Shown piece after piece: positions 1 through 35,218 of a stretch of 35,218 nucleotides of DNA; positions within the stretch are counted from its first letter, which is position 1; every line of letters starts with the position of its first letter. The stretch is from a virus. A program made the translations under genes and the position numbers. The stretch is taken from positions 1 through 35,218 of IMG/VR virus record IMGVR_UViG_3300009149_000134; one strand, written 5' to 3'. The notes below the pieces were generated by a model. It did no database searches. It worked only from the letters and a program-made list of their open reading frames with translations, and was not told the DNA's origin.

Positions 1-2
1 AA

Positions 3-44
3 ATTTTTGAAGCGATCAAAATTTTCCTAAATGGTTTACGCTAA
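3..44 (+). CDS. 3' end of an upstream gene (partial)
   Basis: An open frame enters from the left edge and stops with TAA at 42-44, ending FEAIKIFLNGLR. In T4-type head operons the prohead protease gene lies just upstream of the scaffold gene, so this could be its tail, but 13 residues are too few to identify it. A late-promoter-like motif follows directly. Confidence 0.35.
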   Translation: MFEAIKIFLNGLR

Positions 45-48
45 AAGC

Positions 49-56
49 ACTAAATA
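49..56 (+). promoter_or_regulatory. T4-like late promoter motif ACTAAATA
   Basis: ACTAAATA lies 17 bp before the ATG of the 51-residue head-region gene. It belongs to a set of NNTAAATA octamers in front of virion genes in this window, matching the T4 late promoter core TATAAATA. Function is inferred from motif and position. Confidence 0.5.
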
Positions 57-73
57 AAATAGACGGAGAATTT

Positions 74-229
74 ATGACCACTTTAACTGAGCAATTAACG
101 AAGATTGTCAAGTCTTCAAAGATCTTTAGTGAGGATATTGTAGAGGATGAAGATAATATTCTTGGGACTATAGATAAATATCTAAACGAATCTGTAGCAG
201 TTAAATGTAAAGAAGTATTGGAAGATTAG
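74..229 (+). CDS. Small acidic protein of the head operon (unknown)
   Basis: A 51-codon ORF starting with ATG 74 behind GGAGAATTT. It begins MTTLTEQLTKIVKSS and ends KCKEVLED. The product is acidic and probably helical, with no signal peptide or membrane segment. It sits where T4 carries small prohead core genes (67, 68), directly before the scaffold gene, so a minor core component is possible. No sequence family is recognised. Confidence 0.7.
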   Translation: MTTLTEQLTKIVKSSKIFSEDIVEDEDNILGTIDKYLNESVAVKCKEVLED

Positions 230-264
230 TCTACAATGTCTATGTGGAAGAGAGAGTAAAAAAT

Positions 265-1077
265 ATGCTAGATAAAAATATCCTAACCGAATCACAGAAG
301 AAAGAACTTGGCAAGATTATTGATAGTCTTGTGGAAGAAAGAGTTCAAGAGCGTCAATCTAAATTTGTCAAGAAGTATACTAAGTTCATCGTCGAAAGTG
401 CAACATCTAAGGTAGTTGAGAAGATGCGAGATGGTCTTATGTTGAAGGTAGAAGAAAAGATTGATGAAGTGAAGTCTAAGGCAAATAAAGCATGTCGTTC
501 TGTATTATCTGAGTCTGCATCTAGAGTTGCATCTATTAAGAAGCAACACCGTAGACTTGTTGAAGAGTTTAAAATCTCTGCTCCTAAGATGATCAAGGAT
601 CTTGCAGAGAAGAAGGCACAACAGTTATCAGAGGAATCAAGAGGTGCTTTGGAAGAGAATGATCGTTTGAATTCAGCGTTCAAAGGGTTTTCTGATGCGA
701 TGGCAAAAGCAGGATACCTTATCAACGAAGATGTAGATCACGTTATTGAGAAGGAACGCACAGAGAAGAGAATGCTTAGAACAAAGTTAATTGAGTCGAG
801 AAGAAATAATAAACTCTCTCAACTAACCGAAGGAATGTTACCTGGACAGAAGAAGAAGGTTATTGAATTACTTGAAGATTGTGTTACAGAGAAGCAAGTG
901 GAGGATCGCTTTCTTACGGTTAAGGTAAAAGTACTCGCAGAAGATCGTCATGTTGAGACTGAGAACATTAATACATTGAAGAAGAAGCAAGCAATTTACG
1001 AAGAAGAAAATATGGAAGATAGACTATTTGATAGTCTTATTGGTAGTTCTAAAGCATATATCGAAAAAAATATATAA
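265..1077 (+). CDS. 22: Prohead core scaffold protein (gp22-like)
   Basis: A 270-residue, highly charged, almost entirely helical or coiled-coil protein rich in Lys and Glu (for example KKELGKIIDSLVEERVQERQ). It lies directly upstream of the major capsid gene, the position of T4 gene 22, whose product forms the internal prohead scaffold and is later degraded by the prohead protease. The frame can open at GTG 244, but ATG 265 has the better ribosome site (GGAAGAGAG, 8 nt spacing), so I start there. Assignment rests on composition and synteny; scaffolds diverge too fast for motif proof. Confidence 0.75.
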   Translation: MLDKNILTESQKKELGKIIDSLVEERVQERQSKFVKKYTKFIVESATSKVVEKMRDGLMLKVEEKIDEVKSKANKACRSVLSESASRVASIKKQHRRLVEEFKISAPKMIKDLAEKKAQQLSEESRGALEENDRLNSAFKGFSDAMAKAGYLINEDVDHVIEKERTEKRMLRTKLIESRRNNKLSQLTEGMLPGQKKKVIELLEDCVTEKQVEDRFLTVKVKVLAEDRHVETENINTLKKKQAIYEEENMEDRLFDSLIGSSKAYIEKNI

Positions 1078-1104
1078 AAATTGTATGAATTATTATAATC
1101 TCGT

Positions 1105-1112
1105 GCTAAATA
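1105..1112 (+). promoter_or_regulatory. T4-like late promoter motif GCTAAATA
   Basis: GCTAAATA is 53 bp upstream of the preferred capsid ATG, in the intergenic gap after the scaffold gene. It fits the late-promoter octamer set of this phage. Confidence 0.55.
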
Positions 1113-1165
1113 GAATTGTATAACAAAATTACATTATGTCTTTCCAGAAAGGAAATGGAGAAAAG

Positions 1166-2548
1166 ATGTCTACTAAAAAAGGTTTGAATTTCGATTCACT
1201 TATTTCAGACCCACGCCAAGAAATTGTTAAGCGTTGGGACCGTGAGGGATTCTTAGAGGGTATCGAGAATCCTGTAGCAAAGATCAATACGGCATTGGTA
1301 CTTGAGAACCAGTTCTCATACCTTACCGAAGATGGCGGTACTTCTATCGCTGATGTTAATGTTATGAAGAAACTTACCATTCCTATGGTTCGTCGTGTAT
1401 TCCCTGGACTTATTGCTCATGACTTGGTTGCAGTTCAACCTATGAGTGGTCCTGTTGGTCTTGCTTATGCCCTTCGTCGTCACCGTTTGAGTCAGAATGG
1501 TGGAGTTGAGATTAATGGTGTGAGTTCAGATCCTGCATCTACCAGTTATCAAGCACCAGCAACTCGATATGCAAATATCGAAGGTGACGTTGATAAGGCA
1601 CAACCAGATAGCACATGGTCTGGTCCTGTTACTGGATGGGCTGGAGAACGTATCGGTGATGATGCTAAGTTGTTTGATAGCATTGACGCTGGTGGTGGTC
1701 CAACCACTTACGAAGCACAAGAAATTGGTATCAGCGTTATCTCTAAGGAGATCCGCGCATGGACCCGTAAACTCCGTGCAAGATTCCCAATTGAAGTTCA
1801 GCAAGATTTGAACGCTATGCATAACATTGATATTCGTCGTGAGTTGACTGATGTTATGAGTTACGAGATCACCGCTGAGATTGACCAAGAGATTTTGGCA
1901 GCAATCAAGCATCGTGCTCAAGCTGGTGGTGTTCTTACCTGGACTTATAACGTAACTGCTGATGGTCGTTGGCAAATCGAGAAGTATCGTACACTTATGA
2001 CCATCATTAACAATGCAGCAAATGAAATCGCTGTAGCGAACAGAATTGGTGCTGGTAACTTCATCATCGCTTCTCCTCGTGTTTGTTCTGTGCTTGAGAG
2101 TCTTCCTGAGTTTACCATTTGGACTCAAGATGCTAAGTTGAATACTCTTGGTACTCCTGCACCTAACGCCAAGGTTGGTACAGTTGGTCGTTACGGTGTT
2201 TACCGTGATATCTTCGCAACTTCAGATTATGCTTGCGTTGGTTACAAGGGTGGCAGTACAAATGATGCTGGTATCATCTACGCACCATATGTTCCTGTTA
2301 TGTTTGATGAGGCGAAGGGTCCAGAATCCTTCCATACTCACCTTGGTGTTATGACTCGTTACGCAATTGTAAGTAACTTGTTTGGTAGTGAGAACTACTA
2401 CCGTTACATCAACGTGTCCTTCGCTGGTGATGTTGCCAACTCTACTGTTGGTACTCCTGCTGGTGATCCGTTCAGCAACTACGAACGTGCGCCGAAGGAA
2501 CAAGAAACATCTAATAACTGGGATAGTCAAGGCCCATCTGGTCCTTAG
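1166..2548 (+). CDS. 23: Major capsid protein (T4 gp23-like)
   Basis: A 460-residue product carrying the T4-superfamily capsid signature: VAVQPMSGPVGLAYALR near residue 90, then a long HK97-type fold region and a C-terminal part resembling gp23 (FIIASPRVCSVLE, VFRDIF-like VYRDIF, HLGVMTRYAI). Slightly shorter than T4 gp23 (521 aa). An in-frame ATG exists at 1136, but ATG 1166 has GGAG five bases upstream and is preferred. It follows the scaffold gene and a late-promoter motif and is closed by a strong terminator, as expected for the most abundant virion protein. Codons are noticeably C-ending and GC-richer than in neighbouring genes, consistent with high expression. N-terminal maturation by the prohead protease is likely but the site is not determined here. 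Confidence 0.96.
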   Translation: MSTKKGLNFDSLISDPRQEIVKRWDREGFLEGIENPVAKINTALVLENQFSYLTEDGGTSIADVNVMKKLTIPMVRRVFPGLIAHDLVAVQPMSGPVGLAYALRRHRLSQNGGVEINGVSSDPASTSYQAPATRYANIEGDVDKAQPDSTWSGPVTGWAGERIGDDAKLFDSIDAGGGPTTYEAQEIGISVISKEIRAWTRKLRARFPIEVQQDLNAMHNIDIRRELTDVMSYEITAEIDQEILAAIKHRAQAGGVLTWTYNVTADGRWQIEKYRTLMTIINNAANEIAVANRIGAGNFIIASPRVCSVLESLPEFTIWTQDAKLNTLGTPAPNAKVGTVGRYGVYRDIFATSDYACVGYKGGSTNDAGIIYAPYVPVMFDEAKGPESFHTHLGVMTRYAIVSNLFGSENYYRYINVSFAGDVANSTVGTPAGDPFSNYERAPKEQETSNNWDSQGPSGP

Positions 2549-2571
2549 TCTGAACCAGCAATTAAGATTCG

Positions 2572-2608
2572 AAAAAGAGGAAGAGTTCAATCTCTTCCTC
2601 TTTTTTTT
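2572..2608 (+). terminator. Rho-independent terminator after capsid gene
   Basis: A perfect 14-bp stem (2572-2585 with 2592-2605) with a six-base loop runs into T residues. It ends the capsid transcript. Confidence 0.93.
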
Positions 2609-2629
2609 ATACTATAACACTTTGATCAT

Positions 2630-2637
2630 ACTAAATA
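2630..2637 (+). promoter_or_regulatory. T4-like late promoter motif ACTAAATA
   Basis: ACTAAATA lies between the capsid terminator and ATG 2672, giving the downstream gene its own probable late start. Confidence 0.55.
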
Positions 2638-2671
2638 GTATAGACAGCAATTTCAGTTCTTAGGAGAACAT

Positions 2672-3217
2672 ATGTGGAATAGAAGAATTAAGAAAAGCAT
2701 GAATCAGTGTAAGTTAAGTACATTCTTGGAAGAGATAGAAGATGATGCTCCTGAAGGACTTGATAATCCTGGAGATCAACTTCGAGAAGCAGTTCAAAAA
2801 CTTATAAAATCGGGGAAGATTCGTCCAGAAGATGTTGGAATGGAACAAGAAGAAGCACAAAGTGTTAGTGATGCTGCTGCTGAGACTAATGATAAGGTTC
2901 AGGATGTAGAGGATGAGGATGGAGAAGTTGAGCCAGAAGTTGAGCCAGAAGTTGAGCCAGAGGTTGAAGAAGGCGAGTCTTTTGAGATAGGAGATAACCC
3001 TGACGATAAACAACAGATGGCAGAAGCACAATTCGCTCGTAAGGATTATAATGTTGTCGTAGATGTTATTACTAATGCTGCTGACAAGATTGTTGAAGAA
3101 GGTGCAAAAGATGTGAGTAAGATTAAGTCAATTCTTGCTAAAGAGTTTGCAGATATATTCCAAGCAGATAATCCAAGATTTGATATTGATCGATTCATGA
3201 ATGCTATTGGTGAGTAG
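2672..3217 (+). CDS. Acidic head-region protein with EVEP repeats (unknown)
   Basis: A 181-residue protein with an excellent ribosome site (TTAGGAGAACAT). Residues about 65-110 are very acidic and hold four tandem EVEP/EVE units encoded by a near-perfect 12-bp DNA repeat. The C-terminal 70 residues look folded and helical (VVVDVITNAADKIVEEGAKD). It has its own late promoter motif and terminator between the capsid gene and the minus-strand block, which suggests a virion or assembly role such as an inner-head or decoration protein. No family is recognised. Confidence 0.85.
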   Translation: MWNRRIKKSMNQCKLSTFLEEIEDDAPEGLDNPGDQLREAVQKLIKSGKIRPEDVGMEQEEAQSVSDAAAETNDKVQDVEDEDGEVEPEVEPEVEPEVEEGESFEIGDNPDDKQQMAEAQFARKDYNVVVDVITNAADKIVEEGAKDVSKIKSILAKEFADIFQADNPRFDIDRFMNAIGE

Positions 3218-3276
3218 AAATACTATACAACAATATCAATAAGATTTCCTGTATCTTTTTTAGGTTTATAAATATC

Positions 3277-3307
3277 AAGGAACTTCCTTTTCGGGAGTTC
3301 CTTTTTT
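3277..3307 (+). terminator. Rho-independent terminator
   Basis: An 11-bp stem AAGGAACTTCC / GGGAGTTCCTT (one G-U pair) with a TTTTC loop, followed by T residues, ends the head block. Confidence 0.9.
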
Positions 3308-3374
3308 ATTTCTATGATAGGGATAATCTTTCTGTTAATCGGAATGACGATAGGAATGGTTTGTGTTTCGATTC

Positions 3375-3797
3375 TCATTTGAACATACAATCCTGTACTT
3401 CATTTTGAGACTTCTTAGAAGACTTCTTTTTTGTTTTCTTTTGGATCTTCTTGATTTCTTTTGCCTGTAGGTTTGCCTTCTCTATAATATCCTTGCTCTT
3501 TTCTTTTGCCTTATCAATGATATTATTCGCATCATCTAATAGGTCTTGAAAGCAAAACTCTATAAGATCTGTTTCGCATCTAGGACACTTACCATCTTTC
3601 ATGATCCCACCCTTCGCAATTAATTCTCCTTTTTGTTCTGGGAACCATTCACAATCTTTTCTAGTCTCTGTAAGTTTCTGACCACATCGAACGCAATGAC
3701 CAGACTTGAGAAAGTGTCTTCGCTTTACATAAATGCGCTTGATTTCTTTATCAGTAAGTCCAGGTGAATGTATTCTTTTATATTTATAGATAGACAT
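3375..3797 (-). CDS. Zinc-ribbon protein with basic coiled-coil tail (unknown)
   Basis: A 140-residue product. Cysteine pairs CVRCGQKL and CPRCETDL, plus further cysteines, suggest one or two zinc ribbons in the first 90 residues. The rest is a Lys-rich amphipathic helix ending with a KKTKKKSSKKSQ stretch, which would bind nucleic acid non-specifically. The ATG at 3797 overlaps the TGA of the upstream gene (TGATG), so translation is probably coupled. A GTG one codon earlier is the alternative start. The function is unknown; it is last in the minus-strand early-type operon. Confidence 0.8.
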   Translation of the reverse strand: MSIYKYKRIHSPGLTDKEIKRIYVKRRHFLKSGHCVRCGQKLTETRKDCEWFPEQKGELIAKGGIMKDGKCPRCETDLIEFCFQDLLDDANNIIDKAKEKSKDIIEKANLQAKEIKKIQKKTKKKSSKKSQNEVQDCMFK

Positions 3798-3970
3798 CAC
3801 AGTGAGTCCATTATTAGTTTAGATTCAAGATCTAATTCAAGATCAGAAGGTTGAGAAGAATGATTCAATAAAATTGATTTAATATTGATAAAATCATCAG
3901 TAGACATATCATACCCAGATGATTTTAGGTATTTTTTAATGGCAACCACAGCATCGTCAGAACTACTCAT
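3797..3970 (-). CDS. 57-residue protein (unknown)
   Basis: The ORF starts at ATG 3970 with AGAAGGAAGGTG upstream and stops at 3797-3799. The product begins MSSSDDAVVAIKKYLKSSGY, acidic and helical, with no cysteine or membrane segment. Its stop overlaps the next start by one base, a typical coupled arrangement of T4-like early genes. Confidence 0.75.
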   Translation of the reverse strand: MSSSDDAVVAIKKYLKSSGYDMSTDDFINIKSILLNHSSQPSDLELDLESKLIMDSL

Positions 3971-3984
3971 ATAACACCTTCCTT

Positions 3985-4149
3985 CTATTGGGTCAACCCA
4001 AGTTCTATCAATTCATCACTATGTTCAATAACACGCTCTGCCAACTTGTTATAAAAATCCAACCGCATCTCTAGATTCGTTTCTTGGTTCACATCTTCAA
4101 GTGCTGCACTCAATAGATCCCGACTTGGGAGGTACGTTATATCTGCCAT
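3985..4149 (-). CDS. 54-residue protein overlapping its upstream neighbour
   Basis: Reads MADITYLPSRDLLSAALEDV and ends ELIELGLTQ. It has a good ribosome site (TAGGAGT, 8 nt before ATG 4149) that lies inside the upstream gene. Its first 53 nt overlap the end of that 71-residue gene in another frame, so both cannot diverge freely. Function unknown. Confidence 0.7.
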   Translation of the reverse strand: MADITYLPSRDLLSAALEDVNQETNLEMRLDFYNKLAERVIEHSDELIELGLTQ

Positions 4150-4312
4150 GATCGATACTCCTACTGCTAAAGTTTTTCATCTCTGATTCATAACACTCAG
4201 GACAATATGTATGAGAAATCTCATCTGTCTCTACATCACGTTTAACCCATTCGTAATTTTTATTTCTAACTCGTTTACATACACAACACATAACGATTAG
4301 TTTATTTTTCAT
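4097..4312 (-). CDS. Small zinc-ribbon protein (unknown)
   Basis: A 71-residue protein with CCVCKRVRN near residue 9 and CPECYESEM near residue 37, the two knuckles of a treble-clef or zinc-ribbon fold. It starts one base after the stop of the ArdC-like gene, so it is probably translationally coupled. Such mini zinc-ribbon proteins are common in phage early regions; no specific role can be read from the sequence. Confidence 0.8.
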   Translation of the reverse strand: MKNKLIVMCCVCKRVRNKNYEWVKRDVETDEISHTYCPECYESEMKNFSSRSIDHGRYNVPPKSGSIECST

Positions 4313-4313
4313 T

Positions 4314-5207
4314 TCACGCTACCTTCTCCATCTCATTATTTAGAATTCCCGACTTCTCGATAATGTACTTACTTGCTTCCTCTGCAAGTTTACATGCCTT
4401 ATAGATGAACTTGTCACCATTCTTCCCCTTAGCGGTGTTCTTCCAATTCTTAATGTAGGCAAGATTCTGTTTATCCATATACCCGTTGATATTCAATTGC
4501 ATACAGAGATACATAGAACCAAGTTCTGCAACCAATTCTTCCATTGCTCTTGCGTCTGTATCAAAATGGTATGCAGAACAATCACGATTGACACGATTCT
4601 TATGTGCGGTCCAATGTACCAATTCATGGAGACATGTGACGCACCACTGATCAACATCGTCATACTGTTGAACGTGAGGAAGTTCAATATGGTCTGTAGT
4701 TGGGATGTAGTGTGCGCTATTACTCTTTCGATGCGAGTAGTCAACTTTCATGATATCGAAGATATTGATAATGTCTTCATTGACAATCATGTCTTCATTC
4801 ATGATTTCATTATCAATCTTGGGTAGTTCAAGACCTTCAACCTGTTCTACATTGAATAAACACCATGATGTTGCGAATGGAATATTTTTAACTGTACCAT
4901 CATCCTGTTTGATCTTTCCAAACTTCCATGCAATCAAACGTGTGGACTTGCTACCTTTGCTCAACTTTCCCTTTGCTTGACGGATTTGATTGAATGTGAG
5001 ATATCGTGGATCTGAAAAGTCAGACAAAGCACATACAAGAATATTATGCAATCCTGAGTATGGTCGTTTACTAATGGCATTACGATAATTACTATCGATT
5101 GTTCGCCAAGGACGCACCCACTTGAGATCCTTTTCCGACTCAGCATCTTTCAATGCTTCCAGAATAATATCAGAGAATTCTTTCATCGCACTTTTCTTTT
5201 CAATCAT
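4314..5207 (-). CDS. ardC: ArdC-like antirestriction protein with zincin peptidase motif
   Basis: A 297-residue product in two parts. Residues about 5-125 match the ArdC N-terminal single-strand-DNA-binding domain layout (WVRPWR, NAISKRPYSGLHNILV, ATSWCLFNVEQ). Residues about 165-285 carry the MPTase-PolyVal zinc metallopeptidase signature HELVH at 194-198 with a downstream EELVAELG at 223-230. ArdC from conjugative plasmids protects incoming DNA from restriction and binds ssDNA; phage relatives often form polyvalent proteins injected with DNA. A good site, AGGAGATAGAG, precedes ATG 5207. It heads a coupled block of small genes. The role as antirestriction factor is inferred from family, not shown here. 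Confidence 0.85.
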   Translation of the reverse strand: MIEKKSAMKEFSDIILEALKDAESEKDLKWVRPWRTIDSNYRNAISKRPYSGLHNILVCALSDFSDPRYLTFNQIRQAKGKLSKGSKSTRLIAWKFGKIKQDDGTVKNIPFATSWCLFNVEQVEGLELPKIDNEIMNEDMIVNEDIINIFDIMKVDYSHRKSNSAHYIPTTDHIELPHVQQYDDVDQWCVTCLHELVHWTAHKNRVNRDCSAYHFDTDARAMEELVAELGSMYLCMQLNINGYMDKQNLAYIKNWKNTAKGKNGDKFIYKACKLAEEASKYIIEKSGILNNEMEKVA

Positions 5208-5216
5208 CTCTATCTC

Positions 5217-5573
5217 CTAGAATTGACGATACGCAAGCGTAGGAACAAAACCAAATACTTCTGTGAGATATTCACTATTCATCTTCTTAAGACTTCCGTT
5301 ATCATTATACTGTTCACGACTACAGAATGAAAATGAGATTTCCCTTTCTCTTCCATCGTACTCTGCCCAATATGACTTATAAGAATCTACTGAATCATTA
5401 TATCCAGAACACCCTCTATGCTTTGCCATTGCAGTTTCTCGATCAGGAAATAGAAAGTATATTTGTGAACCAAGAGTTACTCGCACATAACCACCACATT
5501 TACCGTATTTATTAACTGTGTATTTTTTGTCAATGTCAAACCGAAAAGTTTCGCCATCTATAGAACACTTCAT
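5217..5573 (-). CDS. 118-residue protein (unknown)
   Basis: A compact, probably beta-rich protein starting MKCSIDGETFRFDIDKKY with aromatic and glycine-rich segments (GKCGGYVRVTLG) and four to five cysteines. The site AGGATTAAATC precedes ATG 5573 and the gene ends nine bases before the ArdC-like start. Family not recognised. Confidence 0.8.
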   Translation of the reverse strand: MKCSIDGETFRFDIDKKYTVNKYGKCGGYVRVTLGSQIYFLFPDRETAMAKHRGCSGYNDSVDSYKSYWAEYDGREREISFSFCSREQYNDNGSLKKMNSEYLTEVFGFVPTLAYRQF

Positions 5574-5582
5574 GATTTAATC

Positions 5583-5807
5583 CTAGATATCTTTGGGACA
5601 GTTCAAAAGCTCCGCACCGCGAATCTTCGCCAATTTTGCTTCAAGATGTTCCAAAGGAATCCCTGTTGCGGCACTTAGATATTCCATGGTTTCTTCTTCA
5701 CTTACATATTCATCATTATCCAACCGATTTCCAATTTCTTCATAATACTCATCAACACTAATTTCATCTTCGTCTTCATCTTCATGGTTCATATAGTCAG
5801 GATTCAT
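5583..5807 (-). CDS. Acidic 74-residue protein (unknown)
   Basis: Strongly acidic N-terminus (HEDEDEDEISVDEYYEE) followed by a short helical, more neutral region. The ATG overlaps the preceding stop (ATGA) and has AAGGAATATCC upstream. A DNA-mimic or antirepressor-type function is conceivable from the charge but is speculation. Confidence 0.75.
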   Translation of the reverse strand: MNPDYMNHEDEDEDEISVDEYYEEIGNRLDNDEYVSEEETMEYLSAATGIPLEHLEAKLAKIRGAELLNCPKDI

Positions 5808-5953
5808 TTTGGATATTCCTTTTTCAATTTTGAAAAACTTCTTCGAGAATTCTTAGAACAATACTTTTTTGATACATGAACATTGCATCGAAAAGTTACT
5901 TTCGTTGTTGCTCCCTTCAAGCATTCATTTGGGTTAACTGTTAGCGTTTTCAC
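5804..5953 (-). CDS. Basic 49-residue protein with GTG start (unknown)
   Basis: A GTG-started ORF joined on both sides by 4-base overlaps: GTGA with the upstream winged-helix gene and ATGA with the downstream acidic gene. The product (VKTLTVNPNECLKGATT..., ending KLKKEYPK) is basic with three cysteines. The exact overlaps are the main evidence that it is translated. Confidence 0.65.
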   Translation of the reverse strand: MKTLTVNPNECLKGATTKVTFRCNVHVSKKYCSKNSRRSFSKLKKEYPK

Positions 5954-6480
5954 AAAACTACCTCAGTTCTATCGGTTGTCAATGTAACGAAAGCATAATT
6001 CTCTCTAAGGAGATGCGCGAGATCCTTTGCATTCACTTCGATCATTCCGTCAGTACCGATGCCTACCCATTTATCAGTCTTGACATTAACCGCTTCAAGC
6101 ATGGCAACAAGATCATTTGTGAACTTTTCTCGAAAATTAATATCCTTTTCCTCTGAGATCTTTTCTTGTTTTTCTTTCTCAGTGACAATAAAATATCTAT
6201 AAGACTTTCCCCATCCTGGTGCACCAACACGCTTGAGATATCCCATATCTACCAACTTAGCAATATGATATCGTACAGTTGGGGTTTTGACACTCTTACC
6301 CATCTTCCCAAGAACGTATGCAATTGTATCAATTGACGTTCCATTGACAATCCATTCCCTAGAACCTCTTTTCTTATCTTCGGGATTCCACCATCCCTCT
6401 ACATCTGTATCCTTAATTTCTCCACTCATTGTACCCAAGATCAATTTATCAATTTCGTCCATCTTTCGTGTGCGTCCCAT
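5950..6480 (-). CDS. Winged-helix DNA-binding protein
   Basis: A 176-residue protein. The segment at about residues 47-100 reads as a winged helix: a helix (SIDTIAYVLGKMG), a recognition-helix candidate (TPTVRYHIAKLVDMG) and a beta wing (YLKRVGAPGWGKSYRYFIV). The C-terminal part is alpha/beta with no known motif. The frame extends further upstream, but ATG 6480 has GGAGAGG five bases before it and lies two bases after the previous stop, so the long form is rejected. Likely a transcriptional regulator of early genes; target unknown. Confidence 0.78.
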   Translation of the reverse strand: MGRTRKMDEIDKLILGTMSGEIKDTDVEGWWNPEDKKRGSREWIVNGTSIDTIAYVLGKMGKSVKTPTVRYHIAKLVDMGYLKRVGAPGWGKSYRYFIVTEKEKQEKISEEKDINFREKFTNDLVAMLEAVNVKTDKWVGIGTDGMIEVNAKDLAHLLRENYAFVTLTTDRTEVVL

Positions 6481-6481
6481 T

Positions 6482-6703
6482 TTAACCTCTCCAGTTTCTA
6501 GAAAAAAGTTTGTTCTTTTGATTATTGATATACTCATTGATTTCATCCATCTCACCATCAGAGAGGAAGAATTCCCCGTCAGATTTAATTCCAACCGCAC
6601 CCGATGGTAATACTCGAACGGTGAAGTTTTCCAAATCTCCAGTATATTCATCTTTACGACTAAGATCAAATGCGTAATCTGTTACTTTCTTTTTATTCTT
6701 CAT
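6482..6703 (-). CDS. 73-residue protein (unknown), first gene of the operon
   Basis: Starts MKNKKKVTDYAFDLSRKD behind GAGGGAGGATC; the product is charged with a beta-strand-rich middle (FTVRVLPSGAVGIKSDGEFFL). A sigma70-type promoter lies 29-57 bp upstream, so this is the first gene of the 6703-to-3375 block. A longer in-frame start would fall inside that promoter. Confidence 0.8.
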   Translation of the reverse strand: MKNKKKVTDYAFDLSRKDEYTGDLENFTVRVLPSGAVGIKSDGEFFLSDGEMDEINEYINNQKNKLFSRNWRG

Positions 6704-6731
6704 GATCCTTCCTCCCTCATTCAATGTTACT

Positions 6732-6760
6732 ATTATATCACAGATTCCAAAGAAAGTCAA
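6732..6760 (-). promoter_or_regulatory. Sigma70-type promoter, cassette copy 1
   Basis: On the minus strand TTGACT, a 17-base spacer, then TATAAT. The spacer holds TTTCTTTGGAATCT, shared with the two other minus-strand promoters at 7518 and 7797. Confidence 0.88.
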
Positions 6761-6778
6761 TCTAATTCTTATTTTTAT

Positions 6779-7045
6779 TTATTGAACACCGTAATAGCAT
6801 CTGCGAGATTCGTCGGGATACTGATTATCAGATCCATCCTCGCCAAAGATAATTCCAGGTTTTGCACCTTCTGGAACGTCACGAGATGTGAGATATAGGA
6901 ATCCATGATAATTACCCGTATCCATTAAAACATTTTCCAGAACAGTATTCACGCCCATACGCATCGAAGCATCTCCATATTCTGACTGATTCATATTATT
7001 AACCATGTTAAGCAACTTTGCGACCTTAAAAGTTTTCTTACTCAT
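6779..7045 (-). CDS. 88-residue protein (unknown)
   Basis: Begins MSKKTFKVAKLLNMVNNM behind AAAGGAAACGAAA. Soluble, mixed alpha/beta, ending in an aromatic-rich tail (RRCYYGVQ). It follows the RadC-like gene in the same transcript, 11 bases downstream. Small proteins of this layout occur in T4-like phages, but I cannot name a family with certainty. Confidence 0.78.
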   Translation of the reverse strand: MSKKTFKVAKLLNMVNNMNQSEYGDASMRMGVNTVLENVLMDTGNYHGFLYLTSRDVPEGAKPGIIFGEDGSDNQYPDESRRCYYGVQ

Positions 7046-7056
7046 TTTCGTTTCCT

Positions 7057-7485
7057 TTACAGTAAACCTTCATCAACAAAAGAAGTGTAACTATCTCCAA
7101 TAATAACATGATCCAAAACGCGGATGCCAAGAATTTCTGCTGCATCCTTGAGTCTCTTTGTCAGTGCAACGTCTTCGCGACTTGGTGTAACATCTCCACT
7201 AGGATGATTATGAACAAAAGCAACAGCAGCAGCACTATCCAAAATTGCTGGTTTGAAGACTTCACGAGGATGAACCAAAGATGCAGTCAATGTTCCTAGA
7301 CTGATCAAATATCGATCAATAACAACATTCTTCTGATTCAGAGTCAGAACATGAAATGATTCTCGATCCATGCGGGCGATATCTTTGCAGTAACGATATA
7401 TATCTCCACCAGCAGAGATTTTCGGACCTTCTGCTTCACGCACTTGCGAGATAACCATTTTAATTTCGGACGAGTAAGATTTCAT
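7057..7485 (-). CDS. RadC-like JAB/MPN-domain protein
   Basis: A 142-residue protein that is essentially one JAB domain. The zinc metalloprotease-type motif HNHPSGDVTPSRED sits at 92-105, followed by LGIRVLDHVIIGD, the hallmark C-terminal segment of RadC proteins. Full-length RadC is about 220 residues; the N-terminal helix-hairpin-helix part is missing. The molecular activity of RadC-type JAB proteins is unsettled; many lie in mobile elements near antirestriction genes, as here. ATG 7485 with CGGAGA five bases upstream is chosen over ATG 7506, which is nearly at the transcription start. Confidence 0.9.
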   Translation of the reverse strand: MKSYSSEIKMVISQVREAEGPKISAGGDIYRYCKDIARMDRESFHVLTLNQKNVVIDRYLISLGTLTASLVHPREVFKPAILDSAAAVAFVHNHPSGDVTPSREDVALTKRLKDAAEILGIRVLDHVIIGDSYTSFVDEGLL

Positions 7486-7517
7486 TTTGTTCTCCGTAAG
7501 TCTCATTCAATATTACT

Positions 7518-7545
7518 ATTATACCATAGATTCCAAAGAATTCAA
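7518..7545 (-). promoter_or_regulatory. Sigma70-type promoter, cassette copy 2
   Basis: Minus strand TTGAAT, 16 bases, TATAAT. It shares TTCTTTGGAATCTATGG with the copy at 7797 and drives the RadC-like gene. Confidence 0.85.
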
Positions 7546-7562
7546 GAACCATTTTCGATTTT

Positions 7563-7772
7563 TTATAGAAAATAATTAACGAGTCCAAATATGTTCGTAA
7601 CTGTAAAGAAACATTGCATTCCAGCAATCCAGTAGTTCTTTGTTTTAATACCCCAAACGATACCAATTAGAGAAGATATCAACCAAACAACCCAACCCAC
7701 ATGTATCTGATTTGATACAAGGAGTGCCCCTAACATTGCGGAAATTGAGAATAATGCTTCGATCTTTTTCAT
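7563..7772 (-). CDS. Small membrane protein (three hydrophobic segments)
   Basis: A 69-residue protein starting MKKIEALFSISAMLGALL with three hydrophobic stretches (about 5-20, 24-42 and 48-67). Its ribosome site GAGGAAAG precedes ATG 7772. The end (GMQCFFTVTNIFGLVNYF) resembles half-transporters of the PQ-loop/SemiSWEET type, and the divergent neighbour at 7897 is a clear PQ-loop protein. Could also be a small superinfection-exclusion protein. Confidence 0.78.
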   Translation of the reverse strand: MKKIEALFSISAMLGALLVSNQIHVGWVVWLISSLIGIVWGIKTKNYWIAGMQCFFTVTNIFGLVNYFL

Positions 7773-7796
7773 GTCTTTCCTCATTTCTATAACTAT

Positions 7797-7825
7797 ATTA
7801 TACCATAGATTCCAAAGAATGTCAA
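7797..7825 (-). promoter_or_regulatory. Sigma70-type promoter, cassette copy 3
   Basis: Minus strand TTGACA, 17-base spacer TTCTTTGGAATCTATGG, TATAAT: consensus. It drives the 69-residue membrane protein gene. Confidence 0.9.
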
Positions 7826-7850
7826 CAATAAAAAATAAAAAAGATTCTCC

Positions 7851-7878
7851 TTGCATTATGATGGTCGTGTGATATACT
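7851..7878 (+). promoter_or_regulatory. Sigma70-type promoter
   Basis: TTGCAT, 16 bases, TATACT, with the PQ-loop gene start 18 bp further on. Divergent from the minus-strand promoter at 7797. Confidence 0.75.
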
Positions 7879-7896
7879 CTCGATATTGGAGGAATA

Positions 7897-8181
7897 ATGC
7901 TAGGTTGGATTGGATCTTTACTTTTGAGTTTCTGTGGGATTCCACAAGCGATCAAATCGTATCGAACCAAACAAGCGGATGATCTATCATGGTTATTCTT
8001 AGGCATGTGGGGAGTTGGTGAAATCTTCACATTGATCTATGTGATACAGTCAAATATTATTTCTGGTATGTTTCAATATCCATTGATTATGAATTACACG
8101 TTGAATACTATAATTATTTGTTACTTGGTCTATGTAAAAATAAAATACTCAGGAGAGAATTATGAAAAATCTAAACGTTAA
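7897..8181 (+). CDS. PQ-loop / SemiSWEET-like membrane protein
   Basis: A 94-residue protein with three predicted membrane helices. The first carries the PQ-loop signature (GSLLLSFCGIPQAIKSYRTK followed by DDLSWLFLGMWGVGE). Bacterial SemiSWEETs of this size form dimers that move sugars or other small solutes across the inner membrane. TTGGAGGAATA precedes ATG 7897. It overlaps the next gene by 20 bases. The substrate is unknown; a role in metabolite import for phage growth is inference. Confidence 0.82.
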   Translation: MLGWIGSLLLSFCGIPQAIKSYRTKQADDLSWLFLGMWGVGEIFTLIYVIQSNIISGMFQYPLIMNYTLNTIIICYLVYVKIKYSGENYEKSKR

Positions 8182-9199
8182 TGAAAGAAGAGTTCTCACA
8201 GACATGCGTGAGAAGATAGAGAGTGAAGATCATGAACTTCTGTATCTGGTGCGCTTCGGATCTCATCTGTATGGTACGAATGGTCCAAACTCAGATGTTG
8301 ATTTCAAGGGAGTCTTTCTTCCTAGCATGAAGAGTTGTCTCTTGGGGAATGCTCCTAAGCATTTCACCTCTACTACAGGTGAGAGTGGTAGTAAGAACAG
8401 TAAGGATGATATAGACGTTCAACTATGGAGTCTCCAGTATTGGATGAGTCTTGTTGGTAAGGGTGAGACTAATGCGCTGGACCTACTGTATAGTTTTTCT
8501 AACCAGTCTGCGAGTGTGTATATGGATGATCGTATGCCAAATCTCTTCGCTAATCACAGCAAACTGTTTAATTCACATGATTGTAATTCATATGTTGGTT
8601 ACGCAATAGGTCAGGCACGGAAGTATGGAATCAAGGGTTCACGTTTGGGTGTCATGAAGAAAGTTATGGAATTCCTGGACCTCAATCATCTGGATGACTT
8701 CTGTCTAGGTATGTGTCTACGTGATGTAATCGAAGATCTTATCAAGAACTGTGGACAGGAGTCATATTGTTTTGTTAAGGATCTCAAGGGTGGTCACGAT
8801 GAAATGAAACCATATCTGTGTCTCTGTGGTGCCAAGCATGATCTAACAATAAGTCTTGAAGAATTCTACAGAAGAGTCAAGTCTGCTCATGATCATTACG
8901 GTAATCGTGCAAAGGCAGCAGAGGAGAGTGATGGTGTAGATTTCAAGGCACTGTCCCATGCACTAAGGGCACTTGATCAAATGTCAAGTCTTCTTATGTT
9001 TGGTAAGATAGATTATCCTCTACATACTGCTAATCATCTGAGGGATGTTAAGGAAGGTAAGTACACTTGGGCAGAGGTTGAACCTATGCTCCAGGACGGA
9101 CTGCATCAGGTTGAACATTTCCTTGAGATTTGCACACCAATAAACAAACTCGACAAGGAGTTTGTAGATAACGCTATTGTTGAATTTTTCTATAGTTAA
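8162..9199 (+). CDS. Pol-beta-superfamily nucleotidyltransferase
   Basis: A 345-residue protein whose N-terminus shows the nucleotidyltransferase active site: GSHLYG at 33-38, then NSDVDFKGVF with two catalytic acidic residues at 45 and 47. The rest is helical. It matches the family of stand-alone predicted nucleotidyltransferases (COG3541 type) found in many large phages. The reaction would be NMP transfer to RNA, protein or a small molecule; the substrate is unknown. It ends 19 bases before tmRNA and overlaps the PQ-loop gene. Confidence 0.85.
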   Translation: MKNLNVNERRVLTDMREKIESEDHELLYLVRFGSHLYGTNGPNSDVDFKGVFLPSMKSCLLGNAPKHFTSTTGESGSKNSKDDIDVQLWSLQYWMSLVGKGETNALDLLYSFSNQSASVYMDDRMPNLFANHSKLFNSHDCNSYVGYAIGQARKYGIKGSRLGVMKKVMEFLDLNHLDDFCLGMCLRDVIEDLIKNCGQESYCFVKDLKGGHDEMKPYLCLCGAKHDLTISLEEFYRRVKSAHDHYGNRAKAAEESDGVDFKALSHALRALDQMSSLLMFGKIDYPLHTANHLRDVKEGKYTWAEVEPMLQDGLHQVEHFLEICTPINKLDKEFVDNAIVEFFYS

Positions 9200-9203
9200 G
9201 AAG

Positions 9204-9211
9204 ACTAAATA
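9204..9211 (+). promoter_or_regulatory. Late promoter motif ACTAAATA before tmRNA
   Basis: ACTAAATA ends 7 bp before the mature tmRNA 5' end. T4 late promoters start 6-7 bases after this element, so transcription could begin at or next to the mature 5' end. Confidence 0.5.
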
Positions 9212-9218
9212 ATTATAT

Positions 9219-9567
9219 GTGGGTGAATGGTATCGACTGGAAGAGGGAAAACTGAACTGCATGTAGGTGAGGCAACCTTGGCACCTTAAAAATGGTTGTA
9301 CAAATTAATTAACGCAACACTAGCACTTGCTGCTTAAATAGCAGCACTCGAAATCTGTGAGGTGGACTAGTAGCAGAGAGTAGGGACAACACAAGTCCTG
9401 ACAAGAGGCAAAGACCCTTGACACTTGAAAAGACAAGTGCTATGATTCTAAAGAAGGGAATCTGCGGTCTTGTTGATCGACCAAGAGAAACAACAATCAA
9501 CTAAACATGTAGACGTTCTTTTGGATATCTTTTCAGGACGGGGGTTCGACTCCCCCCACCTACACCA
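9219..9567 (+). ncRNA. ssrA: tmRNA
   Basis: A 349-nt gene. The 5' GTGGGTG pairs with 3' CACCTAC (one G-U), followed by A and an encoded CCA. The 5' region has the tmRNA D-like signature TGGTATCGACTGG, and the 3' end has a canonical T arm (GGGGG TTCGACT CCCCC). A tag reading frame about 95 nt from the 5' end reads GCA ACA CTA GCA CTT GCT GCT TAA, giving a peptide that ends ALAA, the classical ClpXP/ClpAP degron end. The exact resume codon is uncertain (GCA 9314 or slightly upstream). It would rescue stalled ribosomes with SmpB, either from the host or elsewhere in the phage; no smpB is seen in this window. Confidence 0.95.
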
Positions 9568-9583
9568 TTTTTAGGAGAGTATG

Positions 9584-9829
9584 ATGAAAAAGTTTTTGTC
9601 TTATGGTTTGTCTGTCGCTAATTATTTTCAAACAACAATTAATTTTCTCATCATGTCGTTAATCATGTATGTGATGTTTAATTTGTGTGTTGGTGATATC
9701 TTTGCTAAGATTATGCCAAATCAAAATCAACAAGCGTCTGCAAGTAATTCTACACCTGAATCGCAATTGATGAATCAAAATTTCAAGGCAATGTCAAATT
9801 TATTGAATGCGATCAACCAAGCACCATAA
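9584..9829 (+). CDS. Small single-span membrane protein (unknown)
   Basis: An 81-residue protein (MKKFLSYGLSVANYF...) with one long hydrophobic segment at about 16-42 (INFLIMSLIMYVMFNLCVG) and a polar, Gln/Asn/Ser-rich C-terminal tail. AGGAG precedes tandem ATGs at 9581 and 9584; the second has better spacing. It starts 16 bases after tmRNA and ends before a terminator, so it may share the tmRNA transcript. Function unknown. Confidence 0.78.
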   Translation: MKKFLSYGLSVANYFQTTINFLIMSLIMYVMFNLCVGDIFAKIMPNQNQQASASNSTPESQLMNQNFKAMSNLLNAINQAP

Positions 9830-9878
9830 TAAATACATCCACCATTACACTAGTGGTATATAAGAGTGGTTTGTGTTG

Positions 9879-9904
9879 GGGTTGCCTTTGAGCAACCCTT
9901 TTTT
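9879..9904 (+). terminator. Rho-independent terminator
   Basis: GGGTTGC / GCAACCC stem (7 bp, six-base loop) followed by six T residues, closing the tmRNA-membrane protein unit. Confidence 0.9.
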
Positions 9905-9924
9905 CAAAAATTCTGAGATTAGTG

Positions 9925-9952
9925 TTGTTTTTACACTAACTAATGATATAAT
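9925..9952 (+). promoter_or_regulatory. Sigma70-type promoter for the NAD genes
   Basis: TTGTTT, 16 bases, TATAAT. Predicted start near 9959, giving a leader of about 113 nt before ATG 10072. Confidence 0.78.
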
Positions 9953-9958
9953 AGTAAT

Positions 9959-10071
9959 AACTTCAGAACCCAGATGCTTTGATGCAAGCGGTGAGAAGAG
10001 AGAAAACTATTCCTCCAAGAGATATTCTTATCTCTTCTTCTCTCCCTTGTAGTCATGCCAAGGAGAGAATT
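9959..10071 (+). promoter_or_regulatory. Long 5' leader of the NAD salvage operon
   Basis: About 113 nt of untranslated leader with a hairpin AAGAGAT ATTCTT ATCTCTT at about 10009-10030 and purine-rich GAGAAGAGAG facing a pyrimidine-rich stretch ahead of the AAGGAGAG ribosome site. Pairing could mask that site. An in-frame ATG at 9979 inside the leader is not preferred. No known riboswitch consensus is recognised. Confidence 0.35.
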
Positions 10072-10974
10072 ATGCAACCAGTACAAAAAGAATACGATGT
10101 AGGTGTTATCGTTGGTAGATTTCAAGTACCAGATCTACATGAAGGTCATATTGACCTGATCGATAATGTTGTTAGTCAACACCAGAAGATAATCATCTTC
10201 CTGGGTTTGTCTCCTACAAAATCGACGAGGAATAACCCTCTCGACTTTGAGGCGAGGAAGAATATGATTCTCGCAAGGTATCCCAACATAATCGTTCTAT
10301 ATATCGACGATTCACCAAGTGATAAGATATGGAGTAAAAAACTCGATAATCAAATCGGGCATGTCACTTCGCCAGGAAGTACGGTTGTTCTTTACGGTAG
10401 CAGAGATTCGTTTATCAAACATTATGATGGTCGTTATGATACTTACGAACTTGCACAGAAGGTTTATGTATCGGGCAGTGAGATACGCAAACAAGTAAAC
10501 GCATCGGCAAAGACTTCGAGAGATTTCCGCTTAGGTGCAATTGTTACAGTCTATAACCAGTATCCACATGTGTTCCCTACAATTGATGTGGCAATCTGGA
10601 ATGAAGATCATACAGAACTTCTTATGGCAAGAAAAGAAGAAGAAAGTAAGTATAGGTTCATTGGTGGGTTTGCAGATAAGACAGGATCGTATGAGCAAGA
10701 TGTAAGACGAGAGGTAAGCGAAGAGGCACACATTGAGATCAGCGATCCAGTTTATGTTGGTAGTGGTGAGGTAGACGATTGGCGATACCGCAAAGAGATG
10801 GATGGAATAAAAACAATTCTTTTCGAAGCGAAGTATGTCCATGGTAGACCAACACCAGACGATGACATTGTTGAACTACAATGGATCAAAACAAAAGACA
10901 TTGACAAACAGATAATAGACACACATAAGTTTTTGCTCCAAATGTTGGTAGCAAAGTATCCAGAACGCTTTTAG
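10072..10974 (+). CDS. nadM: Bifunctional NMN adenylyltransferase / Nudix hydrolase
   Basis: A 300-residue two-domain enzyme. Residues 9-160 form the nucleotidyltransferase domain with GRFQVP (15-20), HEGH (23-26, the HxGH ATP site) and VSGSEIRK (133-140). Residues 165-300 form a Nudix domain with the REVSEE core at 213-218, although the upstream Glu of the classical GX5E part is replaced. Family members make NAD from NMN and ATP; the Nudix half hydrolyses ADP-ribose or related nucleotides. ATG 10072 with AAGGAGAGAATT is clearly the start. Together with the next gene it forms a two-step route from nicotinamide to NAD. Confidence 0.94.
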   Translation: MQPVQKEYDVGVIVGRFQVPDLHEGHIDLIDNVVSQHQKIIIFLGLSPTKSTRNNPLDFEARKNMILARYPNIIVLYIDDSPSDKIWSKKLDNQIGHVTSPGSTVVLYGSRDSFIKHYDGRYDTYELAQKVYVSGSEIRKQVNASAKTSRDFRLGAIVTVYNQYPHVFPTIDVAIWNEDHTELLMARKEEESKYRFIGGFADKTGSYEQDVRREVSEEAHIEISDPVYVGSGEVDDWRYRKEMDGIKTILFEAKYVHGRPTPDDDIVELQWIKTKDIDKQIIDTHKFLLQMLVAKYPERF

Positions 10975-11000
10975 ATGCATAGATACAAAAGGAGAAAGAA

Positions 11001-12368
11001 ATGGATATCAAGGTAATCGAAGCAGTAGACAGTTACAAATTGGGTCACTACAATCAGTATCAAGACGATACTGAAGCAGTGTACAGTTATTTCGAGTCGC
11101 GCAATGGCGCACAGTTTGATGAGACTGTATTCTTTGGTCTTCAAGCATTGATCAAGAAATATCTTATTGGAGTGGTTGTCACTCAGGAAGATGTGGATGA
11201 AGCAGCAAAAGTTGCAGCAATACACTTTGGAAATCCTGATATCTTCAATAAGAAAGGTTGGGAGTATATCGTCAATGAATGTGACGGTAAACTGCCTCTA
11301 AGAATTCGAGCAGTACCAGAAGGAACTCCTGTCACAATCAATAACGTTCTTATGACAGTTGAGAACACAGATCCCAATTGTTATTGGTTGACCAACTATG
11401 TCGAGACTCTCTTGACACAGGTTTGGTATCCTTGTAACGTTGCTACACTCAGTAGACACGTTAAGAAGATGATGAAGAAATATCTTGAGGATACAGCAGA
11501 AACACTTGACGCACTCCCATTCATGCTGCATGACTTTGGTTGCCGTGGTGCTACGACAATGGAAGCGGCGCAGATTGGTGGTATGGCACACATTGTAAAC
11601 TTCATGGGTACTGATACGGTCCCTGCTCTTACGGGTGCAATGAGATTTTATAATGCCGAGGTTTGTGCCTTCAGCGTTCCTGCAACAGAACACAGTGTAA
11701 TGACAGCACTTGGACCAGAAGGAGAATGTGATATCTTCGAACAACTCCTTGACAAGTATCCTACAGGCATCCTTAGTGTTGTGGGTGACAGTTATGATAT
11801 CTTCAATGCGGCAGAGCACATTGTAGGTACTAGTTTGAAGGATCGTATTCTGGAGCGTGATGGTGTATTCGTCCTCCGACCAGATTCGGGTGAACTAGTG
11901 AGTACTGTTTTGAGACTCCTTGAGATCCTTGGTCGTAAGTTTGGGACTACAGAGAACGCTAAGGGTTATAAGATTCTGAATCCTAAAGTGAAGATTCTTT
12001 GGGGTGATGGTCTTGACTACACAATGATCGAAGGCATCATGTGGGCAATGAAAAAGGAACGTTGGAGCATTGAGAATATTGTCTTCGGCATGGGTGGTGG
12101 TTTGCTTCAAAAGCACAATCGAGATACACAACGTAATGCGTTCAAGTGTTGCGCTCAGAAGCGTGATGGTGTTTGGTATGACATCTTTAAAGATCCCCTT
12201 GATAAGTCCAAGGTAAGTAAACGTGGGAAGTTGGGTCTGAAGGAAGTCAATGGTAAATTTGTAACAGTTGAAGAAAAAGATAATGAACTTCTTCAGACTG
12301 TTTTCGAAAACGGGGAATTGGTTACAGAGTATACATTTAATCAAGTTCGTGCAAACGCCGCTGTATAG
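11001..12368 (+). CDS. nadV: Nicotinamide phosphoribosyltransferase (NAMPT)
   Basis: A 455-residue enzyme with the complete NAMPT signature set: HDFGCRG at 177-183, GTDTVPA at 203-209, PATEHS at 227-232 (catalytic-type His), VGDSYD at 261-266, LRPDSGE at 292-298 and later GMGGGLLQKHNRDTQ. It converts nicotinamide and PRPP to NMN. It begins 26 bases after nadM behind AAAGGAGAAAGAA and is clearly co-transcribed. Coding is full length and intact. Confidence 0.97.
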   Translation: MDIKVIEAVDSYKLGHYNQYQDDTEAVYSYFESRNGAQFDETVFFGLQALIKKYLIGVVVTQEDVDEAAKVAAIHFGNPDIFNKKGWEYIVNECDGKLPLRIRAVPEGTPVTINNVLMTVENTDPNCYWLTNYVETLLTQVWYPCNVATLSRHVKKMMKKYLEDTAETLDALPFMLHDFGCRGATTMEAAQIGGMAHIVNFMGTDTVPALTGAMRFYNAEVCAFSVPATEHSVMTALGPEGECDIFEQLLDKYPTGILSVVGDSYDIFNAAEHIVGTSLKDRILERDGVFVLRPDSGELVSTVLRLLEILGRKFGTTENAKGYKILNPKVKILWGDGLDYTMIEGIMWAMKKERWSIENIVFGMGGGLLQKHNRDTQRNAFKCCAQKRDGVWYDIFKDPLDKSKVSKRGKLGLKEVNGKFVTVEEKDNELLQTVFENGELVTEYTFNQVRANAAV

Positions 12369-12377
12369 GATGGAATC

Positions 12378-13163
12378 ATGATTGAAAAAGAGAATCGTCG
12401 TTTTAAAAATGGTGTTGTCTATGCTCTTGAGACAGATGATGGGTATCCCGTTGAGGTAACTGATACATTTCTACCGTTCTATACTAAGGATGCAATTGGG
12501 AGAGGTCAGAACAGACTCGCCAATCATGAAGTTGGAAGTCGTAAAGAACGCTGGATGATTGGTGTCTCCTGTATGAGTGGTTGTCCTGTTGGGTGTAAGT
12601 TCTGTGCAACAGGGCAACTCAAGAGATGTATAAATCTTATGAGTATAGAGATCTTTGACCAGATCGACTTTGTGTTAAAAAATAATCCTCATTATGATCC
12701 AGAGGATACCCAAGAGTTCAAGATTAATTATACTCGTATGGGTGAACCATTTTTCAACCTAGAGGCGATAAGGGATGTGATTCATGAGATGGATATTAGA
12801 TATAAAAATGTTCATCACTATATCTCCACAATAGGAATAAAGGGATCGGACTTCTCGTGGATCAAAGACAATGTAACTCTTCAGATCTCGTTGCATAGTC
12901 TGGATGAGGAGAGAAGAAGAGAATTGATTCCGATCAAGAACCTGATGAGTCTAGAGGAACTTGGTCAGATCAGAACAGATAGTAAGTTGAAGACTACGTT
13001 GAATCTCACGTTAGTGGACGAGAAGGACTTTGATATAGAAAGATTAAAAGAACTTTTCGATCCAGAATACTTTTTTGTCAAACTGAGTCCTATCAATCCG
13101 AATGATGTGTCGGATGGAAATGAACTAGGTCTTGGTATCGTTAAGTCGGTTAACTTGGTCTAA
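12378..13163 (+). CDS. rlmN: RlmN-like radical SAM methyltransferase, main piece
   Basis: A 261-residue radical SAM protein with the cluster motif CPVGCKFCATG (Cys 69, 73, 76; CX3CX2C). It has an additional Cys65 near the place of the RlmN methyl-carrier cysteine, MGEP (NYTRMGEPFFN), STIGI, and LQISLHSLDEERRRELIPI, all RlmN landmarks. RlmN makes 2-methyladenosine at A2503 of 23S rRNA and A37 of some tRNAs. It lacks the usual N-terminal domain of about 100 residues and stops before the C-terminal catalytic cysteine, which is encoded by the next ORF. It follows nadV by nine bases. Confidence 0.88.
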   Translation: MIEKENRRFKNGVVYALETDDGYPVEVTDTFLPFYTKDAIGRGQNRLANHEVGSRKERWMIGVSCMSGCPVGCKFCATGQLKRCINLMSIEIFDQIDFVLKNNPHYDPEDTQEFKINYTRMGEPFFNLEAIRDVIHEMDIRYKNVHHYISTIGIKGSDFSWIKDNVTLQISLHSLDEERRRELIPIKNLMSLEELGQIRTDSKLKTTLNLTLVDEKDFDIERLKELFDPEYFFVKLSPINPNDVSDGNELGLGIVKSVNLV

Positions 13164-13174
13164 AGGAGAAAGAC

Positions 13175-13303
13175 ATGGATAAGATTCGTAAGGAATTGGA
13201 AGAGAGTGGGTATGATTTCGCCGTAGCAATCGCTACAGAAGCAGAGATCGAAGCAGGGGCAGCATGTGGGCAACTCAGTCTCATTGTGGAGCAGGAAAAA
13301 TAA
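13175..13303 (+). CDS. RlmN-like C-terminal piece (separate ORF)
   Basis: A 42-residue ORF, MDKIRKELEESGYDFAVAIA and on to GAACGQLSLIVEQEK. The AACGQL string matches the C-terminal RlmN motif that holds the second catalytic cysteine (Cys355 in E. coli); here it is Cys31. It lies in another frame from the main piece, 11 bases after its stop, and has its own strong ribosome site (AAAGGAGAAAGAC). So the enzyme is either made as two polypeptides or the gene was broken by a frameshift that happened to leave a good start. Confidence 0.85.
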   Translation: MDKIRKELEESGYDFAVAIATEAEIEAGAACGQLSLIVEQEK

Positions 13304-13317
13304 ATCTGAGAAAGATA

Positions 13318-13345
13318 TTGACTTGCTGAGAAATTGTGCTATAAT
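13318..13345 (+). promoter_or_regulatory. Sigma70-type promoter for a noncoding RNA
   Basis: TTGACT, 16 bases, TATAAT: strong consensus. No ORF follows; the transcript would be the structured RNA at about 13352-13723. The first transcribed bases (CTGAAGTAAGG) resemble those after the promoter at 17203. Confidence 0.88.
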
Positions 13346-13351
13346 AGTAAC

Positions 13352-13723
13352 ACTGAAGTAAGGAATGAGAAAAAACGTTTGGATGGAGGATAGCATCATG
13401 TGACCTTACTGAGTGTAGACGATAATACTGGATTAAGAACTAAACTTATCTGAGGAGTCGCTGAAAATTGCGACGAAACCCTTCTTCAATATTGTGGACG
13501 ACATCGCTCATATGTGTTAAAGAAGGGTCATAAGTAAAGTAAGGGAGGGACCGTGTGGACGTTGTACGTCGAATAGACTATGATCAACTTCACAACTATG
13601 TTCAGTCGGAACAAAAGATGTAAGACTGCAATCTTATGTCTACAAATTCCGAGACTCATGCAGGAGTATACGGAGATACGTAAAGTTGCAACGTCTTCGT
13701 CATAGTGGTCCCTTATATTTTTT
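13352..13723 (+). ncRNA. Long multi-hairpin noncoding RNA (unknown)
   Basis: No credible ORF, but regular secondary structure: AGTAAGG (13357) with CCTTACT (13404); GTCGC / GCGAC; CCCTTCTTCAA with TTAAAGAAGGG; GACG / CGTC; AGATGTAAGA with TCTTATGTCT (two G-U); and a closing GGGACC (13547) with GGTCCC (13707) followed by a T run that should terminate. It may be one RNA of about 370 nt or two tandem ones joined near 13530. It does not show the RNase P, 6S or SRP consensus elements that I know. Confidence 0.65.
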
Positions 13724-13737
13724 AAAAAAAAAAGTAG

Positions 13738-13766
13738 TTGACAAAGTAACTTCAATCATATATAAT
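13738..13766 (+). promoter_or_regulatory. Sigma70-type promoter
   Basis: TTGACA, 17 bases, TATAAT: full consensus. It drives the 37-codon ORF and attenuator-like leader. Confidence 0.9.
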
Positions 13767-13810
13767 AGTAGAGAAGTTAAGAACACTTTCAATTTCAGGA
13801 GATACTTTTA

Positions 13811-13924
13811 GTGAAACAGTGGCATCGATCATCTATAGCAAACTTGCTCGTCCAAAGGTTTACCTTTGAACACCCGATGAGTCGCGCCTATACACCAGAA
13901 ATTAATGATAAACTAAATACATAA
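13811..13924 (+). CDS. 37-residue leader-type peptide (GTG start)
   Basis: GTG start behind TTCAGGAGATAC. The product (MKQWHRSSIANLLVQRFTFE..., ending PEINDKLNT) is basic and unlike known families. Its stop at 13922-13924 is one base before the first of two competing hairpins, which is how a regulatory leader ORF would be placed. It may be an ordinary small gene instead. Confidence 0.55.
   Translation: MKQWHRSSIANLLVQRFTFEHPMSRAYTPEINDKLNT
13912..13919 (+). promoter_or_regulatory. Late promoter-like ACTAAATA
   Basis: ACTAAATA inside the end of the leader ORF. A start 6-7 bases later would fall at the foot of the first hairpin, so the downstream gene could also be transcribed late without the leader. 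Confidence 0.35.
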
Positions 13925-13925
13925 A

Positions 13926-13978
13926 CCCTGAGAGAACCCAAGACACAACCTCTCAGGGAAAACCTTGAGAGGTTTTTT
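13926..13978 (+). promoter_or_regulatory. Attenuator-like pair of competing hairpins
   Basis: Hairpin 1: CCCTGAGAG (13926-13934) with CTCTCAGGG (13950-13958). Hairpin 2: a 12-bp stem 13947-13958 with 13963-13974, AAAA loop, followed by T residues, an intrinsic terminator. Both use 13950-13958, so they exclude each other. The 3' arm GAGAGG is also the ribosome site for ATG 13980. Confidence 0.7.
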
Positions 13979-13979
13979 A

Positions 13980-14174
13980 ATGTTCAAACCTAGAATGAAT
14001 TTAGATTTTAAGACCAAGATGGGTGATAGTAGAGACTTGATTGATCGTGCAGCGACGATACTATATCGTTTTGGATTAAGAAGAGAAGCACAAAATATAC
14101 AACAAGAAGCAACCATAAGTGGTTATGAATTTCACACTTGTTTAGTTCTTTTAAAAAGATATATGACAGTGTAA
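13980..14174 (+). CDS. 64-residue protein (unknown)
   Basis: Starts at ATG 13980 directly after the T run of the attenuator-like hairpin; GAGAGG in the hairpin arm serves as ribosome site. The product is basic and helical (DLIDRAATILYRFGLRREAQ). An alternative in-frame TTG start at 13965 would lie inside the hairpin. No family recognised. It is the last gene before the tRNA array. Confidence 0.72.
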   Translation: MFKPRMNLDFKTKMGDSRDLIDRAATILYRFGLRREAQNIQQEATISGYEFHTCLVLLKRYMTV

Positions 14175-14194
14175 GATCCTAGTAATGGGTTGAT

Positions 14195-14270
14195 GTGTAC
14201 GGACCATCAATCTCTGAATCAAATCAATGATCTGATGGAGAGAGATTCAAAAATCAGATAAGTCCGTACA
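14195..14270 (+). ncRNA. Structured RNA ahead of the tRNA array (unknown)
   Basis: TGTACGGAC and GTCCGTACA form a perfect 9-bp closing stem about 76 nt apart; inside, AATCTCT pairs with AGAGATT. It has tRNA-like size but no T-loop or CCA. The first tRNA starts four bases later. Confidence 0.5.
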
Positions 14271-14274
14271 GCAT

Positions 14275-14348
14275 ACTGGTATAGTATAATGGCATTACTC
14301 TGCCCTCATAAAGCAGAAACGATGGTTCGATTCCATCTACCAGTACCA
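14275..14348 (+). tRNA. tRNA-Met(CAT)
   Basis: Acceptor ACTGGTA / TACCAGT, A73, encoded CCA. Anticodon loop CTCATAA, canonical TGG D-loop and TTCGATT T-loop. Elongator Met is likeliest; a lysidine-type Ile2 reading cannot be excluded. Confidence 0.9.
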
Positions 14349-14359
14349 ATTAAAAATAT

Positions 14360-14435
14360 TGCGGAATAGAGTACTGGCAACTCGTTGAGCCTCATAAGCT
14401 CGAAGATGCAAGTTCGAATCTTGCTTCCGCCTCCA
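14360..14435 (+). tRNA. Initiator-like tRNA-fMet(CAT)
   Basis: The acceptor has a T1-C72 mismatch above six good pairs, the key initiator feature. Anticodon loop CTCATAA flanked by TGAGC / GCTCG, followed by GAAG as in bacterial tRNA-fMet. The three G-C pairs of the classical initiator anticodon stem are not all kept. CCA is encoded. Confidence 0.8.
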
Positions 14436-14445
14436 AAATTAGAAT

Positions 14446-14519
14446 GCCGATATAGTATAATGGTATTACAGTTGTTTTGTAAGCATCTAATCTCAGTTCG
14501 ATTCTGAGTGTCGGCTCCA
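14446..14519 (+). tRNA. tRNA-Thr(TGT)
   Basis: Acceptor GCCGATA / TGTCGGC, T73, CCA. Anticodon loop TTTGTAA with one mismatch in the stem; T arm CTCAG TTCGATT CTGAG. Confidence 0.9.
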
Positions 14520-14528
14520 AAATTAAAT

Positions 14529-14614
14529 GCCGTTTGTGTCACTCTGGTGAGTGTGAGAGTCTGTAAAACTCTTCCCTTTGGGGCAGTCAGGTTCGACTCC
14601 TGAAAGCGGCACCA
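14529..14614 (+). tRNA. tRNA-Tyr(GTA)
   Basis: Long-variable-arm tRNA, acceptor GCCGTTT / AAGCGGC, anticodon loop CTGTAAA, variable arm about CCCTTTGGGG, canonical T-loop, CCA. Confidence 0.93.
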
Positions 14615-14621
14615 AAAATTA

Positions 14622-14656
14622 TGGGGAAAGGATGCGAAAGCGTCTGGACTCCACCA
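14622..14656 (+). ncRNA. 35-nt mini tRNA-like hairpin ending in CCA
   Basis: TGGGG pairs with CTCCA (one G-U), followed by CCA; inside, GATGC GAAA GCGTC forms a GNRA-capped stem. It occupies a normal slot between two tRNA spacers but lacks D, anticodon and T arms. A decayed tRNA is the alternative. Confidence 0.5.
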
Positions 14657-14664
14657 AATTAAAT

Positions 14665-14739
14665 ACCTCGTTGGTGAACTGGCTATCACACAACTCTGTC
14701 TAAGTTGAGTAAGGGGATCGATACTCCTACGGGGTGCCA
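14665..14739 (+). tRNA. tRNA-Asp(GTC)
   Basis: Acceptor ACCTCGT / ACGGGGT, G73 as expected for Asp, CCA. Anticodon stem CAACT / AGTTG with loop CTGTCTA. T-loop ATCGATA (T54 changed). Confidence 0.92.
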
Positions 14740-14749
14740 AGATTAAGAT

Positions 14750-14824
14750 GGGACATTGGTGTACTGGTCAGCACAGGACTCTTATAAGGTTCTAGACAAG
14801 GTTCAATTCCTTGATGTCCTACCA
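14750..14824 (+). tRNA. tRNA-Ile(TAT)
   Basis: Acceptor GGGACAT / ATGTCCT, A73, CCA. Anticodon loop CTTATAA; T arm CAAGG TTCAATT CCTTG. It reads the rare ATA codon. Confidence 0.9.
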
Positions 14825-14834
14825 AAAATTAAAT

Positions 14835-14912
14835 GCTCGATTCGCCTAGTTGGTAATGGCACTTGTTTTACACACAAGAATAAGGTAGATTCGAATTCTA
14901 CATCGAGTACCA
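14835..14912 (+). tRNA. tRNA-Val(TAC)
   Basis: Acceptor GCTCGAT / ATCGAGT, A73, CCA. Anticodon stem CTTGT / ACAAG with loop TTTACAC. Confidence 0.92.
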
Positions 14913-14914
14913 TA

Positions 14915-15430
14915 TTATGCTAGACACGAAAGATTGTTTTTTGTCCAGTGTAGATAGAAGTGACAATTAGGACACAATACTACTAAATTTTCTAGTTTAT
15001 TGTTATTTCTATCTTTGTCAATATGATGTACTGTTAGTATTTCTGGATGTTCTTTATATCCACATTCTTTACAGATATGTCCATATTCGTTTAACGCGCG
15101 GTTACGGTAATCGTGTCTACCATTACCAGTACCATAATGATGTGGCATGATTTCAGATATACCCCCTATGCGTTGTGCAGCATCTTTGCATTTGCGAGTA
15201 CAGAAAAAAAGTCCAGACTTAGATGACTTTTGATGTACTGGTCTTTTATAAAACGGGGAGTCACAAAAAGCACAAACTACATTGGAATTATGATGTACAA
15301 GTATTTTACCCCATCGAAATTCCGAAGCACAGGGGTGACAACAAAATTTAGCGTTACCTCGTTTATGTTCTTTGAGGGATGCATCGAATACGATTTGACA
15401 GTTTAAACATTCTTTTTCGATTGTTTTCAT
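14915..15430 (-). CDS. HNH homing-type endonuclease with zinc-ribbon repeats
   Basis: A 171-residue protein starting MKTIEKECLNCQIVF behind AAGGAGTAACA. Three Cys clusters (CLNC, CCHPC, CAFCDSPFY...FFCTRKC) precede a C-terminal HNH motif: CKECGYKEHPE, ILTVHHIDKDRNNN, LENLVVLCPNCH. It is antisense to and inserted between tRNA-Val and tRNA-Ala, with two bases to the former and 17 to the latter. Free-standing HNH genes of this type spread by cutting alleles that lack them; the tRNA array is a common landing place. Confidence 0.92.
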   Translation of the reverse strand: MKTIEKECLNCQIVFDASLKEHKRGNAKFCCHPCASEFRWGKILVHHNSNVVCAFCDSPFYKRPVHQKSSKSGLFFCTRKCKDAAQRIGGISEIMPHHYGTGNGRHDYRNRALNEYGHICKECGYKEHPEILTVHHIDKDRNNNKLENLVVLCPNCHFYLHWTKNNLSCLA

Positions 15431-15447
15431 TGTTACTCCTTCAAAAT

Positions 15448-15522
15448 GTGGGGTTGGTGAAATTGGGATCACACTACGCTTGCAACGTAGAATTACGGGA
15501 TCGTACCCCGTACCTTACACCA
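15448..15522 (+). tRNA. tRNA-Ala(TGC)
   Basis: Acceptor GTGGGGT / ACCTTAC with two G-U pairs, A73, CCA. Anticodon arm CTACG CTTGCAA CGTAG; T arm ACGGG ATCGTAC CCCGT. Confidence 0.92.
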
Positions 15523-15530
15523 AAAATTAC

Positions 15531-15590
15531 TCTCTACTATATTTAGTGGAGTAAAGTGGATTTGAGCAAAGAAAAATTGCTCCACTTAAA
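15531..15590 (+). ncRNA. Two-hairpin spacer element (unknown)
   Basis: An imperfect hairpin TACTC...GAGTA followed by AAGTGG...CCACTT enclosing AGCAA / TTGCT. It fills a 78-bp gap between tRNA-Ala and tRNA-Asn where other gaps are about 9 bp. Could be a processing element or a small RNA. Confidence 0.4.
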
Positions 15591-15602
15591 AATTAAATAA
15601 AC

Positions 15603-15677
15603 TGGCGTGTAGTTCAACTAGTAGAATTTCGGTCTGTTAAACCGAAGATGTGGGAGCGAAGCCCACCGTGCCAGCCA
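15603..15677 (+). tRNA. tRNA-Asn(GTT), copy 1
   Basis: Acceptor TGGCGTG / CGTGCCA, G73 typical of Asn, CCA. Anticodon arm TCGGT CTGTTAA ACCGA. D-loop AACTAGTA lacks GG and T-loop is AGCGAAG; both non-canonical. Confidence 0.87.
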
Positions 15678-15686
15678 AAATTATAT

Positions 15687-15761
15687 TCCACGGTAGCTCA
15701 ATGATCGAGCGTTCGCCTGTTAAGCGAGAAGATGTTGGTTTGAATCCAACCTGTGGAGCCA
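15687..15761 (+). tRNA. tRNA-Asn(GTT), copy 2
   Basis: Acceptor TCCACGG / CTGTGGA, G73, CCA. Anticodon arm TTCGC CTGTTAA GCGAG. D-loop AATGATC (GA for GG) with T-loop TTTGAAT (T for C56). Confidence 0.9.
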
Positions 15762-15771
15762 AAATTAAAAT

Positions 15772-15846
15772 GCGTGATTGGTGAAATGGATATCACAGGA
15801 CTCTACGAAAGTTCAGTTACAGGTTCGAATCCTGTATCGCGTACCA
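15772..15846 (+). tRNA. tRNA-Arg(ACG)
   Basis: Acceptor GCGTGAT / ATCGCGT, A73, CCA. Anticodon loop CTACGAA; A34 would need TadA deamination to inosine. Canonical elbow. Confidence 0.9.
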
Positions 15847-15855
15847 ATATTAAAT

Positions 15856-15951
15856 GCTGATGCAGATCGTTGAGTCGAGATAGCATCCGAGAACAGTCGG
15901 TAGCCTTTCGCAGGGTCCATCAAGTAGGTTTGATTCCTACCGTCAGCTCCA
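15856..15951 (+). tRNA. Atypical 96-nt tRNA with expanded anticodon region
   Basis: Acceptor GCTGATG / CGTCAGC, T73, CCA and T arm GTAGG TTTGATT CCTAC are sound. The middle is too long. If (C)ATCC pairs with GGGT(C), the anticodon loop has about 17 extra bases holding CCGA / TCGG, and the loop end TTTCGCA would give anticodon TCG (Arg). The identity is uncertain. Confidence 0.65.
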
Positions 15952-15960
15952 ATATTAAAT

Positions 15961-16031
15961 ACGGATGCCTCTGAGAGGTGAACGGTTTCCAAAACCATTC
16001 TTGGTAGGTTTGATTCCTACTATCCGTGCCA
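15961..16031 (+). tRNA. tRNA-Trp(CCA)
   Basis: Acceptor ACGGATG / TATCCGT, G73 typical of Trp, CCA. Anticodon loop TTCCAAA with one stem mismatch. Short D arm and T-loop TTTGATT. Confidence 0.85.
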
Positions 16032-16041
16032 AAATTTAAAT

Positions 16042-16115
16042 AGTGCATGGGGTGTGATGGAAGCACACAACTTTTGGGAAGTTGGGGAGCAGTTCGATTC
16101 TGACATGCGCTACCA
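16042..16115 (+). tRNA. tRNA-Pro(TGG)
   Basis: Acceptor AGTGCAT / ATGCGCT, A73, CCA. Anticodon arm CAACT TTTGGGA AGTTG, G37 as in Pro tRNAs. T stem is weak. Confidence 0.87.
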
Positions 16116-16124
16116 ATATTAAAT

Positions 16125-16199
16125 GCTGCGTTAGTAGACTAGTGATCACGCCACTCTGATACAGTGGAGAAGATGGAGCGTTACCATCACGCAGTACCA
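16125..16199 (+). tRNA. tRNA-Ile(GAT)
   Basis: Acceptor GCTGCGT / ACGCAGT, A73, CCA. Anticodon arm CCACT CTGATAC AGTGG. D-loop contains CTAGTG rather than TGG and T-loop is AGCGTTA. Confidence 0.87.
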
Positions 16200-16293
16200 A
16201 TTTTGACGCGAGAGACTTGGGTTTGAATCCCAACCTGTAGCAACGGTGTTGTACGGGATCGTCTAGTGATAGGATACTCGCGTATTTGTTTTT
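16200..16293 (+). ncRNA. Candidate permuted tRNA (3' half before 5' half), no. 1
   Basis: GCGAG (16208-16212), then a T arm TTGGG TTTGAAT CCCAA and CCTGTA (16234-16239); a 12-nt linker; then TACGGG (16252-16257), a D arm GTCTAGTGATAGGATA, and CTCGC (16277-16281). TACGGG pairs with CCTGTA and CTCGC with GCGAG (CTCGCG / CGCGAG is 6 bp), so the two parts fold as one tRNA with an open anticodon loop. The boundaries are exactly those that processing of the flanking tRNAs would release. A recombination relic is the alternative. Confidence 0.55.
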
Positions 16294-16371
16294 TGTGAAG
16301 TCGTCTAAAAACACAGGACGCTCCTGTAGCACGGGAGAAATGATGGCGTAGTGTCCCATCCTTCGCGACCA
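16294..16371 (+). tRNA. Elbow-less tRNA-like gene (anticodon loop GTAGCAC)
   Basis: Acceptor TGTGAAG / CTTCGCG, A73, CCA; D stem GTC/GAC; anticodon stem CTCCT / GGGAG. If standard, the anticodon is AGC (Ala). The D-loop has no GG and the T-loop is nine bases, CGTAGTGTC. Charging identity is uncertain. Confidence 0.65.
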
Positions 16372-16379
16372 TATTATAT

Positions 16380-16457
16380 CGGGAAGTAGTTCAAAATCTA
16401 GAACAGCTCTCACCTGGGAGAGAAGACGATGGGTATAATGTCCATCCTACCCGACCA
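16380..16457 (+). tRNA. Elbow-less tRNA-like gene (Pro-like?)
   Basis: Acceptor CGGGAAG / CTACCCG with one mismatch, A73, CCA; D stem GTTC / GAAC with loop AAAATCTA; anticodon stem CTCTC / GAGAG around a six-base loop ACCTGG. T-loop nine bases, GTATAATGT. The C1-G72 pair and TGG hint at Pro, but the loop is abnormal. Confidence 0.6.
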
Positions 16458-16471
16458 TTATTGAGGATGCA

Positions 16472-17185
16472 ATGAGAGACTTCAATAAAGTTTTAGGAAC
16501 TGGTCTAGGAAAGACTGGAACCACCTCTTTGCATTCTGCGTTACAAATTCTAGGCATCAAGACTCTACATAGTAGACCTTACTTCGATAACATACGAAAG
16601 AAGGAAGATGCGAAGGGTTTGAAACCATATTCGATGTTGAATAACAAGTGGAGAGGTTATTCGGATGTCTCTTCTGATTACAGACACTTTGAGAAGTGGA
16701 ATCCGAATAGTCTTTACATTGAAACGTATCGTGACAGAGAAGAGTGGATAGATTCTGTTATCACTCATTGTCCATGCTCAAGGTATCCAGATAAGAAATT
16801 GGGTCGTAAGCAGATTGGTGAGTGGAAGCGAAAACACGATCCAGAGATTCGAAAGTATTTTGTTGGTAGAGATGATTTCCTACTAATGAATATTGCATCA
16901 GGAGATGGATGGGAAGTCCTTTGTAAATTCCTTGAAGTTGATATCCCAAAGAAACCATTTCCTAGATCTAATCAGATTGGTAAGAAGAGAAAGATCATTG
17001 GTAACATCTTCAAGTATCATGGATGGTATCAAAAGAGAATAAAAGAAAATACTGATTTCGAAAAGTTCTTTTGTTTAGTTGGAATCAAGTCAGAGAGAAG
17101 CAAGTCATCTTTTCTGAAATACATGTCTGTAGGTAGGACACCCGAAGAGATGATACAGGATGTATCAAATAAAAAAGAGTTATAA
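16472..17185 (+). CDS. Sulfotransferase-family protein
   Basis: A 237-residue protein. The N-terminal P-loop-like GTGLGKTGTTSLHSALQILG (about 8-28) is the 5'-phosphosulfate loop that binds PAPS. SLYIETYRDREEWIDSVI fits the 3'-phosphate region, and GDGWEVLCKFLEVDIPKKPF with PRSNQ is the conserved C-terminal sulfotransferase signature. It would transfer sulfate from PAPS to a sugar, protein or small molecule. Ribosome site GAGGATGCA. It sits alone inside the tRNA array, 14 bases after a tRNA. The acceptor is unknown; glycan or surface modification is a guess. Confidence 0.82.
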   Translation: MRDFNKVLGTGLGKTGTTSLHSALQILGIKTLHSRPYFDNIRKKEDAKGLKPYSMLNNKWRGYSDVSSDYRHFEKWNPNSLYIETYRDREEWIDSVITHCPCSRYPDKKLGRKQIGEWKRKHDPEIRKYFVGRDDFLLMNIASGDGWEVLCKFLEVDIPKKPFPRSNQIGKKRKIIGNIFKYHGWYQKRIKENTDFEKFFCLVGIKSERSKSSFLKYMSVGRTPEEMIQDVSNKKEL

Positions 17186-17202
17186 AAAATCGAGAATTAC
17201 TA

Positions 17203-17230
17203 TTGACTTCGTTTGAATTTATGGTATAAT
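17203..17230 (+). promoter_or_regulatory. Sigma70-type promoter
   Basis: TTGACT, 16 bases, TATAAT, followed by AGTAACAATGAAGTAAGGG, very like the start of the noncoding RNA at 13352. A leader of about 80 nt with a short hairpin (GAGGT / ACCTC) precedes the next gene. Confidence 0.87.
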
Positions 17231-17317
17231 AGTAACAATGAAGTAAGGGAGTGCGAGAGGTTGGACCTCGACTGAAAATGATTTGAGTTGGATTCTAGCA
17301 CAAGAGGAGAGATGATT

Positions 17318-17485
17318 ATGAAGGTTTGGATCGTTAGTTATGATACTGGTTACGATGCAAGTGATATTGTAGAGGTATTTGCAACTGAGGATCTTGCTAA
17401 GAATTTTATCGCAAGTCAGAATCCTTGGAAGACTGATTACTCTCCTCAGAGTCTCGACTACTGTGATTATGATGTTAAAAACTAA
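17318..17485 (+). CDS. 55-residue protein (unknown)
   Basis: MKVWIVSYDTGYDASDIVEV and on; soluble alpha/beta, acidic, aromatic-rich tail. AGAGGAGAG suits ATG 17318; an earlier ATG 17312 is too close and the 65-codon long form lacks a site. It lies directly before a tRNA-Leu and probably shares its transcript. Confidence 0.75.
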   Translation: MKVWIVSYDTGYDASDIVEVFATEDLAKNFIASQNPWKTDYSPQSLDYCDYDVKN

Positions 17486-17487
17486 AT

Positions 17488-17564
17488 GGTCCTGTACTCC
17501 AATTGGCAGAGAGGTCAGTTTAAGACACTGAATGTTGTAGGTTCGACTCCTATCAGGACTACCA
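17488..17564 (+). tRNA. tRNA-Leu(AAG), short variable arm
   Basis: Acceptor GGTCCTG / CAGGACT, A73, CCA. Anticodon arm TCAGT TTAAGAC ACTGA. Only about five variable-loop bases, unusual for Leu. A34 would need deamination. Confidence 0.85.
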
Positions 17565-17611
17565 TTTTGATAAATTAGGAAACATTTATGTTACCTATAC
17601 ACTATATGTCT

Positions 17612-17619
17612 CCTAAATA
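17612..17619 (+). promoter_or_regulatory. Late promoter-like CCTAAATA
   Basis: CCTAAATA 18 bp before ATG 17638 of the HNH gene. Confidence 0.4.
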
Positions 17620-17637
17620 CTATAAAGGAGATCCAAT

Positions 17638-18102
17638 ATGGGGATTAGGAAATATACAAAAGAGTTGTTAGAAGAACACACTAAGAACAATTTTTCAATT
17701 GCAGGAGTTCTTAGAGATTTAAAGTTGAAGCAGAGTGGTGGTAATCATTATCATATTTCAAATAGAATAAAAGAATACGATATTGATATTTCACATTTTA
17801 CTGGTCAAGGATGGTCTAAAGGTAAGAAACATAATAGAAATAAAAAAATACATTTAGAAGAGATACTGGTTAGGAATTCTACTTACGCTAGACATAATTT
17901 GAAAAGAAGACTCTTAAATAATGGAATGTTACAAAATATTTGCAGTTCTTGTGGTATAGTGGAATGGAATTATCAACCGTTAAATATGGAACTAGATCAT
18001 ATCAACGGTATAGCAAACGATAACAGAATAGAAAACATTAGAATGTTATGTCCGAATTGTCACAGTCTGACTAAAACATTTGCTGGAAGAAATAAAAACT
18101 AA
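17638..18102 (+). CDS. HNH endonuclease
   Basis: A 154-residue protein with AAAGGAGATCCAAT before ATG 17638. The N-terminal 60 residues hold a helix-turn-helix-like segment (SIAGVLRDLKLKQSGGNHYH); the C-terminus has CSSCGI, MELDHINGIANDNRIENIRM and LCPNCHSLT, the zinc-binding HNH fold. It lies between two Leu tRNA genes that share acceptor stem and D arm, as expected for a mobile endonuclease gene inserted in duplicated tRNA sequence. Its stop codon is three bases before the next tRNA. Confidence 0.92.
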   Translation: MGIRKYTKELLEEHTKNNFSIAGVLRDLKLKQSGGNHYHISNRIKEYDIDISHFTGQGWSKGKKHNRNKKIHLEEILVRNSTYARHNLKRRLLNNGMLQNICSSCGIVEWNYQPLNMELDHINGIANDNRIENIRMLCPNCHSLTKTFAGRNKN

Positions 18103-18104
18103 AT

Positions 18105-18182
18105 GGTCCTGTATCCCAACTGGCAGAGGAGACACGTTTAGACCGTGTTAATGTAAGGGTTCGACTCCCTTCAGGACTACCA
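18105..18182 (+). tRNA. tRNA-Leu(TAG), short variable arm
   Basis: Acceptor GGTCCTG / CAGGACT, A73, CCA. Anticodon arm ACACG TTTAGAC CGTGT; variable region TAATGT. It reads CTA/CTN leucine codons and is not a stop suppressor. Confidence 0.88.
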
Positions 18183-18358
18183 AATATTCGCGAGAGATGC
18201 TGGTTCAAGTCCAGCAAGGATGTAGCGCATGTAAATGCACTTTTACCAGATGCGTCTTCTTTGAATTCGAAGTGCTCGATCCACCTGCGGGGGGATTGAT
18301 CGAAATCAAAAAAGAAGATCCGAATCGTCTAAAGGTAGGACACTCGCACTATTATTAT
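18183..18358 (+). ncRNA. Candidate permuted tRNA, no. 2
   Basis: GCGAG (18190-18194), T arm GCTGG TTCAAGT CCAGC and GGAT come first. After about 96 nt with hairpins (GCAT GTAA ATGC; TCTTCTTT / AAAGAAGA) follow ATCC (18318-18321), D arm GTCTAAAGGTAGGACA and CTCGC (18343-18347). Anticodon-stem halves match; only four acceptor pairs form. It has the same layout as the 16200-16293 element, again exactly between two tRNAs. Confidence 0.45.
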
Positions 18359-18434
18359 GCTCCTGTAGTCTAATAGGATAGGCATCGGTCTTCTAAACCG
18401 AACCATGCAGGTTCGAATCCTGTCAGGAGTGCCA
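18359..18434 (+). tRNA. tRNA-Arg(TCT)
   Basis: Acceptor GCTCCTG / CAGGAGT, G73, CCA. Anticodon arm TCGGT CTTCTAA ACCGA. It reads AGA/AGG. Confidence 0.92.
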
Positions 18435-18443
18435 AAATTAAAT

Positions 18444-18519
18444 GTACTCTGAGCAAGTCTGGTGATTGCGCCTGTCTGAAGAACAGGAGAATTCAGTTCG
18501 ATTCTGAGAGAGTACACCA
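18444..18519 (+). tRNA. tRNA-Phe(GAA)
   Basis: Perfect acceptor GTACTCT / AGAGTAC, A73, CCA. Anticodon arm CCTGT CTGAAGA ACAGG. Confidence 0.93.
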
Positions 18520-18523
18520 AAAT

Positions 18524-18651
18524 TGTGTTGCTGTGTAGAGCGATAAGTAGATTATATTGTGGGGCGCACATGGTATAGTCGGTAGTTGCTTATCCAATAG
18601 GTGGGAGAGTTGAATCTAACTCGCAAGTGAAAGACCACTCGAAACAACACA
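18524..18651 (+). ncRNA. 128-nt structured RNA in the tRNA array (unknown)
   Basis: TGTGTTG pairs with CAACACA at the ends. Inside are CTTAT CCA ATAGG, GAGTT GAATCT AACTC and AGTG / CACT hairpins. It has standard tRNA-type spacers on both sides but no T-loop, anticodon loop or CCA. Confidence 0.55.
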
Positions 18652-18663
18652 TTAAAATTAAAT

Positions 18664-18737
18664 GTCCCAGTGGTGTAATGGTAGCACGATAGATTTTCAG
18701 TCTGTAGATCGGGGTTCGATTCCCCGTTGGGATTCCA
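18664..18737 (+). tRNA. tRNA-Glu(TTC)
   Basis: Acceptor GTCCCAG / TTGGGAT, T73, CCA. Anticodon loop TTTTCAG; canonical TGG D-loop and TTCGATT T-loop. Confidence 0.91.
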
Positions 18738-18743
18738 AATAGT

Positions 18744-18832
18744 GGGAAAGATGCCGACCTTTAGATTCGGTGAGAGGGTTGCTGGTTGCAAACAAAAATA
18801 TCCTTGATCGTTTAACTAAGACGTTCCCTTTT
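18744..18832 (+). ncRNA. Structured RNA ending in a T run (unknown)
   Basis: GGGAA (18744) pairs with TTCCC (18824-18828), followed by six T. Inside are CCGA / TCGG and TTGC / GCAA hairpins. It could be a small RNA with its own terminator or a terminator between tRNA sub-operons. Confidence 0.5.
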
Positions 18833-18841
18833 TTATTAAAT

Positions 18842-18918
18842 GTCCATGTAGAGTAACTGGTTAACTCGTCACTCTCTCTAAGTGAAGAATGTGGGTTCGA
18901 GTCCCATCATGGATACCA
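18842..18918 (+). tRNA. tRNA-Glu(CTC)
   Basis: Acceptor GTCCATG / CATGGAT, A73, CCA. Anticodon arm TCACT CTCTCTA AGTGA. Confidence 0.9.
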
Positions 18919-18927
18919 AAATTAAAT

Positions 18928-19002
18928 TACCCCGTAGTGTAATTGGCAACACAGGAGATTTTGATTCTCCTATTACAGGATCGTACCCTGTCGGGGTATC
19001 CA
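18928..19002 (+). tRNA. tRNA-Gln(TTG)
   Basis: Perfect acceptor TACCCCG / CGGGGTA, T73, CCA. Anticodon arm GGAGA TTTTGAT TCTCC; T-loop ATCGTAC. Confidence 0.92.
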
Positions 19003-19012
19003 AAATTAAAAT

Positions 19013-19087
19013 GGGTCTATATGTCAATGGTAGACGAACTGACTTTTAATCAGTAGATGATGGGTTCGATTCCCTCTAGACCCACCA
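19013..19087 (+). tRNA. tRNA-Lys(TTT)
   Basis: Perfect acceptor GGGTCTA / TAGACCC, A73, CCA. Anticodon arm ACTGA CTTTTAA TCAGT. Confidence 0.93.
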
Positions 19088-19096
19088 AAATTAAAT

Positions 19097-19172
19097 GGAT
19101 GCGTAACTCAATTGGAAGAGTATCCGACTCTTAATCGGAAGGTTGGAGGTTCGATTCCTCTCGCATCTACCA
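19097..19172 (+). tRNA. tRNA-Lys(CTT)
   Basis: Acceptor GGATGCG / CGCATCT, A73, CCA. Anticodon arm TCCGA CTCTTAA TCGGA. Confidence 0.93.
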
Positions 19173-19177
19173 AAATT

Positions 19178-19281
19178 AAAGTTGGAGACAATAGACCTAA
19201 TCAGTTACACGATATCCAACTTTGGGTTCCTGAACGATAATTCGTAAAGGGTGATTCCTTATCGACTCGTGACTCGAACCC
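19178..19281 (+). ncRNA. 104-nt two-domain structured RNA (unknown)
   Basis: AAAGTTGGA (19178) pairs with TCCAACTTT (19215), immediately followed by GGGTTC (19224) pairing with GAACCC (19276) and enclosing CGATAA / TTATCG. It lies between tRNA-Lys and the gene at 19319. No known family recognised. Confidence 0.55.
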
Positions 19282-19318
19282 TAGATATTCACAAGTGCTT
19301 TAAAAAAGGAGAGAAAGC

Positions 19319-19534
19319 ATGTCTAAGAAGCAGCGTAAGTCTGTGGAGAAGAAGATCGTCACGAAGACTGATAAGGTTGTTGATGAGAAGGTATTTTGTC
19401 AAGACTGTAAGACTCGCCAATGTGGTGCGAAGGCGATTCGGGATGGACGTTCTGGTTATTGCAGCACAACCGATTCGTTTGTAAATCGAAAGCATGAGAT
19501 TTGCGACAAGTACAAGAGTAAGAAGAATGCATAG
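19319..19534 (+). CDS. Basic Cys-rich 71-residue protein (unknown)
   Basis: Starts MSKKQRKSVEKKIVTKTDKV behind AAAAAAGGAGAGAAAGC. Six cysteines (FCQDCKTRQCG, YCST, EICDKYK) suggest a zinc-stabilised fold after a Lys-rich N-terminus. First of three overlapping genes. Confidence 0.82.
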   Translation: MSKKQRKSVEKKIVTKTDKVVDEKVFCQDCKTRQCGAKAIRDGRSGYCSTTDSFVNRKHEICDKYKSKKNA

Positions 19535-19715
19535 ACAAACTACTAATCAGCATTTGGTAGACATTTGTTTTGCGGTCGCTAATAGAGTATGGGAATACCA
19601 TAGTGATTTTAAAAACAATGAAGAGTTGATGGAATATGTTGCAGAACAATTAAGACTTTGTGGATTTGATACATCGCCATGTGGATCTTCTTGGGGAGTT
19701 TTAAAAGATGCTTAG
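19527..19715 (+). CDS. 62-residue protein (unknown)
   Basis: ATG 19527 overlaps the end of the previous gene by eight bases. The product MHRQTTNQHLVDICFAVANR... is helical with NNEELMEYVAEQLRLCGFD. An earlier in-frame start at 19494 would lie deep inside the neighbour and is rejected. Confidence 0.7.
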   Translation: MHRQTTNQHLVDICFAVANRVWEYHSDFKNNEELMEYVAEQLRLCGFDTSPCGSSWGVLKDA

Positions 19716-20316
19716 ATATGATAACAAGACAATTCTTTTTAACGAAGATGCATATAAGAAATCTAGTCTGTTTAAAAAGATTCGTGCTTGGTGGTGGGAC
19801 AGTTGGTTTTATAGCGAACTGTATCAATACTCTTGGTTGTATAATCTTCGTTGGCATGTAACTCATTGGTGGAGAAACGATCATTGGGTCAAGACTAATC
19901 TCCCAATCGGTTATCATGACAACCCTCAACTAATGGAGGATGCAATATTCTCTCTGGTTGAAAACTACATTGCTGCTGATCAAGAAGATGCATTCAACAA
20001 CGTAGTGATTGAAGGAGAAGAAAGAGAAACGATCATTGAGATCCTTCACTATTACAGAGTCTTGAAACCTGAACTTGAGAAACATTATGATGATATGTTG
20101 AATGAAGCGTTTGGAGATGATTGTGATTGGAAATTTACACCATGTCCAGACCATCCAGGATTCAGTTCTATGGATACATCTTATACTGGTGATCTAACAG
20201 TAGATCAAAGAAAAGATATTATAACATACGTTCACAAGATGGAAGAGTATATTTATATTAAGACACAAGAAATGCTAAAGAAATGTATAGATATTCGCAT
20301 GATTCTTTGGACATAA
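19708..20316 (+). CDS. 202-residue Trp-rich protein (unknown)
   Basis: Overlaps the previous gene by eight bases. Its N-terminal 60 residues are strikingly rich in Trp and Tyr (IRAWWWDSWFYSELYQYSWL). The rest is acidic and helical with CPDHPGFSSMD. No catalytic motif or signal peptide is visible; the aromatic stretch could be an interaction surface. Confidence 0.82.
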   Translation: MLRYDNKTILFNEDAYKKSSLFKKIRAWWWDSWFYSELYQYSWLYNLRWHVTHWWRNDHWVKTNLPIGYHDNPQLMEDAIFSLVENYIAADQEDAFNNVVIEGEERETIIEILHYYRVLKPELEKHYDDMLNEAFGDDCDWKFTPCPDHPGFSSMDTSYTGDLTVDQRKDIITYVHKMEEYIYIKTQEMLKKCIDIRMILWT

Positions 20317-20318
20317 AT

Positions 20319-20326
20319 TCTAAATA
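20319..20326 (+). promoter_or_regulatory. Late promoter-like TCTAAATA
   Basis: TCTAAATA 37 bp before ATG 20364. Confidence 0.45.
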
Positions 20327-20363
20327 AGAGTAGAGAAACATATTTTTATTCTAAGGAGATATC

Positions 20364-20570
20364 ATGTTGGAAAATCTATTGAGTATGATTAAGGATCGTG
20401 CGTCAAACGTTTTGGAACTTTTGACTTCTAAGAAAGCATTGGTAACAATTGGTGCTGCATTGTTGATCGTGTTGGTCGTTAAGACCACTCCTGCGATCAT
20501 CGGAGTTGCTGCTGTAGCAGTCGGTTACAATCTTGCCCAAGGTTATGTGGATGGCAAGAAAGAAGAGTAA
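20364..20570 (+). CDS. Small membrane-associated protein (unknown)
   Basis: A 68-residue protein with an amphipathic N-terminus (MLENLLSMIKDRASNVLELL) and a hydrophobic Ala/Val/Ile-rich stretch from about 26 to 58 (VTIGAALLIVLVV, AIIGVAAVAVGYN), then a charged tail. AAGGAGATATC precedes the ATG. It has its own late motif and is followed directly by tRNA-Gly. Possible roles include a minor virion or membrane protein. Confidence 0.8.
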   Translation: MLENLLSMIKDRASNVLELLTSKKALVTIGAALLIVLVVKTTPAIIGVAAVAVGYNLAQGYVDGKKEE

Positions 20571-20583
20571 TTAAAAACTAAAT

Positions 20584-20657
20584 GCGTCTATGGTGTAATG
20601 ATAGCATAAAAGATTTCCAATCTTTTGGTGAGGGTTTGAATCCCTCTAGACGCTCCA
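20584..20657 (+). tRNA. tRNA-Gly(TCC)
   Basis: Perfect acceptor GCGTCTA / TAGACGC, T73, CCA. Anticodon arm AAAGA TTTCCAA TCTTT. D-loop has TGA instead of TGG, and T-loop TTTGAAT has T56. Confidence 0.92.
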
Positions 20658-20667
20658 ATATTCATAT

Positions 20668-20743
20668 GGTGGGTATAGTTTAATGGTAGAACGAGAGTTT
20701 GTGGCACTCTAAGAGAGGGGTTCGATTCCCCCTATCCACCCCA
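20668..20743 (+). tRNA. tRNA-His(GTG)
   Basis: An extra G at -1 faces C73, the His identity feature; acceptor GTGGGTA / TATCCAC, CCA. Anticodon loop TTGTGGC. Confidence 0.92.
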
Positions 20744-20762
20744 ATATTTAAAGGAAAGTAAA

Positions 20763-20933
20763 TTGGAAAGAATAAGCATAGAAGATTTACAGGAACATTT
20801 CGACGAAGTAATGGACAGAGTAGAAGATGGAGAAAGTTTTATCATAACCAATGGTGGTGTTGACAAAGCGGTTCTAATACCATATTCTGATTATGAGGAA
20901 CTAACACAAGATGAAAAGAACAACGATGTATGA
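20763..20933 (+). CDS. Phd/YefM-type antitoxin (orphan)
   Basis: A 56-residue product from a TTG start behind AAAGGAAAG: MERISIEDLQEHFDEVMDRV, then DGESFIITNGGVDKAVLIPY and SDYEEL. This is the Phd/YefM N-terminal DNA-binding fold with the typical helix, beta hairpin (ESFIITNGG) and AVLIPYSDYEEL motif. The toxin-binding C-terminal tail is very short and no toxin gene follows; the next ORF is a zinc protein overlapping by 23 bases. It may neutralise a host toxin or act as a repressor. Confidence 0.8.
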   Translation: MERISIEDLQEHFDEVMDRVEDGESFIITNGGVDKAVLIPYSDYEELTQDEKNNDV

Positions 20934-21111
20934 ACCTTGTCCAATATGTTATGGGACAAAAAAGGTTAAGCAAAGAACTAAGTATTCAGATGGGTATCGT
21001 GAGACAACATTAAAGTGTTGGGCCTGTCGGGGATCTGGTTACGTAAACTACAGCGAGGGAATTGAGGTTACAGATCTTCACATTGCTGATATGTTTAATA
21101 GTCTAAAATAA
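20911..21111 (+). CDS. DnaJ-type zinc-finger mini-protein
   Basis: A 66-residue protein with two CxxCxG repeats, CPICYG (Cys10, 13) and CWACRG (Cys36, 39), forming one DnaJ-like zinc centre. The rest is acidic. It overlaps the antitoxin gene and ends just before tRNA-Ser. Such single-centre proteins bind unfolded protein or nucleic acid; specific role unknown. Confidence 0.82.
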   Translation: MKRTTMYEPCPICYGTKKVKQRTKYSDGYRETTLKCWACRGSGYVNYSEGIEVTDLHIADMFNSLK

Positions 21112-21116
21112 ATTAT

Positions 21117-21206
21117 GGATGGTTGTCCGAGTCTGCTTTAAGGAACTGGTTTTGAAAACCAGCATACCGCAAGGTAACGGGGGTTGGAATCCCTCACCAT
21201 CCGCCA
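21117..21206 (+). tRNA. tRNA-Ser(TGA)
   Basis: Long-variable-arm tRNA, perfect acceptor GGATGGT / ACCATCC, G73, CCA. Anticodon arm CTGGT TTTGAAA ACCAG. D-loop has GC for GG and T-loop TTGGAAT has G56. Confidence 0.92.
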
Positions 21207-21214
21207 AAATTAAT

Positions 21215-21302
21215 GGAAAGTAATGCAGTCTTGGTGACTGTCGCTGATTGCTAATCAGATGGCACTGAAAGGTGTTTGGTCCGATTCCAATGCTTTCCGC
21301 CA
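21215..21302 (+). tRNA. tRNA-Ser(GCT)
   Basis: Acceptor GGAAAGT / GCTTTCC, G73, CCA, long variable arm. Anticodon loop TTGCTAA; T-loop TCCGATT. Confidence 0.9.
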
Positions 21303-21309
21303 ATTATAT

Positions 21310-21383
21310 TCTGGTATAGTACAACGGTAGTACACTTGATTGGTATTCAAGAAATTTGAGTTCGACTCTCAATGTCAGATCCA
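21310..21383 (+). tRNA. tRNA-Thr(GGT)
   Basis: Acceptor TCTGGTA / TGTCAGA, T73, CCA. Anticodon arm CTTGA TTGGTAT TCAAG; T arm TTGAG TTCGACT CTCAA. Confidence 0.91.
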
Positions 21384-21403
21384 GATTAATATAGGTGATT
21401 GTA

Positions 21404-21472
21404 ATGAAGATTACATTTAGAGGGATTTTAGCATCTTGGTGGGAGATAATCAAAAGCATGTTTAGAATGTAA
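21404..21472 (+). CDS. 22-residue amphipathic peptide (possible)
   Basis: ATG 21404 follows TAGGTGATTGTA. The product MKITFRGILASWWEIIKSMF-RM is amphipathic and Trp-containing, like a small membrane-active peptide. Short length makes it uncertain. Confidence 0.4.
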   Translation: MKITFRGILASWWEIIKSMFRM

Positions 21473-21486
21473 GATCATGGAGAAAT

Positions 21487-21702
21487 ATGGTAAGTTTAGA
21501 TGATCTGGAGAAATACTGTAGAGGAAAGGGATTTAAACTTTCAGATTTAGCAGCCCGTGTTTATAGATTGATCAGAGAGAACAGAGGATCTTGTCTTTGT
21601 CGAGTTGAAGATATTATGTGTCCTTGTCCTATGCATATAAAAGAAATAGAAGAATTCGGTCATTGTAAATGCAATCTATTTGTAAGGGGAGAGAATGTAT
21701 GA
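21487..21702 (+). CDS. Ferredoxin-thioredoxin reductase catalytic-chain-like protein
   Basis: A 71-residue protein with three Cys-x-Cys pairs in the order and context of the FTR catalytic beta chain: SCLCR (36, 38), CPCPMH (45, 47) and GHCKCNLFV (60, 62). In FTR these ligate a 4Fe-4S cluster next to a redox-active disulfide that reduces thioredoxin. Length is shorter than plant/cyanobacterial FTR (about 115). GGAGAAAT precedes ATG 21487 and it overlaps the next gene by eight bases. A phage redox relay with a thioredoxin or glutaredoxin is plausible but unproven. Confidence 0.8.
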   Translation: MVSLDDLEKYCRGKGFKLSDLAARVYRLIRENRGSCLCRVEDIMCPCPMHIKEIEEFGHCKCNLFVRGENV

Positions 21703-22084
21703 TTACGTAGATCTATTTCCAGAATTCAAAGAGAGATATCCAGAACTATTTAATAGTGGTGATGAAGGAAGTTTTATTTCTTTTGAAATTGGGAATGGGT
21801 GGAAAGATATAGTTGATGCGGCATGTATGCAATTGTGGTTCATTGATGATGTACAGATTTCTCAGGTTAAAGAAAAGTTTGGTGGTCTACGAATCTATAC
21901 AAACACTTATACAGATGAAGTAAAAGAAATTATTAACGAAGCAGAAGTTGCTGCAAGTAAGACATGTGAATTCTGTGGATCAACTGAGGGTGTTACTAAC
22001 AAGAGTTTTAGAAACAAGGGTTCATGGATGAAGAGTCTATGTACACAATGTCGCGAAGAAAGAGATAAAAATACTCTCGATTAG
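21695..22084 (+). CDS. 129-residue protein with C-terminal zinc ribbon (unknown)
   Basis: N-terminal helical region with YPELFNSGDEG, a middle VKEKFGGLRIYTNTYTDEV and a C-terminal CEFCGS...LCTQCRE zinc ribbon. This arrangement recurs in large phages, but I know no function. Ribosome site AAGGGGAGAGA. The stop codon lies ten bases inside the following tRNA-Thr gene. Confidence 0.83.
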   Translation: MYDYVDLFPEFKERYPELFNSGDEGSFISFEIGNGWKDIVDAACMQLWFIDDVQISQVKEKFGGLRIYTNTYTDEVKEIINEAEVAASKTCEFCGSTEGVTNKSFRNKGSWMKSLCTQCREERDKNTLD

Positions 22085-22148
22085 TTTAGTGGTAGAATAG
22101 TTGTTTCGTAATCAACTGGCATCAGTTCGATTCTGATATCGAGATCCA
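22075..22148 (+). tRNA. tRNA-Thr(CGT)
   Basis: Perfect acceptor TCTCGAT / ATCGAGA, T73, CCA. Anticodon loop TTCGTAA; T arm ATCAG TTCGATT CTGAT. Its 5' end overlaps the preceding CDS. Confidence 0.91.
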
Positions 22149-22151
22149 AAT

Positions 22152-22229
22152 GAGCGTGTATCCCAACTGGCAGAGGAGGTTGTATCAAAAACAACTAATG
22201 TGAGGGTTCGACTCCCTCCGCGCTTACCA
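22152..22229 (+). tRNA. tRNA-Leu(CAA), short variable arm
   Basis: Acceptor GAGCGTG / CGCGCTT, A73, CCA. Anticodon arm GTTGT ATCAAAA ACAAC. D arm CCCAACTGGCAGAGGA and variable TAATGT shared with Leu(TAG). Confidence 0.88.
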
Positions 22230-22472
22230 TTAAAACTTACGTTTGTAGAAGACACCAATTACGATACCTTGTTCCTTGAGATCTTCTTCAGTGCGTTGCT
22301 TATATTCATCGTTTTGTTCTGTGTTAGCGAATAAGAAATCTGTTGAAACAGATCCTAATTTGAAAGATTTATTCTCAGTCTGTTCAACAAACCCACCTTC
22401 AATTAAAGAAAAATGACAACCTGACATAAAAAGTATTGACATTGTGAAAATAACGAGTATAATAGATCTCAT
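22230..22472 (-). CDS. Small lipoprotein
   Basis: An 80-residue product with a lipoprotein signal (MRSIILVIFTMSILFMSGC, lipobox Cys19) and a 60-residue charged mature part ending in basic KRKF. AAAGGAGTC precedes ATG 22472, and a minus-strand late motif lies upstream. It is the only minus-strand gene in this stretch, directly abutting tRNA-Leu. It could be a superinfection-exclusion or lysis-related lipoprotein; size and motif alone do not decide. Confidence 0.82.
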   Translation of the reverse strand: MRSIILVIFTMSILFMSGCHFSLIEGGFVEQTENKSFKLGSVSTDFLFANTEQNDEYKQRTEEDLKEQGIVIGVFYKRKF

Positions 22473-22511
22473 GGTAAAGACTCCTTTGTACGAAAGAATA
22501 GTTCTCTAGGG

Positions 22512-22519
22512 TATTTATC
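22512..22519 (-). promoter_or_regulatory. Late promoter-like GATAAATA (minus strand)
   Basis: GATAAATA on the minus strand, 40 bp before the lipoprotein ATG. Confidence 0.45.
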
Positions 22520-22538
22520 ATACTGAAGAAATAAAAAT

Positions 22539-22615
22539 GCTCTCGTATCCCAAAGGCAGAGGAGGAAGGCTTAAACCCTTTTAATGTGTGGGTTCGACTC
22601 CCACCGAGAGTACCA
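22539..22615 (+). tRNA. tRNA-Leu(TAA), short variable arm
   Basis: Acceptor GCTCTCG / CGAGAGT, A73, CCA. Anticodon arm GAAGG CTTAAAC CCTTT; variable region TAATG type. Confidence 0.88.
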
Positions 22616-22616
22616 T

Positions 22617-22694
22617 GTCTGGATTGTCCACATGGTTGTGGAAATGGATTGCAAATCCGTTATAACTTCGGTTCGATTCCGAATCTAGACTCCA
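22617..22694 (+). tRNA. tRNA-Cys(GCA)
   Basis: Acceptor GTCTGGA / TCTAGAC, T73 typical of Cys, CCA. Anticodon arm ATGGA TTGCAAA TCCGT; T arm TTCGG TTCGATT CCGAA. Confidence 0.92.
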
Positions 22695-22703
22695 ACTATT
22701 TGG

Positions 22704-22733
22704 CCCCTACGCTTATATGGGTAGGGATTTTTT
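22704..22733 (+). terminator. Intrinsic terminator after tRNA-Cys
   Basis: CCCTAC / GTAGGG stem with a ten-base loop followed by an A and a T run. Confidence 0.7.
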
Positions 22734-22747
22734 ACAGGAGTATGAAG

Positions 22748-22903
22748 ATGAAATGTGAAATTTGTAAGGATAACAAGGCAACGGTGATGGTTACACTAGA
22801 TGATTCTAGTATACTATATCAGTATAGGATTAGTTATCGATGTATGGAATGTGCAGAAAGAGCGAAGAGAAGTCACGAAAATATTCAGATTGATAAACTT
22901 TAG
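22748..22903 (+). CDS. Small zinc-knuckle protein (unknown)
   Basis: A 51-residue protein with CEICKDNKA and CMECAERAK knuckles. CAGGAG lies seven bases before ATG 22748 and one before ATG 22742, so the second is preferred. This short treble-clef type is similar to the zinc part of UvrB/ClpE-like adaptors, but too small to assign. Confidence 0.75.
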   Translation: MKCEICKDNKATVMVTLDDSSILYQYRISYRCMECAERAKRSHENIQIDKL

Positions 22904-22927
22904 TGATAACTATATATGGAGAAGAAA

Positions 22928-23563
22928 ATGTCTAATAGGCAAGTGTTACTTTTGAATCGTGGTGAGTCTCTAGTCGATGTTATCGATTGGCATGATGCTG
23001 TTTGTCTTCTTGTCAAGGGTAACGCTATTGCTCCATTTGGTTACGATGATTATTACAAGATTCCTATCTCTGAGTTTTCTGCTGAAAAGATGCAGAAGTC
23101 TGGAACATTTAAGGTTGAGATAGAAGATCTTCCAGATCGTAGACAAGGATACTTCTTACTCCCTACTGCAATTGTTCTTGTAGAATTTGTTCACATTCCT
23201 TACAAGGCAGCAGCAGTCAATAAGAGTAATGTTTTAAAGCGTGATAAGAACACATGTGGATACTGTGGTAAGATTCTAAACGCTTTGACTGGATCAATCG
23301 ATCATATCATTCCACGTTCTAGATGGAATGAATTCAAGTTGAAGGGTCTTGTGAAGGGTCTACATGCTAACACCTGGAGAAATGTTGTTGCATCATGTAA
23401 GAGATGTAACTGTATGAAGGATGATCAAACTCCAGAAGAAGCAGGAATGAAATTGCATACTACACCTTTTGTTCCTTCTAGAGACTACCTAATACTGCAC
23501 AGAATCAATACAAAGACTTACGAAACTTGGTCAAGGTGGATTTGTTTTGACGATTTAAAGTAG
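22928..23563 (+). CDS. HNH endonuclease (restriction-like type)
   Basis: A 211-residue protein with LKRDKNTCGYCGKILNALTG, SIDHIIPRSRW and NVVASCKRCNCMKDDQTPEE (residues about 103-190), the HNH family 5 layout common in bacteria and phages. Part of the fold is the CxxC...CxxC zinc site. Start ATG 22928 has GGAG six bases ahead; ATG 22916 overlaps that site. Some phage relatives act in packaging or DNA processing, others are homing enzymes; this cannot be told from sequence. Confidence 0.88.
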   Translation: MSNRQVLLLNRGESLVDVIDWHDAVCLLVKGNAIAPFGYDDYYKIPISEFSAEKMQKSGTFKVEIEDLPDRRQGYFLLPTAIVLVEFVHIPYKAAAVNKSNVLKRDKNTCGYCGKILNALTGSIDHIIPRSRWNEFKLKGLVKGLHANTWRNVVASCKRCNCMKDDQTPEEAGMKLHTTPFVPSRDYLILHRINTKTYETWSRWICFDDLK

Positions 23564-23572
23564 GGGAATAAA

Positions 23573-24232
23573 ATGAAGAGACTCATGGTGTTATGTTTGT
23601 TTCTGTGTCTTTTATTTGGTTGTTCTCCGAAGATTCCAGACTATCGTTCCATCATGATATCTAACATGAGATTTCCTGAAGATATACTCTACGTAGGAGC
23701 AACAGAACCCATTATAAGAATTAATAGTTACGAGATGATATCAGAGGATAGGGAGGTATTTTCAAGTGGAACAGGGTTTATTATAGAGCGTAATAAGAAA
23801 AGATTTCTGGTTACTGCCTATCATGTTATACAAGGTTCTACAAGAATTCAATATTTTACCCACGATTACAAGAAACTCTCTATAGAATTAGGAAAAGTTT
23901 ATCTGATTCCCAACATGGATTCTGTTGTTGCAGAATTGATATTTTGTTCCGCAACTGTGAAGCCTTTGAAGATGGGTAAGTATATACAGGATGGAACAGT
24001 AACAACTTCTGGATTCCCCCATGGTGGAGAGTTTAAACAATACAAGGGAATCAATTTTGTATCCCGTATTGAATCAACTGCTATTGTAGAAGTTGGAATG
24101 TCTGGTGGTCCTGTGTTCGATCAGGATGGGAATGTTATTGGTATTATATCCGCTAAGACTCTTGGTGGTGGACCAATAAAAAGTCTTTTTTCCAGATTAG
24201 AAGATGTATTTGATGGATTGGATCATAAATAA
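23573..24232 (+). CDS. Lipoprotein trypsin-like serine protease
   Basis: A 219-residue protein with a lipoprotein signal (MKRLMVLCLFLCLLFGC, lipobox Cys17) and a trypsin fold. The triad is readable: His84 in VTAYHVI, Asp116 in PNMDSVVAE, Ser177 in GMSGGPVFDQDGNVIGI. The fold is DegP/HtrA-like but has no PDZ domain. It would act in the periplasm attached to a membrane. It follows the HNH gene by nine bases. Possible roles are superinfection exclusion, envelope modification or removal of a host periplasmic protein; no target is evident. Confidence 0.9.
   Translation: MKRLMVLCLFLCLLFGCSPKIPDYRSIMISNMRFPEDILYVGATEPIIRINSYEMISEDREVFSSGTGFIIERNKKRFLVTAYHVIQGSTRIQYFTHDYKKLSIELGKVYLIPNMDSVVAELIFCSATVKPLKMGKYIQDGTVTTSGFPHGGEFKQYKGINFVSRIESTAIVEVGMSGGPVFDQDGNVIGIISAKTLGGGPIKSLFSRLEDVFDGLDHK
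24225..24232 (+). promoter_or_regulatory. Late promoter-like CATAAATA
   Basis: CATAAATA overlaps the protease stop codon and lies upstream of a 12-codon ORF and the tRNA-like RNA at 24321. Confidence 0.4.
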
Positions 24233-24255
24233 TAAAGAGAAGCGAAGGAGAACTT

Positions 24256-24294
24256 TATGGTAAATTGTAACATCTCTTTCTTGATTATGACATA
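24256..24294 (+). CDS. 12-residue ORF (possible leader peptide)
   Basis: MVNCNISFLIMT behind a good ribosome site (GAAGGAGAACTTT). It precedes the tRNA-like RNA by 26 bases. Too short to be confident. Confidence 0.3.
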
Positions 24295-24320
24295 ACTCGA
24301 TAAAGAATCCCTAGATAATT

Positions 24321-24473
24321 AACATTGTAGTTTAACTGGGAAAACTTATCGGGCAGAGGACTCCCGTAGGTTAATACCTACGGTCTGTTTGGGTGGTGCC
24401 AAACGTATAATAAAATGGGAAGTCCCTAGGAAACTGTCAAGATGCAATGTGGGTTCGAATCCCACCAATGTTA
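24321..24473 (+). ncRNA. 153-nt tRNA-like RNA with insertion at the anticodon loop
   Basis: The ends fold as a tRNA: acceptor AACATTG / CAATGTT, D arm AGTTT AACTGGGA AAACT with GG, short anticodon stem TATC / GATG, T arm GTGGG TTCGAAT CCCAC. Position 73 is A but CCA is absent. The last loop bases CTGTCAA would give anticodon GTC (Asp). Between stem and loop lie about 83 extra nt: GGACT / AGTCC enclosing CCGTAGG / CCTACGG and GTTTGG / CCAAAC hairpins. It is too small for a group I or II intron. A terminator follows. Confidence 0.6.
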
Positions 24474-24493
24474 GTTATCTTATATTTATTAGA

Positions 24494-24527
24494 AAAGAGA
24501 TAGGTTTTTTGACCTATCTCTTTTTTT
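24494..24527 (+). terminator. Rho-independent terminator at the end of the tRNA region
   Basis: Perfect 12-bp stem AAAGAGATAGGT / ACCTATCTCTTT with a TTTTTG loop and a T run. Confidence 0.94.
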
Positions 24528-24531
24528 ATTG

Positions 24532-24539
24532 CATAAATA
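24532..24539 (+). promoter_or_regulatory. Late promoter motif CATAAATA
   Basis: CATAAATA 22 bp before the neck protein ATG, just after the terminator. Confidence 0.55.
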
Positions 24540-24561
24540 TATAATATAAGGAGATACCACA

Positions 24562-25239
24562 ATGTCAGCAGGAAGATCATTCGATCCTAAAGATCCTAAT
24601 TATTATAAACAGTTCTTTGGTTTCGACCAAGAGAATACATCGTATGAAGCAGATCTTCAAGATTGTGTGTATGGTGAATACATTGGAATCTATGGACATA
24701 GTTTTGATATCTATCTTTGTTCTACATATGATCCCATCCCTGTCTTTGGAGAAGACCCAAGGAAGCGATATGAAATAGATGCGTTTGAAGCAAATGCAAT
24801 ATGGGAAGTTACACCTGAATCATTAGTCACAGGACAGTTCAGTAAGAATACTGATCAAGAAGCAGTCATTGCTTGGTTTCATAAGGATACTGTTAAGGAG
24901 TCTATCAAGTCGGCATTACTTGCCGTTGGACTTATTGAAGAAGAAGATACCATTCCAGATGAGTCTGGTTACTCTAAATATGAGCGTCACCGTCGAGAGT
25001 TACAAGAGGGTGACATTATAAGGATGCATTTTAATAATATTCACTATGAGATTGATGATGTAAGAGAAGAACCAGAATTTCAACATCACCTTTGGAAATA
25101 TGTATATGAAGTCTCTGCTAGACCAAGACTTGTATCAGGAGAAGAACTAGGCGAGATGCAACCTGTTACTGATGCAGATAATATTAGAATTGAACGTGCA
25201 ACAGAATTACAGATTGAGGCAGATAAAATTCTGTTCTAG
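24562..25239 (+). CDS. 14: Neck protein (T4 gp14-like)
   Basis: A 225-residue protein resembling T4 gp14: an FGEDPRKRYEIDAFEANAIW block (gp14 has FGEDLKNKF...), then a central EGDIIRMHFNNIHYEIDDV segment followed by FQHHLWKYVYEVSARP, and SGEEL. gp14 with gp13 forms the head-tail neck and closes the head for tail joining. It has its own late motif and a good site (AAGGAGATACCACA). Similarity is by motif order, so assignment is good but not certain. gp13 is not in this window. Confidence 0.78.
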   Translation: MSAGRSFDPKDPNYYKQFFGFDQENTSYEADLQDCVYGEYIGIYGHSFDIYLCSTYDPIPVFGEDPRKRYEIDAFEANAIWEVTPESLVTGQFSKNTDQEAVIAWFHKDTVKESIKSALLAVGLIEEEDTIPDESGYSKYERHRRELQEGDIIRMHFNNIHYEIDDVREEPEFQHHLWKYVYEVSARPRLVSGEELGEMQPVTDADNIRIERATELQIEADKILF

Positions 25240-25247
25240 GAGAGTGT

Positions 25248-26141
25248 GTGCCAAACCTTACAGATAGTGAGATCATTCTCCCTGCCTCAGTTACTGCTCC
25301 TGTAATTAGAGACTCAACTGGTAAGTGTTGGGTCTTGAAGGGATTCCGTGCTAATGTTGGTAATATAACTAGCATCGATCAAGATCTTGAAATAGTAGAC
25401 TTAGCGAATTGTTGTGATGCATGTGACATGGATACGCTTGAAGATTTAGACATTGCTGGATTTGATATTGACGATGAAAGTTCTTCTAGCGATAATGAAT
25501 CATCTGATTCAGAATCTTCTAATCCTGATGATGGTGATGAGTCTTCTAGTTCTTCATCTTCATCAGATTCAGAGTCTTCTTCATCATCTTCGGACTCTTC
25601 GCCTAGTTCATCTGATTCATCTGATTCATCTGATTCATCTGATTCTTCAGACTCTTCACCTAGTTCATCAGACTCTTCACCTAGTTCATCGGATTCTTCA
25701 CAATCTTCTGATTCTTCAAATAGTAGTAGTTCAAGCAGTTCTTCTACACCACCTGTTGGTCTGTATGAAAACACAGCAGCAACTTGGGACCAAGGACAAG
25801 ATGGTAATAGTCCATGGTATCAATCATGGGCAGTATATGATCAGAACGCAAGTCATGGATATTCAGCGGATGGTGATGGAAAGGGGTGGACAGCAGTAGC
25901 AGCAGCAAGTTCTATAAAGTTATATATTTGGGGACCAGCGATTTGTGGTGCTCCATCAATTTCTTTAAATGTCAGCATTAATGATGTTGTTGTTGGATCA
26001 ATATCAAAAAGTGGAGATTCTATTGGTTACACATCTACTTTGAGTGGATTAAATATTAATATAGGTGATTCTGTTAAATGTAGATTAACTCAGACGTATG
26101 TATGTAACATCATTCAGATCGACCATGCTGTGATTGAGTAA
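25248..26141 (+). CDS. Modular protein: N-domain, Ser/Asp linker, C-domain (paralog A)
   Basis: A 297-residue GTG-started product in three parts. Residues 1-78 are a conserved N-domain (DSTGKCWVLKGFRANVGNI, two Cys pairs CCDACD). Residues about 78-168 are a low-complexity Ser/Asp linker (SSDSSDSSDS, PSSSDSSP). Residues about 169-297 are a beta-rich domain (GLYENTAATWDQ to AVIE). The N-domain and linker recur in the gene at 26685, so these are modular surface proteins with exchangeable ends, probably virion decorations or short fibres. It lies nine bases after the neck gene. Confidence 0.85.
   Translation: MPNLTDSEIILPASVTAPVIRDSTGKCWVLKGFRANVGNITSIDQDLEIVDLANCCDACDMDTLEDLDIAGFDIDDESSSSDNESSDSESSNPDDGDESSSSSSSSDSESSSSSSDSSPSSSDSSDSSDSSDSSDSSPSSSDSSPSSSDSSQSSDSSNSSSSSSSSTPPVGLYENTAATWDQGQDGNSPWYQSWAVYDQNASHGYSADGDGKGWTAVAAASSIKLYIWGPAICGAPSISLNVSINDVVVGSISKSGDSIGYTSTLSGLNINIGDSVKCRLTQTYVCNIIQIDHAVIE
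25560..25735 (+). repeat. Ser/Asp codon repeats (linker A)
   Basis: Tandem TCATCTGAT / TCTTCAGACTCT-type units encoding SSD and SSP. Nearly the same DNA occurs at about 26990-27100, which would promote recombination between the two genes. Confidence 0.85.
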
Positions 26142-26153
26142 ATAAAATCAACA
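26126..26153 (+). repeat. 28-bp direct repeat, copy 1
   Basis: An exact 28-bp sequence spanning the AVIE-stop codon of paralog A. Copy 2 is at 27368-27395. It begins TGCTGTGATTGAGTAAATAA. Confidence 0.95.
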
Positions 26154-26267
26154 GTTGATTTGTGGTCTGGGTCTGCTGATGTTATTGGTCCAGATCCTGT
26201 TGGTGTATATTCTCGCACTAGTGGATGCGATGGAACTTCAAGTCTAACTATTGTTGTATCGTCTTAA
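26142..26267 (+). pseudogene. In-frame C-terminal remnant after the stop of paralog A
   Basis: Reading continues in the same frame beyond the TAA for 41 codons, including DLWSGSADVIGPDPVGVYSR and ending LTIVVSS then TAA. It looks like the end of a further C-terminal domain, left from a shortened gene or a parked cassette. It has no start of its own. Confidence 0.5.
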
Positions 26268-26292
26268 TCAGAAATTTAGGGAGAACAAAAAA

Positions 26293-26673
26293 ATGGCAAG
26301 AGATATTATTTTTAATCAACAGATACAAGAATTAATCAAGGAGAGCGCAGATATTTTTGGGTTTGAGTATCCAGCAATATCAGAAAAGAAGTGGCAAGAG
26401 TTTAAAAATAATCCTAATTGTAAATGCAATGCTGAAATCTATGCAGAGATACAAAAAGATGTTGAGAAGATGAATTCTATATTTTCAACATTGATGGGAG
26501 AGGAAGTGAATATAATCTTCCCTGGACCTCTTCCAGAAGCAATTGTTCAAGAGTTTGAGAATATAAAAGACATGGAGAACTTTATAAAGGAACTTCAGAA
26601 GAAGGGTAAGATGATTAGATCAGCATCTCCATCTCCTAATGGTAAGGGTGGATTTATTCTCATTGTAATGTAA
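26293..26673 (+). CDS. 126-residue protein between the paralogs (unknown)
   Basis: Starts MARDIIFNQQIQELIKESAD with GGGAGAAC ahead of ATG 26293; the longer frame from 26251 overlaps that site and is rejected. Helical first two thirds with CKCNAEIYAEIQKDVEK, then VNIIFPGPLPEAIVQEFENI and a glycine-rich end. A virion or assembly role is suggested only by location. Confidence 0.8.
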   Translation: MARDIIFNQQIQELIKESADIFGFEYPAISEKKWQEFKNNPNCKCNAEIYAEIQKDVEKMNSIFSTLMGEEVNIIFPGPLPEAIVQEFENIKDMENFIKELQKKGKMIRSASPSPNGKGGFILIVM

Positions 26674-26684
26674 TGGTAATATAA

Positions 26685-27341
26685 ATGTCAAACGCAGAAG
26701 ACTTCTTTCCAGATAGACTAGTATTACCTTCGGGTGTATACTCTAAGAACCTCAAGGACTCTAACGGTCGTTGCTGGAAGTTGCAAGGGTTTGATGATAA
26801 TGTTGGTAACATAACATCTCTTCCATCTGGATTTGAGATTGAAGAAAGTTATCCATGCTGTGAAATGTGTCAAACTCTTGGAGTTGTGGATGAATTAGAT
26901 CTTGATGAATATATAATAGATGATGAAAGTTCTTCTAGTGATAATGAATCATCAGACTCTGAATCTTCTGATCCTGATGGAGAAGGTGGTAATTCGTCTT
27001 CTAGTTCTTCATCTTCATCAGATTCAGAGTCTTCTTCATCATCTTCGGACTCTTCACCTAGTTCATCTGATTCTTCTGATTCTTCACCTAGTTCTTCAAG
27101 TAGCAGTTCCGGCGGACCGCCGGCCGACAAAGTCTGGCAAGGTGCAGGCTACTACTGTCATATCACCCGTTACTGGGGTGGACAAGGTTGCTTGGGAGAG
27201 CCCGTTCCAGACCCCGCAACACCGCTTTGCGGAAACCTACCATATCCCACGGGCATATGCAATGACTACATCTTCTACAGCTGGCAAAATGTTTTATTGT
27301 CATTCCACGACTCCGACAGCACTTGTGGAGGGTCCTGCTAA
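26685..27341 (+). CDS. Modular protein with GC-rich C-domain (paralog B)
   Basis: A 218-residue relative of the 25248 product: the same N-domain (KDSNGRCWKLQGFDDNVGNI, CCEMC), the same Ser/Asp linker, but a short unrelated Cys-rich C-domain (GYYCHITRYWGGQGCLGEPV ... CGNLPYPTGICNDY, ending CGGSC). The DNA of that domain (about 27108-27340) is much GC-richer than everything around it, indicating recent acquisition. The ribosome site is weak. Likely a surface-exposed virion protein. Confidence 0.82.
   Translation: MSNAEDFFPDRLVLPSGVYSKNLKDSNGRCWKLQGFDDNVGNITSLPSGFEIEESYPCCEMCQTLGVVDELDLDEYIIDDESSSSDNESSDSESSDPDGEGGNSSSSSSSSSDSESSSSSSDSSPSSSDSSDSSPSSSSSSSGGPPADKVWQGAGYYCHITRYWGGQGCLGEPVPDPATPLCGNLPYPTGICNDYIFYSWQNVLLSFHDSDSTCGGSC
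26990..27107 (+). repeat. Ser/Asp codon repeats (linker B)
   Basis: Near-copy of the linker DNA in paralog A, ending exactly where the GC-rich segment begins. Confidence 0.85.
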
Positions 27342-27367
27342 TGTCCAGCGGAGTTTGGCAAGGACCT

Positions 27368-27395
27368 TGCTGTGATTGAGTAAATAAAATCAACA
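27368..27395 (+). repeat. 28-bp direct repeat, copy 2
   Basis: Exact match to 26126-26153, including the former stop codon of the paralog A type. It lies 26 bp after the new stop of paralog B, marking the right edge of the swapped segment. Confidence 0.95.
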
Positions 27396-27429
27396 CATTA
27401 TATTGATCTATTAATAGAGAGGAAGTGTT

Positions 27430-28167
27430 ATGTTTAAACGAATATTATTAATCAGCGTACTATGTCTAACATTGGTTGGATGTGGTTGGAACATGCCTGG
27501 ACAATCAAGAATACCTAAAGGTAATGCAGGATCTGCTGAACAAACTGATTCTGAGAAGAAGAAGGTATATGGAGAGATTGAAGGAGAGTTTGAATTTCCT
27601 TCCATCCCTCTATTAGATGCTGAAGGAAAGATACAACCACAATATAAGTTTCGTATTGATGGTGTAGATGGAGAAGTCCCTGCTGGTACAAAGGCAAAGT
27701 TTAAAATGTCTGCATCTGGCAAGACTTCTACATCTTCATGGACTGAACTATCTTCTGAGTGGAAAATTAATTCAGCACCTACACAACTTTTCGTCTTTGG
27801 TGGATTTATGGTTGCTGCTGGATGCGTCCTTATGTTCTTGGGTATGTGGAAACTCGGACTTGGTTTAAGTTTTGCAGGAGGTGCATTGATTGGTTGTGGT
27901 GTCATGATTAATCAATATCCTTGGGTAATTTTAATTGTAATAGGTATAAGTTTAGTGGCAGCAGCATACTACATATATACAGAGGTATATAAGAAAAAGT
28001 TAAAGGGTGAGAACACAGATACGAATTTTGTTTTGGAAGAATTACTAGATGTTCTTTCGACTGTTCCTAATGATATTCTTGAAGAGTATGTCAAGAAACC
28101 ACTTAGAGAACATGATAAAAGTAATATCATAAGAGATATTACTAGTAGAGCAAAATTCAAAATATAG
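27430..28167 (+). CDS. Lipoprotein with three membrane segments (unknown)
   Basis: A 245-residue protein with a lipoprotein signal (LLISVLCLTLVGCGW, lipobox Cys about 18). A soluble domain of about 100 residues contains YKFRIDGVDGEVPAGTKAKF. Three hydrophobic helices at about 117-190 and a cytoplasmic-type helical tail follow. AGAGGAAGTGTT precedes the ATG. An envelope-located phage protein, perhaps affecting superinfection or lysis; no family recognised. Confidence 0.82.
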   Translation: MFKRILLISVLCLTLVGCGWNMPGQSRIPKGNAGSAEQTDSEKKKVYGEIEGEFEFPSIPLLDAEGKIQPQYKFRIDGVDGEVPAGTKAKFKMSASGKTSTSSWTELSSEWKINSAPTQLFVFGGFMVAAGCVLMFLGMWKLGLGLSFAGGALIGCGVMINQYPWVILIVIGISLVAAAYYIYTEVYKKKLKGENTDTNFVLEELLDVLSTVPNDILEEYVKKPLREHDKSNIIRDITSRAKFKI

Positions 28168-28184
28168 TTTTCCAACGTAATATT

Positions 28185-28238
28185 ATACCCTGCTGTAGGT
28201 GTTCTTCTCTCCCGACACTTATGGTGGGGTATTTTTTA
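28185..28238 (+). terminator. Intrinsic terminator with nested hairpin
   Basis: ATACCC (28185) pairs with GGGTAT (28227) around an inner GTGT / ACAC hairpin, followed by a T run, 13 bp before the next ATG. Confidence 0.7.
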
Positions 28239-28250
28239 TGGAGTAATCGC

Positions 28251-28934
28251 ATGGGTAGACCTAGTAATGAAACTAAAAAAGAAGTTATCAAAGGCATCAA
28301 AGACAATAGAAAACTGATCGAGGATGTACAGATGAATAATGGAGTAAACATAACTGATATCATTAGTGCAATATCAGATACCCCTGTACCTATATCTGAT
28401 TCAGAGGATGGTCCGCAACATCTTCCTATCCATACTCTGAATGAAATAAAAGAGAAGATGGGTAAGAAGGTTATTAGACAGGATGATAATGGTGATGATA
28501 TTCTTGTTCCACTCTATAACGAAGAAGAGAAAGCAAAGTTAGTATTTGGTATGCTTGCAGAGAGAGGAATTAATCTACTCGACCATCTTGAGAATTGTCT
28601 TGCCGAAGTTGGATTCAATGCTGGTGTTGTTATGTCTATCAATGAGACAATGAGTAAAGTTGGAGACATGATGCATTCTATCGGAGAGATTCAATATAGA
28701 AAAGAAAAACTTGCGAATGAAAGAGTTCATCTAGAAATTCAAAAGTATAAAGCCGATCTCAAGAAAAGAGAGATTGATATCAAAGAAAAGGTCGCAGATG
28801 CAGGACCATCTAACACTAACATCGTTGCGGTTGGTAGTGCGAGTGATCTTCTTGAACTTATGGGAAGTAAAAATATTAACAATATACAAGAGGCAAATAT
28901 AATTGGAGAAGACGATGGCGAAGAAAGCGAATAG
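28251..28934 (+). CDS. Probable small terminase subunit (gp16 position)
   Basis: A 227-residue protein beginning MGRPSNETKKEVIKGIKDNR, with TATGGAGTAATCGC upstream. The N-terminus is helical, the centre carries LVFGMLAERGINLLDHLENC, and residues about 150-190 form a coiled coil (RKEKLANERVHLEIQKYKAD). It overlaps the large terminase start by 20 bases, the T4 gp16-gp17 arrangement. Small terminases recognise DNA ends and stimulate the motor. Assignment is mostly synteny and helical character. Confidence 0.6.
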   Translation: MGRPSNETKKEVIKGIKDNRKLIEDVQMNNGVNITDIISAISDTPVPISDSEDGPQHLPIHTLNEIKEKMGKKVIRQDDNGDDILVPLYNEEEKAKLVFGMLAERGINLLDHLENCLAEVGFNAGVVMSINETMSKVGDMMHSIGEIQYRKEKLANERVHLEIQKYKADLKKREIDIKEKVADAGPSNTNIVAVGSASDLLELMGSKNINNIQEANIIGEDDGEESE

Positions 28935-31449
28935 TCTAGTACCTGATCCTGGTCGCAAGATTGAGTTTACAGAAGATATGGTGAAAGAACTATATCATTG
29001 TAAACAGGATGTACAATATTTCGCAAATAATTATTGCTTTGTAATTCATCCATCACTTGGTAAAGTAAGAGCAGATCTCTATGATTTCCAGAAGAGGATG
29101 ATTGATGGAGTAACAAAGAATAGACAGACCATTATCCTTGCCCCACGACAATGTGGGAAAGCGTTAAGTTTAGATACACCCATATTAACACCAACAGGAT
29201 TCAAGAATCTTGGATCTATAAAAGTAAATGATATTATATATGGTCAAGATGGTAAAGAGACTAGGGTTAAATTTATAACCGAGACAATGTATAAGCATGA
29301 TGTATATGATATTGAGTTTGATACTGGAGAGATCATCAAAGCAGATGCAGAACATTTATGGAATGTTTCGAATTCTGATTGGATGGTGGGAAAAAAGACA
29401 CTCAAGACTGAAGACTTGATACCGATACACAAAAGATTACAGTCTAGATACAAACCATCTTCTTTGTATATCAATACATGTAACTCAGTGGAGTTTAATA
29501 TTCGGGATATAAATATACATCCTTATGTTTTGGGAGTCTGGATTGGAGATGGAAGTAGATGTGACGGAAGAATTACATGTCACATAGATGACTATACTCA
29601 TTATAAATTGAAATTCAAAGAATGTGGTTATGATATTTCTGAGTTCAGACCAGATAAAAGAAGAGTTACGACAGGAGCATTTAATGTTATTGGATTAGTA
29701 ACTCAACTTAAAACGTATGGATTGATTAAAAATAAACATATACCAGTTGATTACTATTTGAATACTGTTGAATCTAGATTGAATCTTATTCGCGGCCTGA
29801 TGGATTCAGATGGATATTGTAGGAAGGGAGGGAGTTGTTGTTTTTATCAATCAAATGAAGAGATTATTGATAGTGTATCAGATATTTTAATTTCGCTAGG
29901 CATTAAGGTCCATAAGACTGTAAAGAAAACAACACATAAACCATGCTATACGTTGTGTTTTGCAACAACAGAATTGGATATATTTTCTCTTCCTCGTAAA
30001 CTTGAGGTTCAAAAACGATGTAAAGGGCATCCTAAAAATAATAGAATTTATATCAGATCTATTACTAAATGTGAATCTATTCCAGTTAGATGTCTACAAG
30101 TAGATAATGATGATCATCTATTTCTGTGTGGTAGGACTCTTATTCCAACGCATAATACTACAGCAATTTCACTTGTTATTCTCCACTACGCAATGTTCAC
30201 TCCATATAAATGCTGTGCAATTTTAGCGAACAAAGATGCCAAGTCTATGAGTATCCTTAATGATGTTAAGACTGCATTTGAGCATCTTCCTGATTGGATG
30301 AAGTTAGGTTGTATTGAATGGAATGCACATACGATTAAATTTGAGAATGGATCTAAGATCTTTGCTTCAGCAACATCTAAGGATGCAATTGCTGGTGAAG
30401 CCGTTTCATTCCTCTATATTGATGAATGTGCTTTGATTCCAGAAAACCTTGCACAAGAATTCTATAAAGCAAACTATCCTACAATTTCCAAGGGTGAGAA
30501 GTTAGTTATAACATCTACTGCTAGAGGTGTTGGAAATCTATTCCATTCTTTGTGGAAGGGTGCTATAGATAAAACAAATACTTATGTTCCAATTCGAGTA
30601 GACTATTGGGAAGTTCCTGAGTATTCATCTGCTTTGTGGAAAGAGAACATGATAGCCGATATTGGTCTTATCGGATTCAACTCAGAGTATGGTAATCATT
30701 TTATTGGATCACAGACAACTATTGTTGCTGCACATGCTTTGAAACTTATGAAGAGTATGAAACCAATTCGAGAGATTTCTATACATGATGGATACTATCG
30801 AGTCTATGAAGAATTTGATTCTAGTAAACCGTACATTGCATCTATTGATGTATCTACTGGTAGCGGAAATGACTTCTCAGTTACAAACATCTTTAGAGTA
30901 GATTGGAGACAACCAATTGAAGAAGATGTCTTAGAGTATCAACGTAAGTCAGAAGATGTTCCTGAGATCGTTATCTACAAACTAACACAAGCGGCAATCT
31001 TTAGATCTAATCTTTGCAACATTCCAAACTTTGTAGACTATACGTTTGAGATTCTTCCTCAATGGGGAGATCCATATCTTATACTAGAGAACAATGGTAT
31101 TGGTCAATCATTCGCGGATAAGATGCTTAGTGAGTATTATTGGGAGAATGCTTACTATCATCCTAACGTTAAGAGTGGTGCTTCGATAACAGTTGGTATT
31201 AACTCCAACTCATCTACGAAAACTAAGATGGTAAACGCATTGAAGAAATTTGCGGAGAGTGGTAAACTTCAGATCAACGATTCTAATACTGTGAATGAAT
31301 TCTTAACATATATCGAGAAAAAATCCTCTTCTGGAAATAGTCGCTTCCAAGCAGAGGATGGTAGTTACGATGACTGCATTGTATCAACAGGTTGGGCATG
31401 TTTCCTTGCCGACACCGTTTACATGCAAGATGTTCTTACCTTCGTTTAA
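28915..31449 (+). CDS. 17: Large terminase subunit (gp17-like), intein-interrupted
   Basis: An 844-codon ORF; without the 332-residue intein the mature protein is about 512 residues (T4 gp17 is 610). N-terminal ATPase: Walker A APRQCGK|TT split by the intein at residue 83, Walker B LYIDECA. C-terminal RNase H-type nuclease: SIDVSTGSGNDFS and a late EDGSYDDCI pair of acidic residues. It pumps DNA into proheads and cuts concatemers. ATG 28915 (MAKKANSLVPDPG) is chosen; ATG 28903 is four codons upstream. It converges with the minus-strand gene at 31446. Confidence 0.95.
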   Translation: MAKKANSLVPDPGRKIEFTEDMVKELYHCKQDVQYFANNYCFVIHPSLGKVRADLYDFQKRMIDGVTKNRQTIILAPRQCGKALSLDTPILTPTGFKNLGSIKVNDIIYGQDGKETRVKFITETMYKHDVYDIEFDTGEIIKADAEHLWNVSNSDWMVGKKTLKTEDLIPIHKRLQSRYKPSSLYINTCNSVEFNIRDINIHPYVLGVWIGDGSRCDGRITCHIDDYTHYKLKFKECGYDISEFRPDKRRVTTGAFNVIGLVTQLKTYGLIKNKHIPVDYYLNTVESRLNLIRGLMDSDGYCRKGGSCCFYQSNEEIIDSVSDILISLGIKVHKTVKKTTHKPCYTLCFATTELDIFSLPRKLEVQKRCKGHPKNNRIYIRSITKCESIPVRCLQVDNDDHLFLCGRTLIPTHNTTAISLVILHYAMFTPYKCCAILANKDAKSMSILNDVKTAFEHLPDWMKLGCIEWNAHTIKFENGSKIFASATSKDAIAGEAVSFLYIDECALIPENLAQEFYKANYPTISKGEKLVITSTARGVGNLFHSLWKGAIDKTNTYVPIRVDYWEVPEYSSALWKENMIADIGLIGFNSEYGNHFIGSQTTIVAAHALKLMKSMKPIREISIHDGYYRVYEEFDSSKPYIASIDVSTGSGNDFSVTNIFRVDWRQPIEEDVLEYQRKSEDVPEIVIYKLTQAAIFRSNLCNIPNFVDYTFEILPQWGDPYLILENNGIGQSFADKMLSEYYWENAYYHPNVKSGASITVGINSNSSTKTKMVNALKKFAESGKLQINDSNTVNEFLTYIEKKSSSGNSRFQAEDGSYDDCIVSTGWACFLADTVYMQDVLTFV
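29161..30156 (+). mobile_element. Class 3-like intein with LAGLIDADG endonuclease in the terminase P-loop
   Basis: Residues 83-414 of the ORF. It starts ALSLDTPILTPTGF (Ala at position 1) and ends LIPTHN before Thr. Endonuclease motifs are LGVWIGDG and LIRGLMDSDG. Trp in EHLWNV, Cys in VRCLQVD and Thr in PTHN match the WCT residues of class 3 inteins, which start splicing from the internal Cys instead of residue 1. Insertion between Lys and Thr of Walker A means the terminase is inactive until splicing. Confidence 0.92.
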
Positions 31450-32048
31450 ATTGAATTGATGCAATTCTTTATCATTACTTGGAAGTCATTCTTTTGAATT
31501 TCCTGATTAGAGTATGAATCTCTAAAGAACTTCTTGTTCCACCAGATCTTTAGGTCAGATTCTTTGTAATGAAAATTAGGTGTGATTTCAGGGCAATCAT
31601 CTTCGTGATGGATTCCTAATTTCTCCCACTTCTTCTTATATGAACACGTACATATGTTTTCTATATGTTTGCCACCTATATATGAGACTCCGTATCTTCT
31701 ACATAGTTGCATTTCCATATTAATTCTTTCGGTCTTGAGTATTAGTGCTTTACTATAAAGTGGGTGTTTACGGAATGTCTGATCGATATCTACCCAATTG
31801 GTGTGAAAGCATTCGAGGGAGTGACAATTTTTAGAAGAGAACTCTTTTAGTTTAACACTATATCCACATGGACAGGTTCCAACGAAATGCATCTTAATAA
31901 AAAATACTTCGTTGTTATGATTACATCCCGATCTAACCTTGCCTTGTTGGGCACCTGTGATTTTTCGAACAAGAGGTTCAAGGATTTCTTCCCATCCCTC
32001 ATGCCGTAGTATTGGAAACCCTTTCCTGATAGACTTAGTTACAAACAT
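31446..32048 (-). CDS. 200-residue Cys/His-rich protein (unknown)
   Basis: Minus-strand gene with GGGAGATGTA before ATG 32048; its stop overlaps the terminase stop by four bases. The product has many cysteines and histidines (CNHNNEVFFIKMHFVG, CPCGYSVKLK, CHSLECFHTNW, CTCSYKK, HHEDDCPEI), suggesting several zinc sites. No known family. Its lone minus orientation in a late region hints at separate, early regulation. Confidence 0.8.
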   Translation of the reverse strand: MFVTKSIRKGFPILRHEGWEEILEPLVRKITGAQQGKVRSGCNHNNEVFFIKMHFVGTCPCGYSVKLKEFSSKNCHSLECFHTNWVDIDQTFRKHPLYSKALILKTERINMEMQLCRRYGVSYIGGKHIENICTCSYKKKWEKLGIHHEDDCPEITPNFHYKESDLKIWWNKKFFRDSYSNQEIQKNDFQVMIKNCINSI

Positions 32049-32076
32049 TACATCTCCCTTATTTTGATTAAATAAC

Positions 32077-32104
32077 TTGACTATGTATATTTATATGCTA
32101 TAAT
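32077..32104 (+). promoter_or_regulatory. Sigma70-type promoter
   Basis: TTGACT, 16 bases, TATAAT, about 50 bp before the dCMP deaminase start. Confidence 0.87.
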
Positions 32105-32155
32105 ACCATAGAGTGATTAGAAATGCAAGTAGTTTTTTAAATAAAAGGAGATGAG

Positions 32156-32665
32156 ATGAATTGGAATGAGTACTTTATAAAAATGCTAGATTCAATAAAA
32201 ATTAAATCCAAAGATAAATCTACACAAGTGGGTGCTATCATTGTCGGTAAAGATAATAACATTTTATCTACGGGGTTCAATGGGTTCCCTAGAGGGGTCT
32301 ATGAGTCTATCAATGATGTATATAGTCCTATGCCACAACATACAAAGTATCTCATGGATGAAGAAATTGAGAAAAGACACAATAGACCCGACAAGTATCT
32401 TTGGACAGAACATGCTGAGAGAAACGCTATCTATAATGCCGCTAGGCATGGTGTGGCATTAGATGGGGCAAAGATTTATGTTGATTGGATTCCATGTGCA
32501 GACTGTGCAAGAGCGATAATCCAGTCAGGGATCTTAGAAGTTGTTATAGATGCTAGAGATGGAGAATCTAAAGAAGCATATTGGAATGAGAGATGGGAAG
32601 ATCAGATGATCGTTTCAAATAAGATGTTCTCTGAATCCAAAGTATTGCTCACAAAGTTTAAATAA
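32156..32665 (+). CDS. dCMP deaminase
   Basis: A 169-residue cytidine/deoxycytidylate deaminase-fold protein. Zinc ligands and catalytic Glu are in TEHAERNAIYNAA (His86, Glu88) and PCADCARAI (Cys114, Cys117); STQVGAIIVG and NGFPRGV are further family marks. It converts dCMP to dUMP, feeding thymidylate synthesis for phage DNA. AAAGGAGATGAG precedes ATG 32156. A host-type promoter suits an early nucleotide-metabolism gene. Confidence 0.95.
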   Translation: MNWNEYFIKMLDSIKIKSKDKSTQVGAIIVGKDNNILSTGFNGFPRGVYESINDVYSPMPQHTKYLMDEEIEKRHNRPDKYLWTEHAERNAIYNAARHGVALDGAKIYVDWIPCADCARAIIQSGILEVVIDARDGESKEAYWNERWEDQMIVSNKMFSESKVLLTKFK

Positions 32666-32693
32666 TTTTATTAAAAACCTCATGATCTAAACG

Positions 32694-32701
32694 TATAAAT
32701 A
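32694..32701 (+). promoter_or_regulatory. Consensus T4 late promoter TATAAATA
   Basis: An exact TATAAATA 52 bp before ATG 32754. Confidence 0.65.
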
Positions 32702-32753
32702 GTATAGATATATATATAACAGTTATATATATAATTGTACGAAAGGATTAGAT

Positions 32754-34013
32754 ATGGGGTTTAGTGACTTAAATGATTTTTTGGAAGATGTTAATCGAGA
32801 TAGATCAAAGAAGAAGATTGCACCTCCAAAACCAAAAACAGAACGTAAGCATTATAAAATCATTAGCGAAGATTTCTCAATGTTTCTTGAGAGTTTAGAA
32901 GAAGGAGAGACACCTTCTGCTTACTCTAACAATCTTATTGACGATTTCGAGTATGGTACATTAGATGATGCTTTAGATTCCCTACCACCACCTCCTAAAA
33001 ATCTTGGTGAAAGTGAGAAACTCGATGAGATTTCTCCTGCTGATATCCAAAAAGATCTTAGTGTAGATGTTTTGGATGACGTTACCAAACTCAAAGACAA
33101 ACAAAAAGGCAAAGGTGTTGCTGCTCAGACTGCAAGACTGATTCATAACTCCACAGTTAAAGCAATTACAGACGAGAGTGGTAGTGAATGGGATCTTGAA
33201 CAGTTGATTGGAAAACTTTCACATCGTCCTGTTGACATGCTTGCACAGAACTCTAAGATTGCAATATCGGGAGCAAAAAATGCTGTCTTCTATAACTTTG
33301 GTCTTCCTGCCTATCATGGTTTATTCTTTGATGAAACCACAAAAGAATTTAAACTAGTAAAGACTTGCCCATCTGCTGGAGCATGTCAAGCATTCTGCTA
33401 CGCATCTAAGGGTGGTTATGTAATGTTTCCTGGATCTTCTTTGAAGACAGGTAGCATTCTTAATTTCCTATTGAATGATCCAGAAGGTTTTAAAACACAA
33501 TTGGTTGATGAGATCAATCTTATCAATGAAAAGAATAAGAAGACTGGTAAGAAGTTGGTTATCCGTTGGCATGATTCGGGTGACTTCTTCAATGATTCAT
33601 ATACAGATCTTGCATTTGAAGTTGCTAGAGAGACTCCAGATGTTAAGCATTACGCATATACCAAACAAGTTAACATAATGCGAAATAAAGAAATCCCTGA
33701 TAACTTTATTATAAGTTTCTCTACTGGTGGAACTCAAGATAAGAGTATTCTACCTACAGATAAACAAGCAGATGTTATTCCAAAACCACTATTTAAAGGT
33801 CTTAATCTGAAAGATATTAACGATCAAGATATTTTAAAAGATCGTGCTGCTGAGAAATTGAATCTAGAAAGAGATAGTATTATCACTTATGATGAGTTGA
33901 TTAAGATTCCAGAGTCTGATGAACCGCAGTATAATGTTTTGGTTTGGAAGGGTCATGGAGATGATGCCGCAACAAGAAAGGATGTAATTGGTACGTTGCT
34001 GCTGGCACACTAG
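32754..34013 (+). CDS. GP88-like Cys-motif protein with acidic N-terminal extension
   Basis: A 419-residue protein. Residues 1-120 are acidic and low in structure. The C-terminal two thirds match the phage GP88-type pattern: TCPSAGACQAFCYASKGGY (Cys205, 211, 215), a basic/hydrophobic spacer, RWHDSGDFF at 271-279, then HYAYTKQVN and FSTGG. The Cys cluster and RxHxSGDF motif resemble iron-sulfur enzymes related to radical SAM proteins, but no activity is known to me. The exact T4-like late promoter suggests late, maybe virion-associated, expression. Confidence 0.8.
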   Translation: MGFSDLNDFLEDVNRDRSKKKIAPPKPKTERKHYKIISEDFSMFLESLEEGETPSAYSNNLIDDFEYGTLDDALDSLPPPPKNLGESEKLDEISPADIQKDLSVDVLDDVTKLKDKQKGKGVAAQTARLIHNSTVKAITDESGSEWDLEQLIGKLSHRPVDMLAQNSKIAISGAKNAVFYNFGLPAYHGLFFDETTKEFKLVKTCPSAGACQAFCYASKGGYVMFPGSSLKTGSILNFLLNDPEGFKTQLVDEINLINEKNKKTGKKLVIRWHDSGDFFNDSYTDLAFEVARETPDVKHYAYTKQVNIMRNKEIPDNFIISFSTGGTQDKSILPTDKQADVIPKPLFKGLNLKDINDQDILKDRAAEKLNLERDSIITYDELIKIPESDEPQYNVLVWKGHGDDAATRKDVIGTLLLAH

Positions 34014-34033
34014 AATAGATACAAGGGGAGAGA

Positions 34034-34318
34034 ATGTCACAAACATCTTGTTTAGATTGTTTTCGGAAACACATTGCAACTGCTATGGTATTTGAAGATG
34101 AAGCGGCGATAGGAAATGCTTATCCGCTTCATAAATGGTTTGCTATTGGTGAACTAAATGCTGCTGCTAAAGAAGTTGTAAAAGAATATCCTATCCTTGC
34201 TCAAATGACAAGAGAGTTTTGTAGAGCATATCAGGATACAGGATCAAGCGTACCAACCGAAGAACTAATTATACTCGCTAATCAACTTGCGGATGGAGAA
34301 GAAGAATTTACAGATTGA
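34034..34318 (+). CDS. 94-residue protein (unknown)
   Basis: Starts MSQTSCLDCFRKHIATAMVF behind AAGGGGAGAG. Helical with a Cys pair near the N-terminus and conserved-looking YPLHKWFAIGELNAA, acidic end. Similar small helical proteins accompany GP88-type genes; function unknown. Confidence 0.8.
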   Translation: MSQTSCLDCFRKHIATAMVFEDEAAIGNAYPLHKWFAIGELNAAAKEVVKEYPILAQMTREFCRAYQDTGSSVPTEELIILANQLADGEEEFTD

Positions 34319-34344
34319 AATGAACTGTAAAAAGGAAAAGAAAA

Positions 34345-34688
34345 ATGGCAAATAGTTTACTGGAGTCGCTAACCAAAACCTAATCGCCCATGGTGGATGC
34401 TACGTAGTGCGTGTGAGCAACTTCTTAAAGTTGGGCATGGCGAACGAGAATATCTTTGGATGGGGTCCAGACGACAAGTGCCTATCGACGCAAGCTGAAT
34501 TAAGCGGAATAAAGAACGTCTGGATTGATGGACCGATCTATCATTTGGAACATGGTGAACAGGGTCAAATATTTTCTAAGGCATATGGAAAAAACTATGA
34601 GGAATATGCCAAGGTAAAGAACATGTCTGTAGATCAGTTCAGTGATTACAAGAAATCTTGGTCTTGGATACCAAAATATCCAAGATAG
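34345..34688 (+). pseudogene. Glycosyltransferase C-terminal remnant (N-terminus lost, frameshift)
   Basis: A good ribosome site and ATG 34345 open a frame that stops after 12 codons. One base out of frame, an ORF runs from 34356 to 34688: GVANQNLIAHGGCYVVRVSN, then GMANENIFGWGPDDKC and IDGPIYHLEHGEQ. These are C-terminal landmarks of GT-A glycosyltransferases (GWG-D-D and HLxH). About 110 residues remain where a full enzyme has 250 or more. Probably a deletion plus indel. Confidence 0.7.
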
Positions 34689-34747
34689 ACATAGTAATTT
34701 TTGTTTGTGAAATAATAAAAAACATTCTATATAAAAGACATTTTGGT

Positions 34748-34755
34748 CATAAATA
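34748..34755 (+). promoter_or_regulatory. Late promoter motif CATAAATA
   Basis: CATAAATA nine bp before the first stem base of the small RNA at 34764, fitting a start at about 34761. Confidence 0.55.
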
Positions 34756-34760
34756 ATAGT

Positions 34761-34840
34761 AAAGAATGAGAGTAAATCATATCAAACTACTGTGATTAGT
34801 AAGTCAAAATATACCAAACTCTCATTCTGTATTTTTTATT
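34761..34840 (+). ncRNA. Probable late small RNA with self-terminating fold
   Basis: GAATGAGAGT (34764) pairs with ACTCTCATTC (34818), 10 perfect bp, followed by TGTATTTTTTATT. The 44-nt loop holds ATCA / TGAT. No ORF of note. Promoter spacing and terminal T run suggest an RNA of about 75 nt. Confidence 0.6.
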
Positions 34841-34868
34841 ACCCCGATATTTTTGTCGGGGTTTTTTA
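34841..34868 (+). terminator. Rho-independent terminator
   Basis: ACCCCGA / TCGGGGT stem with an eight-base loop followed by a T run. Confidence 0.92.
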
Positions 34869-34876
34869 TTTACCAT

Positions 34877-34884
34877 GATAAATA
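34877..34884 (+). promoter_or_regulatory. Late promoter motif GATAAATA
   Basis: GATAAATA 39 bp before ATG 34924. Confidence 0.55.
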
Positions 34885-34923
34885 TATTAGAAACTATTTA
34901 AAGTACAATTAAGGGAGTAGATA

Positions 34924-35211
34924 ATGAAGTATCGCGTTCTAATCGACAAGAAGACTGGAGAGGTTATCGACAGCCGTCCGATGGATGAAGTAAATAACGG
35001 AAGACCATTCAGCGCACACGAGCTGAAGATCTTTGACGTTGTAGATACTGAAGATATTCCAGAAGGAACAAAACCGACAGAGGTCATGGTAGCAGGGAAG
35101 AAAGCAAAGTCAGAAAAGATCTCTGCAAAGTTTGCTGATGATGTGGATGTTAAAACGGCCAAGAAAATCCTTGAGCGTCATGGATACACAGTTACCAAGG
35201 AGACGATCTAA
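34924..35211 (+). CDS. 95-residue late protein (unknown)
   Basis: Starts MKYRVLIDKKTGEVIDSRPM behind AAGGGAGTAGATA. Begins beta-rich, then a basic helix (AGKKAKSEKISAKFADDVDV). Ends TAATG, overlapping the next start. Own late motif and terminator-isolated, so probably a virion or assembly protein. Codon use is C-rich, like the capsid gene. Confidence 0.82.
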   Translation: MKYRVLIDKKTGEVIDSRPMDEVNNGRPFSAHELKIFDVVDTEDIPEGTKPTEVMVAGKKAKSEKISAKFADDVDVKTAKKILERHGYTVTKETI

Positions 35212-35218
35212 TGGCTAA
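35211..35218 (+). CDS. Start of next gene (partial)
   Basis: ATG overlaps the preceding TAA (TAATG) with AAGGAGACGATCTA upstream. Only M-A and two bases of the next codon are inside the window. Confidence 0.6.

Follow-up and report, generated by a model that had tools for sequence, protein, structure and literature searches.

Organization of the locus

The window, a 35,218-nt stretch of virus DNA (positions 1 to 35,218 of IMG/VR record IMGVR_UViG_3300009149_000134), contains an RlmN-like gene encoded as two ORFs. The pair and its surroundings are organized as follows.

9979..10974, + strand: cytidylyltransferase-like (NMN adenylyltransferase, NMNAT) and Nudix protein; a neighbour in 21 loci.
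11001..12368, + strand: nicotinamide phosphoribosyltransferase (NAMPT), directly upstream of ORF1; a neighbour in 24 of 98 loci.
12378..13163, + strand: ORF1, RlmN-like radical-SAM core, 261 aa (TIGR00048, E 1.3e-17; the closest solved structures are RlmN 6fz6, 4pl1, 5hr6 and 3rf9).
12453..12455, + strand: Glu26, equivalent by alignment to E. coli RlmN E105, the base for the methyl-accepting Cys (role from PMC9692996).
12561..12563, + strand: Gly62, at the position of the resolving Cys118 of RlmN (alignments, including to solved structures).
12582..12605, + strand: CX3CX2C (C69, C73 and C76), ligands for the 4Fe-4S cluster and no other Cys column of the core is fully conserved.
12732..12749, + strand: TRMGEP motif, with Arg120 where RlmN and the C118-bearing phage relatives have Gly or Ser (alignments).
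13163..13168, + strand: AAGGAG, the strong Shine-Dalgarno sequence of ORF2 (read directly), overlapping the ORF1 stop.
13175..13303, + strand: ORF2, 42-aa C-terminal tail peptide comprising the last long helix, the last strand and the catalytic loop (profile comparison; conservation among relatives).
13265..13276, + strand: CGQL, whose Cys31 corresponds to the methyl acceptor Cys355 of RlmN (profile match to RlmN tails; conservation).
14275..22694, + strand: array of 30 tRNA genes (ARAGORN), whose presence beside the split pair is not conserved.

The preliminary description of this region had proposed an RlmN-like core and a separate tail ORF in another frame, preceded by a strong ribosome binding site, and the analysis bore this out. 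The TIGR00048 RlmN model matches residues 55-195 of ORF1 (E 1.3e-17, 63.8 bits), and the ATG of ORF2 at 13175 lies 11 nt past the ORF1 stop codon (TAA, 13161-13163), in a frame different from that of ORF1.

ORF1 contains both CMSGCPVGCKFC and TRMGEP; the CX3CX2C cluster motif and the GEP motif are present in its RlmN-like core. As in class A enzymes, a radical-SAM domain is its only one, and neither a cobalamin nor a HemN domain is present; Pfam Radical_SAM, below threshold, was the sole relevant Pfam domain. The RlmN score is far under the curated cut-off of TIGR00048 (63.8 versus 290 bits), and the Cfr models, which match more weakly than the RlmN model, were not reached either (TIGR04432, 47.9 versus 550 bits; NF000424, 53.5 versus 530 bits).

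ORF2 corresponds to the C-terminal tail of RlmN

The sequence of ORF2 is MDKIRKELEESGYDFAVAIATEAEIEAGAACGQLSLIVEQEK, with the C-terminal end EAGAACGQLSLIVEQEK. The 42-aa peptide alone gave no tblastn match among phages, so that a profile search was required, and no family was found for it in Pfam, PHROGs or NCBIfam. In an hhalign comparison, a profile built from 15 peptides matched the RlmN tails of seven full-length proteins with a probability of 94.9% (E 4.7e-8), and this profile-profile homology to a structural part of RlmN spans nearly the whole length of the peptide. Because of this match, and because the peptide accompanies the core across relatives, ORF2 is more than a chance reading frame. 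The match also places Cys31 at the position of Cys355, as had been anticipated when ORF2 was first described as carrying the second catalytic cysteine.

Predicted fold

An AlphaFold2 model was made of an artificial read-through of the in-frame TAA in relative L030, whose core is about 64% identical to that of the window. The fusion model (pLDDT 86.3, pTM 0.88) had as its best structural match 5hr6, the E. coli RlmN C118A protein cross-linked to tRNA (Z 26.0), residues 1-309 of the model aligning on residues 79-363 of the 5hr6 chain. Since model residue 1 aligns at RlmN residue 79, the relative has no counterpart of the RlmN N-terminal domain; ORF1 of the window begins at the same place as the modelled relative and likewise lacks the N-terminal helical RNA-binding domain.

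The peptide supplies the last long helix (270-278), the last strand (282-285) and the CGQL loop of the model; the strand and loop were predicted with moderate confidence (pLDDT about 54-77). The break between core and peptide falls in a low-confidence loop immediately before the last long helix, in agreement with the position of the split given in the preliminary description. The fused relatives L199 and L200 cross the same junction into the same tail. For this single-chain predicted construct, the model shows compatibility with an RlmN-like assembly, not assembly itself.

The split is conserved among relatives

The first relatives, found by tblastn among phage records, were a crAss-like Bacteroides phage, a Moorella phage, and Pectobacterium, Yersinia and Vibrio phages. 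In the crAss-like Bacteroides phage and the Moorella phage, a separately annotated ORF of 40-43 aa with AACGQL lies directly behind the core. Further relatives were collected by scanning viral contigs and genome contigs with profiles of both parts. After removal of duplicates, the set comprised 98 distinct core loci from phages, prophage-like contigs and MAGs of many phyla.

The peptide was found as its own same-strand ORF in 95 of the 98 core loci, and a fusion of core and peptide on one chain in none (0/98). Of the three loci lacking a peptide, two (L074 and L178) lie near a contig end; for the third, L088, none was found in its 155-kb record. Spacing between core and peptide ranged from -1825 to +5635 nt. 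All three relative frames occur among the 52 closely adjacent pairs (24, 21 and 7), while the peptide lies 230 to 5635 nt downstream of the core in 39 loci and upstream in four. Every peptide starts with ATG, and 58 of the 95 have a strong Shine-Dalgarno sequence. With a median dN/dS of about 0.14, the peptide is under purifying selection, as is the core (0.21), and the identities of the two parts increase together (Spearman 0.73, for pairs that are not independent). This search, which had been suggested together with the original observation, confirmed that the two-piece gene pair is conserved and goes beyond a frame break at one locus; the refuting outcome named there, a continuous ORF in close relatives, did not occur.

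Several variants of the peptide were observed. Among phage or virus records searched over their whole length, seven contain it once each; Vibrio phage D479 has two in tandem, a duplicated module inside one small ORF with AACGQM in each copy (L005, 3803-4084). Two viral records of 101 kb and 213 kb (L126 and L169), which may be fragments, have a peptide without a detectable core; that of L126 sits between NMNAT and NAMPT. In the peptides of L058, L097, L067, L098 and L184 the CGQ sequence is altered or deleted (CSQL, CGM, deletion), possibly through decay or a change of chemistry.

The resolving cysteine is replaced by glycine

RlmN and Cfr are the textbook examples of methyl transfer via a protein-bound methylcysteine. 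The tail Cys of class A methylases, which in E. coli RlmN is Cys355 and is deprotonated by Glu105, is methylated, converted to a thiomethylene radical and joined to the adenine; Cys118, described as indispensable, then lets the cross-link break (PMC9692996). The E. coli RlmN C118A protein forms no m2A in vitro (PMC5130265), and Cys105 of Cfr plays the same role as Cys118 (PMC13001441).

The position of Cys118 is occupied by Gly in all 56 representative split cores, and alignment to solved structures agrees. The Glu105 equivalent is Glu in 55 of these cores, with a gap in the remaining one. No conserved Cys besides the three cluster ligands was found in the split cores; a Cys three residues past Gly62, considered as a substitute, was rejected, as it is present in just 30% of the aligned rows. 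Class A enzymes are defined with two catalytic cysteines besides the cluster ligands (PMC9692996), and the split pair retains only the conserved one of the tail, which stands in CGQL as does Cys355 of RlmN, though on a separate polypeptide. The residue before MGEP is Arg in 59 of 59 proteins without Cys118 and Gly or Ser in 13 of 13 with it.

In the tree, RlmN lies outside, followed by the fused phage proteins with Cys118 and then by the group without it; one side of a weakly supported branch (64) consists of the split proteins. This placement suggests that the loss of Cys118 probably preceded the split or accompanied it, and a single ancient split would be the simplest reading of the tree. 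Loss of Cys118 does not need splitting, since fused relatives without it exist (L199, L200 and L227).

Comparison with known systems

The split pair shares with RlmN (TIGR00048) the fold, CX3CX2C, the GEP motif, Glu105, the SxH motif and a C-terminal CGQL with the methyl-accepting Cys. It differs in that the tail is a separate gene, Cys118 is Gly, the N-terminal RNA-binding domain is missing, Arg occupies the small-residue position of GxGEP, and the score is far under the cut-off. The rRNA C8 methylase Cfr has the same fold and cluster motif (fusion model versus 9p0p, Z 18.9), but is one chain with the resolving Cys105 and an N-terminal domain. The RlmN-like proteins of Salmonella phage Arash, Stenotrophomonas phage ANB28 and Vibrio phage 166E36-1 are also phage-encoded, with a related core and no RlmN N-terminal domain, but carry CGQL and the Cys118 equivalent on one chain. 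The fused proteins L199 (Myxococcales MAG), L200 (Bacilli MAG) and, more distantly, L227 (Bacteroides phage Versailles) lack Cys118 and have Arg before MGEP as the split cores do; their tail is on the same chain, and L199 and L200 have a Cys two residues further on.

The lipoyl synthase LipS1/LipS2 also uses two genes for a radical-SAM task usually performed by one protein (PMC9585515), but there both are full radical-SAM proteins, whereas here a core is paired with a catalytic tail. A literature search that covered few subscription papers found neither a split RlmN nor phage RlmN-like proteins without Cys118 described, which is weak evidence of novelty.

Genomic neighbourhood

The tRNA array of the window begins about 1 kb downstream of the pair. 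ARAGORN assigned its 30 genes to 19 amino acids, without Trp, and not to the full set of 20 reported previously. Because tRNA genes lie near only 9 of 60 relatives, the array is not evidence for a tRNA substrate. A general tie of the split pair to tRNA arrays was accordingly rejected. A full RlmN above the family cut-off was found in seven of the eight host genomes checked.

The commonest neighbour among the relatives is rS1, a MoaA/viperin-like radical-SAM protein of ~250 aa, present in 26 loci; a class I methyltransferase of 150 aa is found in 24 loci and a second radical-SAM protein, rS2, in 16. Of the recurrent neighbours, the window has only NMNAT and NAMPT. Core and peptide are apart in 41 loci, and in 28 of these rS1 (usually with the methyltransferase) and/or rS2 lies in between; most loci in which the two adjoin have neither rS1 nor rS2 nearby. 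In 12 of the 16 rS2 loci, an ORF ending in Cys lies just upstream of rS2, often with a RiPP-precursor-like tail such as DPCGHGGGYRGNPC.

Genes inserted between core and peptide include a recurrent two-gene unit of rS1 and the ~150-aa class I methyltransferase (L028, L046, L057, L173-L182, L189, L193 and others), and a phage-borne pair formed by rS2 and a protein of roughly 95-210 aa with a Gly/Ser/Cys-rich tail ending in Cys, which resembles a RiPP precursor and its maturase (L026, L078, L080, L085, L112, L118, L125, L129, L132 and L142). In L085 (7118-8110) rS2 continues in frame into the peptide, which retains its own Shine-Dalgarno sequence and ATG; this could be a fusion or a lost stop codon.

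Some further features were recorded in these genomes. A tmRNA gene is predicted in L084 (2602-2976), a viral contig that carries tRNAs and a homologue of RtcB besides the split pair. Another virus contig with the split pair (L031) encodes, from about 9907, a second RlmN-like protein of 290 aa that is fused and has Cys118 and CGQF. In OR529408.1 (L230), an RlmN-like protein near tRNA genes (96510-97469) is labelled prohibitin family protein, apparently a mislabel. In the window itself, the 848-aa terminase large subunit (28903-31449) has an apparent intein-like insertion in its ATPase motif (GKALSLDTP... to ...LIPTHNTTA), and two related proteins (25248-26141 and 26685-27341) contain long Ser/Asp-rich repeats (SSSSDSESSSSSSDSSPSSSDSSD).

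Discussion

The arrangement as two genes is conserved, both pieces are homologous to RlmN, and Cys118 and the N-terminal domain have been lost. The explanation that we favour, and consider likely, is that ORF1 and ORF2 jointly constitute a single class-A-like radical-SAM enzyme. The Cys-bearing RlmN tail would then have been turned into a separate, replaceable peptide acting as a detachable Cys methyl carrier. From the homology we infer complex formation, Cys methylation and radical attack: the core would hold the 4Fe-4S cluster and SAM, and the peptide would dock to provide the last helix, the last strand and the catalytic loop. A first SAM would methylate Cys31 of the peptide, with Glu26 as the base; a second would yield the 5'-deoxyadenosyl radical that converts the S-methyl group to a thiomethylene radical, and this would attack an sp2 carbon of the substrate. 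Judging by kinship, the substrate is most likely a nucleobase. Points that speak against this explanation are the fused relatives that lack Cys118, the peptides of L126 and L169 in records with no detectable core, the core of L088 with no peptide, and the few peptides with an altered or deleted CGQ.

Since the resolving Cys118 is Gly, the reaction probably ends differently from that of RlmN. Another group may replace Cys118, Arg120 being a candidate, or the peptide may remain on the substrate and a fresh peptide take over. The latter outcome, in which the adduct is left unresolved for want of Cys118 and the roughly 40-aa peptide stays covalently on an RNA base or nucleotide, seems to us quite doubtful. 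It would account for the lack of Cys118 as well as for the gene being separate; yet the fused C118-less relatives show the loss without the split. If true, a cheap separate tail gene would let a C118-less enzyme turn over, in contrast with the self-trapping of E. coli RlmN C118A, and the phages would have a system conjugating a peptide to a nucleobase.

The preliminary description went further in proposing a two-subunit RlmN. A strict form of this explanation, in which the pair makes m2A in 23S rRNA or at A37 of tRNA, with the small peptide as its regulatory switch, is unlikely. The fold, CX3CX2C, Glu105 and CGQL are as in RlmN, and a tRNA array adjoins the pair in the window. Against it stand the Gly in place of a residue described as indispensable (PMC9692996), without which E. 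coli RlmN makes no m2A in vitro (PMC5130265), the missing RNA-binding domain, the RlmN that 7/8 host genomes already have, and the scarcity of tRNA genes near the relatives (9/60). What stands of the proposal is the conserved two-piece pair and the catalytic tail; that the pair is an RlmN making m2A at A37 is made doubtful by the change of Cys118 to Gly, the absent N-terminal domain and the sub-cut-off score.

It appears rather improbable, too, that, as in RiPP pathways, the peptide is the substrate and, once the core has modified its conserved Cys, also the product, perhaps with participation of the neighbouring radical-SAM enzymes and methyltransferase. The gene order is compatible with a RiPP precursor and its radical-SAM maturase: one or two other radical-SAM genes stand between core and peptide in 28 of the 41 separated loci, a precursor-like protein ending in Cys precedes rS2 in 12 of 16, rS2 of L085 reads into the peptide, and the peptide is tandemly duplicated in D479. 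However, nearly the entire peptide has its homologue in a structural part of RlmN, and selection constrains it about as strongly as the core, unlike a leader with a variable core, and the side-by-side loci mostly have no rS1 or rS2 nearby.

A sequencing error, a programmed frameshift or the decay of a gene, any of which the nearly touching ORFs in different frames might suggest in the window, was rejected as exceedingly improbable, because the break is shared by 95 loci in which frames and distances vary and the peptide, with its own start and ribosome site and under purifying selection, lies up to 5.6 kb away or upstream.

Returning to the detachable methyl carrier, these findings identify a widespread phage-borne family, present in many unrelated phages, in which the catalytic Cys is on a separate small gene and the Cys that completes the reaction is absent. 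It would offer chemists a natural case where the carrier can be added independently of the catalyst, and it poses the question of how a class-A radical-SAM enzyme behaves when the cross-link cannot resolve in the usual way. The pair also marks a recurrent phage neighbourhood of NAD salvage, several radical-SAM enzymes and Cys-tailed small proteins.

Follow-up and report, generated by a model that had tools for sequence, protein, structure and literature searches.

Between two genes of a phage tRNA array, the 3' half of a tRNA was found ahead of the 5' half, and the question arises whether this order denotes a circularly permuted tRNA gene, a remnant of recombination, or an RNA of another kind. 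The stretch, named element 1 here, is located in a 35,218-bp virus fragment (the window), from which 30 tRNAs were predicted by ARAGORN. The terminase of the fragment is of the T4 type and shows 33-36% identity to jumbo-phage terminases, e.g. those of Klebsiella phage RaK2 and Synechococcus phage B23. Close relatives of the fragment come from metagenome 3300009149. Relatives were recovered by NAMPT, TerL, RlaP and cytidyltransferase protein queries, and the close ones stop short of the tRNA array. The ordinary tRNAs of the array have CCA encoded. Several of them (e.g. 15687-15761 and 20584-20657) combine U56 in the T loop (TTTGAAT) with A19 in the D loop, a covarying alternative to the common G19-C56 pair. 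At 16294-16374 and 16379-16457 (+), two tRNA-like genes that include CCA fold into cloverleafs with odd T loops (GATGGCGTAGTGTCCCATC and GATGGGTATAATGTCCATC) and were missed by ARAGORN.

In the core of element 1 (16208-16281), the T arm is followed by a closed acceptor hairpin and then by the D arm, and the strands on either side match each other as an anticodon-stem helix. This is the order of a circularly permuted tRNA. The parts listed by the first-pass annotation between tRNA-Ile and the next tRNA were all recovered at their places (Table 1), and so was the proposed contact between the D and T loops, as a match of A19 and U56. The variable region, AGAC, lies between GCGAG and the T arm. 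The acceptor strands CCTGTA (16234-16239) and TACGGG (16252-16257) are separated by a 12-nt linker, GCAACGGTGTTG (16240-16251), which pairs with itself (CAAC/GTTG with a GGT loop) and lengthens the acceptor stem into the closed hairpin CCTGTAGCAACGGTGTTGTACGGG. CCA, which the array's ordinary tRNAs possess, is absent from this hairpin and its linker. For 16200-16293, RNAfold gives the permuted cloverleaf as the minimum-energy structure, and its helix on the anticodon side has 7 bp. The closure of the acceptor by the linker was missing from the first-pass annotation, as was a second copy, element 2.

Table 1. Positions of the two permuted elements and of associated genes in the window.
Feature	Position	Strand	Description
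RlaP-type RNA-repair nucleotidyltransferase	8162-9199	+	T4 NrdC.11 family; immediately 5' of tmRNA
tmRNA	9219-9567		One-piece, ordinary
tRNA-Ile(gat)	16125-16199	+	CCA adjoins element 1
Element 1	16200-16293	+	94 nt, from tRNA-Ile CCA to next tRNA-like gene; putative RNA ends
Element 1, anticodon-position helix, 3' strand	16206-16212	+	ACGCGAG by fold; 5-bp core GCGAG 16208-16212
Element 1, T arm	16217-16233	+	TTGGG-TTTGAAT-CCCAA; U56 in loop
Element 1, capped acceptor hairpin	16234-16257	+	CCTGTA-G-CAAC-GGT-GTTG-TACGGG; CCA absent
Element 1, D arm	16261-16275	+	GTCT-AGTGATA-GGAT; A19 fits U56
Element 1, anticodon-position helix, 5' strand	16277-16283	+	CTCGCGT; 5-bp core CTCGC 16277-16281
tRNA-like gene	16294-16374	+	Unannotated, odd T loop; downstream border of element 1
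Element 2	18183-18358	+	Permuted tRNA-like element, from tRNA-Leu CCA to tRNA-Arg; fold z -3.05
Element 2, 3' part	18190-18221	+	GCGAG, variable AGAT, T arm GCTGG-TTCAAGT-CCAGC, then AAGGAT
Element 2, insertion	18222-18317	+	Structured, 96 nt; replaces short acceptor cap
Element 2, 5' part	18318-18347	+	ATCC, D arm GTCT-AAAGGTA-GGAC (G19 fits C56), CTCGC

Other RNA features were observed in the window as well. A hammerhead-ribozyme-like RNA at 13444-13535 (+; fold z of -3.8) displays stem I ACTTAT/ATAAGT, the core CTGAGGA, stem II GTCGC/GCGAC, GAAA and stem III CCCTTCTT/AAGAAGGG, with a predicted cleavage after GGGTC; it was not reported by the Rfam scan. Strong sigma-70-like promoters at 13318-13345, 13738-13766 and 17203-17230 (+) precede noncoding stretches and the tRNA array. 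Two of these sites read TTGACT-16-TATAAT with an extended -10 and one is a perfect TTGACA-17-TATAAT, and the following text AGTAACA(A/C)TGAAGTAAGG is common to two of the three. A structured noncoding stretch at 18520-18658 (+; fold z of -2.4) is closed by the stem TGTGTTG/CAACACA.

Element 1 is set apart from chance by its pairing specificity and not by its fold energy, which is not significant (z of -1.67; 17 of 200 shuffles are as stable). When non-cognate halves were joined from the tRNAs in hand, 2 of the 1260 combinations matched the 6 acceptor and 5 anticodon-stem pairs of element 1, which corroborates the early impression that the halves fit each other. A chance junction of unrelated tRNAs was rejected on this specificity. 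Element 1 was also top in the window, with a score of 49, in a relaxed scan for a T arm, an acceptor hairpin and a D arm with ordinary tRNAs excluded. The same scan gave nothing at a score of 36 or above when the 9-kb array was shuffled 30 times, and no matches in the tandem tRNA arrays of three phages without Ro60. As a DNA similarity query, element 1 found no match among phage records, and exact and loosened tRNA-element patterns run over viral contigs retrieved no copy of it.

Element 2 (core 18190-18347) is a divergent copy located between the CCA of tRNA-Leu at 18182 and tRNA-Arg, which begins at 18359. It keeps the 5-bp T arm and the D arm, its acceptor is degenerate with a 4-bp remnant (ATCC/GGAT), and the CTCGC/GCGAG stem is identical in the two elements. 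The spacers to the neighbouring tRNAs are 7 and 11 nt for element 2, and 8 and 12 nt for element 1. At the tertiary pair 19-56, element 1 has A/U and element 2 has G/C, and the D stems show a compensating difference of G-U versus G-C. The 5' halves of the two elements are 73% identical, a value reached by 1.8% of ordinary pairs, and the 3' halves are 67% identical (7.8% of ordinary pairs); common descent is therefore suggested, though not proved, by these sequences. It was also considered whether the two elements are parts of one tRNA interrupted by a long intron, and this was rejected, as the acceptors mismatch.

The covariance model R1 was built from 13 artificially permuted ordinary tRNAs, with neither window copy in training. 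R1 also scores ordinary tandem tRNA junctions, and so does R2, which gave 43.7 bits at such a junction versus 31.2 at element 1. The scores of R1 and R2 alone do not prove the class of element 1. As ordinary tandem arrays score too, the E-values of R1 were discarded as proof, and the model was used only where the neighbours were not tRNAs or the stems had been checked. In 10 of the 17 bacterial Ro60 (TROVE) loci, R1 matches precede the Ro60 gene by 60-420 nt. R1 matches were also found between ordinary genes in four TROVE/Ro60-encoding phages, namely G002 (IMGVR_UViG_3300008255_000097), Rhodococcus phage Trina, Sinorhizobium phage Phosso and Microbacterium phage Zooman. In Trina, the gene for the Ro60 RNA-binding protein follows 82 nt after one match. 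TROVE/Ro60 was not found in G001 (IMGVR_UViG_3300043344_000002), G003-G005, phiCbK, Aeromonas phage 65 and phage B23. The Rfam YrlA model weakly marks the R1 spots in Trina and Zooman. The phage YrlA candidates beside Ro60 reach 24-30 bits, versus a cut-off of 69, for RF02553, the Rfam family of the YrlA bacterial Y RNA (Chen et al. 2014; Wang et al. 2018). In the aligned natural set, 93.6% of the cells are paired, double changes occur at 19 of 21 pairs and all four helices covary, in an alignment fitted to the permuted structure whose slid controls drop to 37-48% paired. From the R1 matches upstream of Ro60, the Rfam YrlA marks and the covariation, we conclude that the Ro60-adjoining permuted tRNA-like RNAs with the order T arm, acceptor, D arm are YrlA Y RNAs.

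Permuted elements were further found in phage G001, which was reached by one loosened pattern and encodes two permuted tRNA-like RNAs with 7-8-bp acceptors together with an RtcB ligase. Splicing by RtcB was abandoned as an overall account of G001, since U33 is not obtained there with any choice of splice points. G002, a distant relative, carries two elements whose common conserved flanks can pair with compensatory changes, as judged partly by inspection. In the relaxed scan, an exact pairing of 5-7 bp at the anticodon position beside the arms was found in both window copies and G001, and in none of the Ro60-linked set. The D arm of element 1, TCGTCTAGTGATAGGAT, is almost the same as that of the YrlA-like RNA of Phosso, TCGTCTAGTGGTTAGGAC. 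The view of the first-pass annotation that such RNAs are unknown in phages is not supported: bacterial and phage Y RNAs (YrlA) are known to be built in this order. A search of related phages was suggested by it; G001, G002, Trina, Phosso and Zooman display the order, no copy of element 1 itself was found in viral contigs, and the close relatives end before the array.

Some further observations were made in these genomes. A permuted tRNA-like element is present in the Caulobacter phage phiCbK (104145-104216, equal to L078 1146-1217, +), which has RtcB and gave no Ro60 match. In G001, a tRNA-like gene (L027 about 3760-3855, -) possesses a 25-nt anticodon loop with its own hairpin, and U33 is absent. 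Clusters of Y RNA-like units lie upstream of Ro60 in Trina and Zooman (L075 1300-2560, +, and L079 16590-18080, +), with repeated CCGA..CGGTTATC and AACATGTTC flanks.

Elements 1 and 2 are built like the tRNA-mimic module of YrlA: element 1 contains the permuted tRNA-like module, and element 2 has the T and D arms and the stem with four acceptor pairs. They are not classed as YrlA because they failed the tests for the basal stem with its motif and for RF02553. The Ro60-binding motif CCGA..GGTTAT, which is present at the Ro60-linked RNAs of Trina, Zooman and bacteria, is absent at both window copies, as is the long basal stem; the sole match of the motif in the window lies within an ORF and is at chance level. 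Rfam gave no RF02553 match at 16200-16293 or 18183-18358, and no Ro60 (TROVE) gene was found within the 35-kb fragment.

The order of the arms, their pairing, the elbow contacts, the match to the Ro60-linked architecture and the placement between mature tRNA ends have all been shown. Our favoured reading, to which we give a probability of about 0.5, is that both elements represent small RNAs that mimic tRNA by a YrlA-like module, are excised from the phage tRNA array and do not decode. Element 1 comes closest to the tRNA-like part of bacterial Y RNAs, and is therefore probably a reduced and unusual mimic rather than the first example of a permuted tRNA gene in a phage. Both elements may be transcribed together with the array; no own promoter stands out beside element 1. 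RNase P and the 3' processing of the neighbouring tRNAs would then free them with no need of promoters of their own, and release in this way, as originally proposed, appears likely. The freed RNAs would fold into a tRNA elbow, and the closed acceptor would block charging, so that they may act as mimics and not in decoding. Putative partners are tRNA-handling proteins, such as modifying enzymes, PNPase-like effectors or, with the mimics serving as decoys, anticodon nucleases. The decoy role, first raised as a speculation, conforms to the published proposal that YrlA is a competitive inhibitor against an anticodon nuclease (PMC7790460). We are doubtful of the bolder claim that this is a duplicated, Ro60-independent permuted mimic in a tRNA operon acting as an anticodon-nuclease decoy or, in the strongest form, a functional permuted tRNA gene.

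The main rival to the mimic reading is a functionless recombination relic, that is, a tandem tRNA duplicate without its outer halves, which leaves a 3' half, a spacer and a 5' half that still pair because both derive from one tRNA. Tandem arrays do recombine, and the half-to-half spacing is that of a normal array. The acceptor of element 2 is degenerate. Element 1 and tRNA-Asn (15687) share 78% identity in their 3' halves, more than any of the 435 ordinary pairs, but the 5' half of element 1 is unlike tRNA-Asn. It also speaks against a relic that both copies break at the anticodon position with the same stem and with D and T arms retained, and that the differences between them at 19/56 and in the D stem are compensating. 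The extra acceptor-closing pairs CAAC/GTTG are not needed by a relic either. We regard this origin as unlikely, though it has to be taken seriously.

A permuted tRNA that is spliced and functional ranks below the relic in likelihood, and we consider it improbable. In this case, the anticodon ends of the freed RNA would be ligated by a phage RNA ligase and the linker removed by RNase P and 3' trimming, to give a decoding tRNA. In cloverleafs assembled from the halves, the stems of element 1 pair with a 6-bp acceptor, and its loop could read UUUUGAC (anticodon UUG, Gln), whereas element 2 fails on the acceptor and U33. The U1-A72 pair and G73 of element 1 suit Gln, and the tRNA-Gln loop of phage T4, CUUUGAC, resembles the UUUUGAC at the start of the 3' part. 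The RlaP nucleotidyltransferase near the tmRNA, and RtcB ligase in other phages carrying such elements, would also be in keeping with this reading. However, CCA is missing though encoded by the ordinary tRNAs of the array, an ordinary tRNA-Gln(UUG) already exists at 18928, U33 is found in no junction of element 2 or the G001 elements, and the linker hairpin stabilises the uncut form. We know of no bacterial enzyme pair for such splicing. The initial assignment to permuted tRNA genes of the algal and archaeal type is not supported; the capped acceptor, the lack of CCA and the inconsistent anticodon loop across the copies argue against a tRNA that decodes. Two-piece tmRNA genes likewise put the 3' acceptor part ahead of the 5' part, but identity of the element with such a tmRNA or a part of one is most improbable and was rejected, as an ordinary one-piece tmRNA is present, the D arm of the element is complete and no space is left between the flanking tRNAs for a tag-coding and pseudoknot domain.

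Permuted tRNA-like RNAs of the Y RNA type are thus a repeated feature of phages rich in tRNAs, frequently alongside Ro60 or RtcB ligase, and escape tRNA finders. If expressed, the stripped copy in a tRNA operon would part the tRNA-mimic function of Y RNA from Ro60, and would allow a direct test of the proposed decoy role in the conflict between phage and anticodon nuclease.

Among known systems, bacterial Y RNA can be superposed on tRNA if a circular permutation is allowed for (PMC11472068). YrlA imitates the acceptor arm as well as the D and T arms, serves as substrate for both DusA and TruB, and binds Rsr/Ro60 by its basal stem (PMC8394870); the rsr-yrlBA-rtcBA operon ties Ro60, Y RNA and RtcB together (PMC7790460). 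Element 1 shares with YrlA the permuted order of T arm, capped acceptor and D arm and the lack of a free CCA, both window copies share the tRNA elbow contacts, and YrlA is also known in phages beside tRNAs. In the structure of Wang et al. 2018 (PDB 6CU1), the acceptor stem of YrlA is reportedly closed by a loop, with the free CCA end absent. The window copies differ from YrlA in that the basal Ro60-binding stem and motif are missing, a short helix of tRNA size occupies the anticodon position, and they lie directly between tRNAs with array spacers as borders.

Circularly permuted tRNA genes have been described in red and green algae and in Thermofilum (PMC3978253, PMC3218864). The window copies resemble these genes in the leading 3' half, the break in the anticodon loop and the short acceptor linker, but they show no consistent anticodon or U33 and no CCA, and their linker is a hairpin cap. 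To our knowledge, the bacterial host has no tRNA-splicing endonuclease of the kind known from archaea and eukaryotes. The elements of G001 and G002, like the window copies, are permuted tRNA-like modules in or near phage tRNA genes, and those of G001 share the exact pairing at the anticodon position with elements 1 and 2. They differ in their perfect or near-perfect acceptors of 6-8 bp, the CCA encoded in three of the four, the longer outer helices formed from the flanks, and the presence of Ro60 in G002 and RtcB in G001.
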